DNA of 63,610 nt from Bacilli bacterium (lineage in GTDB: Bacteria; Bacillota_I; Bacilli_A; RFN20; CAG-826). The position numbers were made by a program, and so were the translations under genes. The notes under the pieces are model-generated. The model was given only the letters and a program-made list of their open reading frames with translations. It did no database searches and was not told the origin of the DNA. The stretch is from the NCBI GenBank assembly GCA_024409055.1, contig JAKSUL010000006.1, positions 1-63,610 on the forward strand, in the 5' to 3' direction. Below are positions 1 through 63,610 of this stretch, piece by piece; the first letter of the stretch is position 1, and every line of letters starts with the position of its first letter.

Positions 1-19
1 TCAAGATTCATAAATAAAG

Positions 20-57
20 AAAAGCGTTCTACCGATCAAACAGGAGAACGCTTTTTT
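20..57. terminator. Rho-independent terminator, probably bidirectional
   Basis: An 11-bp perfect stem pairs 20-30 (AAAAGCGTTCT) with 45-55 (AGAACGCTTTT) around a 14-base loop. The T-run is on the right in plus orientation, and the A-run on the left gives a T-run in minus orientation. It lies just past the 3' end of the minus-strand GH125 gene, and may also end a plus-strand gene outside the window. Confidence 0.8.
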
Positions 58-64
58 GTTGCCG

Positions 65-1351
65 TTATTTTTCGATTCGAAGAATTTTCTTAAGACAAAA
101 TTCCGCAAAAAGGGAATTAGCCCATCCAAACCATGCTCTGGTGTAGATGGAAGCGTCGTCTTTGTTGATGCTTTCGTGCATGAGGTTGGTTCCGTTATCG
201 CTATTTAATACCATGGATAGACATTCATCGATCTCTTTTTTGTCTGTCGAAGTGATGCCTTGCATAAGTATCGATAAAGGCCAAATTGTATTTTTTGGTG
301 TATGCGGGCTTCCGATTCCTTTGAGGACGGTCCCCTCGTAGTAATAGTCATTGTCTTTTGACAAAACTAGTTTCCTGGTATTTTCGTATGCTTCTTTGTC
401 GAGATATGGATATTCAAGATATGGAATGCTCAGGAGGCTTGGTATATTGGCGTCATCGTTAGTCGAAAAATGACCATGGCAGTCGGTTTCTGAGACATAA
501 ACTCGGCCTTTTCCTTCTAAATTAACGATGCCGTATCTATTTATTCCCTCTTTCACTTTGGACGAAATCGACGAGCACGTCTCTGCGTATTCGTTTTTCC
601 CTAGCTTTGTTTTAAAGATGTTTTCTAATCTCGTTAAGACGGTCACCAGCAGCATATTATCCGGAATGTGGTAGTGGAATTGGCAAACGTCGTCGCTTGG
701 TCTGAACCCGGTCCAAACAAGCCCGTATGTTTCTGGGTTAACCGAATTCTTTTTGCATTCGATTTTTTGTCTCTCGGTGAAGGTATATCCAAAATAATAA
801 TCGGATTTCTCTTCGTGGTTTTGTTCGATTTCCAATGTCTTCAAAATCACGTCAAAGGCCTTGAAGAAATCGATGCTGAATACTTCTTTGTCACCGGTAT
901 ATTCGTAGTACTTGATTACGAGCCATAGCGGATAGCAAAGGGAGTCTAATTCGAATTTCCTTTCCCACACAATTTTCGAATGTGGGTTTGTTATTGCGGT
1001 TAGGTCCCATTCCCCGTATGAGTTTTCGTTTTCTTTGAAGGCATTGGCGTATGGATCAATGGAAATCATCCTAAGCTGCCTTTTGATGAGGGCTTTGATC
1101 GTTTTGCCTACCTTTTCTTCTTTCGAGAAAGGGAGATAGTGCATCACCTGAACGGAACTATCTCTAAGCCACATGGCGGGTATGTCTCCCGTTATTAGGA
1201 AAACTTCGTCATCGATCCATTTGATGGCTTTTTTCCAGGTGTCGTAAAAGCAATTGTTAAAAGTGAAAACGAGATGGTCGTTCTTGGTCGTTTCGCGAAT
1301 TGCCGCGGCGACGTTATCAAAGTTAATCGTTGATGGTATTGAAGTATTCAT
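65..1351 (-). CDS. GH125 exo-alpha-1,6-mannosidase
   Basis: A 428-aa cytoplasmic protein with no signal peptide. The family hallmark TGDIPAMWLRDSS sits at residues 54-66, followed by a YLPF motif, and the length fits the GH125 (DUF1237) family throughout. Known members are metal-independent inverting exo-alpha-1,6-mannosidases acting on N-glycan or mannan-derived oligosaccharides. The start at 1351 overlaps the last 29 bases of the upstream GH37-like gene, so the two are co-transcribed and probably translationally coupled behind the AraC gene. Substrate is inferred from the family. The terminator at 20-57 ends this minus-strand unit. Confidence 0.9.
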   Translation of the reverse strand: MNTSIPSTINFDNVAAAIRETTKNDHLVFTFNNCFYDTWKKAIKWIDDEVFLITGDIPAMWLRDSSVQVMHYLPFSKEEKVGKTIKALIKRQLRMISIDPYANAFKENENSYGEWDLTAITNPHSKIVWERKFELDSLCYPLWLVIKYYEYTGDKEVFSIDFFKAFDVILKTLEIEQNHEEKSDYYFGYTFTERQKIECKKNSVNPETYGLVWTGFRPSDDVCQFHYHIPDNMLLVTVLTRLENIFKTKLGKNEYAETCSSISSKVKEGINRYGIVNLEGKGRVYVSETDCHGHFSTNDDANIPSLLSIPYLEYPYLDKEAYENTRKLVLSKDNDYYYEGTVLKGIGSPHTPKNTIWPLSILMQGITSTDKKEIDECLSMVLNSDNGTNLMHESINKDDASIYTRAWFGWANSLFAEFCLKKILRIEK

Positions 1352-2555
1352 ATATTCCTGCCGTCCAACCCATCATACTGGGGGTTTCGTATTCGACGGT
1401 TTTTGAAACTTCACCGGTGACGGTGTTGTATTTTTCCCAAAGTTTGCCGGTAGTTTGATAGTTTTTATCAACTACCTGGATATATTGTTTCCTGATAATT
1501 GCAGCTTCTTTTTCCAAACCGACATTCTTTAGAGCGAGATAGCAAAAATAGGCGTTCGATGGCCACATGTGTGGGTAGTCCCATTGAAGATAATCATCTT
1601 CCCCTCTATATGGAGCGGTTGAGATTCCATATTCGTTGTCTAGTGCTTTAAAAAGTTTTAAACAAGCTTCTTTATCCTCGCTTATACCCATTGCGAAAGG
1701 GTAGAAACTTGCCGCGCTGGCGATAGATGAAAGAGACTTATCGACGAAGTTATAATCAAGCAACAAGCCCGTCTTTTCGTCCTCCATGAGCTTCATCATT
1801 TTTTCTTTGCGTGAATTGCCTCTTTTTAAGAAGACCAAAGAATCTTCTTTCCTTCCGATTAATAGAAGCATTTCCGAGAGCTTCATTTCCGCGTCAAAAA
1901 GAATGGAATTTAAGTCTATTTGAGCGAACTCGAGGGAGGCGAATCTATTCGTTTTCGTTTTGAAACGCATGTTGACGTCCCATCCGGATTCTCCGATTGC
2001 GAAGAAATTTCTCGCCATTTCTATTTTGTCGATATTCTTTTCCTCGCCTTTTAATCCGCCGACTCTAGAAACGAAATAATCGTAAGAGTTTAGACATTTA
2101 ATCGAAGTCCAACCGGATTTGTATTGATTTAATCCGCATGGAGACATCCTATCGTATGCCCAAAAATCCATTTCGGTGATCAAGGCGTTAACGAATAGTT
2201 CTATATCCTTTTTGTCGCCCGTCTTTTTGTATAAGTCGTACACGCCTCTAGTAAAAAATGGAGGCTGGCTTCCGAAAATTAGGTGGTCAGCATTGGGAAC
2301 GAATCCATATGAGTCCACAAAAAACTTCATTATCAGGAGGTTGTTTCTGGCTTGTTCGATCATTCCGTCTTGGAGCAACCCGATATTGGTGAAATAAGTG
2401 TCCCAATAGTAGAAGTTCTTGAAACAATCATCGATACACGGAGTGGTGTATGGAACGGGTAACTTGACGTTGCTTAGCTTGGCGTCTTCTTCTTTTTTAG
2501 GGTCTCTTATCGTTTTTGCCCAGTTTTTAAGGATGTATTCATGCGTGGAATCCAT
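1323..2555 (-). CDS. GH37-like (trehalase-fold) glycoside hydrolase
   Basis: A 410-aa cytoplasmic (alpha/alpha)6-barrel enzyme. Trehalase-type signatures are visible: FYYWDTYF at 48-55, GFVPNADH near 84-91 followed by SQPPFF, a SGWD motif placing the likely catalytic acid at D193, QWDYPHMWPSNA, and E388-Y followed by six residues and GWT, which matches the catalytic-base motif of trehalases. It is shorter than E. coli periplasmic trehalase (about 560 aa) and has no signal peptide. Beside a GH125 mannosidase its real substrate may be another alpha-linked disaccharide, and the related GH63 clan is an alternative assignment. It starts 3 bases after the AraC gene stop and overlaps the next gene by 29 bases. 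Confidence 0.75.
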   Translation of the reverse strand: MDSTHEYILKNWAKTIRDPKKEEDAKLSNVKLPVPYTTPCIDDCFKNFYYWDTYFTNIGLLQDGMIEQARNNLLIMKFFVDSYGFVPNADHLIFGSQPPFFTRGVYDLYKKTGDKKDIELFVNALITEMDFWAYDRMSPCGLNQYKSGWTSIKCLNSYDYFVSRVGGLKGEEKNIDKIEMARNFFAIGESGWDVNMRFKTKTNRFASLEFAQIDLNSILFDAEMKLSEMLLLIGRKEDSLVFLKRGNSRKEKMMKLMEDEKTGLLLDYNFVDKSLSSIASAASFYPFAMGISEDKEACLKLFKALDNEYGISTAPYRGEDDYLQWDYPHMWPSNAYFCYLALKNVGLEKEAAIIRKQYIQVVDKNYQTTGKLWEKYNTVTGEVSKTVEYETPSMMGWTAGIYEYFNTIND

Positions 2556-2558
2556 GGA

Positions 2559-3449
2559 TTAATAGTACCTTTCTTTTTGGACGTTTTTCCTAAACAAAGA
2601 AGGAGAAACACCAGCGTTTTTCTTAAAGCAAAGGGAGAAATACTGAACTGTTCCGAAGTTGAGAGCTTCCGCGATTTGGTTGACGCTGCTCTCGGTCTCG
2701 GTTAGAAGTCGTTTCGCCTCGGCTATTTTCAATTCGTAATAATACGAGCTAATCGTATACCCAGTATTCGCTTTGAAGTGGCGGCACAAATAGTTTTTCG
2801 AATAGCTGAGATTGTCCGATAGCTGTTCCAAATTAAATTTTTCGTAAAGGTTTTGTTTCAAAATGTCGATGATTTTATACGAAAGAGCGGAATAATTCCT
2901 GACTCCATTGCCGCCTGTGTCCTTTTTTCCTTCCACGAGGGATATGAGGAAAAGTTCCAATTTGTTTTTGATGATTTGTTTGAATCCGTATGGAACTGCT
3001 TCCGGGATCATCTTCTTTTTCTTATCGCTGAACCATATTTGCCTCGAAGAGGTGAGATGTCTGCCGGCGTATTCGAATATTTCGCTTAATGCGTATATCT
3101 GCTCGTTGCTCAACTTGATGACTTGGTCAAAGAGAAAAGAAAGATCTGGAGACGATGTTAAAAAACTTGTGATGGAGACTCTGGAAGAACAGTTGTTGTT
3201 CATGTCTCTATGAACGGAATACGGCTTATGCAAAAAGGCTTCCCCGGCATTAAGAACGTATTCTTTGCCGTCCTCGATTGTAATGAGACTTCCTTTGTTG
3301 ACGAAAAGAAGTTCCAATTGTCTGTGGCTTTCGGTGATTCCTTCGTAATTCTTTGGAAAATTGTAAACAAACATCGTTGAAAACGATGTAAGGGTTATGC
3401 ATTCCTCGAACTTATAAGTTTCTAGAGAATTTTTAATTAAATGCCCCAT
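2559..3449 (-). CDS. AraC-family transcriptional regulator
   Basis: A 296-aa regulator. The N-terminal half resembles a cupin sugar-sensing domain (glycines and HKPYSVHRD around residues 65-82). The C-terminal ~100 residues hold two helix-turn-helix units typical of AraC (LEQLSDNLSYSKNYLCRHFK, then VNQIAEALNFGTVQYFSLCF and VSPSLFRK). It heads the minus-strand GH37-GH125 unit and is divergent from the ABC importer operon starting at 3596, with a palindrome at 3510-3528 between them. It therefore probably controls both directions in response to an imported sugar; the inducer cannot be read from the sequence. Confidence 0.9.
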   Translation of the reverse strand: MGHLIKNSLETYKFEECITLTSFSTMFVYNFPKNYEGITESHRQLELLFVNKGSLITIEDGKEYVLNAGEAFLHKPYSVHRDMNNNCSSRVSITSFLTSSPDLSFLFDQVIKLSNEQIYALSEIFEYAGRHLTSSRQIWFSDKKKKMIPEAVPYGFKQIIKNKLELFLISLVEGKKDTGGNGVRNYSALSYKIIDILKQNLYEKFNLEQLSDNLSYSKNYLCRHFKANTGYTISSYYYELKIAEAKRLLTETESSVNQIAEALNFGTVQYFSLCFKKNAGVSPSLFRKNVQKERYY

Positions 3450-3463
3450 AACGCGTTTTTCCC

Positions 3464-3472
3464 ATTATATCA
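3464..3472 (-). promoter_or_regulatory. Extended -10 element of the AraC-GH37-GH125 unit
   Basis: Read on the minus strand the sequence is TGATATAAT, a perfect extended -10 (TGn-TATAAT). No good -35 is seen upstream, as expected for extended -10 promoters. The -10 lies only about 15 bases before the ATG at 3449, so the predicted leader is under 10 nt. Either the message is nearly leaderless or the true promoter is elsewhere. Confidence 0.45.
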
Positions 3473-3509
3473 CATAAAATATTTTTATAATTTATGCGTC
3501 TATTTATAA

Positions 3510-3528
3510 AATATTGATTATCAATATT
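3510..3528. promoter_or_regulatory. Perfect palindrome, probable operator
   Basis: AATATTGAT and ATCAATATT form a perfect 9-1-9 inverted repeat centred at 3519. It lies in the 146-bp intergenic region between the divergent AraC gene and the ABC operon. The symmetry suggests a dimeric repressor site rather than the direct-repeat sites usual for AraC proteins, so a second regulator may act here. Confidence 0.5.
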
Positions 3529-3595
3529 AAAAACTTTGTTTTAAATATATGATTAGGTATCAAAACATATAGATTTCAACAGAGGAGCGTATTTT

Positions 3596-5152
3596 ATGGC
3601 GAATCTTAAGCTGAAAGGGGTAAACAAAGTTTATCCTAATGGTGTTCAGGCCGTTTTCGATTTCAACGTCGATATTAAAGACAAGGAATTTATTGTTTTC
3701 GTCGGCCCTTCTGGATGCGGTAAATCTACGACTCTTAGAATGGTCGCCGGATTAGAAACCATCACTAGCGGGGAATTCTATATCGATGGCCAATTGATGA
3801 ACTCGGTTGAACCTAAAGATAGAAACATCGCCATGGTTTTCCAAAACTACGCCTTGTATCCTCATTTCACCGTTTACGAAAACCTAAGATTTGCTTTGAA
3901 ACTCAGGAAGGTTCCAAGGCCGATTTATACGAATCTTGAAGATCCCGAAATCGTCGCACTTACGAAAGAGAATCAAGAATTGTTTGCGACCGCCAATAAA
4001 TACAACAGGCAGTTCAAGAAGAAACAGTACGACGACAATCTTCTAATCGAAAGAAGAGAGGTCTACAAAAAGATCTTTGAAAACGAGGAAAAGCTCCAGG
4101 GCCTTTACGTTCAAGCCGTCGGCATTGACGAATATTCAATAAACAAAGCCACCAAGCTTATCGCGAAGTTAAAGAAGGACATCGCGCATAACGAAAAGAT
4201 TATTTCTCGCTATGTTGAGGATTATCCGGAAGAAACCAAGAGATTTGTTGAATCGAACGAGAACATCGCGAAACAAATCAAAAACGTCGAAGAAAAACTC
4301 GAATATTTGAAGACTCACGAAGTTCCGCTTAATCAGGTTCGCCACCTCACCAAATATGAGATGGACCTCGAAATCAACAAAGCGGCGGACTCCATCGATC
4401 TTGAAAGATACCTTTACCGCAAACCGGCCGCTCTTTCTGGTGGCCAGAGGCAGCGTGTTGCTTTAGGGCGCGCCATCGTTAGGAAACCAGCCGTTTTCTT
4501 GATGGACGAGCCTCTTTCTAACCTTGACGCTAAGTTAAGAGTCCAAACCAGGTCTGAGATCATCAAGATTCACGAAAGAGTTGGTGCCACGACCATTTAT
4601 GTCACCCACGACCAGACCGAAGCCATGACTATGGCGGATCGCATTGTCGTTATGAAAGACGGTTATATTCAGCAGGTCGGCGCTCCAAAAGAGCTCTTCA
4701 AAGATCCGGCCAATAAATTCGTCGCATCCTTCATTGGAAGTCCGGCTATGAACTTTATCTCCGGAACATATTCGAACGGGGTCTTCAAAGGCGAAATGAA
4801 AGAAGGGCTAGTCGAGGCCGTCGGTAACGAATCGTTTGAGTACGAAGTTCCCTCCGCCTATAAAGCGATGCTCACCCCCTACGAAGGAAAGAAAGTCATT
4901 TTGGGCGTGAGACCAGAAGATATCGAAATTAAAAAGGCTACCGGCAAGAAGAGCGGTGGAACCCTCGTTAATTGCGATTATGTCGAACTTCTTGGATATG
5001 ACTTAATGGTTTATGCCTACATCCTCGGAAATAAGGTAGTCGTTAAATCGGAAGAAAATACTGGCATTGCCATGGGAGATGATGGCTACATCACCTTCAA
5101 AGAAGACGCTGTCTATTTCTTCGATGGCGAAACCGAGCAGAGAATCCGTTAA
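3596..5152 (+). CDS. MsmX/UgpC-type sugar ABC transporter ATPase with large internal insertion
   Basis: A 518-aa ATPase that would energise MalFG-type permeases. Walker A is GPSGCGKST (37-45), the Q-loop Gln is Q83, the signature LSGGQRQR begins at L280, and Walker B FLMDEPLSNLD follows, with an H-loop in VTHDQTEAMT and a C-terminal OB/TOBE region. Ordinary MalK/MsmX proteins are about 370 aa. Here about 145 extra residues, charged and coiled-coil-like, separate the Q-loop from the signature. The ribosome site GAGGAG lies about 9 bases before the ATG. It heads the operon with the two permeases and the binding protein. A paralogue with a still longer insertion is at 57922-59550. Confidence 0.9.
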   Translation: MANLKLKGVNKVYPNGVQAVFDFNVDIKDKEFIVFVGPSGCGKSTTLRMVAGLETITSGEFYIDGQLMNSVEPKDRNIAMVFQNYALYPHFTVYENLRFALKLRKVPRPIYTNLEDPEIVALTKENQELFATANKYNRQFKKKQYDDNLLIERREVYKKIFENEEKLQGLYVQAVGIDEYSINKATKLIAKLKKDIAHNEKIISRYVEDYPEETKRFVESNENIAKQIKNVEEKLEYLKTHEVPLNQVRHLTKYEMDLEINKAADSIDLERYLYRKPAALSGGQRQRVALGRAIVRKPAVFLMDEPLSNLDAKLRVQTRSEIIKIHERVGATTIYVTHDQTEAMTMADRIVVMKDGYIQQVGAPKELFKDPANKFVASFIGSPAMNFISGTYSNGVFKGEMKEGLVEAVGNESFEYEVPSAYKAMLTPYEGKKVILGVRPEDIEIKKATGKKSGGTLVNCDYVELLGYDLMVYAYILGNKVVVKSEENTGIAMGDDGYITFKEDAVYFFDGETEQRIR

Positions 5153-5157
5153 AGATT

Positions 5158-6168
5158 ATGGAAAAAGATATAGCGAAGAAAAAGAAACCTCTTTGGCGGA
5201 GAATAAGGAACTTCTTCTACGAGAAAGACCGTAAAGTCTTCGGAAGCAGGCACCTTGCCGCCGGCCCAGTTCTTAGCAAAAGAAGGACTTCACTTTTTAT
5301 CGTGGCCCTCCTTTTCATTCCTATTGCTCACTGGTTGGTCTTCTGGTTATACATCAACATCAATTCAATTTTCTTGGCTTTCCAGGATTTCAGAACCGGG
5401 GAGGCTACGTTTGTAAACTTCCAGTTATTCTGGGAAAAACTTACTAGCCCGGTTGGGAACGAAATCGGCATCGCACTTAGAAACACTCTTATTTATTTCG
5501 GCACAACGGTCCTTGTCACAATGCCGTTATCATTCGTCATCGCTTACTTCCTATATAAGAAGATTCTTGGACACAGGATTTTTAGGATCATTTTCTACTT
5601 ACCTGCCATTATCTCTGGCGTTGCTCTTGTCGCAGCCTTTAAGGAAATGGTGGCCCCGTATGGTTTTATTTCCAAAATATTGGAATTCTTCGGCATGGAG
5701 ATTCCTGAAGGCGGTCTTCTTTATGACAACACTACCGCGACAGGAACGATCGTCGTGTATTGCATATTGACCGGATTCACCACCAATGTCTTGCTTTTCT
5801 CCGGCGCAATGGCCCGCGTTCCTCAGGAAGTTTTGGAATCAGCTAGGTTAGAAGGATGCGGATCCTTTAGGGAATTAGTGGAAATCATCTTCCCGCTTAT
5901 TTGGCCGACTTTTGCCACTCAGTTAATTTTCACGATGACCGGTTTATTCACAGCGTCTGGCCCGATTATGCTTTTCGACAAGATGAACAATTACGAGACC
6001 ATCACCATCTCGTATTGGATTTACCGTGAAATCTACGGAACCGGATTGGGCGGAACCGGAAACTACAACCTCGTTAGCGCCACCGGTTTGGTTTTCACTC
6101 TCATCGGATTCCCGATCATTATGCTTACCAGGTTCTTAACCGATAAGGTTGAGCCGGTCGAATACTAG
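5158..6168 (+). CDS. Sugar ABC transporter permease, MalF/UgpA type
   Basis: A 336-aa integral membrane protein with a basic cytoplasmic N-terminus of about 45 residues and about six membrane spans. The EAA loop that contacts the ATPase is recognisable (ESARLEGCGSFRELVEIIFP). It starts 5 bases after the ATPase stop, so translation is probably coupled, and it pairs with the MalG-type permease that follows. Substrate is probably an oligosaccharide, inferred from the surrounding glycosidases. Confidence 0.9.
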   Translation: MEKDIAKKKKPLWRRIRNFFYEKDRKVFGSRHLAAGPVLSKRRTSLFIVALLFIPIAHWLVFWLYININSIFLAFQDFRTGEATFVNFQLFWEKLTSPVGNEIGIALRNTLIYFGTTVLVTMPLSFVIAYFLYKKILGHRIFRIIFYLPAIISGVALVAAFKEMVAPYGFISKILEFFGMEIPEGGLLYDNTTATGTIVVYCILTGFTTNVLLFSGAMARVPQEVLESARLEGCGSFRELVEIIFPLIWPTFATQLIFTMTGLFTASGPIMLFDKMNNYETITISYWIYREIYGTGLGGTGNYNLVSATGLVFTLIGFPIIMLTRFLTDKVEPVEY

Positions 6169-6179
6169 GAGGTCATAAC

Positions 6180-7094
6180 ATGAAAAGAATTCCTAGTGCA
6201 TTAAGAATCAAGACCGATAAGGTCAAGAAATCCTTTGGCGAAAAAGTTATTTTCTCCATCGTCTTCGTTTTGTTTGCCATATACGCTGCCGCGATTCTTT
6301 ATCCTTTGGTGTATCTCGTTTTCGTCTCCATGTTTATGGATGCGGAAAACTATATCTTCATGATTACGGGCATTGCCGATGTATCGCTAGCTCCTCACTT
6401 TGAGAACTATATAAACGCTCTTAACATCTCTGTTCTAGATTCGGTTGGTAACGAAGTATTCATGCCACAGATGTTCTTCAACTCTATATGGTATTGCTTC
6501 TTCTCTATTGCCGGCGGCGTTCTTATGTCCTGCTTTACGGGATACGTGGTCGCAAAATACAAATTTAGAGGCAGGGGGCTTATCTATGCCGTCGCCATTT
6601 TCTGCATGACCATTCCGATCGTCGGTACCGGCGGCGCTGCCTTCAAGTTAATCTTTGATCTTGGCCTATACAACACGCCGATTTATATCATCGTTGCTTC
6701 TTTGGGCGGCTTTGGATTCAACTTCCTAATCATGTATGCCTTCTTCAAGAATGTCTCTTGGAGCTATGTCGAGGCTGTCTTGATCGATGGAGGCGGACAC
6801 TTCACGGCCTTTTTCAAAGTCATGCTTCCGCAGGCCAAACCTTCCTTAATCACATTAGCCATTTTGGCCTTCATTGGATGCTGGAACGATTATTCGACCC
6901 CACTTCTATACTTGCCGGACTATCCGACGGTAGCAAGCGGTGTCTATCAAATTCAAACTGCCGCCGAAAGAAGCGGCGAAACCCCATTGGTATTCGCGGG
7001 ATTGGCCTTGTCCATTATCCCGGTAATCATTCTCTTCGCCATTTGCTCGGAAAGAATCATGAAGAACCTTTCCATCGGCGGATTGAAGGGATAA
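6180..7094 (+). CDS. Sugar ABC transporter permease, MalG/UgpE type
   Basis: A 304-aa membrane protein with about six spans. The EAA loop reads EAVLIDGGGHFTAFFKVMLP, and the C-terminal ending in a short Ser-Ile-Gly-Gly-Leu-Lys-Gly tail is typical of MalG-type subunits. A strong ribosome site (TAGGAGGT) precedes the ATG. It is the second half of the importer channel, between the MalF-type permease and the binding lipoprotein. Confidence 0.9.
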   Translation: MKRIPSALRIKTDKVKKSFGEKVIFSIVFVLFAIYAAAILYPLVYLVFVSMFMDAENYIFMITGIADVSLAPHFENYINALNISVLDSVGNEVFMPQMFFNSIWYCFFSIAGGVLMSCFTGYVVAKYKFRGRGLIYAVAIFCMTIPIVGTGGAAFKLIFDLGLYNTPIYIIVASLGGFGFNFLIMYAFFKNVSWSYVEAVLIDGGGHFTAFFKVMLPQAKPSLITLAILAFIGCWNDYSTPLLYLPDYPTVASGVYQIQTAAERSGETPLVFAGLALSIIPVIILFAICSERIMKNLSIGGLKG

Positions 7095-7133
7095 ATACAA
7101 AACAACAAATTTAATAAGTCAGGAGGATTTGCA

Positions 7134-8732
7134 ATGAAAAACAATCGCTTATTAATCGCTATGACGACTTCCATGCTCTGTGCTACGCTTCTTAGCGCCT
7201 GTGGAGGCAACAAGGTCCGTGACGACGCTCAGTCACTTCAGATTTTCTGCGTCGATGCCGGATATAGAACCCAGTGGGTTTCTGACATCAAAGACCTTTT
7301 CGTCCAAGAGGATTGGGTCAAACAGAAATACCCAAACCTCAACGTCAGGATCGACACCAGCAAAGATCAGACCTACGGAAGAACTCGTATGGACGCAGGA
7401 AGAAGCTCCAACACAATCGACCTTTTCTTCGATATGGGCTTAACCAACTACAACGGAAGCGACGATCTTCTTGATTTGACCGAGACCGTTTATAACTCAT
7501 CGGTTCCAGGCGAAGATACTTTGTTTAAAAACAAAATCGATGCTTCTTATCTTGAAGCCTTCACTTTTGATGGACAAAGCGATCCCGCCAAAAAAGGCCA
7601 CCAATTCTTTGCCCCGTGGGCTGGTGGTATGACCGGCATTCTTTATAACGCCGACATATTCTCTTCCCTCAACTACACCGTTCCGAACACGACTGACGAG
7701 CTCGTCGCCCTTTGCGCCGATTATCAAGGAAGAGGAACGGAAACTTCCCCGAAATACTGTTTCATCCAAGGAAACGACGAAACTTACTTCAATTACCTCT
7801 TCGATATTTTCTGGACCCAATACCAAGCTAGAGAAGGATACCTTGATTTCGTCAACGGAATCGCCGATAACGTCGTCTCCAAAGACATCTTTAAGCAGCA
7901 GGGCAGGATGGAAGCTCTTCTTGTTTATGAATCTTTAGTCAAAAACGAGAAGCACTTCGTCAACCCGAACTCAATCAACCAAGGATTCGCCGTCGCTCAG
8001 GCCATGTTCTTAAAAGGTGAGGCTTTGTTCAACGTCAACGGCGACTGGTTTGTCTCCGAAACCAAAGACATCAAAGGAAAGATCACAAACCCGGCTTCCA
8101 TCAAGATGATGAAGACCCCGATCATTTCCGCTATTAAGAACGTTGTGCCGGATTCTTCCATTGGAGACGATGCCGAGCTTTCGGCTTTGGTTAAGGCCAT
8201 CGATTCTCACGACACTTCCCTTTCTGGAGCCGGATACGAAGTCACCCAAGCCGACTACGATTACGTAAAAGCCGCTAGGGCCATCACTTACTCTATCGGA
8301 GCCGGTCACCACGCCGCCATTCCAAGCTATGCCACAGCTAAGGGTTTGGCCGCTGACTTCATCAGGTATTTAGCCACTGATAAGGCCATCGAAGCTTACA
8401 TCAAAGCCACCGATGGTGCTTCCATGCCTTTCGCTTATGACCTCGAAACCAAGAACCCGGCCTTATTCGCCAAAATCGATCCGATCCACCAGAGCAGGGT
8501 CCAATATTTTGCCGATACGTTCATCGATCCTTATACTCTTCCGAACAAATATATGTTCCCTCTCATCAAATACGGCGGAGTCGATACTTTCAAATTAGCT
8601 AATGGCTATGACTTCTTCGTCCAGATGGGCAAAAAGAACGGAGCCAAGACTCCTCAGCAATATTGGGATGAAACCATTTCGTATTGGACTGACGATAAAT
8701 GGCAGGACGCTTGCGAAAGAGCGGGTATCTAA
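7134..8732 (+). CDS. Extracellular sugar-binding lipoprotein of the ABC importer
   Basis: A 532-aa protein with a lipoprotein signal peptide (lipobox LSAC, lipidated C23) and an ABC solute-binding family 1 fold, including GILYNADIF, an F-V-N-G-D-W type central segment (ALFNVNGDWFVSE) and YATAKGLAADFIRYL. It is about 100 aa longer than typical family members. It sits at the outer face of the membrane and delivers ligand to the permeases at 5158 and 6180. AGGAGG lies just upstream of the ATG. Confidence 0.88.
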   Translation: MKNNRLLIAMTTSMLCATLLSACGGNKVRDDAQSLQIFCVDAGYRTQWVSDIKDLFVQEDWVKQKYPNLNVRIDTSKDQTYGRTRMDAGRSSNTIDLFFDMGLTNYNGSDDLLDLTETVYNSSVPGEDTLFKNKIDASYLEAFTFDGQSDPAKKGHQFFAPWAGGMTGILYNADIFSSLNYTVPNTTDELVALCADYQGRGTETSPKYCFIQGNDETYFNYLFDIFWTQYQAREGYLDFVNGIADNVVSKDIFKQQGRMEALLVYESLVKNEKHFVNPNSINQGFAVAQAMFLKGEALFNVNGDWFVSETKDIKGKITNPASIKMMKTPIISAIKNVVPDSSIGDDAELSALVKAIDSHDTSLSGAGYEVTQADYDYVKAARAITYSIGAGHHAAIPSYATAKGLAADFIRYLATDKAIEAYIKATDGASMPFAYDLETKNPALFAKIDPIHQSRVQYFADTFIDPYTLPNKYMFPLIKYGGVDTFKLANGYDFFVQMGKKNGAKTPQQYWDETISYWTDDKWQDACERAGI

Positions 8733-8734
8733 TC

Positions 8735-11230
8735 ATGGCCAGCAAGAAAGCGTTATTAAAATTTGGCGCATTCACGGTCACTCTTTTTGCCGCTACTTCT
8801 TGTGGCGCTGCCTCTTCCTCCGAGGTAACTCCTTCTGTTAAAAAAACCGAGGATGCTACTTCCAATAAAGAGATTTGGGGAACTTACGGATCCGAAAAGG
8901 TCGTACAAGATAGAGCCCGCGATTACTACGCTTCCAAAGTTCAAGACGCCAAGATCGATATTTTGACGTGCAAAGGCGAAAGCGAACTTGATCAAATCGT
9001 CATTTCCCCTGTTTCCAAAGTCAATTATTTCAACGCGAGGGTCACTAATCTTATTTCTTCCGATGGTAACGTCATTGGTAAGAACAACATCGAGCTCTTT
9101 GCCGCTAAATACTTAAAAATAGCCAATATCTATGATATTGCCACGAATGAAAGCAAAGGAAACTTCCCGGACGCTTTGATTCCGGTTGAGGCTATCGTTA
9201 GAGAAAAAACCAACTACATCAACGCCGGTTATAACCAAAGCTTTTATGTTAAGGTCACGACTCCTTTGGGACAAAAGCCCGGGGTATATAAAGGCAACCT
9301 TTTCATCCAACTTGATGAAACCGAATATAAGATTGCCGTTACGGTTGACGTCAAAGACTACAAGGTCAACGCCATCACCCACTCCAAGAGCCTTTTCCTC
9401 AACGATTGGCAATTCGATAGCGGCGAAAACGATTCTTCCCAGGACAAATTAGATTCTTATAACGACGCTCTTTTGGACTATAGGCTTTCTCCAGACAAAC
9501 TCATCAGGCAGGAAGACATGTATGGCCACTTCAACAGCGATTTCATTTTCCGTTACACCGAAAAAGCCTATGAGTACATGCAAAACGATAATTGCACCAA
9601 CGTATCCATTCCTTATGAGCCGATTTCAAAAGTTGTTGGAGGAGAGTGGCTCCAGACCATAAACGTCGAGAAATTTAAGGAATTCCTTACCAGCTACTAC
9701 GTTAAATCGATTGCCACGAACTACAACATGTTCGAAAAATCTTCCTTCTACTGCGGCCTCATCGACGAGCCGGATGATAGGCAGATACTGGAACAGACCA
9801 AGCTCGTAGTCGGTGACTTTGAACGTGCTATTTCCGAGGCGGCTGCCGATTTATCCGTTCATGGTTATATAAGCAATCCTCTTCACGAAACTTTGATCGA
9901 AGAAATCAAGAATCTTAAAAACATCGTCACCTGTGCTTATGCTGACGAATATGCTCCCTATATTGAGTGTTGGTGCCCGAAAGCTAACTTCTATAACACA
10001 GAAGAGCAGCGCGCCAATTACGCCAGTCAAAAAGAGAAGTGGTGGTATACGTGTGTTTATCCACGCGCCCCATATCCAACCTATCACATCGAAGACGGTT
10101 TAACTTCCGCCAGAGCTTTATCTTGGATGCAGGCCGAATACGATGTTGTCGGAAACTTATTCTGGGCGACCAACGTATACGCTCGCTATAACGGGACCCA
10201 GTACATCCCGATCGAAGACTATTACCAAGAAGGTTATAGATTTAGCGGTGTCAATGGCGATGGATTCTTGTTCTATCCAGGTGAACCGCTTGGTTACAAT
10301 AAGCCGTTTGGTTCCACGAGGCTTGAATCCATTAAAGACGGTCTCGAGGAATATGAGATTTTCTATAACCTCAAGGAAGTAGCCAAAAATCTCGAGTTAA
10401 AAGATGATGGCATGTTCTCTTTCCTAAACCGCAACTTATATCGTGGAACCAAGGTCATCGGCGGAACTGCCGAAATGGAGGAAAGCCGCAAAGACCTCAT
10501 TGACTTAGCTCTAGCCAATCAAAATGGTTCTTCTTTCCTCATCACCGATTGCGTCTATAACGAGAATCAGGGCCAAGTCGAAATGGAGTTTTACGCCAAT
10601 AACGGAACGAAGATCGATCTTAATGGTGCTCAAATCTCTGAAGGCGCCTCTTATAAGAATGGTCATATTTTCACTGCTATTCAAAAACTCGATAAAGATG
10701 AAAACGTCGCCAATATCTCCGTCTCGTATGGCGGAAAGACCAATACGATAAAACATAACCTTGGCGGCAAGATTTACGCTATATCCGCTAAAGATCTCGT
10801 GAATGGTTTCGCCAAATACGACGCTGAAGTTGCGGCCTCTCTTGTTGAATCCGGCGATGAAGAGCTGGTCAAGATCGACGTCTCCGCCATCAACAACAAG
10901 AGGCAAAGAATTCGTTATACTCCTGACTTTATCAAGAACGTTAACGAAGATACCAAAACGCTCATCATGACATTCAAGAACGAGTCAAGCAAAGACATTC
11001 CTTTGGCTTTGGCCGCTAAGTTTACGAATAAACGTGGTGAGCAATATCTCAGCCAAGGAAATGTTTTGACCGCTAACGGCTATACGACCGTCACGGTTGA
11101 CTTATCAACATTCTCCATGGCCACATCGGGAAACATCGAATATTTGACTTTCACCTTTGGCGAAGATACGGCAGAAGGAAGCAAAGAAGCGGTAACGGCG
11201 TTCCTTAGAAACGTTGTTCTAGCTTATTGA
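8735..11230 (+). CDS. GH123-like (DUF4091) surface lipoprotein glycosidase
   Basis: 831 aa from the ATG at 8735. An in-frame ATG at 8699 is rejected because it would bury the lipoprotein signal inside the protein and overlap the previous gene. The lipobox is AATSC (C23). A beta-sandwich containing KPGVYKGNLF is followed by a TIM-barrel with IDEPDD (D344-E345, the likely catalytic pair), then WWYTCVYPRAPYPTYHI, GNLFWATNVYARYNG, GDGFLFYPG and RLESIKDGLEEYE, which are DUF4091/GH123 hallmarks. Known GH123 enzymes are N-acetyl-beta-galactosaminidases acting by substrate-assisted catalysis. It lies directly behind the binding protein (2-base gap). The extra C-terminal beta domain (about residues 600-831) may bind glycan. 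Confidence 0.8.
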   Translation: MASKKALLKFGAFTVTLFAATSCGAASSSEVTPSVKKTEDATSNKEIWGTYGSEKVVQDRARDYYASKVQDAKIDILTCKGESELDQIVISPVSKVNYFNARVTNLISSDGNVIGKNNIELFAAKYLKIANIYDIATNESKGNFPDALIPVEAIVREKTNYINAGYNQSFYVKVTTPLGQKPGVYKGNLFIQLDETEYKIAVTVDVKDYKVNAITHSKSLFLNDWQFDSGENDSSQDKLDSYNDALLDYRLSPDKLIRQEDMYGHFNSDFIFRYTEKAYEYMQNDNCTNVSIPYEPISKVVGGEWLQTINVEKFKEFLTSYYVKSIATNYNMFEKSSFYCGLIDEPDDRQILEQTKLVVGDFERAISEAAADLSVHGYISNPLHETLIEEIKNLKNIVTCAYADEYAPYIECWCPKANFYNTEEQRANYASQKEKWWYTCVYPRAPYPTYHIEDGLTSARALSWMQAEYDVVGNLFWATNVYARYNGTQYIPIEDYYQEGYRFSGVNGDGFLFYPGEPLGYNKPFGSTRLESIKDGLEEYEIFYNLKEVAKNLELKDDGMFSFLNRNLYRGTKVIGGTAEMEESRKDLIDLALANQNGSSFLITDCVYNENQGQVEMEFYANNGTKIDLNGAQISEGASYKNGHIFTAIQKLDKDENVANISVSYGGKTNTIKHNLGGKIYAISAKDLVNGFAKYDAEVAASLVESGDEELVKIDVSAINNKRQRIRYTPDFIKNVNEDTKTLIMTFKNESSKDIPLALAAKFTNKRGEQYLSQGNVLTANGYTTVTVDLSTFSMATSGNIEYLTFTFGEDTAEGSKEAVTAFLRNVVLAY

Positions 11231-11244
11231 GGAGGAATCTAGTT

Positions 11245-12495
11245 ATGAAATTCAGCAAGTTCTTAATGATGGGATTCCTTCCCTTGTTCGCTTTGACCGG
11301 ATGCAACAACACTCCGTCCGAAAACAAAGACGAGACGATGTTCCTTAGTTTTGAGGAGGGCTATAACGACCTTAATAGCGCGGTCCTTATCAATTATTTT
11401 GGAAAGGCTTCTTTGAATACCGTTCCTGAATTCGTCAAAGAGGGAAAATGCAGCGCTTTGCTTCAACCAACCGGTGTTTATGGCGTTAATAGAAAGCCTT
11501 TGATTTATTTCCCCCTTTCCTCAAACCTATATAACTTCAACAAAGGAGACATCACCAAATACGATTCCGTTTCCTTTGCTATCTATAACGCCAGCGACAG
11601 GAAAATAGAAGGGGCTACCGGATTTGTTTCCGATGTCGTTTCCGTTTATAAGGTTGGAACGACCAAGATAGGTGAGATGACTTTGTTGCCGCGTCAATGG
11701 AATGAGTTCACTTTCACCATCGATCACGCTTATTGCAACCTCTTCTTCAACATCCAAGAAGCTCCGGGCTTGTATTTCGAGTTCGAGAACATGAATGTTA
11801 AGGACCCCTCTTTCGCCCCATCTCTTTATTTGGACGCCGTTTCTTTCAAAAACGCCGCTACCCCTCATGTCATCCATGATGACTTCGTTCTTGAAGAAAA
11901 TGAGATCTGCGATTTTGAGAAGGATTTCCAGCAATATTTCCTCGCCTGCAACAATTACTTCGAAGACGCTTTGAAGTTCAAAATCACCGATGACGTTGAT
12001 GGAATTAAGGCCTCTCACGGCAAAAAATTCCTTTGCATCGATGTAAAGGCCGGGTCTGTTGCGTGGGCCGATTGGTCTTCCACTTTCCTTACCGAAAGAT
12101 ATATGTCGAGAACCAAGATTGCTTCTTTGGATCTCGAGGAAGAAGCTTCCCAGTATCGTTTCGAATACGATATAAGGTTCGTCGGAACTCCAAACTCCGA
12201 TAACAACCGCGTCGTCACGAGGTTCATGACTAGGGGTGAGACGAAATCGACCTTAGTCGTTCCTTGCATCGATGAGAGCAAGCCTTTGGACCAAGAAAAC
12301 ATTGTCGCCCCGGAAAATGAGTGGTGCACGATGGGCTTTACCTTCTGCAAGAACTACACGTTCGCCGGTCAAAACTACTGTTTGGACACCAACTTCACCG
12401 GAGTTAATACCGGCAAGATGGAATTCTCCATTGGTGACCTCGAATATGACTACAAGATTCTTATCGACAACATCAAATTGGTGAAAATAGCGTAA
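11245..12495 (+). CDS. Lipoprotein of unknown function, possibly glycan-binding
   Basis: 416 aa from the ATG at 11245, which has AGGAGG upstream; an in-frame TTG at 11227 is rejected because it overlaps the previous stop and carries no lipoprotein signal. The lipobox ends at C20 (ALTGC). The mature protein appears to be two beta-rich, jelly-roll-like halves (roughly 30-205 and 215-416). Each contains the pattern common in carbohydrate-binding modules in which a strand ends in a buried acidic/aromatic segment such as LYLDAVSF or LIDNIKLV. No catalytic motif is seen. Its position between a surface GH and a transport module suggests glycan capture. Function is unknown. Confidence 0.6.
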   Translation: MKFSKFLMMGFLPLFALTGCNNTPSENKDETMFLSFEEGYNDLNSAVLINYFGKASLNTVPEFVKEGKCSALLQPTGVYGVNRKPLIYFPLSSNLYNFNKGDITKYDSVSFAIYNASDRKIEGATGFVSDVVSVYKVGTTKIGEMTLLPRQWNEFTFTIDHAYCNLFFNIQEAPGLYFEFENMNVKDPSFAPSLYLDAVSFKNAATPHVIHDDFVLEENEICDFEKDFQQYFLACNNYFEDALKFKITDDVDGIKASHGKKFLCIDVKAGSVAWADWSSTFLTERYMSRTKIASLDLEEEASQYRFEYDIRFVGTPNSDNNRVVTRFMTRGETKSTLVVPCIDESKPLDQENIVAPENEWCTMGFTFCKNYTFAGQNYCLDTNFTGVNTGKMEFSIGDLEYDYKILIDNIKLVKIA

Positions 12496-12499
12496 CGGT

Positions 12500-13249
12500 A
12501 TGCCTACTATCGAGTGCAAGAATCTATCGTTTGCCTATTATGGCAACAAAGGAAAAGAAGTCGCGCGCGTCCTCAACGGCCTTAACGCGACCTTTGAAAA
12601 TGGGAAAACGACGATTCTCCTCGGCGAATCAGGTTCTGGAAAATCCAGCCTCTTGCATTTGATATCCGGCCTAAACGAAGACTATGAAGGGGATATCCTC
12701 TTCGATGGCGTGGACGCGCATGAACTATCGATCAGAAGAAGGAAACTGAGCTACATAACACAGAAGGTTCTTCTCCTTCCGCATATCACCATCTTCGACA
12801 ACATCGCCTCATCGCTTAAATACGATGACGACATCGATCCAAACGAGATTAAGGTCAGGGTTAGAAATATCGCCAAAGCCTTAAAGATTGAACATTGTTT
12901 ATCTCGTAAGCCAAAACATCTCTCCTATGGTCAGCAACATCGCGTCATGTTGGCCAAGGCTTTCGTCGGTAATCCGGAACTCATCTTACTTGATGAAGCC
13001 TTCACCGGACTTGATGAACCGACAAAAGACGAGCTTCTTAGACTCGTCAAAGAGTGGAAAAAAGAACTCGGCGCCACCCTCATCGTGGTCACTCACGATT
13101 ACAAAGAGGCTCTCTCACTAGGAGACGTCGCTTATGTGCTGGAGGATGGGAAAATCGAAGTCTCCATTCCAAAAGAAGGCATCCGTTCTTCGAATCATCC
13201 AAGCTTAGTTGCTTTAAGGGAAGCCTCCAAGGTGGAAGAAAAGTTATGA
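12500..13249 (+). CDS. Small MalK-like ABC ATPase without OB domain
   Basis: A 249-aa ATPase: Walker A GESGSGKSS, Q-loop ITQKV, HITIFDNI, Walker B LILLDEAFTGLD and H-loop VTHDYKEAL. The signature is LSYGQQHR instead of LSGGQ. The protein ends soon after the ATPase core and lacks the C-terminal regulatory OB domain of MalK/MsmX. Its stop overlaps the ATG of the next gene (13246), so it is translationally coupled to a DUF624-like membrane protein. The same gene pair recurs at 56216-57848. Its transport or signalling role is unknown; the nearest relatives by motif are sugar-importer ATPases. Confidence 0.85.
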   Translation: MPTIECKNLSFAYYGNKGKEVARVLNGLNATFENGKTTILLGESGSGKSSLLHLISGLNEDYEGDILFDGVDAHELSIRRRKLSYITQKVLLLPHITIFDNIASSLKYDDDIDPNEIKVRVRNIAKALKIEHCLSRKPKHLSYGQQHRVMLAKAFVGNPELILLDEAFTGLDEPTKDELLRLVKEWKKELGATLIVVTHDYKEALSLGDVAYVLEDGKIEVSIPKEGIRSSNHPSLVALREASKVEEKL

Positions 13250-14166
13250 GCGATAAACGTGTTAAACGCAAAATTGCCGAGACCGACTTCCTAGAGGAGA
13301 ACCTCCCCCAAACTAGAAGCGGGCAATTTAAAGACATCCTGAAAATCAATTTTAGGTTATTCCTTGAATTGGGGTTGATCCTTCTTGGTGTCTTCGCCCT
13401 TTTGCTGGCCAAGGTTTATTTCTCTTATTACTTCAATGCGGTGGCCGAGAATTCCTTCAAGCTCGGGCACATCAGCGAAGAAGAGAAAAACAGCATCGTC
13501 TTATGGACGTTCTTAATTAGCGAAGGAGCCAACGTTCTCTTGTATCCGCCCGTCTTCATCGTTTTGGCGGGGGTCCTAAGAATCGTTAGGCAACTCTGCT
13601 ATACCGAAGGAATTATCTTCTCCTACGACTTCAAACAAGGGGTCAAAGATAATTGGGCCAAATTCCTCTTTATCGGCTTGTTCTTCGCGTTGGGACAGTT
13701 CATCGTGGCGCTTGTATATGCGTTTATGGGTATCAGCTTCTTGTCCGCGATCCCTTACGCCTTATCACTGCTACTAGTTGCTCCGACCTTTATTGGGGCT
13801 ACTTACTTCTTCAGCACCTATGAAAACAAATTGGGCAGAGGGTTGTTAAATTCGATGCTCATTCACTTAAGGGCGTCATGGAGATCGCTTCTACTGACCG
13901 CCGTAATAGTGGCACCGGTCATCCTCATCGAACTCTTCCTTGGCATGATAATCGTCAAACTCGTCATCTACTCGGTTCTTATTGTTCTATGTTTGCCGAT
14001 AGTGATATTGGCCGGGTATGAGATGTATCTATACGTTTATGACACAAACGTGAACGTCTATCACTTCCCAGAGGCTATCAGGAGAGGCCTATACATCTCC
14101 GAAAAAGAAAAAGAATCCATCAACCAAAAATTAGAGGAAATCAAAGGAGGGAAAAATGAAAAATAA
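13246..14166 (+). CDS. DUF624/YesL-like polytopic membrane protein partnered with ABC ATPase
   Basis: 306 aa from the ATG at 13246, which overlaps the preceding stop (ATGA). A charged N-terminus carries LPQTRSGQFKDILKINF (about residues 20-36), followed by about six hydrophobic spans and a Lys/Glu-rich C-terminus. The YDFKQGVKDNWAKF segment and overall topology recall DUF624/YesL, proteins often found in sugar ABC operons with unknown function. The paralogue at 56955 shares LPQTR..QF..I.K and DFK.GVK. There is no EAA loop of a classic sugar permease. Given tight coupling to the ATPase it may be that ATPase's membrane partner (inference). Confidence 0.65.
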   Translation: MSDKRVKRKIAETDFLEENLPQTRSGQFKDILKINFRLFLELGLILLGVFALLLAKVYFSYYFNAVAENSFKLGHISEEEKNSIVLWTFLISEGANVLLYPPVFIVLAGVLRIVRQLCYTEGIIFSYDFKQGVKDNWAKFLFIGLFFALGQFIVALVYAFMGISFLSAIPYALSLLLVAPTFIGATYFFSTYENKLGRGLLNSMLIHLRASWRSLLLTAVIVAPVILIELFLGMIIVKLVIYSVLIVLCLPIVILAGYEMYLYVYDTNVNVYHFPEAIRRGLYISEKEKESINQKLEEIKGGKNEK

Positions 14167-15910
14167 TTCATTGAAGAAACTTATCCTACTCATCCCTAGC
14201 GTTTTTATGGTCACTTTGACCGGGTGCGGAGGGCCCAAAAGCGAAGAGAGCGTTTTTGTTCCCATTACTGGAATCGAGTTCAGAACCGAGGTTTCTAGCG
14301 TATACGTGAATCATGAAACCTATATCACCGGTGTTAGGGTTCTTCCTGAGAACGCTTCTAAAAAAGAACTCGCTTGGTCTGTCGAAGATCAAACCGTTGC
14401 CTCCATTACCGAGGACGGAAGAGTCGAGGGTTTAAAACCTGGCAGTACCAAGCTCATCGCTTCTGCGAAGGATGGGTCCAATGTTAAAAAGGAAGTCGCC
14501 ATCACTGTTAAACCACTAGAAAAGCCAAGCTCTTGGTCTTTGGATACAGCCTATTGCTTTTACTACACTGACTCGTTTGAGCCAAACATCACGATGTACC
14601 CGACTTCGCAATACATTGATAAATCAGTGGATTATGAAGTGGTGGAAGGCGCCGATGTTCTTAAAGTGGAAGACGGCAAAATAGGCGCTTATAAAGCCGG
14701 TACCGGGAAAGTCAAAGTCACTTCCAAAGCAAATCCTGAGCTCGTTGGCGAGATCAACTGCATTGCCGATGGCGACCTTCTTTCTAAATATCGCTACAAG
14801 GAAGTAGCTGGAGAGGCCACGGCTAGCGTGGTCGCCTCATTAGAAGATAGGGTTTCCATTTTGGACTTTAAAGCCACCGTGCAAAAAGGCAATTGGGCGA
14901 TCTGCACTATTGAGTTCGACAAGAAACTCGACAGCAAGGAATTCTCCTTCACGGTCGATTCTAAATCCGTTAGCGGAGCTGAATGGTACTCCGTTCGTTT
15001 GGCCAATGAAGGTGTGATTTATAGTGAAACGGAAATGGGCGCGGAAGGACATGGCGGAAAGCCTTCGACCGATCATTGGACCACCAATGCGTTCGATTTC
15101 TCTTCCTTCGACCGCAAATTCAATCAAATCGTTATTTGTATTAACGGCGATTCTGATTATCAAGAAGGCAAGACGGATCGTTACGCAGAAATGCTTTTCG
15201 ATAATCTTTCTTTCCAGGAATACGTCGATAATCCGACAGCGATTTCTGTTAAAGGCGGAGATGTTTTGCTCCCGCTTAACGAAACTGCTGATATCGAAGT
15301 TGAATTCACCCCGTCCGCTGTTAGAAATCGCGGATTGACCTATAGCGTTAAACCAGGATACGAGGAGATCGTCTCCGTTGAAAACGGAAAGCTTAAAGGC
15401 TTATCGGAAGGCGTTGGTTATGTTGAGGTCGCCTCTAGCGGTGATCCAAACGTGAAAACGGAAGCCAAAGTGATTGTTTCAAGCGAAAAAATGATAGCCC
15501 TTGAGGTTATTGGAAATGACGGAATGAGCATCAATAAATACGCTTCGAAAGAAGGAAGAACAGCCGTTACTTCTCTTTCCGCTCCTTCAACCATCGCCGA
15601 TACCTATCCATCGGTAACATACAAGTTGCCTCAAAAAGCGGCCGCTAAAAACATCAGCATTTCCGTCGACGCTAAGATGATGAGCGGATTGACTTGGTTC
15701 TCGATCACCGCTTGCTCAAATAACGGCACTGCAAGGATTGAAGAGATCGGATGCGGAGACGGAACGCGTGATTGGAAAACGTTTATTTTCAACTATTCGA
15801 GCGAGACGGAAGTCGACTCGATTCGTTTCACCATCAACACTCAAAAAGATGTTCCGGAAACCGAAAAGACGGAAATACTATTCAACAATTTGTCTATAAA
15901 CATTGGTTAA
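14156..15910 (+). CDS. Big2-domain surface lipoprotein, putative glycan-binding
   Basis: 584 aa with lipobox LTGC (C24). A bacterial Ig-like Big2 domain occupies about residues 35-120 (VLPENASKKELAWSVEDQTV, then GRVEGLKPGSTKLIASA). A second, weaker Big-like unit follows, and a third lies near 360-445 (NGKLKGLSEGVGYVEVAS). Two jelly-roll-like regions (about 205-355 and 455-584), each ending in a LFDNLSF or LFNNLSI strand, look like carbohydrate-binding modules. It overlaps the membrane-protein gene by 11 bases with AAAGGAGGG upstream. It probably displays glycan-binding domains on the surface; no catalytic residues are evident. Confidence 0.65.
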   Translation: MKNNSLKKLILLIPSVFMVTLTGCGGPKSEESVFVPITGIEFRTEVSSVYVNHETYITGVRVLPENASKKELAWSVEDQTVASITEDGRVEGLKPGSTKLIASAKDGSNVKKEVAITVKPLEKPSSWSLDTAYCFYYTDSFEPNITMYPTSQYIDKSVDYEVVEGADVLKVEDGKIGAYKAGTGKVKVTSKANPELVGEINCIADGDLLSKYRYKEVAGEATASVVASLEDRVSILDFKATVQKGNWAICTIEFDKKLDSKEFSFTVDSKSVSGAEWYSVRLANEGVIYSETEMGAEGHGGKPSTDHWTTNAFDFSSFDRKFNQIVICINGDSDYQEGKTDRYAEMLFDNLSFQEYVDNPTAISVKGGDVLLPLNETADIEVEFTPSAVRNRGLTYSVKPGYEEIVSVENGKLKGLSEGVGYVEVASSGDPNVKTEAKVIVSSEKMIALEVIGNDGMSINKYASKEGRTAVTSLSAPSTIADTYPSVTYKLPQKAAAKNISISVDAKMMSGLTWFSITACSNNGTARIEEIGCGDGTRDWKTFIFNYSSETEVDSIRFTINTQKDVPETEKTEILFNNLSINIG

Positions 15911-15928
15911 TAGAAAGGAAATAACACA

Positions 15929-18382
15929 ATGGGCAATAAGAAAATTCTGACTGTATCGTCTCTGTTCTTAGCTACGACATTACTAGCGGGCTGCGGTGGA
16001 GGTTCCTCCACCTCTAAACACGTCCATAACTATGGCGATTTAGTTGCTAAGGCCAACGCCACGTGCGAAGAAGACGGCCATGAAGCCTACTATCACTGTG
16101 AAGGCTGTGATACTTTCTTTAACGAAAACAAAGAAGAAATCGCGCCCGAGGATTTAACGATTAAAGCCACAGGCCATAATTGGGCTTTTGTCGCCGGCAA
16201 ACCAGCCTCATGCACCGAAAGCGGATATAAAGATTATTACGATTGCTCGAGGTGTGAAGAGTATGCCGAAACCCAAACTGGAGAGCATAAGTTCGAAGAC
16301 CTTGAAGCCTGGAAAAAAGGCGAAGGCAAAATCGACGCTGGACAACATGAACTTTCCTTTGTTGCAGGGGAAGATTTCACCTGCACGACCCCTGGATATA
16401 GAGGTTATTACGTTTGCTCTGCCTGCCAAGGATATTTCTCCGATGCAGAAGGAAAGAACGCGATTGAGGACCTCGAAGCTTGGAAGCTTGACCCAAATGG
16501 AGGATATCTCCCGGCCGCTCACCATTTAGTGGAACACGAAGCGAAAAATCCAACTGGGTTTAATGATGGTAATACTTATTACTCCCAATGTGAGATGTGT
16601 GAAAAATACTTCTCCGATCACGAATGCGAACATGAAGCCGAAGAAGGAAGCTGGGTTATCCCCGCGACCGGAATGGTGACGTTTGATTCCGCCACCCAAA
16701 TCGAAAATTCGACTTCGAAAGAAGGAGATGCCATCGCCCTTGATAAATATGGCGTTGGATCCGCATCAGGTGCTATCTGCACCCTCGATCCGGCCGGAAC
16801 CCACGAAGACCAAACCTATAACGGTTATCTTATGATGCCGACATTGCATGGTGTCACCGGCCTCACTATTAAAGGAAATGGAAACATTGCCGTTAGAACT
16901 GGTGTTGAAGCTTGGAAATGGGAAACCGTTTGCTATTTCTCGATCTCCAGCGAAAAGCCGATTACTTTGAATCTAGACCCAAATAGAGATAACGCCGTCA
17001 TCATCGCTTCCACCGGTGGACAAGTTTCGCTCAATGAAATAAAGGTTACGTCCGCACTTAAAGACGGAACCGGAACAAGCGATGCCGATTTGCTCCAAAA
17101 TGCCGTTGTTGCCGAAGGGCTCACGACCAATGTTGCGTATGGATATTTCACCGACAAAGACACGAATAACAGCGGATCTGCCCTTCTTATTGGTGCGCAC
17201 TGCAATACCGAGGCTTGGCCGTGCGTCTTCCTCGATTTCCCGAGTGGATTAAATCTTAATGGTGGCAACATTTCTTTCGACGCCAAGGGATTATCCGGAA
17301 GAAAGAGAGTGTCCCTTACTCTCTTCGATGCCGATTTGAACATCATCGCAGGGGAGATTGGATACGATCTTTCCTCTTCTTGGGAAACCTTCACCTACAA
17401 TTGCAGCGCCGCTAAGAAAACCGTTAGGTACATGAGGCTTACGGTGTTCACGACATCTGTTTCTGATGTCCACGAAACCCTTATCGATAACCTTATCGTT
17501 AAAGAAGCTGGATTGGTTACTGAAACTAACGCCCCGGCCTGGTCTTATAGGGCTTTTGATGCCGATCGCAAACTCAGCGAAGCTCAATACATCGATAAGG
17601 CTTTGGCTATCGATTTCAAACCTGAGACCGCTAACGCCGCTTTCGAAATCGACTACATGTCTGATGTAAATAACTATGTTGGCAAGAAGAACTTCGTCAA
17701 AGTTGTTAACGGTGCTATTTTCTCTACATTCGGAACAATCTCGGCCAACGCCGCCGCTGGCGAAGGATGGTACACCCTCACGGTCAGCGAGAAAAACCTC
17801 GAGAGTTATAACCGTTTGAGAAACTCCAGCAACGCCACGACGATTGATGGCATTTATCTCGCCACCGACTACGCCATGACGGGATCTGTTACGTTCAATT
17901 ATCGTTCGCTCCGCGTCGTCGATGACATCGCTCCGACCAGGAACCCGAAAAGATATACAGCCGCGGCCGAAGGCATCACCTTCTGGGGCAATGACGTTCT
18001 CGACGTCGCCTTCGTTAACGACTATAGAGGAACCGAGGGCAATGCCCTTATGATCTCCTTCAAAGTCGAAGGCGCAGTCGGCTCCTGCTTCAGCATGAAT
18101 TTCGCAGATAGCGGAGTTGGTCAGAAGATATTCAAAACCATCATCATCACCGTCACCGAAGATGGACTCACCACCAACTGCGGTGTGCTTAAAAAAGCGG
18201 TGGACGATTATTACAACCTTTATATCAGGACCACTGATGTTGATGCCGCTGCCTTAACTTCTGCAAACGGAAGCAATTACATCAATGTCTTCTGGATGGG
18301 CGGAGATTATTGGACGATCGACGCTGTGTCGTTTGATACGAACGCCTTCAAGATTTATAAAGCCGGTAGCATTGTTTGGTAA
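15929..18382 (+). CDS. Large surface lipoprotein with four H/CxxC repeats and CBM-like domains
   Basis: 817 aa with lipobox LLAGC (C22). Residues 33-224 hold four repeats of the form H-x(10-12)-C-x4-G-x3-YY-x-C-x2-C (Cys at 46/57/60, 95/106/109, 152/163/166, and 221/224 in a fourth copy lacking the first Cys). They resemble the CTE.G...Y.C..CG repeats common in Clostridia surface proteins. The remaining ~590 residues are beta-rich, jelly-roll-like modules, closely paralogous to the protein at 19737. No catalytic motif is recognised. A surface glycan-binding role is inferred from the operon. Confidence 0.65.
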   Translation: MGNKKILTVSSLFLATTLLAGCGGGSSTSKHVHNYGDLVAKANATCEEDGHEAYYHCEGCDTFFNENKEEIAPEDLTIKATGHNWAFVAGKPASCTESGYKDYYDCSRCEEYAETQTGEHKFEDLEAWKKGEGKIDAGQHELSFVAGEDFTCTTPGYRGYYVCSACQGYFSDAEGKNAIEDLEAWKLDPNGGYLPAAHHLVEHEAKNPTGFNDGNTYYSQCEMCEKYFSDHECEHEAEEGSWVIPATGMVTFDSATQIENSTSKEGDAIALDKYGVGSASGAICTLDPAGTHEDQTYNGYLMMPTLHGVTGLTIKGNGNIAVRTGVEAWKWETVCYFSISSEKPITLNLDPNRDNAVIIASTGGQVSLNEIKVTSALKDGTGTSDADLLQNAVVAEGLTTNVAYGYFTDKDTNNSGSALLIGAHCNTEAWPCVFLDFPSGLNLNGGNISFDAKGLSGRKRVSLTLFDADLNIIAGEIGYDLSSSWETFTYNCSAAKKTVRYMRLTVFTTSVSDVHETLIDNLIVKEAGLVTETNAPAWSYRAFDADRKLSEAQYIDKALAIDFKPETANAAFEIDYMSDVNNYVGKKNFVKVVNGAIFSTFGTISANAAAGEGWYTLTVSEKNLESYNRLRNSSNATTIDGIYLATDYAMTGSVTFNYRSLRVVDDIAPTRNPKRYTAAAEGITFWGNDVLDVAFVNDYRGTEGNALMISFKVEGAVGSCFSMNFADSGVGQKIFKTIIITVTEDGLTTNCGVLKKAVDDYYNLYIRTTDVDAAALTSANGSNYINVFWMGGDYWTIDAVSFDTNAFKIYKAGSIVW

Positions 18383-18387
18383 TTTAT

Positions 18388-19614
18388 ATGGAAAGAGTAA
18401 GAGTTGGATTTGTTGGCTTAGGCCAACGTGGCAAGGGAATGTTGGACACCTTTTTGGCAGTCCCCGATGTTGATGTTGTCGCTGTGTGCGATGTCTATGC
18501 GGATCGTGTGGACAGCATCGCCAGTACAATCAAAGAAAAAAGAGGAATGGAAGCCCGTAAATATACGGACTTCAACCTTTTGCTTGAAGACAAGGAGCTG
18601 GATGCGATTTATATCGCCACTTCTTGGGAAGCCCACATCGACCAAGCCATTATGTGCATGAAAAAAGGTATTCCGTGCGCTATGGAAGTCGCCGGAGCTT
18701 ATTCCATCAAGGATTGTTGGAGGCTCGTTAAGGCCTATGAAAAGACCAAGACTCCAATAATGATGATGGAAAATTGCTGCTACGATAAATTCGAGCTTTT
18801 ATGCACCGCGTTAGCGAGAAAGGGCGTCTTTGGCGAGATTGTGTATTGCCATGGAGCCTACACACACGACTTAAGGAAAGAGATTCTCGGTGGCAACGTT
18901 AACCGCCATTATAGGCTTAGAAACTATATCGCCAGGAACTGCGAAAATTACCCGACCCACGAGCTTGGCCCTATCGCCAAAATTTTGAACATCAATAGGG
19001 GCAACAGGATGGTTTACGTTTCCTCCGTTGCTTCTAAATCTAAAGGATTATCGGAATACGCCAAAAGCGATGCTTGCGAAGACAAAACCCTTAAGGACGT
19101 CACATTCAAACAGGGGGACGTCGTTTCCACGAACATAATTTGCGAAAACGGTGAAACCATCACGATGACCTTAAATACGTCTTTGCCTGCTCATTATTCT
19201 AGAGAAATCCAAGTTAAGGGCACCAAAGGATGCGCCGACATGGATACCAATATGGTGCTAGAAGATGGTTCGATCGACGAAAGCCACTGGAATCCAGCGG
19301 AGTTCAACAAGATCTATTTCGGGAACGCCGAAAAATACTATGAGGAATACTTGCCGTCTTTCTGGAAGAACATCACTCAGGAAGAAATAAGCTTAGGACA
19401 TGGTGGCATGGACATATTCCTCGTTAGGGCGTTTATTGAGTGTTTGAAAAACGGAGAAGAAATGCCAATCGATGTGTATGACGCTGCCGCTTGGTATTCG
19501 ATCACCCCATTAAGCGAAAAATCCATCAAACACCACGGAAAACCTTATAAGATTCCGGATTTCACGAGGGGCAAATATAAAAATAGACCCTCTAAGGATG
19601 TTATAAAGTTATAA
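18388..19614 (+). CDS. GH109-like Gfo/Idh/MocA-family NAD-dependent enzyme
   Basis: 408 aa from the ATG at 18388; the in-frame TTG at 18376 overlaps the previous gene and would delay the Rossmann motif. GLGQRG (10-15) is the NAD-binding loop. EVAGAYS, MENCCYDKFE, a THDLRKE segment and NRHYRLRNY followed by NYPTHELGPIAKILNINRGN match GH109 (NAD-dependent alpha-N-acetylgalactosaminidase) rather than simple dehydrogenases. It is cytoplasmic and would act on imported GalNAc-containing oligosaccharides. A second copy of the same subfamily is at 60258-61487 on the minus strand. Exact substrate is inferred. Confidence 0.8.
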   Translation: MERVRVGFVGLGQRGKGMLDTFLAVPDVDVVAVCDVYADRVDSIASTIKEKRGMEARKYTDFNLLLEDKELDAIYIATSWEAHIDQAIMCMKKGIPCAMEVAGAYSIKDCWRLVKAYEKTKTPIMMMENCCYDKFELLCTALARKGVFGEIVYCHGAYTHDLRKEILGGNVNRHYRLRNYIARNCENYPTHELGPIAKILNINRGNRMVYVSSVASKSKGLSEYAKSDACEDKTLKDVTFKQGDVVSTNIICENGETITMTLNTSLPAHYSREIQVKGTKGCADMDTNMVLEDGSIDESHWNPAEFNKIYFGNAEKYYEEYLPSFWKNITQEEISLGHGGMDIFLVRAFIECLKNGEEMPIDVYDAAAWYSITPLSEKSIKHHGKPYKIPDFTRGKYKNRPSKDVIKL

Positions 19615-19644
19615 AATATTTACCATTTTTAATAATAATTTGCA

Positions 19645-19668
19645 TGTCGAGAAAGCGCTTTATCGACA
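19645..19668. promoter_or_regulatory. 24-bp near-perfect palindrome, probable LacI/CcpA-type operator
   Basis: Arms TGTCGA (19645) and TCGACA (19663) flank the fully symmetric core AAAGCGCTTT; one pair out of twelve mismatches. The core fits the AARCGNTT heart of LacI-family operators and catabolite-responsive elements. It sits in the 122-bp gap before the gene at 19737, just upstream of a possible -10 (TATAAA, 19678-19683), where a bound repressor would block RNA polymerase. A ribosome site AAGGAG lies at 19726-19731. Confidence 0.6.
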
Positions 19669-19736
19669 AGCGTTAATTATAAAATTAAAGTGTGTTTACA
19701 AAACATAAATAAGGGCAATTAAAACAAGGAGTAATT

Positions 19737-22184
19737 ATGAACTCAAAAAAGAAGATTCTCGTTTTGCTTTCCTCCCTTCTTTTAGCCACGGCCGCAACTG
19801 CGACCGTCGCGACAACGGCGTTGCAACCAGAGGGCCGTCCCTATGGAATTCAAGCCGGTGACGAATGTGCCAGCCACACTGGCAATCATTACGCCATGAA
19901 GGACCCGACCAATACCGAACCGGGTTATAGGGAATTCTGGGCTTGCTGTGTCTGCGGACGTCAGTATTTGACCCAAAAGACTGGTGATTGGACCGAAGGA
20001 AGTGCTGCGACAATGATCGGCTCGGTGGATAGCGATCACATCGCCTACCTTCCAGTTGGCTTGAAGATTCCGTTTGGTGAAAATGACTGGGGATTAAAAC
20101 AACTTTCCAGCTCTTTCGCTAAAACCGACTACGCTGACAAAGCCATTCAATTCAAAGCGTATTTTGGCAATTCCGGCGATAGCCAAATCCAAATCTCCCT
20201 TTATAACGGAAACGATGAGCTTAAACCCGCGATCACTGATATCAGGATTTATCAGACCGGTGGCAAATATTCCGTCAAGGTAGGATCCATTGACCTTGAG
20301 GCCGCTTGCACCAAAGTCGATGAACATACAGTCCTCGTAAAACTCAATTATTCAAGGCTTTTGAACGCCGGTGCAATCGCCACCGAAAATTCCTTCAATT
20401 ACATCCGCGTTTGGCCGATGGCCGAAGTCACGACTCCTGGATGCGGTGTCTTCACTAACTCCTTCAGCGTCGTTGACCCGTATGTCGTCGAACATAAATA
20501 CAGTTTCCATACTGCCGAGTCCATTGAGAATATGGTCACCGAAGAAGGTGAAAACCTTTGGATTGGCAAAGATGGCATTGGATCCGCATCAGGCGCCATC
20601 TGCACCCTCGATCCGGCCGGAACGCACGAAGGACAGATCTACAACGGTTCTATGTGCTTCAACGATTTGAAGGGCGTTTCGAAAATCAAACTTAAAGGAA
20701 CCGGCAAAATCCTCGTCCAAACTGGCCTTGTTGCTTGGACGTGGGAAACAAGCTCCGTCTTCGATTTGAACACCGAGGAAGGAATCACCATGGACATCGA
20801 CCCAGAAAGAACAAATGCGTTCCTTCTTGCCTCTAGGGGCACTCAAGTTGTCCTTACTTCCTTAGAGATTGTTTCCAGGGTCGAAAATGGAACCGGTTCT
20901 ACTGACATGGACTTATTCCAAAATGCGACTATCGCCAATTGGGGCAATGAATCCTATGGATATTACACAGCTTCCAATACAAACGGCAGCAAGTCTGCTC
21001 TCGTAGTCGGATCGATGCTTAATTATGAATCCTGGCCAGCTGTTCCGCTTATCCTTGGTGGTGTTGATGCCACAGGATGCAAATTGGAATTCGACGCTAA
21101 AGGCACCGCCGGAAGAAAGAGAATCTCCATCACTCCGTTTGGCCCTGGTGACGTTCAGCTTGGACCAGAAATCGGCTACGATTTGACCAACTCCTGGCAG
21201 AAGATCACTTATGATAATTGGACCGTTGACGATCGAGTGGTCAACTTCATCAGAATAACTGTATTCACTACACCTGAATCTGATGTGCATGAAGCCATCA
21301 TCGACAATATGAAATTCGTTGATAAATCGATTATTAACGAAACCGGTGCCCCGGCTTGGTCTTATAGGGCCTTCGATGCCACCCACGTCCTCACTGAATC
21401 TCAATATTTCAATAAAGCGTTGGCCATTGATTTCAAACCAGAAACCACCAATGCTTCCTTCGAAATCGACTATATGTCCGACAGCAATCACTATGTCGGT
21501 CGTAAGAACTTCATTACCGTTGCTGATGGAGTCCCGACTTCCACTTTCGGAACCATCGTTGCCAATCCTACCGCAGGCGAAGGATGGTACACCCTCCTTG
21601 TCAGTGAAAAGAACATCGGCCACTTTGACCGTGTCACCAACGGAGCAACCATTGCCGGTATGTATTTGGCGACCGATAACGCGATGACGGGATCTGTTAC
21701 CTTCAACTATCACTCGTTCCGCGCTGTCGATGATATCGCTCCGACAAGACAAATTCTTACATATACACAGAATGGATTTGGAGTCGGCTTTGGCCATACC
21801 GACGTCAACCACGTCGCCAACGTCTCCCACTACAGGACTGCGGCGGGTAACACCATCATGATTTCCCTTAAAGTCGTGGGTTCAGTCGGTTCCTACTTCA
21901 CGATGAACTTCGCCCCTCAGGGTGATCCGAACATCTTCAAATACATCATCATCACCGTCACAGAAACTGGCCTTGCCTCCAACTGTGGCAAGATCGAAGC
22001 GGCGCCCGATGGATTCTATAACTTCTATCTCCCGAACACCGAATGCGATCAAGATGCCCTTACCGATGCCAACGGCGACTGCACCTGCAGCGTCTTCTGG
22101 ATGGGTGAGCCCTTCACCGGCGTCGAATATGTCCAAATCGACGCTAATGCCTGCAAGATTTATCAAGCTGGCATCGTTGCCTAA
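19737..22184 (+). CDS. Secreted paralogue of the 15929 lipoprotein, CBM-like
   Basis: 815 aa with a type I signal peptide (KKK, then a hydrophobic Leu/Ala stretch to about residue 27) but no lipobox and no visible LPXTG or other wall anchor. One H/CxxC repeat survives (H51, then EPGYREFWACCVCG, C70/C73). From about residue 285 it aligns closely with the product of 15929, including GSASGAICTLDPAGTHE, IDPERTNA versus LDPNRDNA, and APAWSYRAFDA; some DNA stretches are almost identical. It has its own operator region upstream and a terminator downstream, so it may be expressed apart from the operon. Function is unknown, probably glycan binding. Confidence 0.65.
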   Translation: MNSKKKILVLLSSLLLATAATATVATTALQPEGRPYGIQAGDECASHTGNHYAMKDPTNTEPGYREFWACCVCGRQYLTQKTGDWTEGSAATMIGSVDSDHIAYLPVGLKIPFGENDWGLKQLSSSFAKTDYADKAIQFKAYFGNSGDSQIQISLYNGNDELKPAITDIRIYQTGGKYSVKVGSIDLEAACTKVDEHTVLVKLNYSRLLNAGAIATENSFNYIRVWPMAEVTTPGCGVFTNSFSVVDPYVVEHKYSFHTAESIENMVTEEGENLWIGKDGIGSASGAICTLDPAGTHEGQIYNGSMCFNDLKGVSKIKLKGTGKILVQTGLVAWTWETSSVFDLNTEEGITMDIDPERTNAFLLASRGTQVVLTSLEIVSRVENGTGSTDMDLFQNATIANWGNESYGYYTASNTNGSKSALVVGSMLNYESWPAVPLILGGVDATGCKLEFDAKGTAGRKRISITPFGPGDVQLGPEIGYDLTNSWQKITYDNWTVDDRVVNFIRITVFTTPESDVHEAIIDNMKFVDKSIINETGAPAWSYRAFDATHVLTESQYFNKALAIDFKPETTNASFEIDYMSDSNHYVGRKNFITVADGVPTSTFGTIVANPTAGEGWYTLLVSEKNIGHFDRVTNGATIAGMYLATDNAMTGSVTFNYHSFRAVDDIAPTRQILTYTQNGFGVGFGHTDVNHVANVSHYRTAAGNTIMISLKVVGSVGSYFTMNFAPQGDPNIFKYIIITVTETGLASNCGKIEAAPDGFYNFYLPNTECDQDALTDANGDCTCSVFWMGEPFTGVEYVQIDANACKIYQAGIVA

Positions 22185-22194
22185 TTTCTAACAC

Positions 22195-22230
22195 AAAAGT
22201 GGTACATTCGATGATGTGCCACTTTTCTTA
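22195..22230 (+). terminator. Rho-independent terminator
   Basis: A stem of AAAAGTGGTACA with TGTGCCACTTTT (one G-T pair) surrounds an 8-base loop, with T-rich sequence following. It lies 10 bases past the stop of the 19737 gene. Just after it, 22233-22249 is a 7-3-7 palindrome (CTTTATT/AATAAAG) containing TATAAT, close to the next gene start at 22261; this may be a promoter or operator, but the spacing to the ATG is short. Confidence 0.8.
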
Positions 22231-22260
22231 TGCTTTATTTATAATAAAGAAGACTAAATT

Positions 22261-25002
22261 ATGGATAACAAATATAGACCTATTCCGTTCTGGAGCTGGA
22301 ACGATGAATTAGACGAAAAAAAGCTCACCGAGCAGATTGAGTGGATGCATTTTTCCGGTATCGGAGGCTTCTTCATGCACGCTAGAGGAGGCCTTACTAC
22401 ACCATATTTGGGGGAGAAATGGTTTTCCTGTGTCGATGCTTGTTTAAAGAAAGCCGAAGAGCTTGGAATGGAGGCATATGCCTACGATGAAAACGGCTGG
22501 CCAAGCGGCTTTGCTGGAGGAAAGCTTCTCGTCAACGAAGAAGACCGTGACCGTTTTTTGATGACCGCCTACGGAGAATATGATCCAGAAGCTTATGTTT
22601 CCTACGATGTTAGTGGCGAGAAACTAGTTCGCGTCACAAGCGGAAGTAACGTTCTCAACATTTACAATAAATCAGCTCACGGGACTGCTGATATTCTCAA
22701 TGAAAAAGTCGTTAAGAAGTTTATTGAATACACTCATGAAGAATATAAGAAGAGGGACGTACATGGTGTTTTGAAAGGTTTCTTCACCGATGAACCTCAA
22801 TATCAAAGGTGGTACCACCCATATACGAATTGCCTAGAGGCTTATTTCAAAGAACATTATGGTGAAGACATCAAAGACCGTTTGGGTCTTATGTTCGTCG
22901 AAAAAGAAGGGTATCGCGATTTCCGCTATAAGTATTGGAAGGCCATGCAAGACATGATGCTTAATAGCTACGCCAAACAGGTTTATACGTGGTGCGATGA
23001 GAACGGTTATAAAGCTACCGGGCATTACATTGAAGAAAAATCGTTGGCTATGCAGATGATGTGCTGTGGTGGCATTATGCCTTTTTATGAATACGAGCAC
23101 ATTCCTGGAATAGATTGGCTTTCTCGTTCGGTTGAAGGGAATGATCTGTCTCCAAAACAAGTTGGCAGCGCAGCCGCCCAATTAGGCAAAAAACAGATTC
23201 TAACCGAATCGTTTGCCTGCGCTGGATGGGACGCCACGCCGAAAGAACTTAAGCACATTTTTGAATGGCAAGCCGCCATTGGCGGGATCTCACTCCTTTG
23301 CCACCATCTTCTTCCTTATAGCGAATGGGGCCAAAGAAAGAGGGACTATCCTGAACACTATGGCAACGCCAACCCGTGGGCTTATGAGAACTTCCGCGTC
23401 TTTAATGACGAGATTTCTGAAATTGGCGAGAAACTTTCTAAGAGCAGCGAACTAGTTCGTGTGGCTTTATTGCACCCAATTAGAAGTGCATATCTTACGT
23501 ATAAAAGAGAAGATCCGTTCGGAAGCGTCCGCGAATTAGACGCAAACATCGGTTATTGGTCCACGAAATTAGATTCCCTCCATATCCCATTCCATTTCAT
23601 CGACGAAACTCTCCTTAGCAAGCACGCAGAGGTCAAAGGGAAGAATCTTAAGATGGGGTTATGCCAATATGACATTATCCTTTTGCCTAAGATTTACACG
23701 ATGGATAAAACAACGGAGAAATTGCTCCATGAATACGTTTCTAATGGCGGAAAGATTCTTCTTTTAGACGAGGCCCCGACTTATTTAGAAGGAGAGCCTT
23801 ATTCATATGACTATTTGAAGAGTAACATTACTTTGGACGACGTCATTGCTTCAAAGCCTTTTATCTCCAAGGAAGATGAAGGCGTCAGGATAAGCTATAG
23901 AAAAGACGACGAAACCAATAAACGTTTCTTCTATATCGTCAACATAGGCGAAGAAAGAGATATCTCCATCAATGGATGCAGCCTCCATTTCTTGAAATGG
24001 GAATCTAGATTCATCGATGAAGATAAACTAAAGAGCGATTCTATTAATCCGAAAGAAATCGTCACGTTTGGCGATAAATTCAAAGTAGTTAAACCGTGCG
24101 CCAATTTCTTGACCCTTGATAAAGTTTCCTATTCGACGGATGGGTCTAATTACTCAGAGCCCTTGGATGTTATGGGTGTGTTCGATTTGCTTTTGAACAA
24201 GAGATACAAAGGTGATTTGTATCTTCGTTATTCTTTTGATGTCGAAAAAATACCGGGCACGTGCTCTGCTTTAATCGAAGATCAGCATATAAAAGAAGTG
24301 GTGGTTAACGGAAACAAAGTCGAATCCAAAGGCAGCGTTTTGGAGGACAAACTCCTCGAATTCGATATTGCCAAAGAACTTAAACTCGGCAAAAACGAAG
24401 TGGTGGTCAAGATTGATTATTATCAAGACGCTACCGTCTATAACGTTTTGTTTGATCAAACAGAGACATCTGAATCTTTACTGAATTGCTTGGTGTATCC
24501 GACCACCATTGAGGCCATTTACCTAAAAGGAGACTTTGGGGTTTATGGACCATTCAAGCAGGGCAAAACCCCGAATGTTTTGCTTGGCGAGGATTTTAGA
24601 ATTGGCGAGCAAAAGAAAGAAATCGCGTCGTTAATAGAAGATGGTTTTCCTTTCTTTAGAGGTCAAATTGAGCTTGAGCAAGAATTCGAGGTCTCGAATG
24701 TTGAAACCAAACTTGTTGTTTCGGGCCGTTATCAGCTTATTGATTTGTTCATCAACGATAAGCATGTGAAAACGATGATGTTCGACGAAGAAATCGATAT
24801 TTCTAACTTTGTCAAAAAAGGAAAGAACGTTGTTAGGCTTGCATTGATCGTGTCGAATCGAAACCTTTTGGGCCCGTTCCATTCTTCTGAAGAAGAATCG
24901 ATCGCTGTCGGACCATATACCTTCGAAAGAAGAGGTAGCTGGGTCGATGGAAAATTGAGCGATTATCGTGACTCTTATTCCTTCGTAAAAACACTTCTAT
25001 AA
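22261..25002 (+). CDS. Large cytoplasmic glycoside hydrolase, GH106-like
   Basis: A 913-aa protein without signal peptide. The N-terminal TIM-barrel carries PFWSWND, GIGGFFMHARGGL, YDENGWPSGFAGG and FTDEPQY; then TESFACAGWDATP and HHLLPYS. A middle Rossmann-like beta-galactosidase-trimerisation-like region (LLHPIRSAY, LYEYVSNGGKILLLD-type strand) and C-terminal galactose-binding-like sandwiches (GQIELEQEF, GRYQLIDLFIND) follow. This architecture resembles GH106 alpha-L-rhamnosidase-like proteins of gut bacteria, many of which have no known substrate. It starts a new unit after the terminator at 22195-22230 and precedes the SGNH genes. The family assignment is from remembered motifs and is not certain. 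Confidence 0.65.
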   Translation: MDNKYRPIPFWSWNDELDEKKLTEQIEWMHFSGIGGFFMHARGGLTTPYLGEKWFSCVDACLKKAEELGMEAYAYDENGWPSGFAGGKLLVNEEDRDRFLMTAYGEYDPEAYVSYDVSGEKLVRVTSGSNVLNIYNKSAHGTADILNEKVVKKFIEYTHEEYKKRDVHGVLKGFFTDEPQYQRWYHPYTNCLEAYFKEHYGEDIKDRLGLMFVEKEGYRDFRYKYWKAMQDMMLNSYAKQVYTWCDENGYKATGHYIEEKSLAMQMMCCGGIMPFYEYEHIPGIDWLSRSVEGNDLSPKQVGSAAAQLGKKQILTESFACAGWDATPKELKHIFEWQAAIGGISLLCHHLLPYSEWGQRKRDYPEHYGNANPWAYENFRVFNDEISEIGEKLSKSSELVRVALLHPIRSAYLTYKREDPFGSVRELDANIGYWSTKLDSLHIPFHFIDETLLSKHAEVKGKNLKMGLCQYDIILLPKIYTMDKTTEKLLHEYVSNGGKILLLDEAPTYLEGEPYSYDYLKSNITLDDVIASKPFISKEDEGVRISYRKDDETNKRFFYIVNIGEERDISINGCSLHFLKWESRFIDEDKLKSDSINPKEIVTFGDKFKVVKPCANFLTLDKVSYSTDGSNYSEPLDVMGVFDLLLNKRYKGDLYLRYSFDVEKIPGTCSALIEDQHIKEVVVNGNKVESKGSVLEDKLLEFDIAKELKLGKNEVVVKIDYYQDATVYNVLFDQTETSESLLNCLVYPTTIEAIYLKGDFGVYGPFKQGKTPNVLLGEDFRIGEQKKEIASLIEDGFPFFRGQIELEQEFEVSNVETKLVVSGRYQLIDLFINDKHVKTMMFDEEIDISNFVKKGKNVVRLALIVSNRNLLGPFHSSEEESIAVGPYTFERRGSWVDGKLSDYRDSYSFVKTLL

Positions 25003-25034
25003 GTCAATATCTAAGCATTATGTGTCAATATGTT

Positions 25035-25056
25035 CGCCTTAAGGCGGATATATAAT
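25035..25056 (+). promoter_or_regulatory. Promoter -10 with adjacent palindrome
   Basis: CGCCTTAAGGCG (25035-25046) is a perfect 12-bp palindrome, and a consensus -10 TATAAT follows at 25051-25056, giving a predicted leader of about 15 nt with a GGGG ribosome site before the ATG at 25078. The palindrome fills the space between -35 and -10, a usual place for an operator. No clear -35 is seen. Confidence 0.45.
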
Positions 25057-25077
25057 TTCTAAAAACGGGGATTATTT

Positions 25078-26151
25078 ATGAAGATCGAAGAATTGGATGA
25101 AAATTTCAAGGAACGCCAAGAATTAAGAAAACAATATGATGTTTATTTTTATCCCTCCTCTTTCATGAGTTTGTATGGGCTTATGTTTAACCAAGAAAAT
25201 GGCTTTTATCGCCTTCCGTGGGAAGTGGCCCATGCGACAAGAGAAGCCCTTGAATACCACATGTATTTCACCGCTGGCGGAAGACTTATTTTTTCGACTA
25301 ATTCGAAGTGCATCGGCATAAACGTCAAATGGAAATCATTGGACGGTATGCCCCATATGGCCATCACCGGACAAGCCGGCTTCGTCTTGAAAGAAAAAGT
25401 CGGGAATAAAGAAGAATACATTGCCACGATGGCTCCGGATTTTGGAAATAACGACGGATTTAGAGCGGTTTCCCCTCATATTTCGAAAAGGGGGATGAGG
25501 ACCTACATCTTGTATTTTCCCCTTTATAACCGCGTTAGTTCGATTGACTTGATTCTTGATAAAGGTGCCAAGGTTGCCAAAGTAGAGCGTTACTATAAAG
25601 ATGTTCCGCCGTTCTTGTATTATGGGAGTTCCATCACCCAAGGTGGATGCGCTTCTAGATCGGACAATTCTTATCAAAATTTTATCTGTGAACATTATGG
25701 CGTTGATTTCATAAATATGGGTATGACTGGGCAAGCAAAAGGAGAAGAGCCAATGGCTAAGTATCTAGCTAGCCTTGATTGCTCGTTGTTTGTTTATGAT
25801 TATGACCATAACGCCCCCAATACCGAGCATTTAAAGCAAACTCATGAACCGTTCTTTCTTGAGTTTCGCAAGTCCCATCCTACTACTCCTGTAATCATGA
25901 TTTCGATGCCTACCATTCAATTTAACGACACCAAGGCGAGGCGCGATGTGATTGAAGAAACCTACAAAAAAGCCCTCGCTAGAGGCGATAAGAACGTCTA
26001 TTTCATCGACGGAAAAACAATTTATCCGAATGCCTTAAGAGACCATTGCACGGTTGACGGGTGTCATCCCACCGACCTCGGTTTCTATTTCTTTGCCAAA
26101 AGATTGATGAAAACAATTGACGAAATCATCAAAGAAGGGAAGATTTATTGA
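25078..26151 (+). CDS. SGNH/GDSL-family carbohydrate esterase (copy 1)
   Basis: A 357-aa cytoplasmic protein. An N-terminal jelly-roll-like region of about 170 residues precedes an SGNH hydrolase domain with YGSSITQGG (likely nucleophile S185) and VDGCHPTDLGF (D327, H330). This two-domain layout resembles SsfX3-type acyl hydrolases. It is likely to remove acetyl or other acyl groups from imported sugars. It is followed by a close paralogue at 26169 (tandem duplicate), and a deacetylase comes next, so the segment is specialised for removing substituents. Substrate is unknown. Confidence 0.8.
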   Translation: MKIEELDENFKERQELRKQYDVYFYPSSFMSLYGLMFNQENGFYRLPWEVAHATREALEYHMYFTAGGRLIFSTNSKCIGINVKWKSLDGMPHMAITGQAGFVLKEKVGNKEEYIATMAPDFGNNDGFRAVSPHISKRGMRTYILYFPLYNRVSSIDLILDKGAKVAKVERYYKDVPPFLYYGSSITQGGCASRSDNSYQNFICEHYGVDFINMGMTGQAKGEEPMAKYLASLDCSLFVYDYDHNAPNTEHLKQTHEPFFLEFRKSHPTTPVIMISMPTIQFNDTKARRDVIEETYKKALARGDKNVYFIDGKTIYPNALRDHCTVDGCHPTDLGFYFFAKRLMKTIDEIIKEGKIY

Positions 26152-26168
26152 CTCGGCAGGAGATAACT

Positions 26169-27227
26169 ATGGAAATATCTAAGATTGATAAAAACTTTGC
26201 GACGATTACGCCTTCGTTTAAGGGAAAATTCATACCAGTCCCATCTGAAAGCGTAATGCTTCACGGGCTTCTTTATAGCGAAGAAAAAGGGTTTTATAGG
26301 CTTCCTTTTGAAGTGGCCGATAAGCTAAATGACGGCGTTAAATATCTTCATCAGCATACCGCCGGAGGCCGTATTTCTTTTTCGACCAATTCAAAGAATT
26401 TGGCCATCCACGTCACTTATGATTCGCTAGATAAAATGCATCACATGCCGATGATGGCACAGGCCGGTTTCTCCCTTTGCGAAATGATCAAAGGGAAAGA
26501 AACCCACATTCACTCTTTTTCCTTTAGCTTCGATTCCGCGAACGGCTATTCATCGGTTGCTCCGAAGCAAAAAGGAAATAAAGTCAGGAATTACGTTCTC
26601 CATTTCCCGCTTTATAACAGGGTCAAATCTCTGACCCTTGAAATTGATAAGGGCGCTGAAATAAACCCATTCAATCCTTATATGGATGTTAAGCCGATTA
26701 TTTATTATGGCAGCTCCATCACCCAAGGCGGATGCGCTTCTCGTAGCGACCATTCCTATCAGGGGTTAGTTGCTAAATGGATTCCTGTCGATTTCGTTAA
26801 CTTCGGCTTCTCCGGAAGCTGCAAAGGCGAATTGGAAATGGCCAAATACATTTCCACGTTGGAGTGCAGTGTCTTCGTGATGGATTATGATCACAACACC
26901 CCAACGCCGGAATATTTGAAGAGCACCCATGAGCCCTTCTTCTTGGAATTCCGCAAATCCCATCCGACCACTCCAGTCATTTTTATGAGCGCGCCAAGCT
27001 ATCATTACGACCCCAAAGGCCTTAGAAAACGCCTTAACGTGGTTAAGGAAACGTATTTGAACGCCGTTGCTAGAGGCGACAAAAATGTCTATTTCATTGA
27101 TGGATCGAAAATTTACCCGAACAAACTTAATCACGAATGTTCCGTTGACGGATGCCATCCAAATGATCTTGGTTTCTATTTCATGGCCCTCAAGGTCAGC
27201 GCGATCCTAAAAAAGATTTTTAAATAA
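26169..27227 (+). CDS. SGNH/GDSL-family carbohydrate esterase (copy 2)
   Basis: 352 aa from the ATG at 26169 with CAGGAGA upstream; an in-frame TTG at 26148 overlaps the previous stop and is rejected. It has the same jelly-roll plus SGNH layout as the gene before it, with YGSSITQGG (S183), FGFSGSCKGE and VDGCHPNDLGF. Long stretches are shared with copy 1 (THEPFFLEFRKSHPTTPVI), showing tandem duplication with divergence in the N-terminal domain. The two probably act on different acylated sugars or positions. Confidence 0.8.
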   Translation: MEISKIDKNFATITPSFKGKFIPVPSESVMLHGLLYSEEKGFYRLPFEVADKLNDGVKYLHQHTAGGRISFSTNSKNLAIHVTYDSLDKMHHMPMMAQAGFSLCEMIKGKETHIHSFSFSFDSANGYSSVAPKQKGNKVRNYVLHFPLYNRVKSLTLEIDKGAEINPFNPYMDVKPIIYYGSSITQGGCASRSDHSYQGLVAKWIPVDFVNFGFSGSCKGELEMAKYISTLECSVFVMDYDHNTPTPEYLKSTHEPFFLEFRKSHPTTPVIFMSAPSYHYDPKGLRKRLNVVKETYLNAVARGDKNVYFIDGSKIYPNKLNHECSVDGCHPNDLGFYFMALKVSAILKKIFK

Positions 27228-27230
27228 AAT

Positions 27231-27932
27231 ATGAATAACAAAATAGTCACTTTTTCTTTCGATGACGGCATCCAATATGACGCTAAACTCGTCGAGCTTT
27301 TGAATAAGTACAACCTAAAATGCACATTCAACATCAATACTGGCCTCATTTATCGTTCTCACGAGTTCGCTAGAGGACCAGAGCCGATTGAGGTGCATCG
27401 TCTCTTCCCTGAGGAGATGAAGAAAATTTATGTTGGGCACGAAATTGCCTCTCATTCTTTAACGCATCCACGGTTAGAGACCCTTACCGTTCATGAAATG
27501 GAAACCGAAATTAGAGAGGATATCGAAAATATTAAGAGCATATTTGGCCTCTCTAATGTCCCGTGTTTTGCCTACCCCTACGGAACTTATAGCGAAGAGG
27601 TTATCGAAGTGCTTAAAAAATACGGCATAAAATTTGCTAGAGGCACCCATTCTTCTAAAGGATTTGGCGCCGAAGGAGATTTGCTTGAGTATCGCCCAAG
27701 CGCTTATTATCGCGATGAGGATTTAGAAGACATCGTCGATGAGTTCCTCAACCTAAAAACCGATAAGAAGGCCATTCTTTATATTTGGGGCCATTCATAT
27801 GAACCAGAAGGTTATAAAGAATGGGACAAACTTGAAACTATCTTCAAGAAACTCGCCAATAGAAAAGACATTGATTATTTAACCAATGGCGAAGCGTTTT
27901 TTAATGACGATTCCGCTGTATATAAGGGTTAA
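27231..27932 (+). CDS. Polysaccharide deacetylase (NodB/CE4 fold), cytoplasmic
   Basis: A 233-aa protein with CE4 motifs: TFSFDDG (D11-D12), then EIASHSLTHPRLE giving the HxxxH metal site, and CFAYPYGTYSEE. The usual enzyme removes N- or O-acetyl groups from sugars using a divalent metal. There is no signal peptide or membrane anchor, unlike peptidoglycan deacetylases, so it acts inside the cell on imported sugars. It starts 3 bases after the SGNH gene stop. A small hairpin (TAACGT/ACGTTA, 27930-27945) lies at its 3' end between the convergent genes. Confidence 0.85.
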   Translation: MNNKIVTFSFDDGIQYDAKLVELLNKYNLKCTFNINTGLIYRSHEFARGPEPIEVHRLFPEEMKKIYVGHEIASHSLTHPRLETLTVHEMETEIREDIENIKSIFGLSNVPCFAYPYGTYSEEVIEVLKKYGIKFARGTHSSKGFGAEGDLLEYRPSAYYRDEDLEDIVDEFLNLKTDKKAILYIWGHSYEPEGYKEWDKLETIFKKLANRKDIDYLTNGEAFFNDDSAVYKG

Positions 27933-27942
27933 CGTATAGACG

Positions 27943-28854
27943 TTATTTAGCGACGTCTTCTCTTCTCCACCTGAAATTGCCTAAAAGGCCATCGATCTCG
28001 TTGTAATACGTGAACGTATCGGGGATTGTTGCAATAAGATTTAAGAAAGCCGAGAGTTCTCTTATGCCGATAACGGTGAAGAGGATCTCGCTTTCTTTGT
28101 CTGTCCATCCACCTTTTGCTTCGACAATAGTGACCCCGTGTCTAAATTTATTCATGATGATTTGTTTAACTTCATCGGGGTGTTTTGTGATTATTTTGCA
28201 TTCGACGGCGTGCCTTAAATCCTTTTGGGCGTAGGCGGCAGATAAGGTTAGAACCAACATCTCGATGATGGAAAGAAGTATCGAGATGAAATCGTGATAG
28301 AGGAAATAGGAAGATCCGATGATAACGAGGCTGAAGCCCGTTATGATGACTTCCACGTTAAATCCCTTCATCTTTTTGCCGATTATGCAGGCTGGGATAT
28401 CTACACCACCGGATGAAGCTCCGATTTTCAGCATGAATCCCGTTCTTAAGCCTAAAAGAAGTCCGGTGAATATTGTGCATACAAATCTCATTCCGGTGTC
28501 TGTGATCGTTTCAGATCCAACTGTGATAACGACGGGGATGGATGGGCAGTTTGTAGTTTCTAAAATGAAGACGGCCAATGCGTTTAATCCAATGTAGAGC
28601 AAAGTGTAGAGAACGTATTTTTTCTTTAAGAAAATGTAGCCGACAACAATTAACGGCAAATTAATGATCAATGACCAAATATAGAAGGAAAGATTCGTCG
28701 CTTCTGAAAGCATTTGGGCGATGCCGTCGCATCCAGCAGGGGCGAAGTTGGCGTTTTTCGCAAAAATATGGATGGCGACCGCTCCGGCGATTGCTGCTAA
28801 AACTATGTAGGCGATATCTTTTAGTATCTTGATTCTTGAACTTGCTTTTTCCAT
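27943..28854 (-). CDS. YitT-family membrane protein
   Basis: A 303-aa protein with about five to six N-terminal membrane spans (DUF161 region, including FAPAGCDGIAQML and LRTGFMLKIGASSGGVDIPA) and a soluble C-terminal DUF2179 domain (ITKHPDEVKQIIMN, then GVTIVEAKGGWTDKESEILF). Members are widespread in Bacillota; their transport or regulatory role is not established. It is a single minus-strand gene convergent with the deacetylase and is probably not part of the glycan pathway. Confidence 0.85.
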   Translation of the reverse strand: MEKASSRIKILKDIAYIVLAAIAGAVAIHIFAKNANFAPAGCDGIAQMLSEATNLSFYIWSLIINLPLIVVGYIFLKKKYVLYTLLYIGLNALAVFILETTNCPSIPVVITVGSETITDTGMRFVCTIFTGLLLGLRTGFMLKIGASSGGVDIPACIIGKKMKGFNVEVIITGFSLVIIGSSYFLYHDFISILLSIIEMLVLTLSAAYAQKDLRHAVECKIITKHPDEVKQIIMNKFRHGVTIVEAKGGWTDKESEILFTVIGIRELSAFLNLIATIPDTFTYYNEIDGLLGNFRWRREDVAK

Positions 28855-28901
28855 GGCTTTTTACCGCGAACTAAACTATAGAACATCTAAAAATGTATTT
28901 G

Positions 28902-28931
28902 TTGTCATTTTCTACTAATTGCATATATAAG
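28902..28931 (+). promoter_or_regulatory. Sigma-A-type promoter of the phosphatase unit
   Basis: TTGTCA (28902-28907) and TATAAG (28926-28931) are each five of six matches to consensus, with an 18-bp spacer. Predicted transcription starts near 28938, giving a leader of about 120 nt before the ATG at 29061. Confidence 0.5.
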
Positions 28932-29034
28932 AGCACTCATGTTTTCTAATCAAATGAATTGCCTCTTATGAGTGTTAGAATAAACCAAACATCATTTTAT
29001 GTTTGAACTTCGCGTCAAAACTAAAATTCGCGAA
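28932..29034 (+). promoter_or_regulatory. Structured 5' leader with three inverted repeats
   Basis: Three inverted repeats fill the leader: AGCACTCAT with ATGAGTGTT (28932-28940/28968-28976, one G-U), AAACAT with ATGTTT (28987-28992/28999-29004) and TTCGCG with CGCGAA (29009-29014/29029-29034). AAGAG at 28929-28933 could alternatively pair with CTCTT at 28963-28967, which would compete with the first stem. No T-run follows the stems, so a simple terminator is not seen. It matches no riboswitch class that I recognise. Confidence 0.4.
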
Positions 29035-29060
29035 ACAAAACATTTGTGAGAGGTGGATCT

Positions 29061-30326
29061 ATGAACACAAGAAAAAAGCTCATGGCCTATGGGATTATTA
29101 CGCTTAGCTTGGTTTTGGCCAGCTGTGGCGGAAAAGGCTCCTCCCTTGATTACGAAAACGGGTTCCAAGACGGATATTCAGCCGGACATAACGACGGAAT
29201 GAACGATGGATTGGCCGAAGGGTACAACACCGGATATCAAGAGGGCTATAACAGCGGTTTTAGCAACGGAAAAGAAATCGGATACGATGACGGCTACATC
29301 GATGGTTACGAAGATGGCGCCGGAGAATCCGGACAAGGATCTTTTGAGCGTCCAGGCAAAAACATTGAACTGCATACTGATTTGCAGAAAAGCTACATTG
29401 AGGATGATCCTTCGAAAATTGGAATGTACGCCCATGGCTATAGCGGAGAAGAACTCTGCAAACCTAAAGCCGTAACGCTAGATTGGAGCGATGTTAAATT
29501 TGCCGAAACGTGCAGCACGTATACGGTCGTTTTATCAGAAACTTCCTCTTTTAGCGATAGCGTGTCCTATCAATCCACGGAAAAGAGCTTGGATGTTTAT
29601 AACCTTAAGCTTGGCACCAACTACTATTGGTATGTAAAAGCCACCGGGTCGACGATGACTTTCGCTACGCCGGTTTTTAATTTCAGCACTAAAAACACAG
29701 TTGTTAGAAACCTTTACGTCCCAAATACTTCGAATTGGAGAGACATGGGTAATTATGTTTTGAATAACGGCAAAAAGATAAAACAGGGCCTTGTATACCG
29801 CTCTGCCGCTTTTGGCTATTACGATGGGAACGTCGGAACGATAGCCCAAGCAACGAAAGATTGCATTCTAAATGAGCTAAAAATCAAAACGGAGCTTGAT
29901 TTGAATGGTTCCCCGAACGTTCCGGGTCTTAACAAGGTCAGTGCCGTTATGAAATGGGAAGGTATCAATAACCTAATCGATAACGAGGAAAACAAGAATT
30001 CCATTAAGACAGTATTCAATTCTTTGGGAGATACCAGCAATTACCCAGCCGTATTCCACTGCACAAGAGGAAGAGACAGGACTGGCGCCATCGCCTTCTT
30101 GTTGGGGGCCTACTTAGGCATGAACGCAGTTGATCTCCATAGGGATTATTTGTTCACGAATTTCTCTGCCGGCAATTCTTGCTCCATCGGGGCCATCACG
30201 GGTTATGAGAAATATTTGGCTGGCTACGAAGGAAACACCCTTCAGGAGCAGACGACTTCCTACTTAAAATCCATCGGCGTGACTGAGGCCACCCTATCCA
30301 CGATTACATCTACATTGGTTGCATAA
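29061..30326 (+). CDS. Surface lipoprotein tyrosine phosphatase with Gly/Asp repeat region
   Basis: 421 aa from the ATG at 29061 (GAGGTGG upstream); an in-frame GTG at 29046 is rejected because it removes the ribosome site. The lipobox is VLASC (C22). Residues about 30-90 are short repeats of the type GYxxGYxDG/NDGxxxG. An Ig/fibronectin-like region (about 120-215) follows, and then a phosphatase domain with NWRDMGNY, YRSA and the P-loop HCTRGRDRTG (C334, R340; CX5R complete). It belongs to the Y_phosphatase3 type. The lipoprotein signal places the catalytic domain outside the cell, which is unusual. Its substrate could be phosphoprotein or phosphorylated sugar. Confidence 0.8.
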   Translation: MNTRKKLMAYGIITLSLVLASCGGKGSSLDYENGFQDGYSAGHNDGMNDGLAEGYNTGYQEGYNSGFSNGKEIGYDDGYIDGYEDGAGESGQGSFERPGKNIELHTDLQKSYIEDDPSKIGMYAHGYSGEELCKPKAVTLDWSDVKFAETCSTYTVVLSETSSFSDSVSYQSTEKSLDVYNLKLGTNYYWYVKATGSTMTFATPVFNFSTKNTVVRNLYVPNTSNWRDMGNYVLNNGKKIKQGLVYRSAAFGYYDGNVGTIAQATKDCILNELKIKTELDLNGSPNVPGLNKVSAVMKWEGINNLIDNEENKNSIKTVFNSLGDTSNYPAVFHCTRGRDRTGAIAFLLGAYLGMNAVDLHRDYLFTNFSAGNSCSIGAITGYEKYLAGYEGNTLQEQTTSYLKSIGVTEATLSTITSTLVA

Positions 30327-30328
30327 TT

Positions 30329-31351
30329 ATGAAATTTAACAGACAAGAGACACTCGATTTGATTCTTAAGGAAGAATATGGCTTTCTTCCAAAAGAGTGC
30401 GAAAAGCCACTCGATTACTCCGTTGAAGAAGAAAAAGTAATCAACAATATTCACATCCAGAAGGTCATCATGTCCTATCAGGGATATAAGATGAGAACCT
30501 ATCTATATCTTCCTGAAGGCAAAAAGAACGTGAAGACGTTCATATTCGTCATGCATGAATACGCCGAGAATTTAGCGGACAAAGACTTGGTTGGCAAATA
30601 CCAGACTTTTTATCGTTATTGCCCGCTAGATTATGTTGTTGGAAAGGGCTATGGCGTTATGCTTGTGGCGACAAGAGAAGTTGCGCCTGACGAAAAGAAT
30701 TCGAAGAGGCCGTCCATTTTCGATGCGATGACGCTCGATAGGGGAGATAGCGATTGGGGAACCCTCCAAGCTTGGAGCTGGGCTTGCCGCAAAGCGCTCG
30801 ATTACCTCTACACTATGCCTGAGACGATCGATTTGAATAACGTCGTCGTCATTGGCCACTCACGTGGTGGCAAAACCGCCCTTCTAACCGCAGCTCAAGA
30901 CGAAAGGTTCATCATGGCCGTTTCTTCTTGTAGCGGAAATTCCGGCGCAGCTCTTGCTAGAAACAACACCGGCGAAACCATCAAAGACATCACCTTCCAT
31001 TTCCCATATTGGTTCTGCCATAACTATTACAAATATGCCGGACACGAAGAAGATCTTCCGTTCGACCAACATCAGTTGATTGGCTGCATCGCGCCTAGGT
31101 ACGCATACGTCTTAAGCGCAACCGAAGACGCTTGGGCTTGCCCGAAAAACGAGCTTGAGGCTTGTAGGAAAGCCACCGAATTCTATGAAGAATACGGCGT
31201 TAAAGGCTTGATAGCCCCCGAAGAAATAACGACCGACGTTTCTTATAATGAAGGCAACATCGGATACCATTACAAAACCGGAGTCCATTGCATTGAGCAA
31301 AGGGATTGGGACATGGTTATCAATTTCTTAGAAAAACATAGAGGGAAATAA
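30329..31351 (+). CDS. CE15/AXE1-like alpha/beta-hydrolase esterase
   Basis: A 340-aa cytoplasmic protein with VVVIGHSRGGKTALL (nucleophile S178), then SSCSGNSGAALARNNTGETI, FPYWFCHNYYKY, LPFDQHQLIGCIAPRYAYV, ATEDAWACPK and GVHCIEQRDW providing the catalytic His. These segments match CE15 glucuronoyl esterases and relatives. It lacks a signal peptide, so it acts on imported esterified sugars. It starts 2 bases after the phosphatase stop, and the next GH gene starts 1 base after its own stop. Whether it is a glucuronoyl or an acetyl esterase is uncertain. Confidence 0.78.
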   Translation: MKFNRQETLDLILKEEYGFLPKECEKPLDYSVEEEKVINNIHIQKVIMSYQGYKMRTYLYLPEGKKNVKTFIFVMHEYAENLADKDLVGKYQTFYRYCPLDYVVGKGYGVMLVATREVAPDEKNSKRPSIFDAMTLDRGDSDWGTLQAWSWACRKALDYLYTMPETIDLNNVVVIGHSRGGKTALLTAAQDERFIMAVSSCSGNSGAALARNNTGETIKDITFHFPYWFCHNYYKYAGHEEDLPFDQHQLIGCIAPRYAYVLSATEDAWACPKNELEACRKATEFYEEYGVKGLIAPEEITTDVSYNEGNIGYHYKTGVHCIEQRDWDMVINFLEKHRGK

Positions 31352-31352
31352 C

Positions 31353-32564
31353 ATGGAAGACATCAAAGTTTACGTAGACGCCATCAAAAAATACGTTGGC
31401 GAAAGCTATCGAAACAATTTCAGGGAACCCGTGGATAGGCTTCCTTACCATTTCCTTGTCCCGGGAGCCGGATATAGGCACCAACTTTGGGATTGGGACA
31501 GTTGGTTGACCGGCTACGCTTTGATGAGCGTTGACGACAAAGACATCGAAAAGTATCAAAAAGGCTGCGTTTTGGATTTCTTAAACGCCATATGCGAAGA
31601 CGGAAGGATACCGATTCTCGTCCAAGATTCTCCTTCTTGGCTTTTTGATATTGATGACAAGTATCAAAGCAATATCCATAAGCCATGCCTCGCCATACAT
31701 GCTTTAGAGATTTCTGAAAGGTATAACGACTACAATTGGATTGCCGATAAGTTCGACGATTTGCTTCGTTTCATCTCTTTCTACGAGAAAAACCAAAAAG
31801 ACGAAGAGACCGGCTTGTTCTATTGGATTGACGATTTGGGAATCGGATTCGATAACGACCCGACAGTTTTCTATAGGCCGAACAAGAGCACCGGCGCCAT
31901 ATATTTGAATTCCCTTATGTATATGGAGCTACTTTCTGTCGCAAAAATCGCTGAGAAACTCGGAAGAAAAGAAGCCGAAGAATATTTCAAGAAGAGCGAA
32001 TCCTTGAAAGAGGCTATCGAAAATGAATGTTTCGACAAGGTTGACGGCTTCTATTACTCAGCCGATTTATCGCTTAGAAAGGTCGACCCTGAGGTTTGGC
32101 TTCATAAAGGCCATCCAAGGTTCTGGCACTCGCTTCCGATAAAGATCACGACTTGGGCCGGCTTGCTTCCTTTGTGGGCAAAAATCGCCACCAAAGAAGA
32201 GGCTGATAGAGTCGTCAAAAGGTATCTGAACGAAGAAGGTCTTTATAGCGAATACGGAATTCGTAGCGTCGCCAAAAACGAGAAGATGTTCGGAATCTTT
32301 GATACCGGAAACCCGTCTTGTTGGCTCGGTCCTATTTGGATAAATGCCAATTATTTCACATATGTGGCCCTTAAAAATTACGGCTACGACGACTTGGCTA
32401 AAGACATAGCCGTCAAGACTATTAAGCTTCTTGGAAAAGACGTATTGGAAAACGGACAGTTCCACGAATATTACGATTCAGAGACCGGAAAAGGCGTCCG
32501 TGGCCCTGGATTCCAAAGCTGGAATTTCTTGGTCATCAAGCTCATTGAAGAACTTGGTCTTTGA
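31353..32564 (+). CDS. GH63/GH37-like alpha/alpha-barrel glycosidase
   Basis: A 403-aa cytoplasmic (alpha/alpha)6-barrel protein: HQLWDWDSWLTG, KPCLAIHALEI, RPNKSTGAIYLNSLMYMEL, WLGPIWINANYFTYVAL and FHEYYDSETGKGVRGPGFQ, the last resembling the catalytic-base segment of GH63/mannosylglycerate-hydrolase-like enzymes. It differs from the GH37-like protein at 1323-2555 in length and motifs. It is the last gene of the phosphatase unit. Likely reaction: hydrolysis of a terminal alpha-linked glucose or mannose from an imported oligosaccharide. Confidence 0.7.
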   Translation: MEDIKVYVDAIKKYVGESYRNNFREPVDRLPYHFLVPGAGYRHQLWDWDSWLTGYALMSVDDKDIEKYQKGCVLDFLNAICEDGRIPILVQDSPSWLFDIDDKYQSNIHKPCLAIHALEISERYNDYNWIADKFDDLLRFISFYEKNQKDEETGLFYWIDDLGIGFDNDPTVFYRPNKSTGAIYLNSLMYMELLSVAKIAEKLGRKEAEEYFKKSESLKEAIENECFDKVDGFYYSADLSLRKVDPEVWLHKGHPRFWHSLPIKITTWAGLLPLWAKIATKEEADRVVKRYLNEEGLYSEYGIRSVAKNEKMFGIFDTGNPSCWLGPIWINANYFTYVALKNYGYDDLAKDIAVKTIKLLGKDVLENGQFHEYYDSETGKGVRGPGFQSWNFLVIKLIEELGL

Positions 32565-32587
32565 TTCTTGCCTTGAGTAGTCGCTTA

Positions 32588-32593
32588 TATAAT
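32588..32593 (+). promoter_or_regulatory. Candidate -10 element
   Basis: A consensus TATAAT lies 22 bases before the ATG at 32616, with AAAGAGG as a ribosome site in between. No -35 at normal spacing is clear; TTGATT is 21 bases upstream. It suggests that the large lipoprotein gene can be transcribed separately. Confidence 0.4.
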
Positions 32594-32615
32594 TAAATTA
32601 ATAAAGAGGTTTTAT

Positions 32616-35375
32616 ATGAAAAAACAAACAGCACTCATCAGCGTCGTTGGTTCTTTGTCGCTAGCTAGTCTTTTGTTCTCTTGTGGTGGAACCGCTCATG
32701 AGCACACGTATGTGGCTCACCCTGAGGTTCCTTCTAACTGCCACGATGCCGGAACGGATTTCTACTACTCTTGCGAAGGATGCGACCTTCTTTTTGATGC
32801 AGAGAAAAAACAAATCGACGCCCCCCTTCCTTTGGAACTAGATCCTAATACCCACAAAGGGGCGAAGGTTTTAAACGCCATCGCCGAGACCACAAATTAC
32901 AAAATCGGCGATAAGTTCGACTTGGAGAGCACCAAACTCTTATGGGGATGCGAATATTGTGACGGAGCCGAATTAACCGCCACCGAAAAAGCCAATGTCG
33001 AAGTCAAATACCCGACCGAGGGAGCTAATAGCTTTACGGTTGCCGATAGCAAAGAAGCTTCCGTAAACGTCACCCTTAGCTCCAACGCTTATACCGTTCA
33101 GGTTGCCGTTAGGGTCGGAAAGAAAGATAACGCTATTACGGGGTTAGCCGATATGGCGGCCCACTGCGGATATCAAATCACCGCCTTCGATGAAATGTTG
33201 GAAAACGGAACCATCAGCGCCACCAGCGGAGAGAATGTTACTTTGTATTTCTCCGATACGATCGACGGCACATACACCAAGCGTTCCGATATGCCGAATG
33301 ATACGGTCTTCAGCGTAAGAGACGGCGAAACCGAATCCGTTTATTACATCAAAGCCGAATCCATGCCGACCGAAGAATACGTTAAAGCCACGGTCGATCC
33401 GGTCAAATTAACCATCACCCATAACGAACTTCTTTGGGATACCTCTAGAAGCGACTACGACTTCGTCGGATGCATGTGCAAACCGGAGAACGTAAAGAAG
33501 TTCAATAAACTTCCGAGTAATTCCACAACCGTTTTGCTCACCGAAGAGACCGCGACTTTGGATTTAAGCGGAACCGATTACGGAACCGCCCCATACACCG
33601 ATATGACAATCGAAAAAGTCACCACCAAAACTAGCTCTGGTGATGTAATCGACTTAGGCACCTCTTTAACCGTTCCGACCGCTTCTTTCTCGGATAATAA
33701 CATCTTCGGAAAAACGAAGGTCTCAGTCACCGTTTCCCATGGCGAAATTAGCGATGAGATTCCGGCTGGAACCCACGTTATCGAAGTTCCGGTCGTCGTT
33801 GTCACGAAGACCATTTCTAACGCCGCCGAATGGAAGGCTATGTTGCCTTCCGCCACCGGAACGACAGTCGAAGGATATTATCTTTTGACTGACGATATCG
33901 TTATCCCCGCTAATAAAAATCCTGAATACATCCAGGGTTGGGATAAGGCGCTCTTCTCCGGAACCGTTGATGGAGATGGCCACAAAGTTACTCTCAATCA
34001 AGGCACGTATGGCCAGTTCTATGTTTTGAAGAATGCGACGTTAAAGAACATCACTTTCTGCAATGAGCTCTGGAATCGTACCGCTCTTAAAAACTGCCTT
34101 TTGACACAGAAGGCGAATCAGAGCACTTTCGAGAATCTCACATTCAAGGTCCTTGCCGTTAATAGCGCTACAAAAGACGTCGAGTTCACCCCGGTTACAG
34201 ATTACGGATATCTCTTCAATAATGGCGGTGTCCAAGGATGCTCCTTCGCTGATTGCGACTTCGATTTCGACGGATACGTTGTTCCTTCTTTGCTCTGCCA
34301 CTCTGGCAACAGCAGCGCGACCAACACATTTGCGAATTCCGTTTTGACCTGCATCGATGTCACCGAACTTTATTTCACCAACACTGGCGATGTCATCACG
34401 GAAGCCGAAGGCTTAACCATTAATAGAATCGCATACGAAAAGGTCGAAATGGAAAGCACGGTGATCTCCGCCGCCTCAACTGGTCCAGTTTCTATCACCC
34501 TACCTGCGAAATATGAAGGTGTTACCGTCACCTCAGTCACAATGAAGTGTGGTGGAGAGGATGTTAAAGTCGGCGATTCCTTAGCTAGCGTTACCATTCC
34601 TGACGACGTTAAGAACAATCTTTTACTCCATGGTGAAACCGAAATTGTCGCTACTGTCGAAAACTATGCAGGAGCTGGCAAATTGTTAATCCCTGTCACC
34701 ATCGTCACGGGTGTTATCTCCACTAACGCTGAGCTCTCCGCCTTGACCCACGTCGACGGAACTAAGAAGACCGTCTACGGCTATTACATGCTTGGCGCTG
34801 ACCTCGACCTCAACAGCAACTACACCGATTTCAAGTCTGGTAGCGTCATGTACAACACGTTCTCCGGCACCTTTGACGGCGCAGGCCATAAGATAACGTC
34901 CAAGTCGAGGACCTTTGGTATCTTCGGCGAATTGACCGACGCAACCATCAAGAATCTCAACGTCGACGACGCTTGGTCCTATGGCGGCATCGATCAGAGC
35001 CAAAGCGTCTTCAGCATCGACATGACGAGGACAATCCTCGAGAACGTCAACGTCAAGATGACCGCCAAAGCCGGCAGGGATACCCAGTTTGCTTCCCTCG
35101 TCTCTTCCTTCGACCTCGCCAAGCAAGCCTATGGCTGGATCAATTCCAGGGTCTGCCATACCTGCACGTTCAAGAACTGCAACTTCGACGGCGGGACCAC
35201 GCTGAAGGTCATCACCTTGCTCGGAACCCACTCTTCTTGCGTCAACGCGACCTTCACTGACTCCACCTTCAATTGCGGCGAATACTACTGCGTCTACCAG
35301 TCCAGTTACACCAAGACCGTCAGCACGACCTTCCCGGGACTAACCATCACCGGAACCTGCGTCTACGCCGCTTAA
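32616..35375 (+). CDS. Large surface lipoprotein with CxxC, Ig-like and beta-helix modules
   Basis: 919 aa with lipobox LLFSC (C23). One H/CxxC repeat lies at residues 30-56 (C42, C53, C56), with a further CEYC pair. Two copies follow of a unit made of an Ig-like strand region and a parallel beta-helix region: one with GYYLLTDDIVI and FSGTVDGDGHKV, and one with GYYMLGADLDL and FSGTFDGAGHKI. The unit ends in short ATLKNITF/ATIKNLNV coils. The same unit occurs in the proteins at 35630 and 50360. No catalytic residues are visible; adhesion or polysaccharide binding is likely. The last ~210 codons are richer in G+C than the rest. A terminator follows directly. Confidence 0.65.
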   Translation: MKKQTALISVVGSLSLASLLFSCGGTAHEHTYVAHPEVPSNCHDAGTDFYYSCEGCDLLFDAEKKQIDAPLPLELDPNTHKGAKVLNAIAETTNYKIGDKFDLESTKLLWGCEYCDGAELTATEKANVEVKYPTEGANSFTVADSKEASVNVTLSSNAYTVQVAVRVGKKDNAITGLADMAAHCGYQITAFDEMLENGTISATSGENVTLYFSDTIDGTYTKRSDMPNDTVFSVRDGETESVYYIKAESMPTEEYVKATVDPVKLTITHNELLWDTSRSDYDFVGCMCKPENVKKFNKLPSNSTTVLLTEETATLDLSGTDYGTAPYTDMTIEKVTTKTSSGDVIDLGTSLTVPTASFSDNNIFGKTKVSVTVSHGEISDEIPAGTHVIEVPVVVVTKTISNAAEWKAMLPSATGTTVEGYYLLTDDIVIPANKNPEYIQGWDKALFSGTVDGDGHKVTLNQGTYGQFYVLKNATLKNITFCNELWNRTALKNCLLTQKANQSTFENLTFKVLAVNSATKDVEFTPVTDYGYLFNNGGVQGCSFADCDFDFDGYVVPSLLCHSGNSSATNTFANSVLTCIDVTELYFTNTGDVITEAEGLTINRIAYEKVEMESTVISAASTGPVSITLPAKYEGVTVTSVTMKCGGEDVKVGDSLASVTIPDDVKNNLLLHGETEIVATVENYAGAGKLLIPVTIVTGVISTNAELSALTHVDGTKKTVYGYYMLGADLDLNSNYTDFKSGSVMYNTFSGTFDGAGHKITSKSRTFGIFGELTDATIKNLNVDDAWSYGGIDQSQSVFSIDMTRTILENVNVKMTAKAGRDTQFASLVSSFDLAKQAYGWINSRVCHTCTFKNCNFDGGTTLKVITLLGTHSSCVNATFTDSTFNCGEYYCVYQSSYTKTVSTTFPGLTITGTCVYAA

Positions 35376-35393
35376 TCTTTACTAGATGAACGA

Positions 35394-35423
35394 AAGACCG
35401 AGGATTTGCCCTCGGTCTTTTTT
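35394..35423 (+). terminator. Rho-independent terminator
   Basis: A perfect 10-bp stem (AAGACCGAGG/CCTCGGTCTT), a 6-base loop and six Ts. It ends the lipoprotein gene 18 bases past its stop. The 254-bp gap up to 35630 otherwise holds AT-rich sequence, an ATATTTCAAAA string near 35453 and the -10 at 35593. Confidence 0.9.
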
Positions 35424-35592
35424 CGTTCTGCTCGCAAAAAAGCGTCTCAAAAATATTTCAAAATGAATTCATATTATTAACCAAAAACGCGTGATTTTTG
35501 CAAATAAAAGCACTTTCATGGGGTATTTCACCATTTTTCTTTTCTTTTCTACTATTTCATTTCGTCGCTTTCTTCGTGCGCACATTACGCTA

Positions 35593-35598
35593 TATAAT
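35593..35598 (+). promoter_or_regulatory. Candidate -10 element
   Basis: TATAAT at 35593-35598 lies 31 bases before the ATG at 35630, with AAAAGGAG as the ribosome site. The -35 region (about 35570) is T-rich but not close to TTGACA. Confidence 0.45.
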
Positions 35599-35629
35599 GT
35601 CAAAAACTACACACAAAAAAGGAGATTGT

Positions 35630-37681
35630 ATGAACAAGAAAACTCGTGTTGTGTTTGCTTTGTCTTGCTTTTCCATCCTAGCCGTCGCCTCTGTTGCTGC
35701 GGTTGGTGTTGGCGCCGCTGCCGGTGGACGTTTGTTCGCCAATGACGGAGCTACTTGGAAACACTACAAACAAGCTCTTCCTGGAACAGTAAACGGCTCT
35801 GAAAACGGAGTCAGGGAATACTGGGTCAGCTGTGGTGGAGAAGGCTACCAATTCACCGCTCCTGCAGGTGCTACCATTCAAGAAGCTACTACTTATGACT
35901 TTTCCGGATTCGAGGCCAATGATCCTCGTTATATCATCCCGTTAAAAGGCGAATATCGCTCAGCCTTCTTGGTTGGCGGAAATCGTTACCACAGCGAAAC
36001 TCCGGAACTCGCCGGCGCTGGCTGGTGGTACTCTGGAACTCTTCCGGAACTCGGAAAATCCAAGACGATGATTTGGAAGAATGTCAACGACAGTGACACG
36101 AATCCTTATTACTACGTCGACACAATGGTTGTCACCAAAGTCATCAACAATTGGACCGAATTTAAAGCGACTTTCCAACACTCCGGTGCTTATACCGCCG
36201 ATGAAAAAGTCGAAGGTTATTATGTTTTGGGCAGTGACATTACCATCAATCAAAACATCAACAACGAAAACTACACATCCGCTCTCTATAATGCCGGCTT
36301 TGTCGGCGAATTCGATGGCCGTGGACATTCTATGGACGCGACCAGCGTTCCTGGTGCTTATAACGGCGGTTTATTCGGGCTCGTCAACGGTGCCACGATC
36401 AAGAACGTTAGCATCACATCTAGCTGTCCGAGTTATGCCGCAGGATTAGTAACCGGTCAGGCTAATGACTCTATCTTCAAAAACATCAAGGTCACTATTC
36501 CGACCGTCGGCACAGATAACGCTTCATACGGACGTTTTGTCGCTAGGTTCTCTGCCAACAACTTGTTCGAGGACATCGACATTTCGTTCGGAGCCGGTCA
36601 GACCGTTTCCAACATTTTCGGTGGTAACACCAACGCCGCAAATGACACCTTTATCAACGTCACCGTCCAAAACGACACCAAACCAACTATGTGGTATACC
36701 GTTGATGGTGGTGGAACAAAGATCACCAACACTGCCGGCCTCGTTTACATCCCGAATGGATACACCATCGCTTCCGGCCGCAGGGACATCGTTGCAAAGA
36801 CTGCCGCTCAGGCTATTACCATGCCGGCCGAAGTTACCGGCGATATCACTGCCATGAAATTGGTCGATAGGGCTGGAACCGAGTATGATCTCGGAGCCGA
36901 TCCAACCGCCATTGCCTTACCTGAGGCTTTTGTAACCAACGCTGAACAGCACGGCGAAAACGTCTTGTTGGTCACAACCTCCACTGGCAATTACGCCGTT
37001 AAGGTCACTGTTGTTACCAGCTACATTTCTACCGCTGCCGATATGGCTCTTATCAGGGGTTGCAACCTCGGTAAAAAGGTTTATGGATATTTTGCGATGA
37101 CTAACGATGTCGTCGTTGACTACAGTGCCACCGGAATCGGACAAACCACCAACGTCTCCGGTTGGTCAACAACCGCTAATGGCTTCTACGGTGTCTTCGA
37201 TGGACGTGGCCACGTCATCAAAGGCAATGCCTACACAGCTAGCAAAGGCATCTTCGGAACCATCCAAGGGGCTGCCGTTATCATGAATATGAACATCTAT
37301 AACGACAACTACACTGGCTACGATACTCCTCTTATCGGCGTGGGTATCATGGGAGTTGGCGGAGCTACTGGCTACATTAGGTTTGCCAACGTTGATATCA
37401 ATGTCAAAGCCGTCGGTAGCAACACCGCAAGAACTGGAATCTTGTCCGCCAGCGGTCTTAACACCGTCGCCTTCCAGAACTACACCGTCACCATCAGGGG
37501 TGAATATCCGGAAGGAGCCACCGTCTCCTTGATGCCGGCTAACTACTTGACCGAAGCCACCAGGTTCAACCACTTTGTTTGGAACACCCCGCACGCTACT
37601 ACCCTTTCCGTTATTGCCGGAAAGACCAGTGGAACCGTTAATCCTGGAATGACGATCAATTACACCGACGTCGCTGCTTAA
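35630..37681 (+). CDS. Secreted Ig/beta-helix protein
   Basis: 683 aa from the ATG at 35630, which has a strong ribosome site; an in-frame start at 35498 lies upstream of the predicted promoter and is rejected. The type I signal peptide spans about residues 1-30 (KKTR, hydrophobic stretch, then AAAGG) with no lipobox. The first mature segment is a degenerate H/CxxC repeat (H45, ENGVREYWVSCGG, C68 without the second Cys). Two Ig plus beta-helix units follow (GYYVLGSDITI with FVGEFDGRGHSM, and GYFAMTNDVVV with GVFDGRGHVI). It is a paralogue in architecture of 32616. It is secreted or loosely surface-bound; binding function is inferred. Confidence 0.65.
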   Translation: MNKKTRVVFALSCFSILAVASVAAVGVGAAAGGRLFANDGATWKHYKQALPGTVNGSENGVREYWVSCGGEGYQFTAPAGATIQEATTYDFSGFEANDPRYIIPLKGEYRSAFLVGGNRYHSETPELAGAGWWYSGTLPELGKSKTMIWKNVNDSDTNPYYYVDTMVVTKVINNWTEFKATFQHSGAYTADEKVEGYYVLGSDITINQNINNENYTSALYNAGFVGEFDGRGHSMDATSVPGAYNGGLFGLVNGATIKNVSITSSCPSYAAGLVTGQANDSIFKNIKVTIPTVGTDNASYGRFVARFSANNLFEDIDISFGAGQTVSNIFGGNTNAANDTFINVTVQNDTKPTMWYTVDGGGTKITNTAGLVYIPNGYTIASGRRDIVAKTAAQAITMPAEVTGDITAMKLVDRAGTEYDLGADPTAIALPEAFVTNAEQHGENVLLVTTSTGNYAVKVTVVTSYISTAADMALIRGCNLGKKVYGYFAMTNDVVVDYSATGIGQTTNVSGWSTTANGFYGVFDGRGHVIKGNAYTASKGIFGTIQGAAVIMNMNIYNDNYTGYDTPLIGVGIMGVGGATGYIRFANVDINVKAVGSNTARTGILSASGLNTVAFQNYTVTIRGEYPEGATVSLMPANYLTEATRFNHFVWNTPHATTLSVIAGKTSGTVNPGMTINYTDVAA

Positions 37682-37698
37682 TCTTTACTAAATGATCA

Positions 37699-37732
37699 AA
37701 AGGCCGAGGCCATTGGAGCTTCGGTCTTTTTT
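37699..37732 (+). terminator. Rho-independent terminator
   Basis: AAGGCCGAGGC pairs with GCTTCGGTCTT through G-T wobble around a 7-base loop, followed by a T-run. It is similar in sequence to the terminator at 35394, both after paralogous genes, so it was probably duplicated with them. Confidence 0.85.
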
Positions 37733-37786
37733 CATCCTGTTTTCAAAAAGAAGGGTTTTATCTTTTTACTTTCGTCGAAAATGATA

Positions 37787-37816
37787 TTTACCTTAATATA
37801 AATTTATTTATATTAT
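37787..37816 (+). promoter_or_regulatory. Promoter with palindromic operator in the spacer
   Basis: A -35-like TTTACC (37787-37792) and a -10-like TATTAT (37811-37816) are 18 bp apart. Between and over them lies a perfect 9-2-9 palindrome, AATATAAAT/ATTTATATT (37795-37814). It precedes the ADP-ribosylglycohydrolase-GH2 unit. AT-rich composition raises the chance of accidental symmetry. Confidence 0.4.
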
Positions 37817-37849
37817 TATTGAACTAGCGGACACGCTGGAGGTTTTTGT

Positions 37850-39340
37850 ATGAAATTAAACAAAGAATCCTATTTGAACAAATTAAAAGGATGCTTCATC
37901 GGTAAAAATATCGGTGGAACAATCGGTGGACCTTACGAAGGAAGGCGCGAGATGCTCGACGTCAAAGGTTTCATCACTTCTAAAGGAGAACCACTCCCAA
38001 ACGATGACTTAGATCTCCAGTTGGTGTGGCTTCAGGCCGTCGAAGACGAAGGCCCGCAACATATCGATAGCGAAACCCTCGGACAATACTGGCAAAGCTT
38101 CATTACTCCATACTGGAACGAATATGGAATTTGCAAGACCAACATGGGTAGAGGCATCATGCCAAGCGTTGCCGGTGATATGGAAAACAATGTTTGGAAG
38201 CATTCAAATGGTGCTTGGATAAGAACCGAAATCTGGGCTTCCTTATGCCCTGGTGCGATTGATACAGCGGTTAAGTACGCCATCGAAGATGCCATAGTTG
38301 ATCATGGGGTTGGTGAAGGAACGGCCGCTGCCGCCTTTGTTGCCGCTTTAGAAAGTGCCGCGTACTTTGAAAGTGACATCGAAAAGTTGATCGATATCGG
38401 TTTAGCGAAAATCGATCCTGACTCCAGACTTCACTCGACGATTGCTTTGGTTAGAAAAGAGTTCTACGCCGGCAAAGATTATGCGACCGTCAGAAACGAA
38501 GTAGTGGAACTTAATAAAGATATTGGCGATGGCTGGTTCCAAGCTCCCAATAACATTGCTTTTGTTGTCATTGGACTTTTATATGGAAAGGGCGATTTCA
38601 AGAAATCAATGATCACCGCAGTTAATTGTGGCGACGATACCGACTGCACAGCCGCGACCGTTGGTTCCATTTTGGGAATTATCCTCGGTGCCGATAAGAT
38701 TCCGGAAGACTGGAAGGAATATATCGGAGATAGGATCATCACCTGCTCCATCAATAGGGGAATTTCATTTAGATTTGCCAACACGATCACTGATCTTGTT
38801 AATAGGATCAGCGCCCAAGCCCCGTATTGCTTATACGCCAACAAAGATAAAGTCGAAATCGTCGATGGTGAAACCGAGATAAGCGAAGAAGAAAGAACGT
38901 CTTTCTTAAAAGAATTCGCAAAAGACGATGAAAGGGATAGCATCCGTGCCCTCCGTTATTCTCTCAAAGCCAATACTTTCAAAACTAGAACCGGACCTTT
39001 GACCACAATCGTCACTTATAAAGATGGCGTGTATTGCAAAGCTGGCGACACCAAGACTTTGGAAGTCATGTTCACTAATAACATCAAGGCTTATGGCAAT
39101 GAAAACCATGAAGCTAAGGTTGAGGTCATTTTGCCGAAAGGAATGACTTGCAGGGAAGATAAAAAAGAAGTCTTCTTGCCTTGCTGGACCCCAATGTCCG
39201 TCATGGCTTATTCGGAGTGTATTTCTTTCGATATCGAAATCAATGAACCGACCGCTACCGCCGAAACCGTTTTACTAAAGATCACCGTTAAGCCTAGGGG
39301 CAAACAATACTTCATCCCGGTCAAGTTTTTGAGAAAGTAA
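37850..39340 (+). CDS. ADP-ribosylglycohydrolase-family protein
   Basis: 496 aa. The first ~310 residues are an ADP-ribosylglycohydrolase fold: GCFIGKNIGGTIGGPYEG, the metal motif PNDDLD (D52, D53) and the second metal motif NCGDDTDCTAA (D262, D263, D265). A further ~170 beta-rich residues form a C-terminal domain not found in minimal DraG/ARH enzymes. Known members remove ADP-ribose from proteins, but many copies lie in sugar operons with unknown, possibly glycosidase, activity. Here it precedes a GH2 gene by 4 bases, which supports a catabolic rather than regulatory job (inference). GGAGG lies upstream of the ATG. Confidence 0.8.
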   Translation: MKLNKESYLNKLKGCFIGKNIGGTIGGPYEGRREMLDVKGFITSKGEPLPNDDLDLQLVWLQAVEDEGPQHIDSETLGQYWQSFITPYWNEYGICKTNMGRGIMPSVAGDMENNVWKHSNGAWIRTEIWASLCPGAIDTAVKYAIEDAIVDHGVGEGTAAAAFVAALESAAYFESDIEKLIDIGLAKIDPDSRLHSTIALVRKEFYAGKDYATVRNEVVELNKDIGDGWFQAPNNIAFVVIGLLYGKGDFKKSMITAVNCGDDTDCTAATVGSILGIILGADKIPEDWKEYIGDRIITCSINRGISFRFANTITDLVNRISAQAPYCLYANKDKVEIVDGETEISEEERTSFLKEFAKDDERDSIRALRYSLKANTFKTRTGPLTTIVTYKDGVYCKAGDTKTLEVMFTNNIKAYGNENHEAKVEVILPKGMTCREDKKEVFLPCWTPMSVMAYSECISFDIEINEPTATAETVLLKITVKPRGKQYFIPVKFLRK

Positions 39341-39344
39341 GAAA

Positions 39345-41714
39345 ATGATTACTGATTCAAATACTGTCATAAGGATTATTTCGAACGACTTGTCCGGTCT
39401 TGTTGAGTTCGAAATCGAGTCCGCTAAGACCATAAAATCCCTCACCTTAGATATCTTTGATGGTGGGTCTAATGTGTTTTCGTGTTCGAAAGACGTTGAG
39501 GCTTCGAAAACCGAAATCTCGGCCAAAATAAATGAGCCAAAACTTTGGAGCGTAAATCATCCAAACCTTTATACCTATAAGTTGGTTTTAAAAGGCGAGC
39601 AGGAAGAAGTGGTGGAAGACACTTTTGCCATTAGGAAGATCTCGACGAACGGAAAATACATTTGCATAAACGACACCCCGATATTCGTTAAAGGATACAT
39701 TAGGGGTGCGACCGCGCACGAACATAGCAATAACCTTAATATCTCCGAGGAAGAGTTTTATAGGAAGAACATCAAGCAGGCTAAAGCCTTTGGTTTTAAC
39801 TTAGTTAGATTTCATTCCCAAATCCCAAGCGACACATTCTTTAAAGTCGCCGATGAAGAAGGCCTGCTTGTCCACATTGAGATGAGGCCTCCTCACGATT
39901 TGTATAACAACCTCGAGGAAATGATTCATACTCGCAATGACTTCATCTCCGAGGAGTTCATTTCCGATACGATAAATAGGTTATTTAACCACCCGTCTTT
40001 GCTCGTTTATTGCTTAGGCAATGAAATCAGAAACCTTTCCGACAATAGCATCGTTACCGAAATTGGAAAGGAAATAAAACGCAAAGACCCAACTAGGCTT
40101 TATCTTGATACCTGCGCTTGGGGAGAAAACGGACGTCCAATTGTCGATATCGATGTTCAGCACCTTTCATATTTCTTCCCGTTTGGAAAACATGCCGGCA
40201 TGTACGATGACACCAAGAATTTGATGCTTGGCGACTTCAACAAAGGAAAAGAAATCAAATTCGATGTTCCTCTTCTTGCCCACGAGGTATGTCATTACAC
40301 GGCCTTAAGGGATTTCAAATCCTTGAAGGAAAAATTCGTCGCTAACGAGAAAAACGTCCCGTGGTGGATAGATAGCGAGCTTAACCTCATCAAAGAAAAA
40401 GGGTATGAAGATCGCTACGAAGAGATGTATCACGCCAGTAAGTTGTGGCAGTTGATGTGTTGGAAAATAGCCTACGAAGCCATGAGAAACAGCACCCTTC
40501 TTGGTGGTTTCCATTTCCTTCAGTTCGCCGATACGGATGTATATGAAAACTCCAATGGAGTCGTTGATTGTTTTGATGATGTCAATTATTTGACTCCTGA
40601 GCAATTTAAGACGTTTAACGGGGATATCATCATCACGGCGTTGGTCAATAAATACAATTATTACGCCGGCGACACAATTTCTTTGCCGGTCACGATTTCT
40701 CGTTTCGATGAGCTCAACCTTTCTTCGTGCGACCTCAGGTATCGTTTGAAAGTAGGGGATACGGTTATCGAAAAAATCGTCAAAGACATCGATGTGAGCA
40801 AGCACGATCATTATCAGATTTACGAGATAAAAGAAGTTCTTCCGCCTACTGATATTCAGAAAGAAGCCACCCTTGAATTAACTCTCCTTTCCAAAGGAAA
40901 CAAGATTTGTTCGAATAGATATTCCCTCTATGTTTACCCAAGAAGGGAAGAGATTTCTTACGAAGAATTCGTGAACTACGAAAAAGGCGATGTCGTTGTT
41001 ACCGATGACATCGAAAAATGCTTATCCGCTTTAGGTGAAGGAAAGAACGTTTGCCTTGTTTATAGAAGCGATTACACAAGACACGTCCTCCATAAAGACA
41101 TGAAAGCCCCGAAGTATGCTTTCAAGGCTTCGTGGAATAGATTCAAGCCTGTCATCTGGGATAGAGGCACGAATTTCGGCGGAATTATCGATATTTCAAA
41201 ACTTACTAAATATGGTTTCAATAATCCCGTCCTTGGGTGCGCGTATTGTTCGCTTTCCGAGGACAGTGATAAGATTATCTTAGATAATCAGCCCTGGAAA
41301 AGTACGAATCTTATTTCCGGGATTGATAAGTGCAACCGCGATAGGTTCGACGCCTACAAAGGCTCGTTCAACCTACCGGAGCCGATGCCGGATCGCACCT
41401 TAAGAGATTACTCATACTTGTTCTCTCTCAAGGTTGGTGAAGGAAAGTTGCTTGTGACTGGGTTCAACCTCTTGGGCCTAGATGAAAACGAAAGCAGTGC
41501 CAACAACATGGCCCACTTCATCATCGATTATCTAAATTCGAAAGACTTCAATCCTGAAGGCGAAACCACAATCGAAGAATTCAGGAATTATTTGAAGGAA
41601 AGCGCCGAAAAGCCAGTCAAAGAAAGAATGATGACTCAGTTCTGGGCGCTTGATGACGCTCCTGTCGAATCCAAACAATATTGGGAAGATTCGAGGGCGT
41701 ATTTGAAAGACTAA
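39345..41714 (+). CDS. GH2-family glycosidase lacking the N-terminal sugar-binding domain
   Basis: A 789-aa cytoplasmic enzyme. It begins directly with the Ig-like domain of GH2 (PKLWSVNHPNLYTYKL), then the TIM-barrel: IRGATAHEHS, FGFNLVRFHSQIPS, CLGNEIR (acid/base E227) and LLAHEVCHY (likely nucleophile E314). The usual ~200-residue N-terminal jelly roll of GH2 enzymes is absent, while about 350 further residues follow the barrel, ending in a GEGKLLVTGFNLLGL strand like a trimerisation domain. Likely beta-galactosidase or beta-glucuronidase; specificity cannot be read. No strong ribosome site is visible, so translation is probably coupled to the gene before. Confidence 0.8.
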   Translation: MITDSNTVIRIISNDLSGLVEFEIESAKTIKSLTLDIFDGGSNVFSCSKDVEASKTEISAKINEPKLWSVNHPNLYTYKLVLKGEQEEVVEDTFAIRKISTNGKYICINDTPIFVKGYIRGATAHEHSNNLNISEEEFYRKNIKQAKAFGFNLVRFHSQIPSDTFFKVADEEGLLVHIEMRPPHDLYNNLEEMIHTRNDFISEEFISDTINRLFNHPSLLVYCLGNEIRNLSDNSIVTEIGKEIKRKDPTRLYLDTCAWGENGRPIVDIDVQHLSYFFPFGKHAGMYDDTKNLMLGDFNKGKEIKFDVPLLAHEVCHYTALRDFKSLKEKFVANEKNVPWWIDSELNLIKEKGYEDRYEEMYHASKLWQLMCWKIAYEAMRNSTLLGGFHFLQFADTDVYENSNGVVDCFDDVNYLTPEQFKTFNGDIIITALVNKYNYYAGDTISLPVTISRFDELNLSSCDLRYRLKVGDTVIEKIVKDIDVSKHDHYQIYEIKEVLPPTDIQKEATLELTLLSKGNKICSNRYSLYVYPRREEISYEEFVNYEKGDVVVTDDIEKCLSALGEGKNVCLVYRSDYTRHVLHKDMKAPKYAFKASWNRFKPVIWDRGTNFGGIIDISKLTKYGFNNPVLGCAYCSLSEDSDKIILDNQPWKSTNLISGIDKCNRDRFDAYKGSFNLPEPMPDRTLRDYSYLFSLKVGEGKLLVTGFNLLGLDENESSANNMAHFIIDYLNSKDFNPEGETTIEEFRNYLKESAEKPVKERMMTQFWALDDAPVESKQYWEDSRAYLKD

Positions 41715-41734
41715 TTATTTAGGAGGTTCTTACC

Positions 41735-43420
41735 ATGAACATGAAAAAGGCATTGACCGTTGCTGGAGCGATGGTCTTCGTTACCGCCGGAGCCACAACT
41801 TTGGCCAGCTGCGGAAAATCCGACATCGATACCACCAAAACCCAGCTTTACGTTTTGAACTACCAAGGCGGTTATGGAAAGAAATGGCTCGAGAACGCCG
41901 CTAGACGTTATGAGGAAATGTATAAAGATCGTTCCTTCCAGCCAGGCAAAACTGGTCTTGAGATTATTGTTCAAGAAGAAAAGCAAAGGCCGAACAACGC
42001 TGTTTTGAAGAATAGCAATTACGAGTTGATTTGCTTCGAAGGCTTGGTCTATAAGGACCTCATGGCCGACAACATGTGCGCCGATATCACCAAATACGTC
42101 ACGAATCCTAATCCGTACGAAACGGAAAAGACCATCGAGAGCAAGATGTATGAAGAGCAGAAAGATTTCTTCAAAGATAACGGCAAGTACTACGTCCTCC
42201 CGAACTATGTCGGAACCTTTGGCGTCGTCTATAACAAAAAAGTCTTCGACCAAAACGGTTTATACTTTGTCGACGGATATGAATCCCTTGAAGGCGATGA
42301 AAGGTTTACCATCGTCCCTGAGGAAAGAAGTGCTGGTCCGGATGGAGCCTACAACACCGAAGATGACGGACTCCCGGTCACATACGAGGATTTCTATGAT
42401 CTCTGCTCCTATATCGATAGCAGAACTCTTGTTCCCCTTATTTGGATGGGCAAGAACTCCCAGAACTATTTAACCGATTTAACTTCCGCCATGATCGCCA
42501 ACTATGACGGATACGAAAATTACAAAGCCAACTATTTGATGGATGGCACTTTCGAGGCCGCCAAGATCGATGATGCTAACGGCACCGTTAAGTTCAACGC
42601 CGATGGATCCATCGAAACCGAAATGGTCACCGTTCACCCGGGTAAAGTCGGAAACGCCTATGATGGATATGAAATCCAGCGCAGCGCTTCTAAGTACTAC
42701 GCCTTCGACTTCATCAAGAACATCGTCCACAACAAAGGACAATGGGCTTATGACCGTTTGAATGATTCCTTGTTGCACACCGATGCCCAGAGCCTTTTTA
42801 TCAACTCTCAATTCGGAGTTCTTCCGTCTTTCAAGAAGCCGAACGCCCAAATCGCTATGCTTTTTGAAGGTAACTGGTGGGAATCCGAAGCCAGCGAAGT
42901 TTTCGAAGGCTTGTCTCAAGACGAGAAGAGCCAGCTCGACTATGGTTGGATGCCTCTTCCGAGAAACGTTCACTCCACCAACAACAAAAACACCAGCATC
43001 AGCTCTTTGACCTCTTACATGTTCGTTAAGAACGGACTTGAGGACTATCAGACTGAGTTGGCCGCCGACTTCATGCAGTATCTCAATACCGACGCTGCTT
43101 ATGAAGAATTCAGCGTCTTGACCTCTGCCGTTAAGTCCTTCAAATACGAGCTTAGTGCCGAAAGCAAAGCCAAGATGACCAAATGCGGTCAACACTTCTG
43201 GGATTACTTCCAAGAATCCGAAAAGATCTTCCCGCAAAGCCACAACGGTCAGTTCACCGATGCCCTTTCTTCGTTTGAGCTTTCCAGGCGTTACTTCACC
43301 AAAGAGACCATGACTTGGCCGTCTTTGAACTTCGCTACTGATCCAAACGAAACCGCCGGCACATACATGAATAAGATGTATCACTACTACAAGGACACCA
43401 TCTGGAGCAAATTGCAATAA
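41735..43420 (+). CDS. Extracellular sugar-binding lipoprotein, second ABC importer
   Basis: 561 aa with lipobox TLASC (C26 from the ATG at 41735; AGGAGG at 41721). Solute-binding family 1 features include YEEMYKD near the N-terminus, FGVVYNKKVFDQNG and AMLFEGNWW, with an acidic loop (GPDGAYNTEDDG) that resembles a calcium-type loop. It feeds the two permeases directly behind it; its stop overlaps the first permease start. It is long for the family, like the protein at 7134. Confidence 0.88.
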   Translation: MNMKKALTVAGAMVFVTAGATTLASCGKSDIDTTKTQLYVLNYQGGYGKKWLENAARRYEEMYKDRSFQPGKTGLEIIVQEEKQRPNNAVLKNSNYELICFEGLVYKDLMADNMCADITKYVTNPNPYETEKTIESKMYEEQKDFFKDNGKYYVLPNYVGTFGVVYNKKVFDQNGLYFVDGYESLEGDERFTIVPEERSAGPDGAYNTEDDGLPVTYEDFYDLCSYIDSRTLVPLIWMGKNSQNYLTDLTSAMIANYDGYENYKANYLMDGTFEAAKIDDANGTVKFNADGSIETEMVTVHPGKVGNAYDGYEIQRSASKYYAFDFIKNIVHNKGQWAYDRLNDSLLHTDAQSLFINSQFGVLPSFKKPNAQIAMLFEGNWWESEASEVFEGLSQDEKSQLDYGWMPLPRNVHSTNNKNTSISSLTSYMFVKNGLEDYQTELAADFMQYLNTDAAYEEFSVLTSAVKSFKYELSAESKAKMTKCGQHFWDYFQESEKIFPQSHNGQFTDALSSFELSRRYFTKETMTWPSLNFATDPNETAGTYMNKMYHYYKDTIWSKLQ

Positions 43421-44346
43421 TGCGAGTCAGAAGAAAAGTTAGCGACAGCAAAAAGAGTGATTTGGGTTTCCAACTCCTCCTTTTGGCGTGGCCGGTAATT
43501 CAATTTTGCATCTTCTACATTTACGTCAACATCAACACCGTCAGACTCGCCTTCAACTTTGGCGAGACTAGCGGTGGACCGTTCGTTTATTTGGAATATG
43601 TTTCCCAAAACCCTGAATTCTTAAAGGGCGCTGGATTATCGTTGCTTCTTTACTTGGTCTGCACGGCCATTTCCATTCCTTTGGCCCTTCTTTTCGCTTA
43701 TTACATCTACAAGAAGTTCAAAGGTGGAAAGCTGTTCAGATTCCTCTTGTTCTTACCGTCCATCATCTCCGCTACCGTTTTGATCATCATCTTCACCAAA
43801 TTTACGGCTTATGACCTTTTGGTGTTTCAGCATGATGTCTTGGGTGTGGAGGTCCCGGTATCGATAACATCGGGCGAATTTAAGTATGTCTGGGTTGTCG
43901 TCATTGGTTTCTACCTCTTCTTGAACTTTGGCACAACGACTCTCATCTATTCCAACAAGATGAGCGAAATCTCCACCGAAGTCGTCGAGGCCGCAAGGCT
44001 TGACGGCGTTAACCGCCTCCAGGAGTTCTGGCACATCGTTCTCCCTGGCGTTTGGCCGACTTTATCTACGTTCATCATCACTGGCATGGCAACCATATTC
44101 ACCAACCAGTATTTCTTGTTCACCTTCTACTCAAGCACCGCTGTTACCACATTAGGAAACGCCCCGCTTGGCTATATCATTTATAACTCCATTCAGGATG
44201 CCTTCCTTTCCCCGCAGTCGGTTGAAAGAGCCCCAGTTATGTATCACAACATGGCGGCTTTGGGTATTTTGATTACCGCCGTTACCATTCCTCTTGTTTT
44301 CGGAGGAAGGGCACTTCTTAAACGTTTCGGACCATCGGAGAAATAA
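43420..44346 (+). CDS. Sugar ABC transporter permease, MalF/UgpA type
   Basis: 308 aa with about six membrane spans and the EAA loop EAARLDGVNRLQEFWHIVLP. The ATG shares one base with the stop of the binding-protein gene (TAATG), a sign of translational coupling. It pairs with the permease at 44349. Confidence 0.9.
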   Translation: MRVRRKVSDSKKSDLGFQLLLLAWPVIQFCIFYIYVNINTVRLAFNFGETSGGPFVYLEYVSQNPEFLKGAGLSLLLYLVCTAISIPLALLFAYYIYKKFKGGKLFRFLLFLPSIISATVLIIIFTKFTAYDLLVFQHDVLGVEVPVSITSGEFKYVWVVVIGFYLFLNFGTTTLIYSNKMSEISTEVVEAARLDGVNRLQEFWHIVLPGVWPTLSTFIITGMATIFTNQYFLFTFYSSTAVTTLGNAPLGYIIYNSIQDAFLSPQSVERAPVMYHNMAALGILITAVTIPLVFGGRALLKRFGPSEK

Positions 44347-44348
44347 TT

Positions 44349-45272
44349 ATGTTGAAGAGTAAGAAAATATCCCTTTCCCACAACAAGTTATCGGCTTCCT
44401 CCATTTTCATTTTGGTGATCCTTCTTGTTTATACTGCTTTCTTGGCTTTCCTTATCTTTTGGGCCTTCATGGTTGCCTTCCAAACCACCGACAAACAGAT
44501 TTTCAATAAGTGTGGTGGAGCCTATTACAAGATGCCGCCTCATTTTGAACTGCATTTTGCCGAAGTTATCGAAAAGCTTCAGTTAAATGGTTTGCCAGGC
44601 GAAGCCAAACAGAACTTCTTTGATATTTTGAGGAACAGTTTACTTTATTCCGTTTTGTCTGCTTTCTTGAAGACTTTGATCCCTTGCCTCACCGCTTATG
44701 CGTGCGCTAGGTTCAACTTCAAAACCGGCAAGGTCGTTTATACCGCCGTTTTGATGGCTATGATCGTTCCGCTTGTCGGAAGCCAATCCTCTGAGCTTGA
44801 GCTTGTTTCGAAGTTCGTGGTCGGCGATTATTCGCTCATCATCGATAACGTCATCGGAACCTCGTTATTAAAAGCCAACATGCTCGGCTTATATTTCTTC
44901 GTTTTCTATTCGACATTCGAAAGCATGCCGAAAGATTATTTCGAAGCCGCTCGTATTGACGGAGCCGGCAACTGGAGCGTCCTCTTCAAGATCGCTTTTC
45001 CTCTCGTCAAAAATGTCTTCTTGACTGTCTTTATCATCGAATTCGTCCAGTTCTGGAATGACTATCAGACCCCAATGGTCTATTTGAACCATAGACCGAC
45101 CCTCGGCTTTGCTTTGTGGCAATTAAGCTTTGGCACCGCTGGAGCCGCTTTGTCCAACCCAGTCTTAGCTATGACCACCGTCATCTTATGCGCCTTACCG
45201 GTTGTTATCCTCTTTATCATCTTCAAAGATAAATTCATGGGCAATTTAACCATGGGCGGTATCAAAGGATAG
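44349..45272 (+). CDS. Sugar ABC transporter permease, MalG/UgpE type
   Basis: 307 aa with about six membrane spans, the EAA loop EAARIDGAGNWSVLFKIAFP and a MalG-type C-terminus (FMGNLTMGGIKG). No ATPase gene lies in front of this importer. The likely energiser is the MsmX-type protein at 57922 or 3596, as MsmX proteins commonly serve several importers. Confidence 0.9.
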   Translation: MLKSKKISLSHNKLSASSIFILVILLVYTAFLAFLIFWAFMVAFQTTDKQIFNKCGGAYYKMPPHFELHFAEVIEKLQLNGLPGEAKQNFFDILRNSLLYSVLSAFLKTLIPCLTAYACARFNFKTGKVVYTAVLMAMIVPLVGSQSSELELVSKFVVGDYSLIIDNVIGTSLLKANMLGLYFFVFYSTFESMPKDYFEAARIDGAGNWSVLFKIAFPLVKNVFLTVFIIEFVQFWNDYQTPMVYLNHRPTLGFALWQLSFGTAGAALSNPVLAMTTVILCALPVVILFIIFKDKFMGNLTMGGIKG

Positions 45273-45282
45273 GAGAACCCAT

Positions 45283-48200
45283 ATGAAGAAACACATATTT
45301 TTCCCCTTGATAGTCGGAGTTTCCTTATTAACTTCCGGCTGTTCTTTTAATGTAAGCGGAGTGCCTACAAAAGTTACGAAGGGATGGTCCGAGGCAAAAG
45401 CCATCAACGGAAACCTTGGCGAAACCATCACTCTTCCTGACGTAACTTATACCGATGGCCAAGCTTATAAAGCCACTAAAATCACCACCTATCCTGACGG
45501 AAGCGAAAAGATGGGAGATGTCATCGAGCTCACCATGTCTGGCTTATACACGGTCACCTATACCGCGATCGTCGATGGCGAAGTCGTCAATAAAGTCGAA
45601 ACTTTCTTCGTTGATTATCCCCAGTTAAAAGTCGGGAACCCCGTCTCTTCGGTTGAATACCTCGAAAATCCAAAAGAGGCCGGAATCAACGCCGATAAAC
45701 CAGGCGCTTTCGTTAAGCTTGCCTATGGCGATACACTCTCTTTCACCAAACCGGTTTATATGAAGGATCTCGTCAGCACTAATTTGCTCACGAAGTTCTA
45801 TGTTGTTCCTTCTAATCCTGGAAGCGTCGATTTCAGCGCCATCACTCTCACGCTAACTAACCCCGACAATCCGGATAACTACGTGAAGATGATTTACTAT
45901 TCTCACGTCGAAACCAACTCCAACGGAAGCGTTAGCCACAGCTCCTCCGTGTGCGCTAGGAGCGACGCCTGCAACGTCTACGCCGGCATTCACCAGAGCC
46001 AAGGCCTCCACACCAACGACAAATACGGTCTTTGGTCCGGATGCACATTCGATGGTTACGTTCAGCCTGCTTACGCTAGCGACAAAATTGATACTTGCAT
46101 GTTCTGCTTTGGCTTCGACGCCACGACCAACGAAACCTTTGGAACTGGCTTCAACTTAGGTAGAAGCGGCGACAAAATCCTCGATCTTGATGACCCGAAC
46201 CAAGTAAGAAAGGTTTGGGGTGGTTTCACAAGTGATAGGGTTCTTATGTCCATCAGCTGCGATTCCTATTCGTCCACAACAGCCAATTTCGTTATCACTG
46301 ATATCTTCGGCGTCACCGGTGAAGAACTTAAGAGCAACATCTTCGTTGACGATGAGGACCCTGAAATTAAATTGGTCAATGACGTCACTCTCCCAAGTGG
46401 TGCCGTTGGATACACATATCCGATCCCCGAGGCCTATGCTTACGACAAGATTTCCTTGGAACTTCCAGTCGATGTTAACGTCTATCAAAACTATGATGAT
46501 CCGGATAACCGCGTGAAGGTTAAGGTCGAAAACAATAAATTCCGCATGGAAAATGCCGGTCTTTATTCGATCGTCTATGAAACCAAAGACCACGCCGGAA
46601 ATAATGCCAAGTTGGTCAAATCAATCTCGGTTCTTCAGAATCTTTCCAAGCCGGAATTCGAACTTCCGACCCATATCAGCGAAGCTCAAGTTGGAACCTA
46701 TATTCCTTTAGAGCACAGCATTGATATCGTCTCCCACTGCGGAGAAGCGACGCTTAACACTTACTATAGCAGCGCTTCCCACGAAAAGACCTTGGTGGAA
46801 GATGGCTTTAGGCTTGATAAAGTCGAAGATTTCACCGTTTATTACGAGGCCGTTGATATGGTCGGCCAAGTCACTTCAAAGACCTATACGATCCACGTCT
46901 TGAATGACAATATCCCGGTCTTGGAGAAGGAAGTCGCCCTTCCTAAATATTTCATCGCCGGCGCTTTCTATAAAGTTCCGAGCATCAAGGTTTGCCTCTT
47001 TAGAAACAACCAGCTTGTCTATGAAGACGCGAAGCTTGAACTCACATGCGATGGCCAATCCAAGTCCTATGGAGAAGGAGAAGAATATTCGCCTTCCATC
47101 AATAGCCAAAGGGAAACCGTTAACGCCAAAATCAAATATAACGATGTCGTTTTGACTTCCACTGACATCCTCACTATTAAATCCACTGGCAAGGATGACA
47201 ATCCGAACAAATTGGATTTAGAGAATTATTTCATCACCAAAGGCGGAGATTTCACCTTGCGTCCGAATAACGCCAAATTCCCTGAAGATAAAGAAAGAGG
47301 AGCTTATTTCTCCAGCGTCTCCGGAAGTGATTTCGGATTCGATTTTGCCAACTATATCCTAGGAATGAACTTCTCCGTCACATTGAATAAGGTTCTTAAC
47401 GCGAAAGCCGGAACTAGGGTCAAAGTCATCCTCACCGACGCCGATGATTTCAACAACAAGATTTCCGCAAGCTTTACTTATGACGGAACCAACACTTACT
47501 TCGAAGTTGGAAGTAGCAAGGTTATGTGCCTTGACACCCTCTTCAATGTCGACGACGAAAGGAATACGTTCCCGTTAGCCTTTGACGGCACCCAATTCAT
47601 CTATAACAACGACGTCCGCCTTACCCCATTTACCAGGGAAGATGGCAAAGCCTTCACCGGATTTAATAGCCAAAATGTCTATTTCTCCCTCGAAACAACT
47701 TCTTGTTCCAATAACACCAGCCTTTTGGTTGGAGATTTATGCGGATACATCTTCAAGAGCGGAACCTCTAGGGACGTCACCGCTCCGGTCATTTACATGC
47801 CGGATAGCATCGGTGGCACCAAGAATCTAAATGACGTATACGTCACTTCGAAGATGTACGCCTACGACGTTCTTTCGCCAAATGTCGTCTTCACCTTGAC
47901 CGTTAAAAACGACAAGAACCAATTCGCCAAAGACGTGAATGGAAACGACGTCAACGAAGTCGATCCATCCAAGTCCCACGATATCGTCTTGTCTGATTAT
48001 GGAACATACACCTTCAAGATCAGCGCTCAGGAAGATCCGAGGTTCGTTCGTTACCCGAACATCTCTTCTTACTCTAGGTCCGTCCACGTTTACGACGACG
48101 TGAAACCGACCCTCACCCTTTTAGAACAGTTCCAAAGCGAAGTTAAGGTCGGAACGGAAGTTAGATTCCCCAAATTCACTTATAGCGATAACCATGACAC

Positions 48201-48381
48201 TCAGGAACAATTGATTGTCCAAAGAACTTACATCGACGCCAAAGGACGTTATCACTACATGAGCGAGACCGAAAACTCGATCAAGTTCATCTATAAAGGA
48301 ACTTACAAAATCATGATCAACGTCATGGACACAAGCGGAAACATCGCCAACGCGACGATGTATGTCTCCGTCATTGACTAA
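45283..48381 (+). CDS. Multi-Ig-domain surface lipoprotein with CBM-like domains
   Basis: 1032 aa with lipobox TSGC (C20) and AGGAGA before the ATG. At least five bacterial Ig-like units are visible, with typical endings such as GLYSIVYETKDHAGN, DFTVYYEAVDMVGQ and GTYKIMINVMDTSGN. Between them lie two ~200-residue jelly-roll-like regions (about 115-340 and 640-830). Each ends in an asparagine/glycine-rich strand before the next Ig unit (ITDIFGVTGEE; LLVGDLCGYIF). No catalytic motif is seen. It is probably a rod-like surface protein presenting glycan-binding domains to the importer at 41735-45272. Confidence 0.65.
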   Translation: MKKHIFFPLIVGVSLLTSGCSFNVSGVPTKVTKGWSEAKAINGNLGETITLPDVTYTDGQAYKATKITTYPDGSEKMGDVIELTMSGLYTVTYTAIVDGEVVNKVETFFVDYPQLKVGNPVSSVEYLENPKEAGINADKPGAFVKLAYGDTLSFTKPVYMKDLVSTNLLTKFYVVPSNPGSVDFSAITLTLTNPDNPDNYVKMIYYSHVETNSNGSVSHSSSVCARSDACNVYAGIHQSQGLHTNDKYGLWSGCTFDGYVQPAYASDKIDTCMFCFGFDATTNETFGTGFNLGRSGDKILDLDDPNQVRKVWGGFTSDRVLMSISCDSYSSTTANFVITDIFGVTGEELKSNIFVDDEDPEIKLVNDVTLPSGAVGYTYPIPEAYAYDKISLELPVDVNVYQNYDDPDNRVKVKVENNKFRMENAGLYSIVYETKDHAGNNAKLVKSISVLQNLSKPEFELPTHISEAQVGTYIPLEHSIDIVSHCGEATLNTYYSSASHEKTLVEDGFRLDKVEDFTVYYEAVDMVGQVTSKTYTIHVLNDNIPVLEKEVALPKYFIAGAFYKVPSIKVCLFRNNQLVYEDAKLELTCDGQSKSYGEGEEYSPSINSQRETVNAKIKYNDVVLTSTDILTIKSTGKDDNPNKLDLENYFITKGGDFTLRPNNAKFPEDKERGAYFSSVSGSDFGFDFANYILGMNFSVTLNKVLNAKAGTRVKVILTDADDFNNKISASFTYDGTNTYFEVGSSKVMCLDTLFNVDDERNTFPLAFDGTQFIYNNDVRLTPFTREDGKAFTGFNSQNVYFSLETTSCSNNTSLLVGDLCGYIFKSGTSRDVTAPVIYMPDSIGGTKNLNDVYVTSKMYAYDVLSPNVVFTLTVKNDKNQFAKDVNGNDVNEVDPSKSHDIVLSDYGTYTFKISAQEDPRFVRYPNISSYSRSVHVYDDVKPTLTLLEQFQSEVKVGTEVRFPKFTYSDNHDTQEQLIVQRTYIDAKGRYHYMSETENSIKFIYKGTYKIMINVMDTSGNIANATMYVSVID

Positions 48382-48393
48382 GGAGGATTGAAT

Positions 48394-50346
48394 ATGAAAA
48401 AGAAAACTAAATTCTTAGCCGTTGCCTCATTCCTTCTCACCATCTGTTTGACCGGCTGCAACACCCAGCAAACCTCGGTTCCGGATGAGCCCAAAAAAGA
48501 ACTAAAAGTCCCGGCTGTCCACGATGTTAAGATCGTCGATCGCCCCGACCGCACTTTCACATACCAAGACGGCTCCACTAGGAAAACCGATTACAAAATC
48601 ATCTATAACAACACGAATTCCTTCATCGGAAAATGTGCTTCGTTCCTCTCGAAACAGTTTTACGCTGCATCTGGCGCCGAATTCCTTTGCCAAACCGAGA
48701 GCGAATACTTTAAAAGCGGCGGTGCCGTTACCGCGACTTCCCGCTTAATCATCCTTGGCTGCGAAGACCTTTTCTCCAACGCCAAACTCGTCATGCCTGA
48801 AAAAGTCAACAAGACTTCTGGCTACTACATTAAAAACGTCAGGCACAATTACTACATTGAGGCTTATGACTCATATGGGTATCAAGAGGCCACGCTCGCC
48901 TTTGCTAGGTACACGGTTGATTACGATATGATCGAAGAGGACACCATCGTCTTCGAAAACAAGAACATCGACACTCTTCCGGATATGGAAGTCGCCGAGA
49001 TCCCAGATTACATCGGAAACACCCCAACAAATAACTTCACGGCCGAGAAGAGATTCGGTATTGGTTTCGACATGACTTATCCGTTCATGATGACATCAAG
49101 GCCGGATGGCGCCAAAGGAAGAAACTGGCACAACATCTTCGACTTCATCCCGGAATCGATGTTTGGAAACGAACATCCTTATTGGTATTCAAAAGGCGCC
49201 AAAACCCAGGCTTGCTATAGTACTAGGGGAGACGCGAACGAATATAAAGCTTTGGTCGACCAGGTCGCCAAAGTCGCTATTCAAAGTCTTAAGGACAACC
49301 CGACTCAGAACATCATGAACATCACCAGCAACGACATCGGTGATGCTTGCGGATGTGAAGAATGCTTAAGGCTTAAGGAACAGGACGGTGCCTCTTCAGG
49401 ACAGGTCATTCGTTTTATGAACGACGTCAATAAGATCGTTAGGGAAGAAATGAAGAAGGCCAACCGTAACTACTTCCTCTTGTTCTTCGCTTATCTTGGA
49501 TACCAGACCGCTCCGACCGTCGAGGTTTCGGTTGATCCGACCCTCATGTGCGACGACGAGATAATGGTCTGCATTGCCCCTCTCCACGCCAAATACACCG
49601 AAACTTTCTATGACTCCGTTAACGAAATCTATGCTCAGCAGTTCGTCAACTGGGGCAAATACAACAAGAACATCGTCGCTTGGCTTTACGAGACCAACTA
49701 TCACCATTACATGTATCCGTATAACACCTACTCCACGATGATGGATAACTACCGTTATTGCAGGGAAAACGGTGCGATCTTGATCTTAAACGAAGGACAA
49801 AGGTTCTCTGCTAACGTCCCGTGTTTCGGGCACTTGAAAGAATACCTTTGCTCCAAGGCTCAATTTGACATCTACAGCAACTTCAACACCTACAGCGATA
49901 AGTTCTTCAGGAACTATTACCTCGATGCATCTTCGATCATGAGGGAATATTTCGAAGAGATGATCGCTTGGGAAACTAGACTTGAAAACGATCCTGAGAC
50001 CGGATTAGGCGGTGGCGTCTATGAAGAAATCGGATCCAAAGCCTCCTACTGGCCGAAGCAGCTCCTTCTTAACTGGCTCGGCAAGATGGATGATGCCGCT
50101 AAAGCGGTTGCTAAATATGAGGCCATTGATTCCTCTTTATACAAGAGACTTATCAAGCACATCAACATCGAAAGGCTTTTCCCGATGTTCTGCTTGGCCG
50201 ATAAGCATGCCAACACATATACCGACGCCGGCATCTTGTCTTTAAGGAAAGAATTCAAGGCTCTTGCCGATGAACTTGGTTTGATCGAATTCGCCGAACA
50301 CGATGGCGATATTTCCATCAAATACAAAGAATGGGGCATCGATTAA
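48394..50346 (+). CDS. DUF4838 surface lipoprotein, TIM-barrel glycosidase-like
   Basis: 650 aa from the ATG at 48394 with AGGAGG upstream; an in-frame TTG at 48388 is rejected. The lipobox is CLTGC (C22). A GH20/GH67-like N-terminal alpha/beta domain (GYQEATLAFARYTVDYDMI) is followed by a DUF4838 barrel: NWHNIFDFIPE, GNEHPYWY, SNDIGDACGCEECL and ICIAPLHAKYT-type segments. Families with this layout include enzymes that act on hexosamine glycans, but DUF4838 itself is uncharacterised. It occupies the same place in the second operon as the GH123-like lipoprotein in the first. Confidence 0.75.
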   Translation: MKKKTKFLAVASFLLTICLTGCNTQQTSVPDEPKKELKVPAVHDVKIVDRPDRTFTYQDGSTRKTDYKIIYNNTNSFIGKCASFLSKQFYAASGAEFLCQTESEYFKSGGAVTATSRLIILGCEDLFSNAKLVMPEKVNKTSGYYIKNVRHNYYIEAYDSYGYQEATLAFARYTVDYDMIEEDTIVFENKNIDTLPDMEVAEIPDYIGNTPTNNFTAEKRFGIGFDMTYPFMMTSRPDGAKGRNWHNIFDFIPESMFGNEHPYWYSKGAKTQACYSTRGDANEYKALVDQVAKVAIQSLKDNPTQNIMNITSNDIGDACGCEECLRLKEQDGASSGQVIRFMNDVNKIVREEMKKANRNYFLLFFAYLGYQTAPTVEVSVDPTLMCDDEIMVCIAPLHAKYTETFYDSVNEIYAQQFVNWGKYNKNIVAWLYETNYHHYMYPYNTYSTMMDNYRYCRENGAILILNEGQRFSANVPCFGHLKEYLCSKAQFDIYSNFNTYSDKFFRNYYLDASSIMREYFEEMIAWETRLENDPETGLGGGVYEEIGSKASYWPKQLLLNWLGKMDDAAKAVAKYEAIDSSLYKRLIKHINIERLFPMFCLADKHANTYTDAGILSLRKEFKALADELGLIEFAEHDGDISIKYKEWGID

Positions 50347-50359
50347 GGAGAGAAATATC

Positions 50360-52291
50360 ATGAAAAAGAAATCATTAGCTATTATCTCTCTTCTCCCTTT
50401 CCTCGCTGGATGCGGTGGAGCCGGTGGGATCATCGATCCTATTCCGTATTCCGATCCAGGACCGGAAACCAAAACCGATCTTGTGTTCTTGGGTTTTTCG
50501 GATTCGAAACAATATTCTCCGTCTGACGAAATCACGTTCCAAGTGAGTGTTGATAACACCACGATCGTTACATACGACGTCGTTTCAAAAACTTTCGTTA
50601 GCGGAACTAAGGCCGGCACAACAACCGCCCACTTCGTTTCTCCGAAATTAAGCGTTGAGGTCACCGTTACCGTTCAAGATGACGGAACTGCACCGTTATT
50701 TACTTTGGATGAGTCGGCGATCAGCCTCGATTTAGGCAACACATACGCGGTTAACGCCTCCTTATCTTTTAGAGGCGTCGATAGCTTCTCTTTATCAAGC
50801 GGGCTTAGCTACCGCAGGGTTGGAGAAGATGAAGAAAACACCACAATCTCCGTTGAGGGAAAAACTATCACCATACAGGCCAACACCGTCGGGAGCGATA
50901 CATACACCATCTTCACCGAATATGCCGGCTTGATTCTTTCAAAGAACTTGACCGTCACCGTCTTAGATAACCAAGCTTTCGTCGTAATAGGCGAAAGATT
51001 GGGATTTGACGATGATGGAGCGGTATATGACGTTTCGATGTATCAATACGATTCCAACAGGATCAACCTCAGGAAAGATCTCTCGGTTTCAAAGGGCTCC
51101 AATATCGTTTCTTATAGTGACTTATCGATCACCTTGGATAGCGAAGACGTTGTCTCCCTTGTTGGAGATGAGCTAGTTGTTCATAAATCCGGACTTGCCA
51201 ATTTGACGGTTCGTTATGGCGAAGAAAGCAAGAACATCAAAGTCAATGTCTTTAAACCCATCATCGAGCACAAACCGATGAGCATCGCCGACGAAAGATT
51301 TGCTTTAAACCTTAGTTTAGAGGTGTCCGGATCCACCCGCAAATACACCGGAAGCACAAGCGTCACAAAAACCTTTGCGATTGAAAAAGGCTCACACGTC
51401 TTTAGCGGAGCCGATAGTGTTTCGGTTGGCGGAAAGATTGTTAAGAACACAGTCGATACCCCAATCACCTATAGTGGTGGTCAGGTTACTTTAACGGCCG
51501 CTTCGTTCGATATCGGATGTGCTGGAGAAAAAGAGGTCGCCTTGGTCATGGAAGCCAACGATTATCTTGTCGAATACACGTTCGATATGTTCTTCATCAC
51601 GAAAGAGCTTTCTACAAAATCCGATTGCGACACCTATCTAACCATGCGTACGGCCTCTGATGCCATCTATGGCTATTACGCCTTGGCCAGTGACGTCGAT
51701 TATTTCAACTACGCTCCGGCACAAGATTATATTTCTGGAGCCGCTAATAGCTATCTCGGTTTCAGGGGCACTCTTGACGGAAGAAAACCCGACGGCAGTG
51801 GTAACTTCAAAATCAAGAATTTGAAGGCCAGCATCTACGGCATCTGTATCACTATCGGTGATGGCGGAACGTTTAAGAACATCGACTTCGACAACGTTGT
51901 CTTGAATAACGCCAAAAAGACCTCGTTGTTAGCCTCCTTCGTCTTCGGAGGAAACTTCTCCAACATCAACGTCAATATCAGCGATGATTCTGATGTAAGC
52001 AGCCACGGACCGGATAACGATCCATGCGCCAGCGGCATTTTATCCTGCCAGAAGATCCAAGATTCTTATTTCGAAGACTTCACGATCAATGCCCAGAAAC
52101 ACGTTATCAAGTCGCTTGTTGGAAAAACCGCTTCTAACAACACCTTCTCTAACACCGTCATCAACTGCATCGATATCTATTATTACTGCACCGGAACTCA
52201 GTATGATTCTTCGACCTTGGAACCGACTGGCGGTATTCTCTTCTCGAAGCAAAACATTCCGGGAATCACCATCAATAGAGCTGCGAAATAG
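50360..52291 (+). CDS. Surface lipoprotein with Ig-like and beta-helix modules
   Basis: 643 aa from the ATG at 50360 (AAGGAG upstream); an upstream in-frame start at 50303 lies inside the previous gene and is rejected. The lipobox is LAGC (C18). Several Ig-like or Big-like strands (about 30-400) precede one copy of the Ig plus beta-helix unit seen in 32616 and 35630, recognisable by IYGYYALASDVD, GFRGTLDGRKPDG and GTFKNIDFDN. It is the third family member and the only one inside an importer operon. Glycan binding is inferred. Confidence 0.65.
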   Translation: MKKKSLAIISLLPFLAGCGGAGGIIDPIPYSDPGPETKTDLVFLGFSDSKQYSPSDEITFQVSVDNTTIVTYDVVSKTFVSGTKAGTTTAHFVSPKLSVEVTVTVQDDGTAPLFTLDESAISLDLGNTYAVNASLSFRGVDSFSLSSGLSYRRVGEDEENTTISVEGKTITIQANTVGSDTYTIFTEYAGLILSKNLTVTVLDNQAFVVIGERLGFDDDGAVYDVSMYQYDSNRINLRKDLSVSKGSNIVSYSDLSITLDSEDVVSLVGDELVVHKSGLANLTVRYGEESKNIKVNVFKPIIEHKPMSIADERFALNLSLEVSGSTRKYTGSTSVTKTFAIEKGSHVFSGADSVSVGGKIVKNTVDTPITYSGGQVTLTAASFDIGCAGEKEVALVMEANDYLVEYTFDMFFITKELSTKSDCDTYLTMRTASDAIYGYYALASDVDYFNYAPAQDYISGAANSYLGFRGTLDGRKPDGSGNFKIKNLKASIYGICITIGDGGTFKNIDFDNVVLNNAKKTSLLASFVFGGNFSNINVNISDDSDVSSHGPDNDPCASGILSCQKIQDSYFEDFTINAQKHVIKSLVGKTASNNTFSNTVINCIDIYYYCTGTQYDSSTLEPTGGILFSKQNIPGITINRAAK

Positions 52292-52293
52292 TT

Positions 52294-53964
52294 ATGTACG
52301 ACGATTGTTTGGCGTTATTAAAACAATACGCCGATTCATTGTTAGAAACGCAAATCAAAGAAAAGAACCCCGCTTTTAAAGGCGGGTTTCTTTGCCCTTC
52401 GTGCAAAAATATCCACGGAAGAAGCATAGACGCTATCTACGGGCTATCCGTCGCCTATAAATTTTTCAAAGACGAAAAATACCTGAATGGTATCTTCGAT
52501 TTGTTTTCTTATTCTAAAAATCTTCTTTGCACTGACGGGGGTCTATATAACGACCTTCAAACGGAATGGAGATTCACTACCACCTTCCATGAGATTGCCT
52601 TGGCGGAGACCCTTCTATCCATGAAGGGCGTTTTGCCTCAATCTCTTTTGGACACCATCATGACGAGGATTGATATCCACGCCAGATGGCTATACAAAGA
52701 ATTGAATGAGAATAGTAGGGCAAACATCAATTATTGCACCACGAACGGTTTGGCTCTTCTTCTGGCTGGCAAAGTGCTTGGAAAAGAAGAATATATCGCC
52801 CAATCTAAGCATCTTGTTGATTATGCGTTAGATCACATCTCTACTAACGGTCTTTTCTATGGCGAATGCCAACCTCATAACTCGGTTACTGAAAAAGGGT
52901 GCCTTGGCGTAGATATTGGCTATAACTTGGAGGAGTCTTTGCCGGCTTTAGCGAAATATGCCTACATCAGCAAAGACGAAAAGATTTTTGATAAGGTCCT
53001 TAAGCTGGGGCTGGGTCATCTTCCGTTTATTCTTCCAGATGGGGCTATCGACAATTCGCTTGGCTGCCGAAACTACAAATGGACTTATTATGGAAGCAGG
53101 ACGTGTGACGGAATTATCCCGTTGTGTCTTGTTTTGGGAAATAAAGATCGCCGTTTTATCGAAGCTACAAAAAGAAACGTTTCCTTAATTGCGGAATGTT
53201 CTCCTGACGGTCTCCTTTACGGAGGCGTTAATTATAAGGAGCACGGAGAATATCCGTGCCTTCACCATACGTTTGAGCACATAAACGCGGTCGCTTTCGC
53301 CGTCGATAACTTCTCCAAAGAATATTTGGACGGTGAAAAAGTTTCTTTGCCTTCTGATTTGGAATTCGACTCCTTCATCGAGGAGATGAACTCGTATCGT
53401 TTATCTAACGGAAGATACATTCTTTCCGTGTCCGATTACGATATGAACATCCCTTATTCCGGACATTTGAGCGGTGGAACCATTACCCTTCTATTCGACA
53501 AAAAAGCCAATAAGCCGATAATCGTTGGAAGCGTTGGCGATTATCAATTAACGGAATCAACCAACATGCAGGTTCCTCTCGATAGAGAAAGCCACTTGCC
53601 TGGTTATCCAAGAATCGATACAAGGGTCGGCAACAAATATTATTCGACCGGATATTACCAACATTCGACAATCAAAAAAGATGGTTTGGATTTCTCCTTT
53701 ATAAGCAAACTATCGACTAGAGACAAAGAAGAACTCCCTGAGAATTACAGCGTCTCATATTCCTTAAAGGAAACCGGCCTTTTGATTAAAATAAAAGGAG
53801 AAGGAACGTTTATTTATAAACTTCCTCTTATTAGTGGCGAACTAATAGTGAAGAAAGGAAAAGAGACTGAAACGCTAAATACGTTCTTCCTAACCCCTGG
53901 CTTCATCATGAAAGAACACCATATAAGCAGCGAAAATGGCGAAATAGAAATCGAGGTCAAATAA
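52294..53964 (+). CDS. Alpha/alpha-toroid protein of unknown activity (possible lyase or glycosidase)
   Basis: 556 aa, cytoplasmic. Residues about 1-345 look like an (alpha/alpha) toroid: GFLCPSCKNIHGRSIDAIYG, WRFTTTFHEIALAETLL, NINYCTTNGLALLLAG, GYNLEESLPALAKYAYI, HLPFILPDGAIDNSLG and KWTYYGSRTCDGIIPLC. A beta-sandwich follows (about 365-556). The layout resembles heparinase-type polysaccharide lyases and some glycosidases, and conserved His, Asp, Tyr and Arg residues are compatible with either. Similar proteins in Bacillota are, as far as I recall, unannotated. The gene lies 2 bases before GH36, so it acts on the same imported substrate. Confidence 0.55.
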   Translation: MYDDCLALLKQYADSLLETQIKEKNPAFKGGFLCPSCKNIHGRSIDAIYGLSVAYKFFKDEKYLNGIFDLFSYSKNLLCTDGGLYNDLQTEWRFTTTFHEIALAETLLSMKGVLPQSLLDTIMTRIDIHARWLYKELNENSRANINYCTTNGLALLLAGKVLGKEEYIAQSKHLVDYALDHISTNGLFYGECQPHNSVTEKGCLGVDIGYNLEESLPALAKYAYISKDEKIFDKVLKLGLGHLPFILPDGAIDNSLGCRNYKWTYYGSRTCDGIIPLCLVLGNKDRRFIEATKRNVSLIAECSPDGLLYGGVNYKEHGEYPCLHHTFEHINAVAFAVDNFSKEYLDGEKVSLPSDLEFDSFIEEMNSYRLSNGRYILSVSDYDMNIPYSGHLSGGTITLLFDKKANKPIIVGSVGDYQLTESTNMQVPLDRESHLPGYPRIDTRVGNKYYSTGYYQHSTIKKDGLDFSFISKLSTRDKEELPENYSVSYSLKETGLLIKIKGEGTFIYKLPLISGELIVKKGKETETLNTFFLTPGFIMKEHHISSENGEIEIEVK

Positions 53965-53966
53965 CG

Positions 53967-56216
53967 ATGATAAAAGTTGAAAACGGTTATTTCAAAATCG
54001 ACACCCCAAATACGACCTATTTATTTAAGGTTAATCCTTTGGGAATACTTGAACACATCTATTACGGAAAAAAGATCCCATCTTCAAAAGATTATTCCTT
54101 TATTGAAGAACAAGCCAAATATGGTGGTGGAACATTAACCGGCGACAACGAATACGCCATATACGAAGATTGCGCTTCTTTGGAGGCCTCTTCTAGTAAA
54201 AGAGGTGACAGCAGAGAAACGTTCCTCAATCTTTCTTTCGATTCGAATGACCGCGAATTTGTTCTTAAATACAAAGCCTATCGCATTTCTAATGGCGTTA
54301 ACCTTGATACGCTTCCCTCTAGTCACGACAAAGCCCAAACCTTGTCCGTTATTTTAGAAGATGAGAATCGCGGCATTGAAGTTACGTTAAATTATTCTGT
54401 TTTCGAGGATACCGACGTCATCGTTAGAAATTCATCAATTAAAAACGTCGGCAAATCACTAATAAAAATCGAAAGGATCATGTCTTCTTCTTTCGATATG
54501 ATCGACGGCGATTTCACTTTGGTCACCTTAAATGGTGCGTGGGCTAAGGAAAGACAAATCAACGAAGCTCCATTAGCGATGGGCATAACAAAAGTGTCTT
54601 CTAACTACGGCTTTAGCAGTGCCCAGACAAACCCATTCACGATTCTTAAAAAGAAAGAGACAACCTTTGTTGGCGGGGAAGCCTATGGCTTCAATCTGCT
54701 TTATTCCGGCAACCACATGACGACTTATGAAAGAACCATGTACCATAAGGTCAGAGTCATGGCCGGAATTAATGATTACTCATTCTCTTGGACTCTTAAT
54801 CCAAACGCGGTCTTCGAAGCCCCAGAGGCTACTCTTTGCTACTCTTATCAAGGCATAAATAAGTTGAGCCACGAGTATCATCAATTTGTTAGAAACCACA
54901 TCATCAGAAGTGAATTCAAGGACAAAGAAAAGCCGATCCTTATCAATAACTGGGAAGGCACCTATTTCAATTTCACCGAAGAGTCTTTGCTTGGAATTGC
55001 TAAAAAAGCCAAAGAAGTCGGCATTGAGATGCTTGTCTTGGATGATGGATGGTTTGGGAAAAGAAACAGCGATTCAACGTCACTAGGAGACTGGTATCCA
55101 AACCTCGAAAAACTTCCAGAAGGAATCAAGGGCTTAAGCGAGAAGGTTCATTCTCTTGGATTGAAATTCGGATTATGGTTTGAGCCGGAAATGATCTCCC
55201 CAGATAGCGATTTGTATCGTAGCCATCCGGAATGGGCGATTAAACACAAGTCATACGTGCCCCTTCTTTCAAGAAACCAATTGGTTCTAGATTTAACGAA
55301 TGAAGAGGTTGTCAAATACATCGGAGACGTTGTGTCTTCTTTGATTAAGGATGCGAAACTCGACTACGTTAAGTGGGACTGCAATAGAAATATAGGCGAC
55401 TACTATAACGAGAACCTCGATAACCAGGAAGAATTCCTCCATAGATATATGCTTGGCTTCTACAAGCTGGTTAAACACGTGACCGAAGAGTGCCCGAATG
55501 TTTTGTTTGAGAGCTGCTCCGCTGGTGGCAATAGGGCCGACTTAGGCTTGCTTTGCTACATGCCCCAATTCTGGTGCAGCGATAACAGCGACCAAGTTTC
55601 AAGAATGATGATTCAAGAGGGGACACTACTTTGCTACCCCCAGTGCTGCATCGGAGCCCATGTGTCTTCATCCTTGTCTCACCAAACCTTGCGCACCGCA
55701 ACATACGACAACAAGTTCAATGTCGCCTGCATCGGAGCGTTTGGATACGAACTCGATTTGACCAAACTCAACGAAAGAGAACTTCAAGCGATCAAAGATC
55801 AAATCACATGGTTTAAGAAGCACAGGAAGCTTCTTCAGCTTGGCGATTTCTATCAGATCAAATCCTTCTATACCGATAACACCCAGGAATTTGTAATAGT
55901 TTCCTCCGATAAGAGCGAGGCTATGTACTTTGTAGGCAATAAGGTTTTCATGCCATATGCTTGCCCGACTATCATCAAGCCGATTGAACTAAATAACGAA
56001 TACGTATATGAAGTTTCTTCAAGGGCCCAATATCAAAATGCCCTTCTTGGAAAAGGCGAAATGTGCGAAAGTAGCGAATGGACCATTTTGGGTGAGACAT
56101 TCATGAACGCCGGTATAAGACTTCCTTATGAATGGCTCAGCGGAAACGGACCGGAAAAGCGAATTATGGAAGACTTCGGCTCACGCCTTTATTACATTGA
56201 AAAGAAAGAAGCCTAA
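53967..56216 (+). CDS. GH36 alpha-galactosidase / alpha-N-acetylgalactosaminidase
   Basis: A 749-aa cytoplasmic enzyme with the complete GH36 architecture: an N-terminal beta-supersandwich, LVLDDGWFGKR, DWYPNLEKLP, GLWFEPEMISPDSDLY, YVKWDCNR (nucleophile D471), LFESCSAGGNR, and WCSDNSD (likely acid/base D539), then GAHVSSS. The family covers alpha-galactosidases and alpha-N-acetylgalactosaminidases. It has no signal peptide. Its stop overlaps the ATG of the next ABC ATPase (TAATG). Confidence 0.9.
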   Translation: MIKVENGYFKIDTPNTTYLFKVNPLGILEHIYYGKKIPSSKDYSFIEEQAKYGGGTLTGDNEYAIYEDCASLEASSSKRGDSRETFLNLSFDSNDREFVLKYKAYRISNGVNLDTLPSSHDKAQTLSVILEDENRGIEVTLNYSVFEDTDVIVRNSSIKNVGKSLIKIERIMSSSFDMIDGDFTLVTLNGAWAKERQINEAPLAMGITKVSSNYGFSSAQTNPFTILKKKETTFVGGEAYGFNLLYSGNHMTTYERTMYHKVRVMAGINDYSFSWTLNPNAVFEAPEATLCYSYQGINKLSHEYHQFVRNHIIRSEFKDKEKPILINNWEGTYFNFTEESLLGIAKKAKEVGIEMLVLDDGWFGKRNSDSTSLGDWYPNLEKLPEGIKGLSEKVHSLGLKFGLWFEPEMISPDSDLYRSHPEWAIKHKSYVPLLSRNQLVLDLTNEEVVKYIGDVVSSLIKDAKLDYVKWDCNRNIGDYYNENLDNQEEFLHRYMLGFYKLVKHVTEECPNVLFESCSAGGNRADLGLLCYMPQFWCSDNSDQVSRMMIQEGTLLCYPQCCIGAHVSSSLSHQTLRTATYDNKFNVACIGAFGYELDLTKLNERELQAIKDQITWFKKHRKLLQLGDFYQIKSFYTDNTQEFVIVSSDKSEAMYFVGNKVFMPYACPTIIKPIELNNEYVYEVSSRAQYQNALLGKGEMCESSEWTILGETFMNAGIRLPYEWLSGNGPEKRIMEDFGSRLYYIEKKEA

Positions 56217-56977
56217 TGCCGAACGTTACTTTCAAAAACGTTACAATCTTCTATGGAAAAAGAAGAAATAGACAAGACGTTGTAGAAGATTTAAACGTCT
56301 CTTTTAAAAGCGGCAAAACAAATGTCCTCTTGGGCGCTTCTGGAAGTGGCAAGACCACTATCCTTAAATCGCTTGTTGAGATGGTTGATTACGATGGAGA
56401 CATATTTTTCGATGATGTCGACATCAAAAACATCGTCATAAACAAAAGAAACATCAGCTATTCTTCGCAAAACATCAATCTCTACCCTCATATGACGATA
56501 TTTGAAAATATCGCCTTTCCTTTGAAGATAAGAAAATATCCTAGAGACGAGATATTAAAAAGAACTAGGGCTATGGCCGAAAAGCTTGGGATCGCTGTTT
56601 GCCTAAATCAACGCGGCAGATATCTTTCCATCGGACAGCAGCAAAGGGCAATGATAGCGAGGGAGTTGGTTTACGATCCAAAGATTTTATTGATGGATGA
56701 GCCTTTTTCTTCGCTCGACCCCACCCTAAGAAAAGAAATGTGCAAATTAGTGAAGTCACTTCAAAAAGAACTAGGCGTCACCGTTATTTATGTAACTCAC
56801 TCTTATGACGAAGCGATAAATTTGGCTGACGAGCTTTTCATTCTCGAAGAGGGGAAAGTGGTCGCTAGTGGAACTCCGAAAAAACTTATCGCCGACAACA
56901 ATGAATATCTCGAGATGATGTATAAGAGCGAATATATCTCGGCAGGTGAAATCCATGAGAAAGAGAAAGACGATTAG
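56216..56977 (+). CDS. Small MalK-like ABC ATPase without OB domain, second copy
   Basis: 253 aa, parallel to the gene at 12500: Walker A GASGSGKTT, YPHMTIFENIAFPLKIRKYPRDEI (close to MalK-type sequences), Walker B ILLMDEPFSSLD and VTHSYDEAI. The signature is LSIGQQQR instead of LSGGQ. There is no C-terminal OB domain. The start shares a base with the GH36 stop, and the 3' end overlaps the membrane-protein gene by 23 bases. Both copies lie at or near the end of an importer operon, so the module probably does something beyond powering the main permeases. Confidence 0.85.
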   Translation: MPNVTFKNVTIFYGKRRNRQDVVEDLNVSFKSGKTNVLLGASGSGKTTILKSLVEMVDYDGDIFFDDVDIKNIVINKRNISYSSQNINLYPHMTIFENIAFPLKIRKYPRDEILKRTRAMAEKLGIAVCLNQRGRYLSIGQQQRAMIARELVYDPKILLMDEPFSSLDPTLRKEMCKLVKSLQKELGVTVIYVTHSYDEAINLADELFILEEGKVVASGTPKKLIADNNEYLEMMYKSEYISAGEIHEKEKDD

Positions 56978-57848
56978 TTCTCCGAAAGATTTTACTGTCG
57001 CCGAACTCCCGCAGACGAGGAAGGATCAGTTTTTTAACATCTTCAAAAACCAGTACATGACCCTTTTAAAATCTGGTTTTATCCTACTTCTATTTTTCCT
57101 TCCGATTTTAGTTTTAGATATTTTTAGAAATTTATTCGACGCTGGATTTTATTCTCAGTTTGTCGATGGCGCTTTGACTGAAAACGAATATAACTTTTCG
57201 ATATTTGTCGATTTCATGATTCAGAGTGGGGCCGAATTCCTTTTGCTGCCGCTTTTGGCCGTTCCTCTTTCCGGACTAAACAACGTCTTCAAAACGATGG
57301 TGGAAGGCGATTGCGTGCTATTTGGCCCCGACTTCAAAGAAGGAGTTAAGGGAAGTTACAAAATTACCTTAGTCATCCTTCTTGTTTTTGGAATCTTCTT
57401 CCTTTTGCTTAGGTTCCTCGTCAATTACTTTATCGGCGTGTATTTCATCGTCATCCCTGTCTACTCGTTCTTCATCCTTTTCATAATACCCCTCACCATT
57501 ATCTGCCTTCTTTTCTCAACATATTATCAAGGCAACTATTTCAATGTTTTGAGCAACTCAACGAAGCTATATTCGCCGTATTGGTGGAAGTATCTTCTTG
57601 CTTCGGTGCTTCTCTTCGGATTTGTCTTTGGAGTGAATTTTGGCTTTGATGGAAATATGCTCCCGTATTTCAAAACCATTCTTTTGGGTGCCGTCATAAT
57701 ATTCGTTTTGCCTATCGGGATGCTTTTGCTTCACTCAATATCGATTTCTTTGTTCGACAAATACATCAATGGTGAGTTCTATCCTGATAACCAATACAAA
57801 GGTTTGTATAACCCGAAAATTCAAAAAAAGGAAAAAGATATCAAATAA
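56955..57848 (+). CDS. DUF624/YesL-like membrane protein, second copy
   Basis: 297 aa from the ATG at 56955; a GTG at 56946 is also possible. An N-terminal LPQTRKDQFFNIFKN segment, about six spans and GPDFKEGVKGSYK match the 13246 product in order and spacing, though overall identity is low. The C-terminus is Lys-rich and cytoplasmic. It overlaps the ATPase gene by 23 bases. It is the last gene of the second importer operon. No sugar-permease EAA loop is visible. Confidence 0.65.
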   Translation: MRKRKTISSPKDFTVAELPQTRKDQFFNIFKNQYMTLLKSGFILLLFFLPILVLDIFRNLFDAGFYSQFVDGALTENEYNFSIFVDFMIQSGAEFLLLPLLAVPLSGLNNVFKTMVEGDCVLFGPDFKEGVKGSYKITLVILLVFGIFFLLLRFLVNYFIGVYFIVIPVYSFFILFIIPLTIICLLFSTYYQGNYFNVLSNSTKLYSPYWWKYLLASVLLFGFVFGVNFGFDGNMLPYFKTILLGAVIIFVLPIGMLLLHSISISLFDKYINGEFYPDNQYKGLYNPKIQKKEKDIK

Positions 57849-57862
57849 TACTTATGCGAGGG

Positions 57863-57898
57863 AACTTATCTATAAGTTAAAACCGATAATGCTATAAT
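57863..57898 (+). promoter_or_regulatory. Promoter of the second MsmX-type gene with small palindrome
   Basis: A TATAAT at 57893-57898 lies 23 bases before the ATG at 57922, with GGAGA as ribosome site. The palindrome AACTTA/TAAGTT (57863-57878) covers the -35 position and no good -35 hexamer is seen. It may be an operator or a weak terminator of the operon ending at 57848. Confidence 0.4.
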
Positions 57899-57921
57899 CG
57901 AAAGGATTTTGGAGAAACAAT

Positions 57922-59550
57922 ATGGCAACGCTTAAATTTAATAATATCCAGAAAATTTACCCCAACCACGTTCAGGCTGTTTTCGATTTCAATTTGGAGA
58001 TCAAAGACAAGGAATTTATCGTCTTCGTCGGCCCGTCCGGATGTGGTAAATCAACCACCCTCAGAATGATTGCTGGATTAGAAGATATCTCCGACGGCGA
58101 GCTTTTCATCGACAACCGTTTGGTCAATTTCGTCGATCCAAAAGAAAGAAATATCGCGATGGTTTTCCAAAGCTATGCCTTGTACCCGCATATGACCGTC
58201 TACGATAACATCGGTTTCTCTTTGAAAATCCGCAAGATGGATAGAAAAGTTTTTGAAGAAAACGAAGAAAGAGCGACTCTAGAAAAAGAAATCACCGTCT
58301 TAAGAAAACAGATGATGAGCGTCATCAAAAAAGGCGGAAGAAACCACAAGAAGAGGGAAGAGTGCCAGAAAGAAGCCGAGAGGCTTAGAGCGGAGGTCAA
58401 AGAAAAGATCGCCAAGTGGCATGAACTCGAGACCGTCAAAGTCGGAAAATCGACCTTGTTGATCGAAAGAAACGCCAAATTGATTAAAACCTCCACCAAA
58501 GAGATCCAAGAACTCAAAAAGAAGATTGCTTCTGGCGAAAAAGAAATCGTTTCTTTGGAAGAAAAGATCAACGCCGCGAAAGCCGAACAACCAGTTTCCG
58601 AGAAGAAGGTCAACAAACTCGCTGGCGATTTAGACATGGATAACCATGTTTTGAACTCTTTGCGCATCGAACTAAACAGCAAGGAAAACGAGCTAGAACA
58701 AGCCAAGAAGGATTTTGAGTATTATTCAAACAACGATGTCGAACTTATCAAGTATCGCCATCTCACCAAAAACGAAATATTCGACGAGGTTTTGCATGCT
58801 GCTGAGATTTTGGATTTGTTCAAATATCTCGCCCGCAAACCAGCCGCCCTTTCCGGTGGCCAGCGTCAGCGTGTTGCTTTAGGACGTGCCATCGTCAGAA
58901 AACCAAAAGTCTTCTTGATGGACGAACCTCTTTCCAACTTGGACGCCAAACTCAGAACCCAGACAAGGACCGAGATCGCCCAAATTCATAAAGAAGTTGG
59001 AGCGACGACCGTTTACGTTACCCACGACCAAGTCGAGGCTTTGACCTTGGCCGATAGGATCGTCATTATGAAGGATGGTGTCGTCCAGCAAGTTTGCACT
59101 CCGAAAGAAGCTTATGAACAACCGGCCAATATGTTCGTCGCCGGCTTTATCGGCTCCCCATCCACTAATTTCTTAACCGGCGTCTTTGACGGAAAAGCCG
59201 TTAACGTCCCTTATAAAGACGGAAGCATCGCCGTCAAGCTCAACAAGGACATGGTGGCCGAATTGAAGGATTACAAAGACAAGGAAGTCGTTGTTGGTAT
59301 TAGACCCGAATTCATGCATTTGAAGTCTGAATACAAAGATGATGGAGAAGTCGCCACCGTCAAATTGGCCTTCAAAGATAGCGAATTGGTCGGACACGAA
59401 TCCATCGTTTATTTCGACGTCAACGGTAGCCGTTTATCGGCGAAAGCCTCTTCTGATGCCGAGATAGAAGCCGGAAAAGATTACGAGTTCGTCATCGAAC
59501 TTAAGAAAATCCACGTTTTCGACAAAGAAACCACAAAGACTATTATCTAA
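57922..59550 (+). CDS. MsmX/UgpC-type sugar ABC transporter ATPase with long coiled-coil insertion
   Basis: 542 aa. Walker A GPSGCGKST (37-45), Q83, signature LSGGQRQR starting at L310, Walker B FLMDEPLSNLD, H-loop VTHDQVEAL and a C-terminal OB domain are all intact. Between the Q-loop and the signature there are about 175 extra residues, mostly Lys/Glu with heptad-like hydrophobics (for example LIKTSTKEIQELKKKIASG), predicted to form an antiparallel coiled coil. It is a paralogue of the 3596 gene with a different insertion. It stands alone with its own promoter, so it could serve several importers. Confidence 0.9.
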   Translation: MATLKFNNIQKIYPNHVQAVFDFNLEIKDKEFIVFVGPSGCGKSTTLRMIAGLEDISDGELFIDNRLVNFVDPKERNIAMVFQSYALYPHMTVYDNIGFSLKIRKMDRKVFEENEERATLEKEITVLRKQMMSVIKKGGRNHKKREECQKEAERLRAEVKEKIAKWHELETVKVGKSTLLIERNAKLIKTSTKEIQELKKKIASGEKEIVSLEEKINAAKAEQPVSEKKVNKLAGDLDMDNHVLNSLRIELNSKENELEQAKKDFEYYSNNDVELIKYRHLTKNEIFDEVLHAAEILDLFKYLARKPAALSGGQRQRVALGRAIVRKPKVFLMDEPLSNLDAKLRTQTRTEIAQIHKEVGATTVYVTHDQVEALTLADRIVIMKDGVVQQVCTPKEAYEQPANMFVAGFIGSPSTNFLTGVFDGKAVNVPYKDGSIAVKLNKDMVAELKDYKDKEVVVGIRPEFMHLKSEYKDDGEVATVKLAFKDSELVGHESIVYFDVNGSRLSAKASSDAEIEAGKDYEFVIELKKIHVFDKETTKTII

Positions 59551-59558
59551 GTTGTTAG

Positions 59559-60239
59559 ATGAAGATAAATTTTGAGTTTTTAAAAAACGATATCGATCCC
59601 GAAACCCAAGTAAAGTTTCCTTATTATTTCGATGGGGTCGAAGAATCTGAGGCTGACTTCAAAGTCATGTTCATAGGTAACTCAATTACCTATCACGAGA
59701 AGAAACCTGATATTGGATGGCTGAAAGATTGTGGTATGGCCGCAACCGATATTGAAAGTGATTACGTTCACTTGGTTTTAAAGCACATTCAAAAAAGCCA
59801 CCCTAGAACTAGGGCGTGCGTCTTTAATGGCGGGACTTGGGAGTGCGATAACTTTAGCGAAAAGAAATTCGCCTCTATCAAAGAAACAGTCGAACAATTT
59901 AAGCCAAATCTTGTCATTGTTAGAATCGGTGAGAATTTCTCTAAAGAAAATCTAAAGAATGGCTTAGACCCTGAGCCTAGTTTCGAAATGCTTTTCAATG
60001 AGTGTAAGGACCACGCTGATAAAGTTTTGGTTACCAGTTTGTTTTGGCATCATGACATATTAGACGATGCAATAGTTAGAGCCTCTAAGCGAGTCGGCGT
60101 TCAATATATAGACATTAACGATCTTGGCGAAGTCGACGAAAACAAAGCCTTAGGTCAATACGAACACGCAGGCATATGTGGCCATCCTGGAAACCTTGGG
60201 ATGAAACGTATAGCTGAAAGAATAATAGAAAAGCTGTGA
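59559..60239 (+). CDS. Small SGNH-family hydrolase
   Basis: A 226-aa cytoplasmic protein with SGNH blocks: FIGNSITYHEK (nucleophile Ser), FNGGTWE, VRIGENFS and GICGHPGNLGMKRIAE (catalytic His in the GHPGNLG block). It is shorter than the SGNH esterases at 25078 and 26169 and lacks their jelly-roll half. It starts 8 bases after the ATPase stop without a clear ribosome site. It is likely a sugar acetylesterase (inference). Confidence 0.75.
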   Translation: MKINFEFLKNDIDPETQVKFPYYFDGVEESEADFKVMFIGNSITYHEKKPDIGWLKDCGMAATDIESDYVHLVLKHIQKSHPRTRACVFNGGTWECDNFSEKKFASIKETVEQFKPNLVIVRIGENFSKENLKNGLDPEPSFEMLFNECKDHADKVLVTSLFWHHDILDDAIVRASKRVGVQYIDINDLGEVDENKALGQYEHAGICGHPGNLGMKRIAERIIEKL

Positions 60240-60256
60240 TTTCTCACAGCGTTTTC
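60229..60256. terminator. Bidirectional terminator between convergent genes
   Basis: The stem GCTGTGA/TCACAGC (60233-60239/60244-60250) is flanked by A-run and T-run, and the stop codon of the SGNH gene forms part of the stem. It also sits at the 3' end of the minus-strand gene starting at 61487. Confidence 0.8.
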
Positions 60257-60257
60257 T

Positions 60258-61487
60258 TTACTTGTCGAAGACGTCTTTTGGTTCCCTGGTTTTCCATTTT
60301 CCGCGAGTGAAGTCGGGGAACAATTGCGGTGCTCCACCTTCTTTAATGGATTTTTCGCTAAGGACGGAAATGCACATCCATGTTGCCGCGTCATAAACGT
60401 CGATAGTTGGATCAATTCCTTCCTTTAAGCAATCGATGAAATATCTGAATTCGAAGTAATCCATGCCGCCATGTCCGGCAACAAGGATTTCGTTTGTGAT
60501 GGTTTTCCAGAAATCCGGGAGATATTTCTCTTCGTACTTCTCACCGTTTTTGATGTTTTCTGCATACCATTCTTCGGTGAAGTAATTTTCTTTTTGGCCA
60601 TCGACGTAGACGGAGTGAGTCGCGCCTTCATACATCGCTTTAGTTCCTTCGATAGTGAAGTTGCGGTTATAGCTTCTTGGCAATGTGGTATCCAATTTGA
60701 TGGCGACCGTCTCGCCATTTTCGCAAGTGATTATGGTGTTAACGACATCACCCTGTTTGAATTCAACGTTCTCCAATTCTTTGTAGGTATCGAGGTTGTC
60801 TTTGATGTATTGGTGGAGCCCTCTTGCCTTGCTGGACATGGAAACTAGCGAAACGAATCTATTGCCGCGATTGATGTTTAGGATTTTGGCGATCGGACCA
60901 ATTTCGTGGGTTGGGTAGTTGTCGCAGTTTCTCGCCATGTAATTTCTTAAGCGGTAGTGTCTATTGATGTTGCCGCCAGAAACTTCTTTCCTTAAATCGT
61001 GTGAATAGCTGCCTTCCATATGGACGATCTCTCCGAAGAACCCGTCTCTGGCCATTCTTGTGGCCATGAGCTCGTGCTTATCGAAGCAGCAATTTTCCAT
61101 GAGCATGAACGGGGTTTTCGTTTTCTCCCATGTGTCGACGAGCTTCCAAAGCTCTTCTTCGTCATAAGCTGCCCCGACTTCCATGGCTACGGCTTTGCCT
61201 TCTTCCATCGCGCGGCAGGCGACTTTGATGTGGTCTTCCCATGAGGTCGATACCAAGACGGCATCGATTTCCTTCATCTTCAAGATGTCTTCAAAGTTCG
61301 TTGTTAAGAATGGATCATCTCCATATTTTTCCTTAACGTCTACGGCATATTGCTTTGGTCTATCGTCATAGGAATCACATAAAGCGATTACCTTAACGTC
61401 CGGAAGGGCGAATAAGACCGATTTCATAAGGCCTACGCCACGATGGCCTAAGCCGATAACTGCAAAGTTATATATTTCCTTTTTCAT
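60258..61487 (-). CDS. GH109-like Gfo/Idh/MocA-family NAD-dependent enzyme, second copy
   Basis: A 409-aa protein with GLGHRGVG (NAD loop), MENCCFDKHE, SYSHDLRKE, NRHYRLRNYMARN and NYPTHEIGPIAKILNINRGN, matching the 18388 product over its whole length. It is cytoplasmic. The ribosome site overlaps the last codons of the preceding minus-strand esterase gene. Possibly an alpha-N-acetylgalactosaminidase of GH109; the two copies may differ in linkage or sugar preference. Confidence 0.8.
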   Translation of the reverse strand: MKKEIYNFAVIGLGHRGVGLMKSVLFALPDVKVIALCDSYDDRPKQYAVDVKEKYGDDPFLTTNFEDILKMKEIDAVLVSTSWEDHIKVACRAMEEGKAVAMEVGAAYDEEELWKLVDTWEKTKTPFMLMENCCFDKHELMATRMARDGFFGEIVHMEGSYSHDLRKEVSGGNINRHYRLRNYMARNCDNYPTHEIGPIAKILNINRGNRFVSLVSMSSKARGLHQYIKDNLDTYKELENVEFKQGDVVNTIITCENGETVAIKLDTTLPRSYNRNFTIEGTKAMYEGATHSVYVDGQKENYFTEEWYAENIKNGEKYEEKYLPDFWKTITNEILVAGHGGMDYFEFRYFIDCLKEGIDPTIDVYDAATWMCISVLSEKSIKEGGAPQLFPDFTRGKWKTREPKDVFDK

Positions 61488-61490
61488 AAT

Positions 61491-62312
61491 TTATTTCCTC
61501 ATGAATTTTAAGGCATCTATGTACCAGTTCTTTGTGTTTTCCACTGTCTTCAAATCGAAGGCGTCATTATATACGCTTCGATCTCCAAGAGAGAATCCGT
61601 GAACGGTTCCCTCATATGTGTGCTCGTCACATTCGACTCCGTTTTCCTTTAAGGCGTCAATTAACGCTTGAGCGTTTTGATGGGGGACGGCGTCGTCATT
61701 TTTATCCCCGAATATAAATGTCCTCGGGAACGATGGGGTGACGTGCTTTTCTATTGAATAGAACTCTTCCAATTTCTTTGGGCCGCGTCCAACAAGGTTT
61801 ATGTAGGTCCTGGTGCCTTCGCATTCTTTGTTCATCACGATAACCGGATACCCTAGAAGTAGGCCTGCGAAATCCGAGTTTGTTTCCTCTCCCAATAATT
61901 GTTTTGGTAGAGGAGAGTCTTTATAAGCTCCGATAGTGGAAGCGAGGTGCCCGCCGGCGGAGAATCCCAACAAGAATATTTTGGATTCGTCGACGTGGTA
62001 TTGCTCGGCGTGTTTATGAATGAAGTCTAATGCGGCGAAGGCTTCGATCATCGGATACGGATATTCCGTATCTGGGAATATTGAATACGTTAATAAGAAT
62101 GCGCATGTATCGAATCCAAGGAACCTAAGGGCTACTGGTTCTGATTCCCTTTGGGAAACCATTTGGTACGCTCCACCTGGGCAAATCAATATTGCCTCTC
62201 TTTTTCTGTTGATGCTGATTTCGTTGAAGTTATCAGGGCAAAATACGGTTAGTTGGGCTTTATGTTTCAGAGATGGATACTCTTTCGCTAATTCGATTTT
62301 CTCGTATATCAT
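61491..62312 (-). CDS. Alpha/beta-hydrolase, acetyl-esterase-like
   Basis: A 273-aa cytoplasmic protein. ILICPGGAYQMVSQRESEP (oxyanion region), LLGFSAGGHLAS (nucleophile Ser in GFSAGG), FGDKNDDAVP (catalytic Asp) and EGTVHGFSLGD (catalytic His) fit the xylan/acetyl esterase group. It is the first gene of the minus-strand unit with the GH109-like gene, and is divergent from the AraC gene at 62568. It is the seventh cytoplasmic or surface de-esterifying, deacetylating or related ester-cleaving candidate in the window if the phosphatase is counted. Confidence 0.8.
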   Translation of the reverse strand: MIYEKIELAKEYPSLKHKAQLTVFCPDNFNEISINRKREAILICPGGAYQMVSQRESEPVALRFLGFDTCAFLLTYSIFPDTEYPYPMIEAFAALDFIHKHAEQYHVDESKIFLLGFSAGGHLASTIGAYKDSPLPKQLLGEETNSDFAGLLLGYPVIVMNKECEGTRTYINLVGRGPKKLEEFYSIEKHVTPSFPRTFIFGDKNDDAVPHQNAQALIDALKENGVECDEHTYEGTVHGFSLGDRSVYNDAFDLKTVENTKNWYIDALKFMRK

Positions 62313-62468
62313 TGCGGCGTCATTCTAGCACTTTCGGTGGTTTAATTTATTCTTTTGCCTCTCTTAAGTAGAAATTGATTTATCGACTTAATAATTTGAA
62401 ATCTGTTTGAAAAACAAACCAATTATCGCTTAGTTGATTTTGCAACTGCAAAAGAAAACTGAGTAAAA

Positions 62469-62567
62469 ATATTTCAAAAAATCTACAAAGTGCAATATTC
62501 TTTGAAATATAACAAGAATTTCATAAGAATATATTTCTTTTTTAACAATCAGCCCTAAAATGAGGGC
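62469..62567. promoter_or_regulatory. Divergent regulatory region with inverted repeats
   Basis: In the 255-bp region between divergent genes, ATATTTCAAA (62469-62478) and TTTGAAATAT (62501-62510) form a perfect 10-bp inverted repeat with a 22-bp spacer, a plausible two-half-site operator. Right before the AraC ATG a small hairpin GCCCT/AGGGC (62552-62567) contains the GAGGG ribosome site, which could hold translation down. The rest is AT-rich with no further gene. Confidence 0.45.
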
Positions 62568-63353
62568 ATGTTCCATTTTGAGTACGGGAATGCATATATT
62601 GAGTACAAAACAGACTCATTCTACGAAAGAGACCTTCTTTATCGCCACATGCACGATAACGTCGAGATCCATTTTCTCATCAAGGCGACCGGTTCTTTTA
62701 GAATCGACGAATCGGCCTACGACATTCATAACCGCGATCTCATAATCATGCCTCAGCATGTTTATCACTATATCCAAACCAAACAAAACGAGCCTTACGA
62801 GAGGATTATCTTAAATTTCCCAAAAGACTTCTTTGATAATGTCACTGGCGGAAAGCCGATGTTTGATAAACCTTTGGTAGTCAATTTGGCCTCACATAAC
62901 GAATTGGTGAAGACATTTGACGACATGGTCTATTTCGACGCCTACCTTAAGGATGAAGATGATAAAAAGGCGATGGTTCTCCTTCTCGCCCAAAAGATTG
63001 CCATTTTGTTGAAAAACACCGAGTTTGAAACAAACGTCTCCAAGAGCGTAAACGAATTGACCTGCAGAGCGATTGCGTATATCGATGAACATATATACGA
63101 GAATTTAACGGTCGCCAAAATCGCCGACGCTTTGTATGTGTCGAAATCCCATTTGCAGAACGTCTTCTTAACTTCTATGAAGATCGGCATCAAGGCCTAT
63201 ATCATTATGAAGAAGATGAATATCGCCCATACGATGCTTCAAAACGGAAATAGATCGACCTCGGTTGCTTCCTCTCTTGGATATACGACCTACTCTTGTT
63301 TCTATAAATCTTACGTTAAAGTCTTCGGCGTGCCGCCAAAGGATACGAAATAA
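62568..63353 (+). CDS. AraC-family transcriptional regulator
   Basis: 261 aa. The N-terminal cupin-like sensor (HMHDNVEIHFLIKATGSFRI, then IMPQHVYHYI) is followed by two helix-turn-helix motifs near residues 165-255 (LTVAKIADALYVSKSHLQNVF, then STSVASSLGYTTYSCFYKSYVKVFGVPP). It is divergent from the esterase-GH109 unit and probably controls it. A terminator follows at 63365. Confidence 0.88.
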   Translation: MFHFEYGNAYIEYKTDSFYERDLLYRHMHDNVEIHFLIKATGSFRIDESAYDIHNRDLIIMPQHVYHYIQTKQNEPYERIILNFPKDFFDNVTGGKPMFDKPLVVNLASHNELVKTFDDMVYFDAYLKDEDDKKAMVLLLAQKIAILLKNTEFETNVSKSVNELTCRAIAYIDEHIYENLTVAKIADALYVSKSHLQNVFLTSMKIGIKAYIIMKKMNIAHTMLQNGNRSTSVASSLGYTTYSCFYKSYVKVFGVPPKDTK

Positions 63354-63364
63354 TAGCGTTAACA

Positions 63365-63393
63365 AAAAAGCCACGTGATCAGCGTGGCTTTTT
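63365..63393. terminator. Bidirectional Rho-independent terminator
   Basis: A perfect 11-bp stem AAAAAGCCACG/CGTGGCTTTTT with a 7-base loop lies between the convergent AraC gene and the partial leucine-rich gene. Confidence 0.9.
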
Positions 63394-63406
63394 GATTGAG
63401 CTTATC

Positions 63407-63610
63407 TTAGCGAACGACTGGAACGCTTCCGTCGGTGCATGTGATAGCGGTTAAGGAAGTGCATCCTTGCCAGCTCGGTTTTTTGCTCAAGGCGTTCCAT
63501 TCCGCGGTTGTTCCGTTATAAGAAACGGTGACCAAATTCTCACAGTTGCAGAACGCCATCTCTTGGAGCGAGGTGACTGTGGACGGGATGCTGGCGGTGG
63601 TCATTAAATG
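63407..63610 (-). CDS. BspA-like leucine-rich repeat surface protein, C-terminal end (partial)
   Basis: The reading frame is open to the right edge of the window, so only the last ~68 codons are present. ASIPSTVTSLQEMAFCNCENLVTV is an LRR_5 (BspA/treponemal) repeat, followed by YNGTTAEWNAL, a common ending of such repeats, and a final CTDGSVPV. These proteins usually bind host surfaces. The start lies outside the window; the Met at 63604 is internal. Confidence 0.75.
   Translation of the reverse strand, partial: HLMTTASIPSTVTSLQEMAFCNCENLVTVSYNGTTAEWNALSKKPSWQGCTSLTAITCTDGSVPVVR

Follow-up and report, generated by a model that had tools for sequence, protein, structure and literature searches.

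Bacteria of the gut and rumen related to the Bacilli bacterium studied here carry, in gene clusters for sugar uptake, a dedicated pairing of a small MalK-type ABC ATPase with a membrane protein of the DUF624/YesL family. The pairing is undescribed in the open-access literature that we searched, and the two proteins probably constitute a membrane machine, driven by ATP, of a kind not described before. A larger module, often of four genes, has this pair as its short form. We consider it likely that the two proteins make up one ATP-driven membrane complex, with the ATPase seated on the DUF624 protein, and that this complex is an accessory to glycan operons and does not power their importer.

DUF624/YesL proteins are found in the sugar operons of many Firmicutes, where their function is unassigned; MalK-type ATPases are well known. 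A functional study of YesL was not found in the open-access literature, nor was any paper on an ATPase/DUF624 unit, which agrees with a preliminary description of this DNA that knew of no such system. The term DUF624 occurs in just three papers of the open-access literature searched, and the one that was consulted names it solely as a YesU neighbour.

The pair and its operons in the window

The window, the whole stretch of 63,610 nucleotides that was analysed, includes two importer operons and two copies of the pair, referred to below as modules 1 and 2:

3596..5152, + strand: MsmX/UgpC-type ATPase of operon 1 (NCBIfam UgpC, 445.7 bits, cut-off 432; OB_MalK)
5158..7094, + strand: MalF- and MalG-type permeases of operon 1, EAA-type loop
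7134..8732, + strand: substrate-binding lipoprotein of operon 1 (SBP_bac_1, 6.6e-12)
8699..12495, + strand: GH123-like enzyme and a lipoprotein weakly like glycan-binding SGBP, between the importer and module 1
12500..13249, + strand: small MalK-type ABC ATPase of module 1 (249 aa, LSYGQ; Pfam ABC_tran, 3.3e-33; ATPase clade I)
13246..14166, + strand: DUF624-like membrane protein of module 1 (306 aa, six transmembrane helices; AF2 pLDDT 89)
41735..45272, + strand: substrate-binding-protein-like lipoprotein and MalF/MalG-type permeases of operon 2
53967..56216, + strand: GH36 alpha-galactosidase (Melibiase, 6.9e-140), immediately upstream of module 2
56216..56977, + strand: small MalK-type ABC ATPase of module 2 (253 aa, LSIGQ; included in the ATPase tree)
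56955..57848, + strand: DUF624-like membrane protein of module 2 (297 aa; 29% identity to the module 1 protein)
57922..59550, + strand: MsmX/UgpC-type ATPase of operon 2 (NCBIfam UgpC, 447.8 bits; OB_MalK; large insertion in the helical domain)

The preliminary description had reported that the pair at 12500/13246 recurs at 56216/56955, that its genes overlap, that both membrane proteins share a start and an internal motif, and that the small ATPases lack the OB domain. All of this is borne out: the overlaps measure 4 nt in module 1 and 23 nt in module 2, the LPQTRxxQFxxIxK start and DFKxGVK are present in both membrane proteins, and OB_MalK is found in 3596-5152 and 57922-59550 and not in 12500-13249 or 56216-56977. 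The module 1 ATPase, without an OB/TOBE domain, has all its catalytic residues intact. Both window operons also carry the separate MsmX-type ATPase that had been supposed to serve the importer, and the enzyme at 3596..5152 is the likely motor of the operon 1 permeases.

Each of the two MsmX/UgpC-type ATPases (3596-5152 and 57922-59550) has an insertion, charged and coiled-coil-like and well over 100 residues long, between the Q-loop region and the signature, that is in the permease-contacting helical subdomain, and the ABC_tran match is stretched across 316 residues in the second of them. This insertion is often common to relatives that carry the small-ATPase module. The second glycan operon begins with a gene for an ADP-ribosylglycohydrolase-family protein (37850-39340; 1.3e-38), and near each importer operon there is one Gfo/Idh oxidoreductase that has a C-terminal GH109 domain (18376-19614, and 60258-61487 on the minus strand). 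Together with the GH123 and GH36 enzymes, these GH109-type proteins hint at glycans containing GalNAc or galactose as substrates.

Copies in the host genome and the s1 and s2 genes

Whole-genome searches identified eight DUF624-like proteins in the host, and every one of them shares its operon with a small OB-less MalK-type ATPase. Under random gene placement the chance of such linkage, roughly estimated by hand, is far below one in a million. Seven of the eight DUF624-linked small ATPases are the best genome matches to the window ATPase, and six of the eight copies are located in or beside operons with a substrate-binding protein and two permeases. The signatures of the eight ATPases comprise LSYGQ, LSIGQ, LSGGQ, ISIGQ, LSLGQ, VSVGQ and LSKGE, the plain LSGGQ occurring in one of them.

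At three of the eight copies (contigs C10, C45 and C15) two further genes, s1 and s2, are inserted between the ATPase and DUF624. The idea of a two-gene module put forward in the preliminary description was thus right about the recurrent ATPase/DUF624 pair but missed these additional members. The s1 product is about 160 aa long and has two transmembrane helices and a soluble tail, and that of s2, of about 200 aa, is membrane-anchored by one transmembrane helix and has a presumably extracellular domain. Neither had a Pfam match over cut-off. The candidate identity of s2 as a truncated substrate-binding protein was dropped, being unsupported by hhalign (0.8%), Pfam or PDB sequences. Examples of s1-s2 genes beside DUF624-like proteins can be seen at L029:13543-14611, L031:8078-9135 and L033:8565-9639.

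Distribution, architectures and linkage

The DUF624-like family occurs in 78 of 279 genomes of the order, representing 27 of 56 genera; at class level it occurs in 16 of 346 genomes, and at phylum level in 18 of 392, all 18 within the same class. Scored copies number up to eight per genome, and at least ten copies are present in G238. Most of the named relatives are metagenome-assembled genomes (MAGs) labelled Erysipelotrichaceae, Bacillales or Bacilli, many of them ruminant-derived; one Acholeplasmataceae MAG is also among them.

The neighbourhoods of 148 DUF624 loci were annotated with profiles built in this analysis. A MalK-type ATPase is present within 2 kb on the same strand at 121 of the 148, and the pair proposed from the window is conserved well beyond it; s2 is present at 95, and s1 and/or s2 add to the pair. 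A MalFG-type permease on the same strand is found at only 28 loci (in stretches usually of 6 kb to either side). Where ATPase and DUF624 occur together the order is ATPase-DUF, ATPase-s1-s2-DUF, or DUF-ATPase with or without s1-s2; further architectures have s1-s2-DUF followed by a long MsmX-type ATPase of 620-830 aa, or the long ATPase followed by s1-s2-DUF, and some loci have s1-s2-DUF without an adjacent ATPase. The long ATPases beside s1-s2-DUF624 in single-copy relatives (L155, L158, L171 and others; 620-830 aa) continue past the ATPase domain for about 390 residues or more, far beyond the usual MalK C-terminal domain. In these relatives the MsmX-type ATPase probably takes the role of the small one. 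In one genome (G230:C3), the small ATPase and DUF624 are naturally fused in one open frame of 511 residues.

Linkage was also assessed from the side of the ATPase, by running the small-ATPase profile against 14 multi-copy genomes and counting matches of at least 245 bits by hand from the table. All 38 or so matches adjoin DUF624, two of them recognised only after their neighbourhoods had been fetched, and with the eight of the host genome the total amounts to 46 of 46 small ATPases beside DUF624, the fusion being a further case. A short, lower-scoring ATPase (220 bits; G228:C1) is part of a different permease system.

Common history of the two proteins

Phylogenies of both proteins were computed as quick trees with one support measure. 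In the tree of 103 ATPases, 56 of the 59 small enzymes form a single branch (clade I, SH-aLRT 100) apart from the MsmX-type ATPases, and the remaining three belong to a second small group that likewise adjoins DUF624. The tree of 143 DUF624-like proteins places the partners of all 56 clade-I ATPases on one side of a single branch (SH-aLRT 98), inside which there is no protein with another kind of ATPase. As judged from these sequences, the pair arose once and has been inherited as a unit.

A mirror-tree comparison of the 59 pairs gave a correlation, to which block inheritance contributes, of r 0.663, compared to 0.294+/-0.073 when partners were swapped within genomes (0 of 2000 swaps as high). 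The 16 loci with both permeases are too few and too diverged to tell an ATPase-DUF624 from an ATPase-permease relationship: r is 0.146 for ATPase-DUF624 (20% of shuffles as high, not significant), 0.39 for ATPase-MalG, also not significant, and 0.871 for MalF-MalG.

Catalytic residues and coupling cleft of the small ATPase

The Walker A lysine, the signature serine and glycine, the Walker B aspartate, the catalytic glutamate and the switch histidine are invariant in all 59 small ATPases, and the Q-loop glutamine is present in 57; since the catalytic residues are invariant, the small ATPase should hydrolyse ATP. The third signature residue is a glycine in 23 of the 59; most of the remaining enzymes have I, L, V, M, Y, A or K there. 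The preliminary description had singled out LS[Y/I]GQQ in place of LSGGQ; such variants are indeed present in the window, but as a defining mark the motif was rejected, because its third position is merely relaxed among the 59 and LSGGQ itself occurs in 20 of them.

F82 of MsmX (F81 of MalK; F81-Y87) lies in the cleft for the EAA coupling helix of MalF/G (PMC7658222). A phenylalanine at this position (MsmX numbering) is found in none of the 56 clade-I ATPases, where it is replaced by S, D, T, P, N or Q, versus 76 of the 80 MsmX-type ATPases of the DUF624 loci. Residue 100 has changed from G to P in 54 of the 56, and the other part of the MalK cleft (LYPHMT) is kept. As all 56 share one ancestor, the loss of F82 counts as one retained event and not as 56, and it is what would be expected if the coupling partner had changed. 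A second ATPase lineage beside DUF624 (L154, L163, L172, L178, L191, L034, L157 and L167) shows the order DUF624-ATPase and has F82 kept.

The DUF624-like membrane protein

The assignment of the membrane protein as DUF624/YesL-like, made earlier from the letters of the window, is upheld by profile comparison: hhalign aligns the family to canonical DUF624 with 98.4% probability (E 1e-14, 171 columns), and the new profile recovers 27 of 30 canonical DUF624 loci. One member (L269) passes the Pfam PF04854 cut-off (26.9 bits), and the window members are below cut-off or absent, that of module 1 scoring 15.5 bits. Homology to DUF624/YesL (PF04854) extends across about 170 residues and both types are located in carbohydrate loci; however, the module proteins, at about 280-306 aa versus about 200-240 aa for canonical ones, are usually 50-100 residues longer, and they possess a conserved N-terminal LPxTR helix and an FDxxIN...KGL tail. 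Their surroundings differ too: of 30 canonical loci, 16 have MalFG-type permeases within 1.5 kb and none has an ABC ATPase there, while most members of the module family do have an ATPase neighbour.

The AF2 model of the window protein, a confident one (pLDDT 89, pTM 0.86), has its nearest solved folds in CysZ and the CTL/Pns1 proteins (probability 0.85-0.99), with weak E-values of 0.07-0.35, the best matches reaching a probability of 0.99 at E 0.07-0.26; the TM score of the CysZ match is 0.53 by target. Among the 50 fold matches listed there is a single ABC transmembrane protein, at chance level. CysZ and CTL proteins are not known to be driven by an ATPase. That DUF624 might be a divergent MalF/G permease was rejected on profile comparison (hhalign 0.2-1%), a MalG match of E 0.057 being taken as chance.

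The charge distribution places the N and C termini both inside. Of the four cytosolic segments (mean relative entropy 2.2, 1.9, 1.3 and 2.4 bits), three are the most conserved parts of the protein and the one at 1.3 is intermediate, the transmembrane helices having 0.8-1.1 and the outer loops 0.5-1.0, and no conserved polar pathway is evident in the transmembrane helices. Partner-specific positions of DUF624 (P180, P251, G43 and R112) split two subfamilies and are indistinguishable from phylogeny.

A proposed complex and the competing explanations

Because its partners belong to a single clade, 46 of 46 copies adjoin DUF624, a fusion exists, F82 is lost and the cytosolic loops are conserved, the small ATPase most likely docks on the DUF624 protein and not on the permeases. 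In the complex that we propose, a dimer of the small MalK-derived ATPase would sit on the cytosolic loops of the DUF624 protein, this mode of docking and stoichiometry being our inference, with four putative docking surfaces: the LPxTR helix at the N terminus, the loops that join TM2 to TM3 (EG...DFxxGIKxN) and TM4 to TM5, and the FDxxIN...KGL tail. ATP binding and hydrolysis would reshape the six-helix bundle. The complex would act as an accessory of glycan-utilisation operons whose MalFG-type importer has or shares its own MsmX-type ATPase; GH123-like and GH36 enzymes and a lipoprotein resembling glycan-binding ones are encoded beside the pairs of the window. The full form would have an extracellular domain, contributed by s2, and an intracellular one, contributed by s1. 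As to its output, we lean slightly towards movement of a small solute or glycan product, control of uptake being nearly as plausible. An AF2 model of an ATPase-linker-DUF624 chain, obtained by in-frame read-through at L264 with two TAG codons read as Q, folds both domains well, with a pTM of 0.58 for this artificially linked construct; all Foldseek matches listed for it are ABC ATPases.

The small ATPase could instead be the nucleotide-binding domain of the operon's MalFG importer, or half of a heterodimer with the MsmX-type enzyme, with DUF624 an unrelated neighbour. The siting of six of the eight host copies at importer operons would suit this, as would the retained LYPHMT part of the coupling cleft and the ATPase-MalG correlation, weak and short of significance as it is. 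We nevertheless hold it to be improbable: every clade-I ATPase checked adjoins DUF624, many loci show no permease within 6 kb, F82 has gone from 56 of 56, the natural fusion was made with DUF624 and not with a permease, and each window operon has an MsmX-type ATPase besides. It is likewise improbable, in our estimation, that the two products do not interact physically and that block exchange and duplication of glycan operons alone have kept their genes together. Linkage spans very different operons as well as importer-free loci, the gene order changes (ATPase-DUF or DUF-ATPase, with or without s1-s2), the genes have fused, and no clade-I ATPase was found without DUF624; yet operon inheritance can generate both linkage and mirror-tree signals, and AF2 gave no confident interface in the linked chain. 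What was described at the outset as a separate ABC-type unit, distinct from the importer ATPase, is supported by its recurrence in the genome and among the 148 loci and by the matched clades.

A different question is whether anything crosses the DUF624 bundle at all, since the complex might be a sensor or flux controller that uses ATP to report or limit sugar uptake. Conservation is found mainly on the cytosolic face, with variable transmembrane helices, s2 has an extracellular domain, and in single-copy relatives s1-s2-DUF624 stands beside a long MsmX-type ATPase (45 loci with s1-s2); furthermore, a non-transport role is suggested for the fold-similar CTL family (PMC13160678). On the other side, no kinase, regulator or other output domain was recognised in s1, s2 or DUF624, few flanking genes being annotated, and the best fold match, CysZ, is described as a sulfate permease (PMC5967866). 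On balance we regard the sensor or controller as rather unlikely.

Comparison with known transport systems

Like the multitask ATPases MsmX and MsmK (PMC7658222), the small enzymes are of the MalK branch, have intact canonical motifs and reside in Firmicute sugar operons; unlike them, the clade-I members lack OB/TOBE and F82, carry P at 100 and are dedicated one to one instead of being shared. A MalK-type ATPase in a carbohydrate operon is a feature shared with the MalFGK2-type (type I) importer, but the membrane partner in the module is non-homologous to MalF/MalG and is without an EAA loop. The A-T unit of ECF transporters, whose modules are dedicated or shared (PMC3246461), may offer an analogy, as there too an ABC ATPase energises a membrane protein that is not of the MalFG type; EcfT, however, is not among the fold matches listed for the DUF624 model.

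More tentatively, the module could represent a new ABC architecture, with DUF624 of CysZ/CTL-like fold as the transmembrane part, a dedicated MalK-derived ATPase and often s1 and the extracellular s2; as part of that same tentative reading, the fold would be unlike any known ABC transmembrane domain.

Implications for the DUF624 family

In one lineage, a DUF624 protein gained its own ATPase once and has kept it through wide divergence and one fusion. The existence of a lineage with its own ATPase leads to a concrete hypothesis for the family, namely that DUF624 proteins work with MalK/MsmX-type ATPases, and it is directly testable, YesL and MsmX of Bacillus subtilis being one suitable pair. 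By a more tentative extension, the shared MsmX ATPase may also serve, so far unnoticed, the YesL/DUF624 proteins of other Firmicutes. If the fold assignment is true, the ABC superfamily would gain a transmembrane architecture through the module.

Follow-up and report, generated by a model that had tools for sequence, protein, structure and literature searches.

The described proteins closest in fold to the phosphatase analyzed here are those of the PtpB type (Pfam family PF13350), including MptpB of M. tuberculosis, LipA of Listeria, which is a lipoprotein, and the C. difficile PTP (8dhi). Both MptpB and LipA are described as secreted enzymes that act on phosphotyrosine and phosphoinositides (PMC8027504). 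Two further systems resemble the gene neighborhoods in which relatives of this phosphatase are found. In S. aureus, staphylococcal nuclease is reported to free 3′-phosphonucleotides and dinucleotides, and the surface 5′-3′-nucleotidase AdsA to make nucleosides (PMC8960049). In Mycoplasma, a transcript (MAG_5030-5070) that carries the genes for SNase, for a binding lipoprotein of the sugar type and for ABC components is proposed to feed an importer with nucleotide precursors (PMC3585158).

The window, i.e., the whole stretch of 63,610 nucleotides from a Bacilli bacterium, encodes a lipoprotein phosphatase that shares with the PtpB-type proteins the HC-X5-R loop and, in the predicted model, the common fold (Z about 20 to MptpB and 8dhj), but differs from them in the addition of an fn3-like domain and a stalk, in the replacement of the lysine of HCXXGKDR by arginine and in the nutrient-cluster context. 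The inositol pyrophosphate phosphatases PFA-DSP1 and SIW14 match the model with Z about 14.5; At1g05000 has basic residues at the same loop positions but histidine in place of the loop aspartate, and the eukaryotic entries seen are about 150-170 residues long. The operons of the closest relatives can be likened to the S. aureus pair and, in grouping SNase with a binding lipoprotein of the sugar type and with ABC genes, to the Mycoplasma operon; they add a PTP-fold lipoprotein and often a 5′-nucleotidase-type gene, whereas the genome of the window lacks SNase. AdsA is a metallophosphoesterase without the PTP fold and in this respect differs from the window protein, which is a known kind of enzyme in a new context.

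Domain architecture and active site of the phosphatase

The open reading frame starts with an ATG at 29061, directly preceded by the ribosome-binding-like AGAGGTGG, and its stop codon ends at 30326; an alternative, longer frame for the same gene starts with GTG at 29046. This is a real gene, because its product matches PF13350 (Y_phosphatase3) well over the curated cut-off (78 bits against 22.2) and has matches (E<=1e-5) in 86 of 196 genomes sampled from its family, counting its own, with up to 11 matches per genome. Promoter-like and terminator-like sites did not exceed the level of shuffled sequence. The features of the gene are the following.

29061..30326, + strand: lipoprotein phosphatase gene, 421 aa (PF13350, E=1.4e-21)
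29061..29126, + strand: signal peptide and lipobox LASC with predicted lipid-modified Cys22 (residues 1-22)
29151..29336, + strand: GX3-repeat stalk (residues about 31-92; Yae1_N match at 48-82)
29466..29699, + strand: fn3-like beta domain (residues about 136-213)
29715..30323, + strand: PtpB-type phosphatase domain (residues 219-421)
29898..29906, + strand: D280-L281-N282, DLR in most relatives
30057..30086, + strand: P-loop H333-C334-T-R336-G-R338-D339-R340-T-G342, from sequence and alignment

An earlier note on this DNA had described an extracellular lipoprotein with a lipobox at C22, a repeat stalk, an Ig-like domain and a phosphatase domain with an intact HCTRGRDRTG loop, and this layout is borne out in all but one detail. 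The lipobox L19-A20-S21-C22 follows the signal peptide and fits the bacterial lipoprotein pattern [LVI][ASTVI][GAS]C, Cys22 is nearly invariant in a 24-row family alignment (A1), and Lgt is encoded in the same genome (two matches), so that the extracellular location is sound as a prediction. The stalk is a glycine repeat with a four-residue period, labeled Yae1_N by Pfam at 27.6 bits against a cut-off of 27.5. A pattern search of 161 homologous ORFs found such GX3 stalks only in the window gene and in one gene of another genome (L030/L130, G178). The possibility that the stalk is a genome-wide module was rejected, as no second copy was found in the same genome. The Ig-like domain is present but is better called fn3-like: the A1 family profile matches solved fn3 domains (best 1.4e-9), as does, more weakly, the structural model (Foldseek E about 0.004). 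The Pfam fn3 match of the window protein itself stays below the cut-off (16.1 against 25), and fn3 chains are listed by Foldseek but absent from the 50 VIA-align rows.

An AlphaFold2 model built from 24 family sequences has a mean pLDDT of 81; values exceed 90 over most of the fn3-like and catalytic domains and fall below 50 at residues 19-98. In this model, the catalytic domain has the fold of C. difficile PTP (8dhj: Z 20.5, rmsd 2.3, 185 residues aligned) and M. tuberculosis PtpB (1ywf: Z 20.2, rmsd 2.1, 183 aligned), followed by PFA-DSP1 (Z 14.6) and SIW14 (Z 14.3) as the next group. The HC-X5-R-[ST] loop of the PTP superfamily is present as H333-C334-TRGRD-R340-T341 and is intact in all 121 aligned sequences that cover it, the window protein included; H333, C334, G337 and R340 are identical in all of these, and N225, R227, D228 and R247 are constant across 122 aligned sequences. 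The ALP signature, given as HCXXGKDR[TA]G (PMC8027504), is not matched by HCTRGRDRTG, in which K is replaced by R, and therefore the window protein is not filed as an ALP; across the 122 sequences, this column contains threonine in 61, alanine in 38 and lysine in 11. The general acid of MptpB is reported to be Asp82 (PMC7822160); the region of A1 taken to match it contains no clearly conserved acid, and D339 of the P-loop is a candidate for this role.

The window protein departs from most relatives at two positions, with asparagine in place of Arg282 (present in 100 of the 122 sequences) and without a glutamate that is nearly invariant in A1. Among the 22 sequences without R282, the window protein included, all have intact loops and 21 have no acidic residue at the second site either; without the window protein, these counts are 21 and 20. 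In the 100 sequences that retain R282, the second-site column, where the alignment is loose, shows an acid in 45, a gap in 45 and another residue in 10. That R282 and the nearby acid form a structural pair lost together is only suggestive, because 55 of the 100 arginine-bearing sequences have no acid in this column, 45 of them being gaps. Catalytic decay through the loss of R282 was judged unlikely given these relatives with intact loops, and we do not read N282 as proof of inactivity.

Closest relatives and the nuclease/ABC transporter operon

The genomic context of the family was analyzed in 39 stretches around phosphatase genes (603 kb), mostly from the best matches of the search of 196 genomes, and in 20 control stretches from the same genomes (241 kb; five of them short, 2.0-7.8 kb). 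From the 161 homologous ORFs of the tree set, 39 were dropped, 30 as duplicates and 9 for an aligned stretch of less than 200 aa; one of these nine sits in a control stretch (L144), which means that phosphatase-domain genes also occur among the controls. A genuine SNase domain is encoded in 13 of the 39 phosphatase loci and in none of the 20 controls (Fisher p=0.0025), and all 13 belong to a single clade of the phosphatase tree (13/17 clade loci vs 0/22 others; Fisher p=3e-7).

These closest relatives are the last lipoproteins of operons that also encode an ABC transporter of the sugar type, a solute-binding lipoprotein and an SNase lipoprotein, often near a 5′-nucleotidase-type gene. The typical order is: 5′-nucleotidase-type gene (PF00149+PF02872), two membrane proteins, MalK-like ATPase, two permeases, SBP_bac_8 lipoprotein, SNase lipoprotein, small protein, Big_2 lipoprotein, phosphatase, DJ-1/PfpI and DUF1846. 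This order was read by Pfam scan in L188 (G164) and by similarity in L189-L192, and all five loci show the part from the ATPase to the phosphatase. In G046 (L166/L190, 5499-7656), the SNase gene is split over two overlapping frames. SNase is absent from four clade loci. One of them, L168, is a contig of 6.7 kb that appears to be truncated within this gene order. The stretches taken of the other three (L164, L170 and L173) contain ABC genes and other membrane proteins, with an RDD domain detected by Pfam in L164, and no SNase.

Five loci from the same genus (L182-L186) have the nuclease/ABC operon and no phosphatase in the stretches taken, and therefore the phosphatase is not essential to the operon. 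Two more same-genus SNase/ABC operons without the phosphatase (L194, L195) have a 5′-nucleotidase-type gene downstream, on the opposite strand. This gene is present in 7 of 8 loci refetched for having a PF02872 hit on the same contig, including 5 of the 6 with the phosphatase; in the exception, L193, the hit lies just beyond the stretch. At the genome level, PF02872 matches were found in 9 of the 13 genomes whose phosphatase gene lies in the operon or next to it, a count that misses at least G051, whose L114 protein matches weakly by hmmscan, in all 12 same-genus SNase genomes and in the genome of the window. Whether the PF02872 protein stands in for the phosphatase was also considered; the numbers (9/13 against 12/12) are too few to decide.

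In the FastTree phylogeny, the window protein falls within a 20-member clade that holds all 13 SNase loci (support 0.96) and, in the IQ-TREE phylogeny, within a 19-member clade (SH-aLRT 83.2), on a long branch (0.60). When it was regrafted on all 240 branches, the seven best positions were in the clade or at its stem and the best outside position was 13.1 log units worse, with 14 of the 205 outside positions not rejected by the AU test. A constrained-tree AU test was discarded, the searches being poorly optimized (one tree that agreed with the best one came out 99 log units worse). Position 336 of the P-loop is arginine or glutamine in 16 of 18 clade members and in none of 102 others (one loop-less sequence left out), a count not independent of the tree because the column is also part of the tree data; the window protein has R336 and, among the 121 loops tabulated, is the only one to combine it with R338. 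The trees thus favor the placement of the window protein with the nuclease-operon clade over most, though not all, alternatives, and the loop marker agrees.

The genome of the window (1.78 Mb in 87 contigs, 97% complete) gave no SNase match, although the SNase lipoprotein has matches in 24 of the 31 genomes of its genus. The 20 kb taken around its own 5′-nucleotidase-type gene contain no nuclease/ABC operon. The window gene accordingly lies outside an operon of this kind and would have been either acquired or retained after the operon went. Three further matches (E<=1) in the same genome are a lipoprotein following a gene that looks Gfo/Idh-like by eye, a protein that lacks a signal peptide and a short protein in which the fn3 part is missing.

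In a wider set of genome contigs, a single-protein search found no relative and an alignment-based search found 451. To judge by their record titles, the best 80 of these belong to MAGs from gut and rumen and represent several phyla (Bacilli, Clostridia, Lentisphaerae, Kiritimatiellae, Bacteroidales and others). Among the 80 named relative loci, one contains SNase (L034, which from its length and range is the contig of L115), and plasmid records yielded only three, distant matches. The literature search revealed, among the matches listed, no paper on such a phosphatase lipoprotein beside a nuclease.

A subclass of long fn3-phosphatases (open frames of about 530-1030 aa, often as two tandem genes; L029, L031, L033, L054, L065, L066, L129, L159, L160, L162, L174-L177) has HC[RK]IGTDRTG loops, lacks the DLR arginine and looks like a lineage expansion. 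In two genomes (L163, 11609-13500; L171, 5694-7594), the phosphatase adjoins an Exo_endo_phos (DNase I-like) lipoprotein, detected by Pfam, and a protein of the sialate-acetylesterase type, recognized by Pfam (SASA) in L163 and by eye in L171.

Glycan cluster around the window gene

The window gene opens a tight set of genes, as follows.

30329..31351, + strand: CE15-like (glucuronoyl-esterase-like) hydrolase, 2 bases downstream of the phosphatase (PF22244, E=8.5e-27)
31353..32564, + strand: GH63/MGH1-like glycosidase, 1 base further (PF22422, E=9.7e-40)
32616..35375, + strand: large predicted lipoprotein (ORF; no Pfam match over cut-off; homologue in L180)

The co-location with an esterase and a glycosidase that the earlier note had reported is thus correct, and the window contains further genes for GH125, GH63/trehalase-like, GH123, GH109 (two), GH36, GH2, GH106-like and ADP-ribosylglycohydrolase-type proteins and for sugar-type ABC components. 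Three very large predicted secreted proteins (19737-22184, 32616-35375 and 35498-37681) have no Pfam match over the cut-off; for two of these, homologues are present in the G164 cluster described next.

At E<=1e-30, the CE15-like gene is found in two of the 196 family genomes, its own and G164, which belongs to another genus; the two CE15-like sequences share 59% identity. In the 36 kb taken of the G164 contig C31, many genes of the window cluster recur, about nine in the same order; the cluster at 22261-53964, to which the ADP-ribosylglycohydrolase-type gene at 37850-39340 belongs, is found there in part (L180, L181). No phosphatase was found in this stretch or elsewhere on the contig, and no gene of the stretch has the GH63-like protein as its best match. 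The three phosphatase matches of G164 are on C9, C12 and C14, with the C9 copy in a nuclease operon. Thus, in this one comparison, with a genome that is 72% complete, the phosphatase is not kept where the glycan cluster recurs.

Neighbors of the phosphatase in loci without SNase were scanned with Pfam for 75 of 130 listed proteins, 67 from loci outside the clade and 8 from L164, L170 and L173. No glycosidase was recurrent and no Pfam family occurred in more than three of the 75 proteins at 1e-5; GH3, SASA esterase and Exo_endo_phos proteins were each present twice. The other GX3-stalked relative (8684-10939 in L030/L130) is likewise part of a glycan cluster and has a glucuronoyl-esterase-like gene nearby.

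Proposed function and alternatives

We propose that the window protein is an extracellular phosphomonoesterase that scavenges phosphorylated nutrients, related to the phosphatases of a nucleic-acid-scavenging operon and now located in a glycan cluster, and put the probability of this reading at about one half. Phosphate removal from small extracellular molecules before uptake seems most likely because the operons of the clade fit the plan of SNase plus nucleotidase and of the mycoplasma importer, to which they add a PTP-fold lipoprotein. The phosphatase would be lipid-anchored on the outer face of the cell membrane and act through a cysteine-based mechanism, with Cys334 as the nucleophile, Arg340 binding phosphate and Asp339 of the loop as a possible acid. 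In the operons of the clade, SNase would digest extracellular DNA or RNA to 3′-phosphorylated pieces, the phosphatases would strip the phosphate from these products and the ABC system would import the dephosphorylated product. The first candidate substrates would be nucleotides for the clade and nucleotides or phosphosugars for the window copy; small phosphorylated molecules are probably the target, rather than host proteins. Several points count against this reading: a 5′-nucleotidase-type gene is often already present, so that a second phosphatase could serve something else; the window gene lies outside the nuclease operon, in a genome with no SNase match, has a long branch and is not barred from the 14 outside positions noted above; five same-genus SNase loci show no phosphatase, and three clade loci have the ABC genes but no SNase, in the stretches taken; and we know of no PTP folds that serve as secreted nucleotidases.

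The immediate neighborhood would instead suggest the dephosphorylation of phosphorylated glycans, e.g., of mannose-6-phosphate groups, before uptake. The tight packing with the CE15-like esterase and the GH63-like glycosidase, the GH125, GH109, GH36 and other genes of the window, the stalked relative in a glycan cluster (L130 of G178, where a GCE_fung-type esterase is encoded nearby on the opposite strand) and a paralogue in the same genome (L003) that adjoins a gene GH130-like by eye are all compatible with such a role. Nevertheless, the only other genome with the CE15-like gene has the cluster genes and no phosphatase on that contig, its stretch has no gene best matched by the GH63-like protein, and glycosidase families do not recur beside relatives in the loci without SNase, which makes this alternative rather doubtful and the glycan neighbors, to which the earlier note had pointed, a poor clue to the substrate when the closest relatives sit in a nuclease/ABC operon. 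The other target named there, host phosphoproteins, has nothing in its favor beyond the similarity to secreted PtpB and LipA, i.e., the same predicted fold, a similar P-loop and the precedent of their secretion and of their activity on phosphotyrosine and phosphoinositides (PMC8027504). Given the arginine in place of the ALP lysine, which is mostly threonine or alanine in the relatives, the predicted membrane anchor and the nutrient-uptake operons of the clade, action on host phosphotyrosine proteins or phosphoinositides is unlikely. Neither the glycan nor the host-protein reading is the best supported.

Two further possibilities concern the active site itself. The loop C-T-R-G-R-D-R resembles C-K-R-G-K-H-R of plant PFA-DSP and aligns with that of At1g05000, and PFA-DSP1 and SIW14 are the next best fold group of the model, as might be expected of a phosphatase of polyanions such as inositol phosphates; the pair of R336 and R338 is unique to the window protein among the loops tabulated, though, and we regard such a specificity as very unlikely for it. 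A degenerate, binding-only protein would account for the missing Arg282 and glutamate and for the long branch, but every P-loop residue is kept, and the loops are also intact in the 21 other relatives without R282, 20 of which lack the second-site acid too, so that this option appears improbable.

For the scavenging reading, a more specific version can be offered tentatively: in gut Bacilli, the PtpB-fold fn3 lipoprotein might be a dedicated surface 3′-nucleotidase or oligonucleotide 3′-phosphatase that works with the SNase lipoprotein and the ABC importer. A tyrosine phosphatase fold of the "virulence type" would then serve a nutrient enzyme, one that has expanded to many copies in each small genome and has been taken up again in glycan clusters such as that of the window. 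The operon points to a directly testable substrate, the products of SNase digestion, and the clade is marked by a single P-loop residue, which makes the scavenging idea amenable to enzyme assay. Secreted bacterial enzymes of the PTP fold are often taken as tools against host signaling; if this large family of gut lipoproteins serves to scavenge phosphorylated nutrients, the label "tyrosine phosphatase" would mislead in many gut metagenome annotations.
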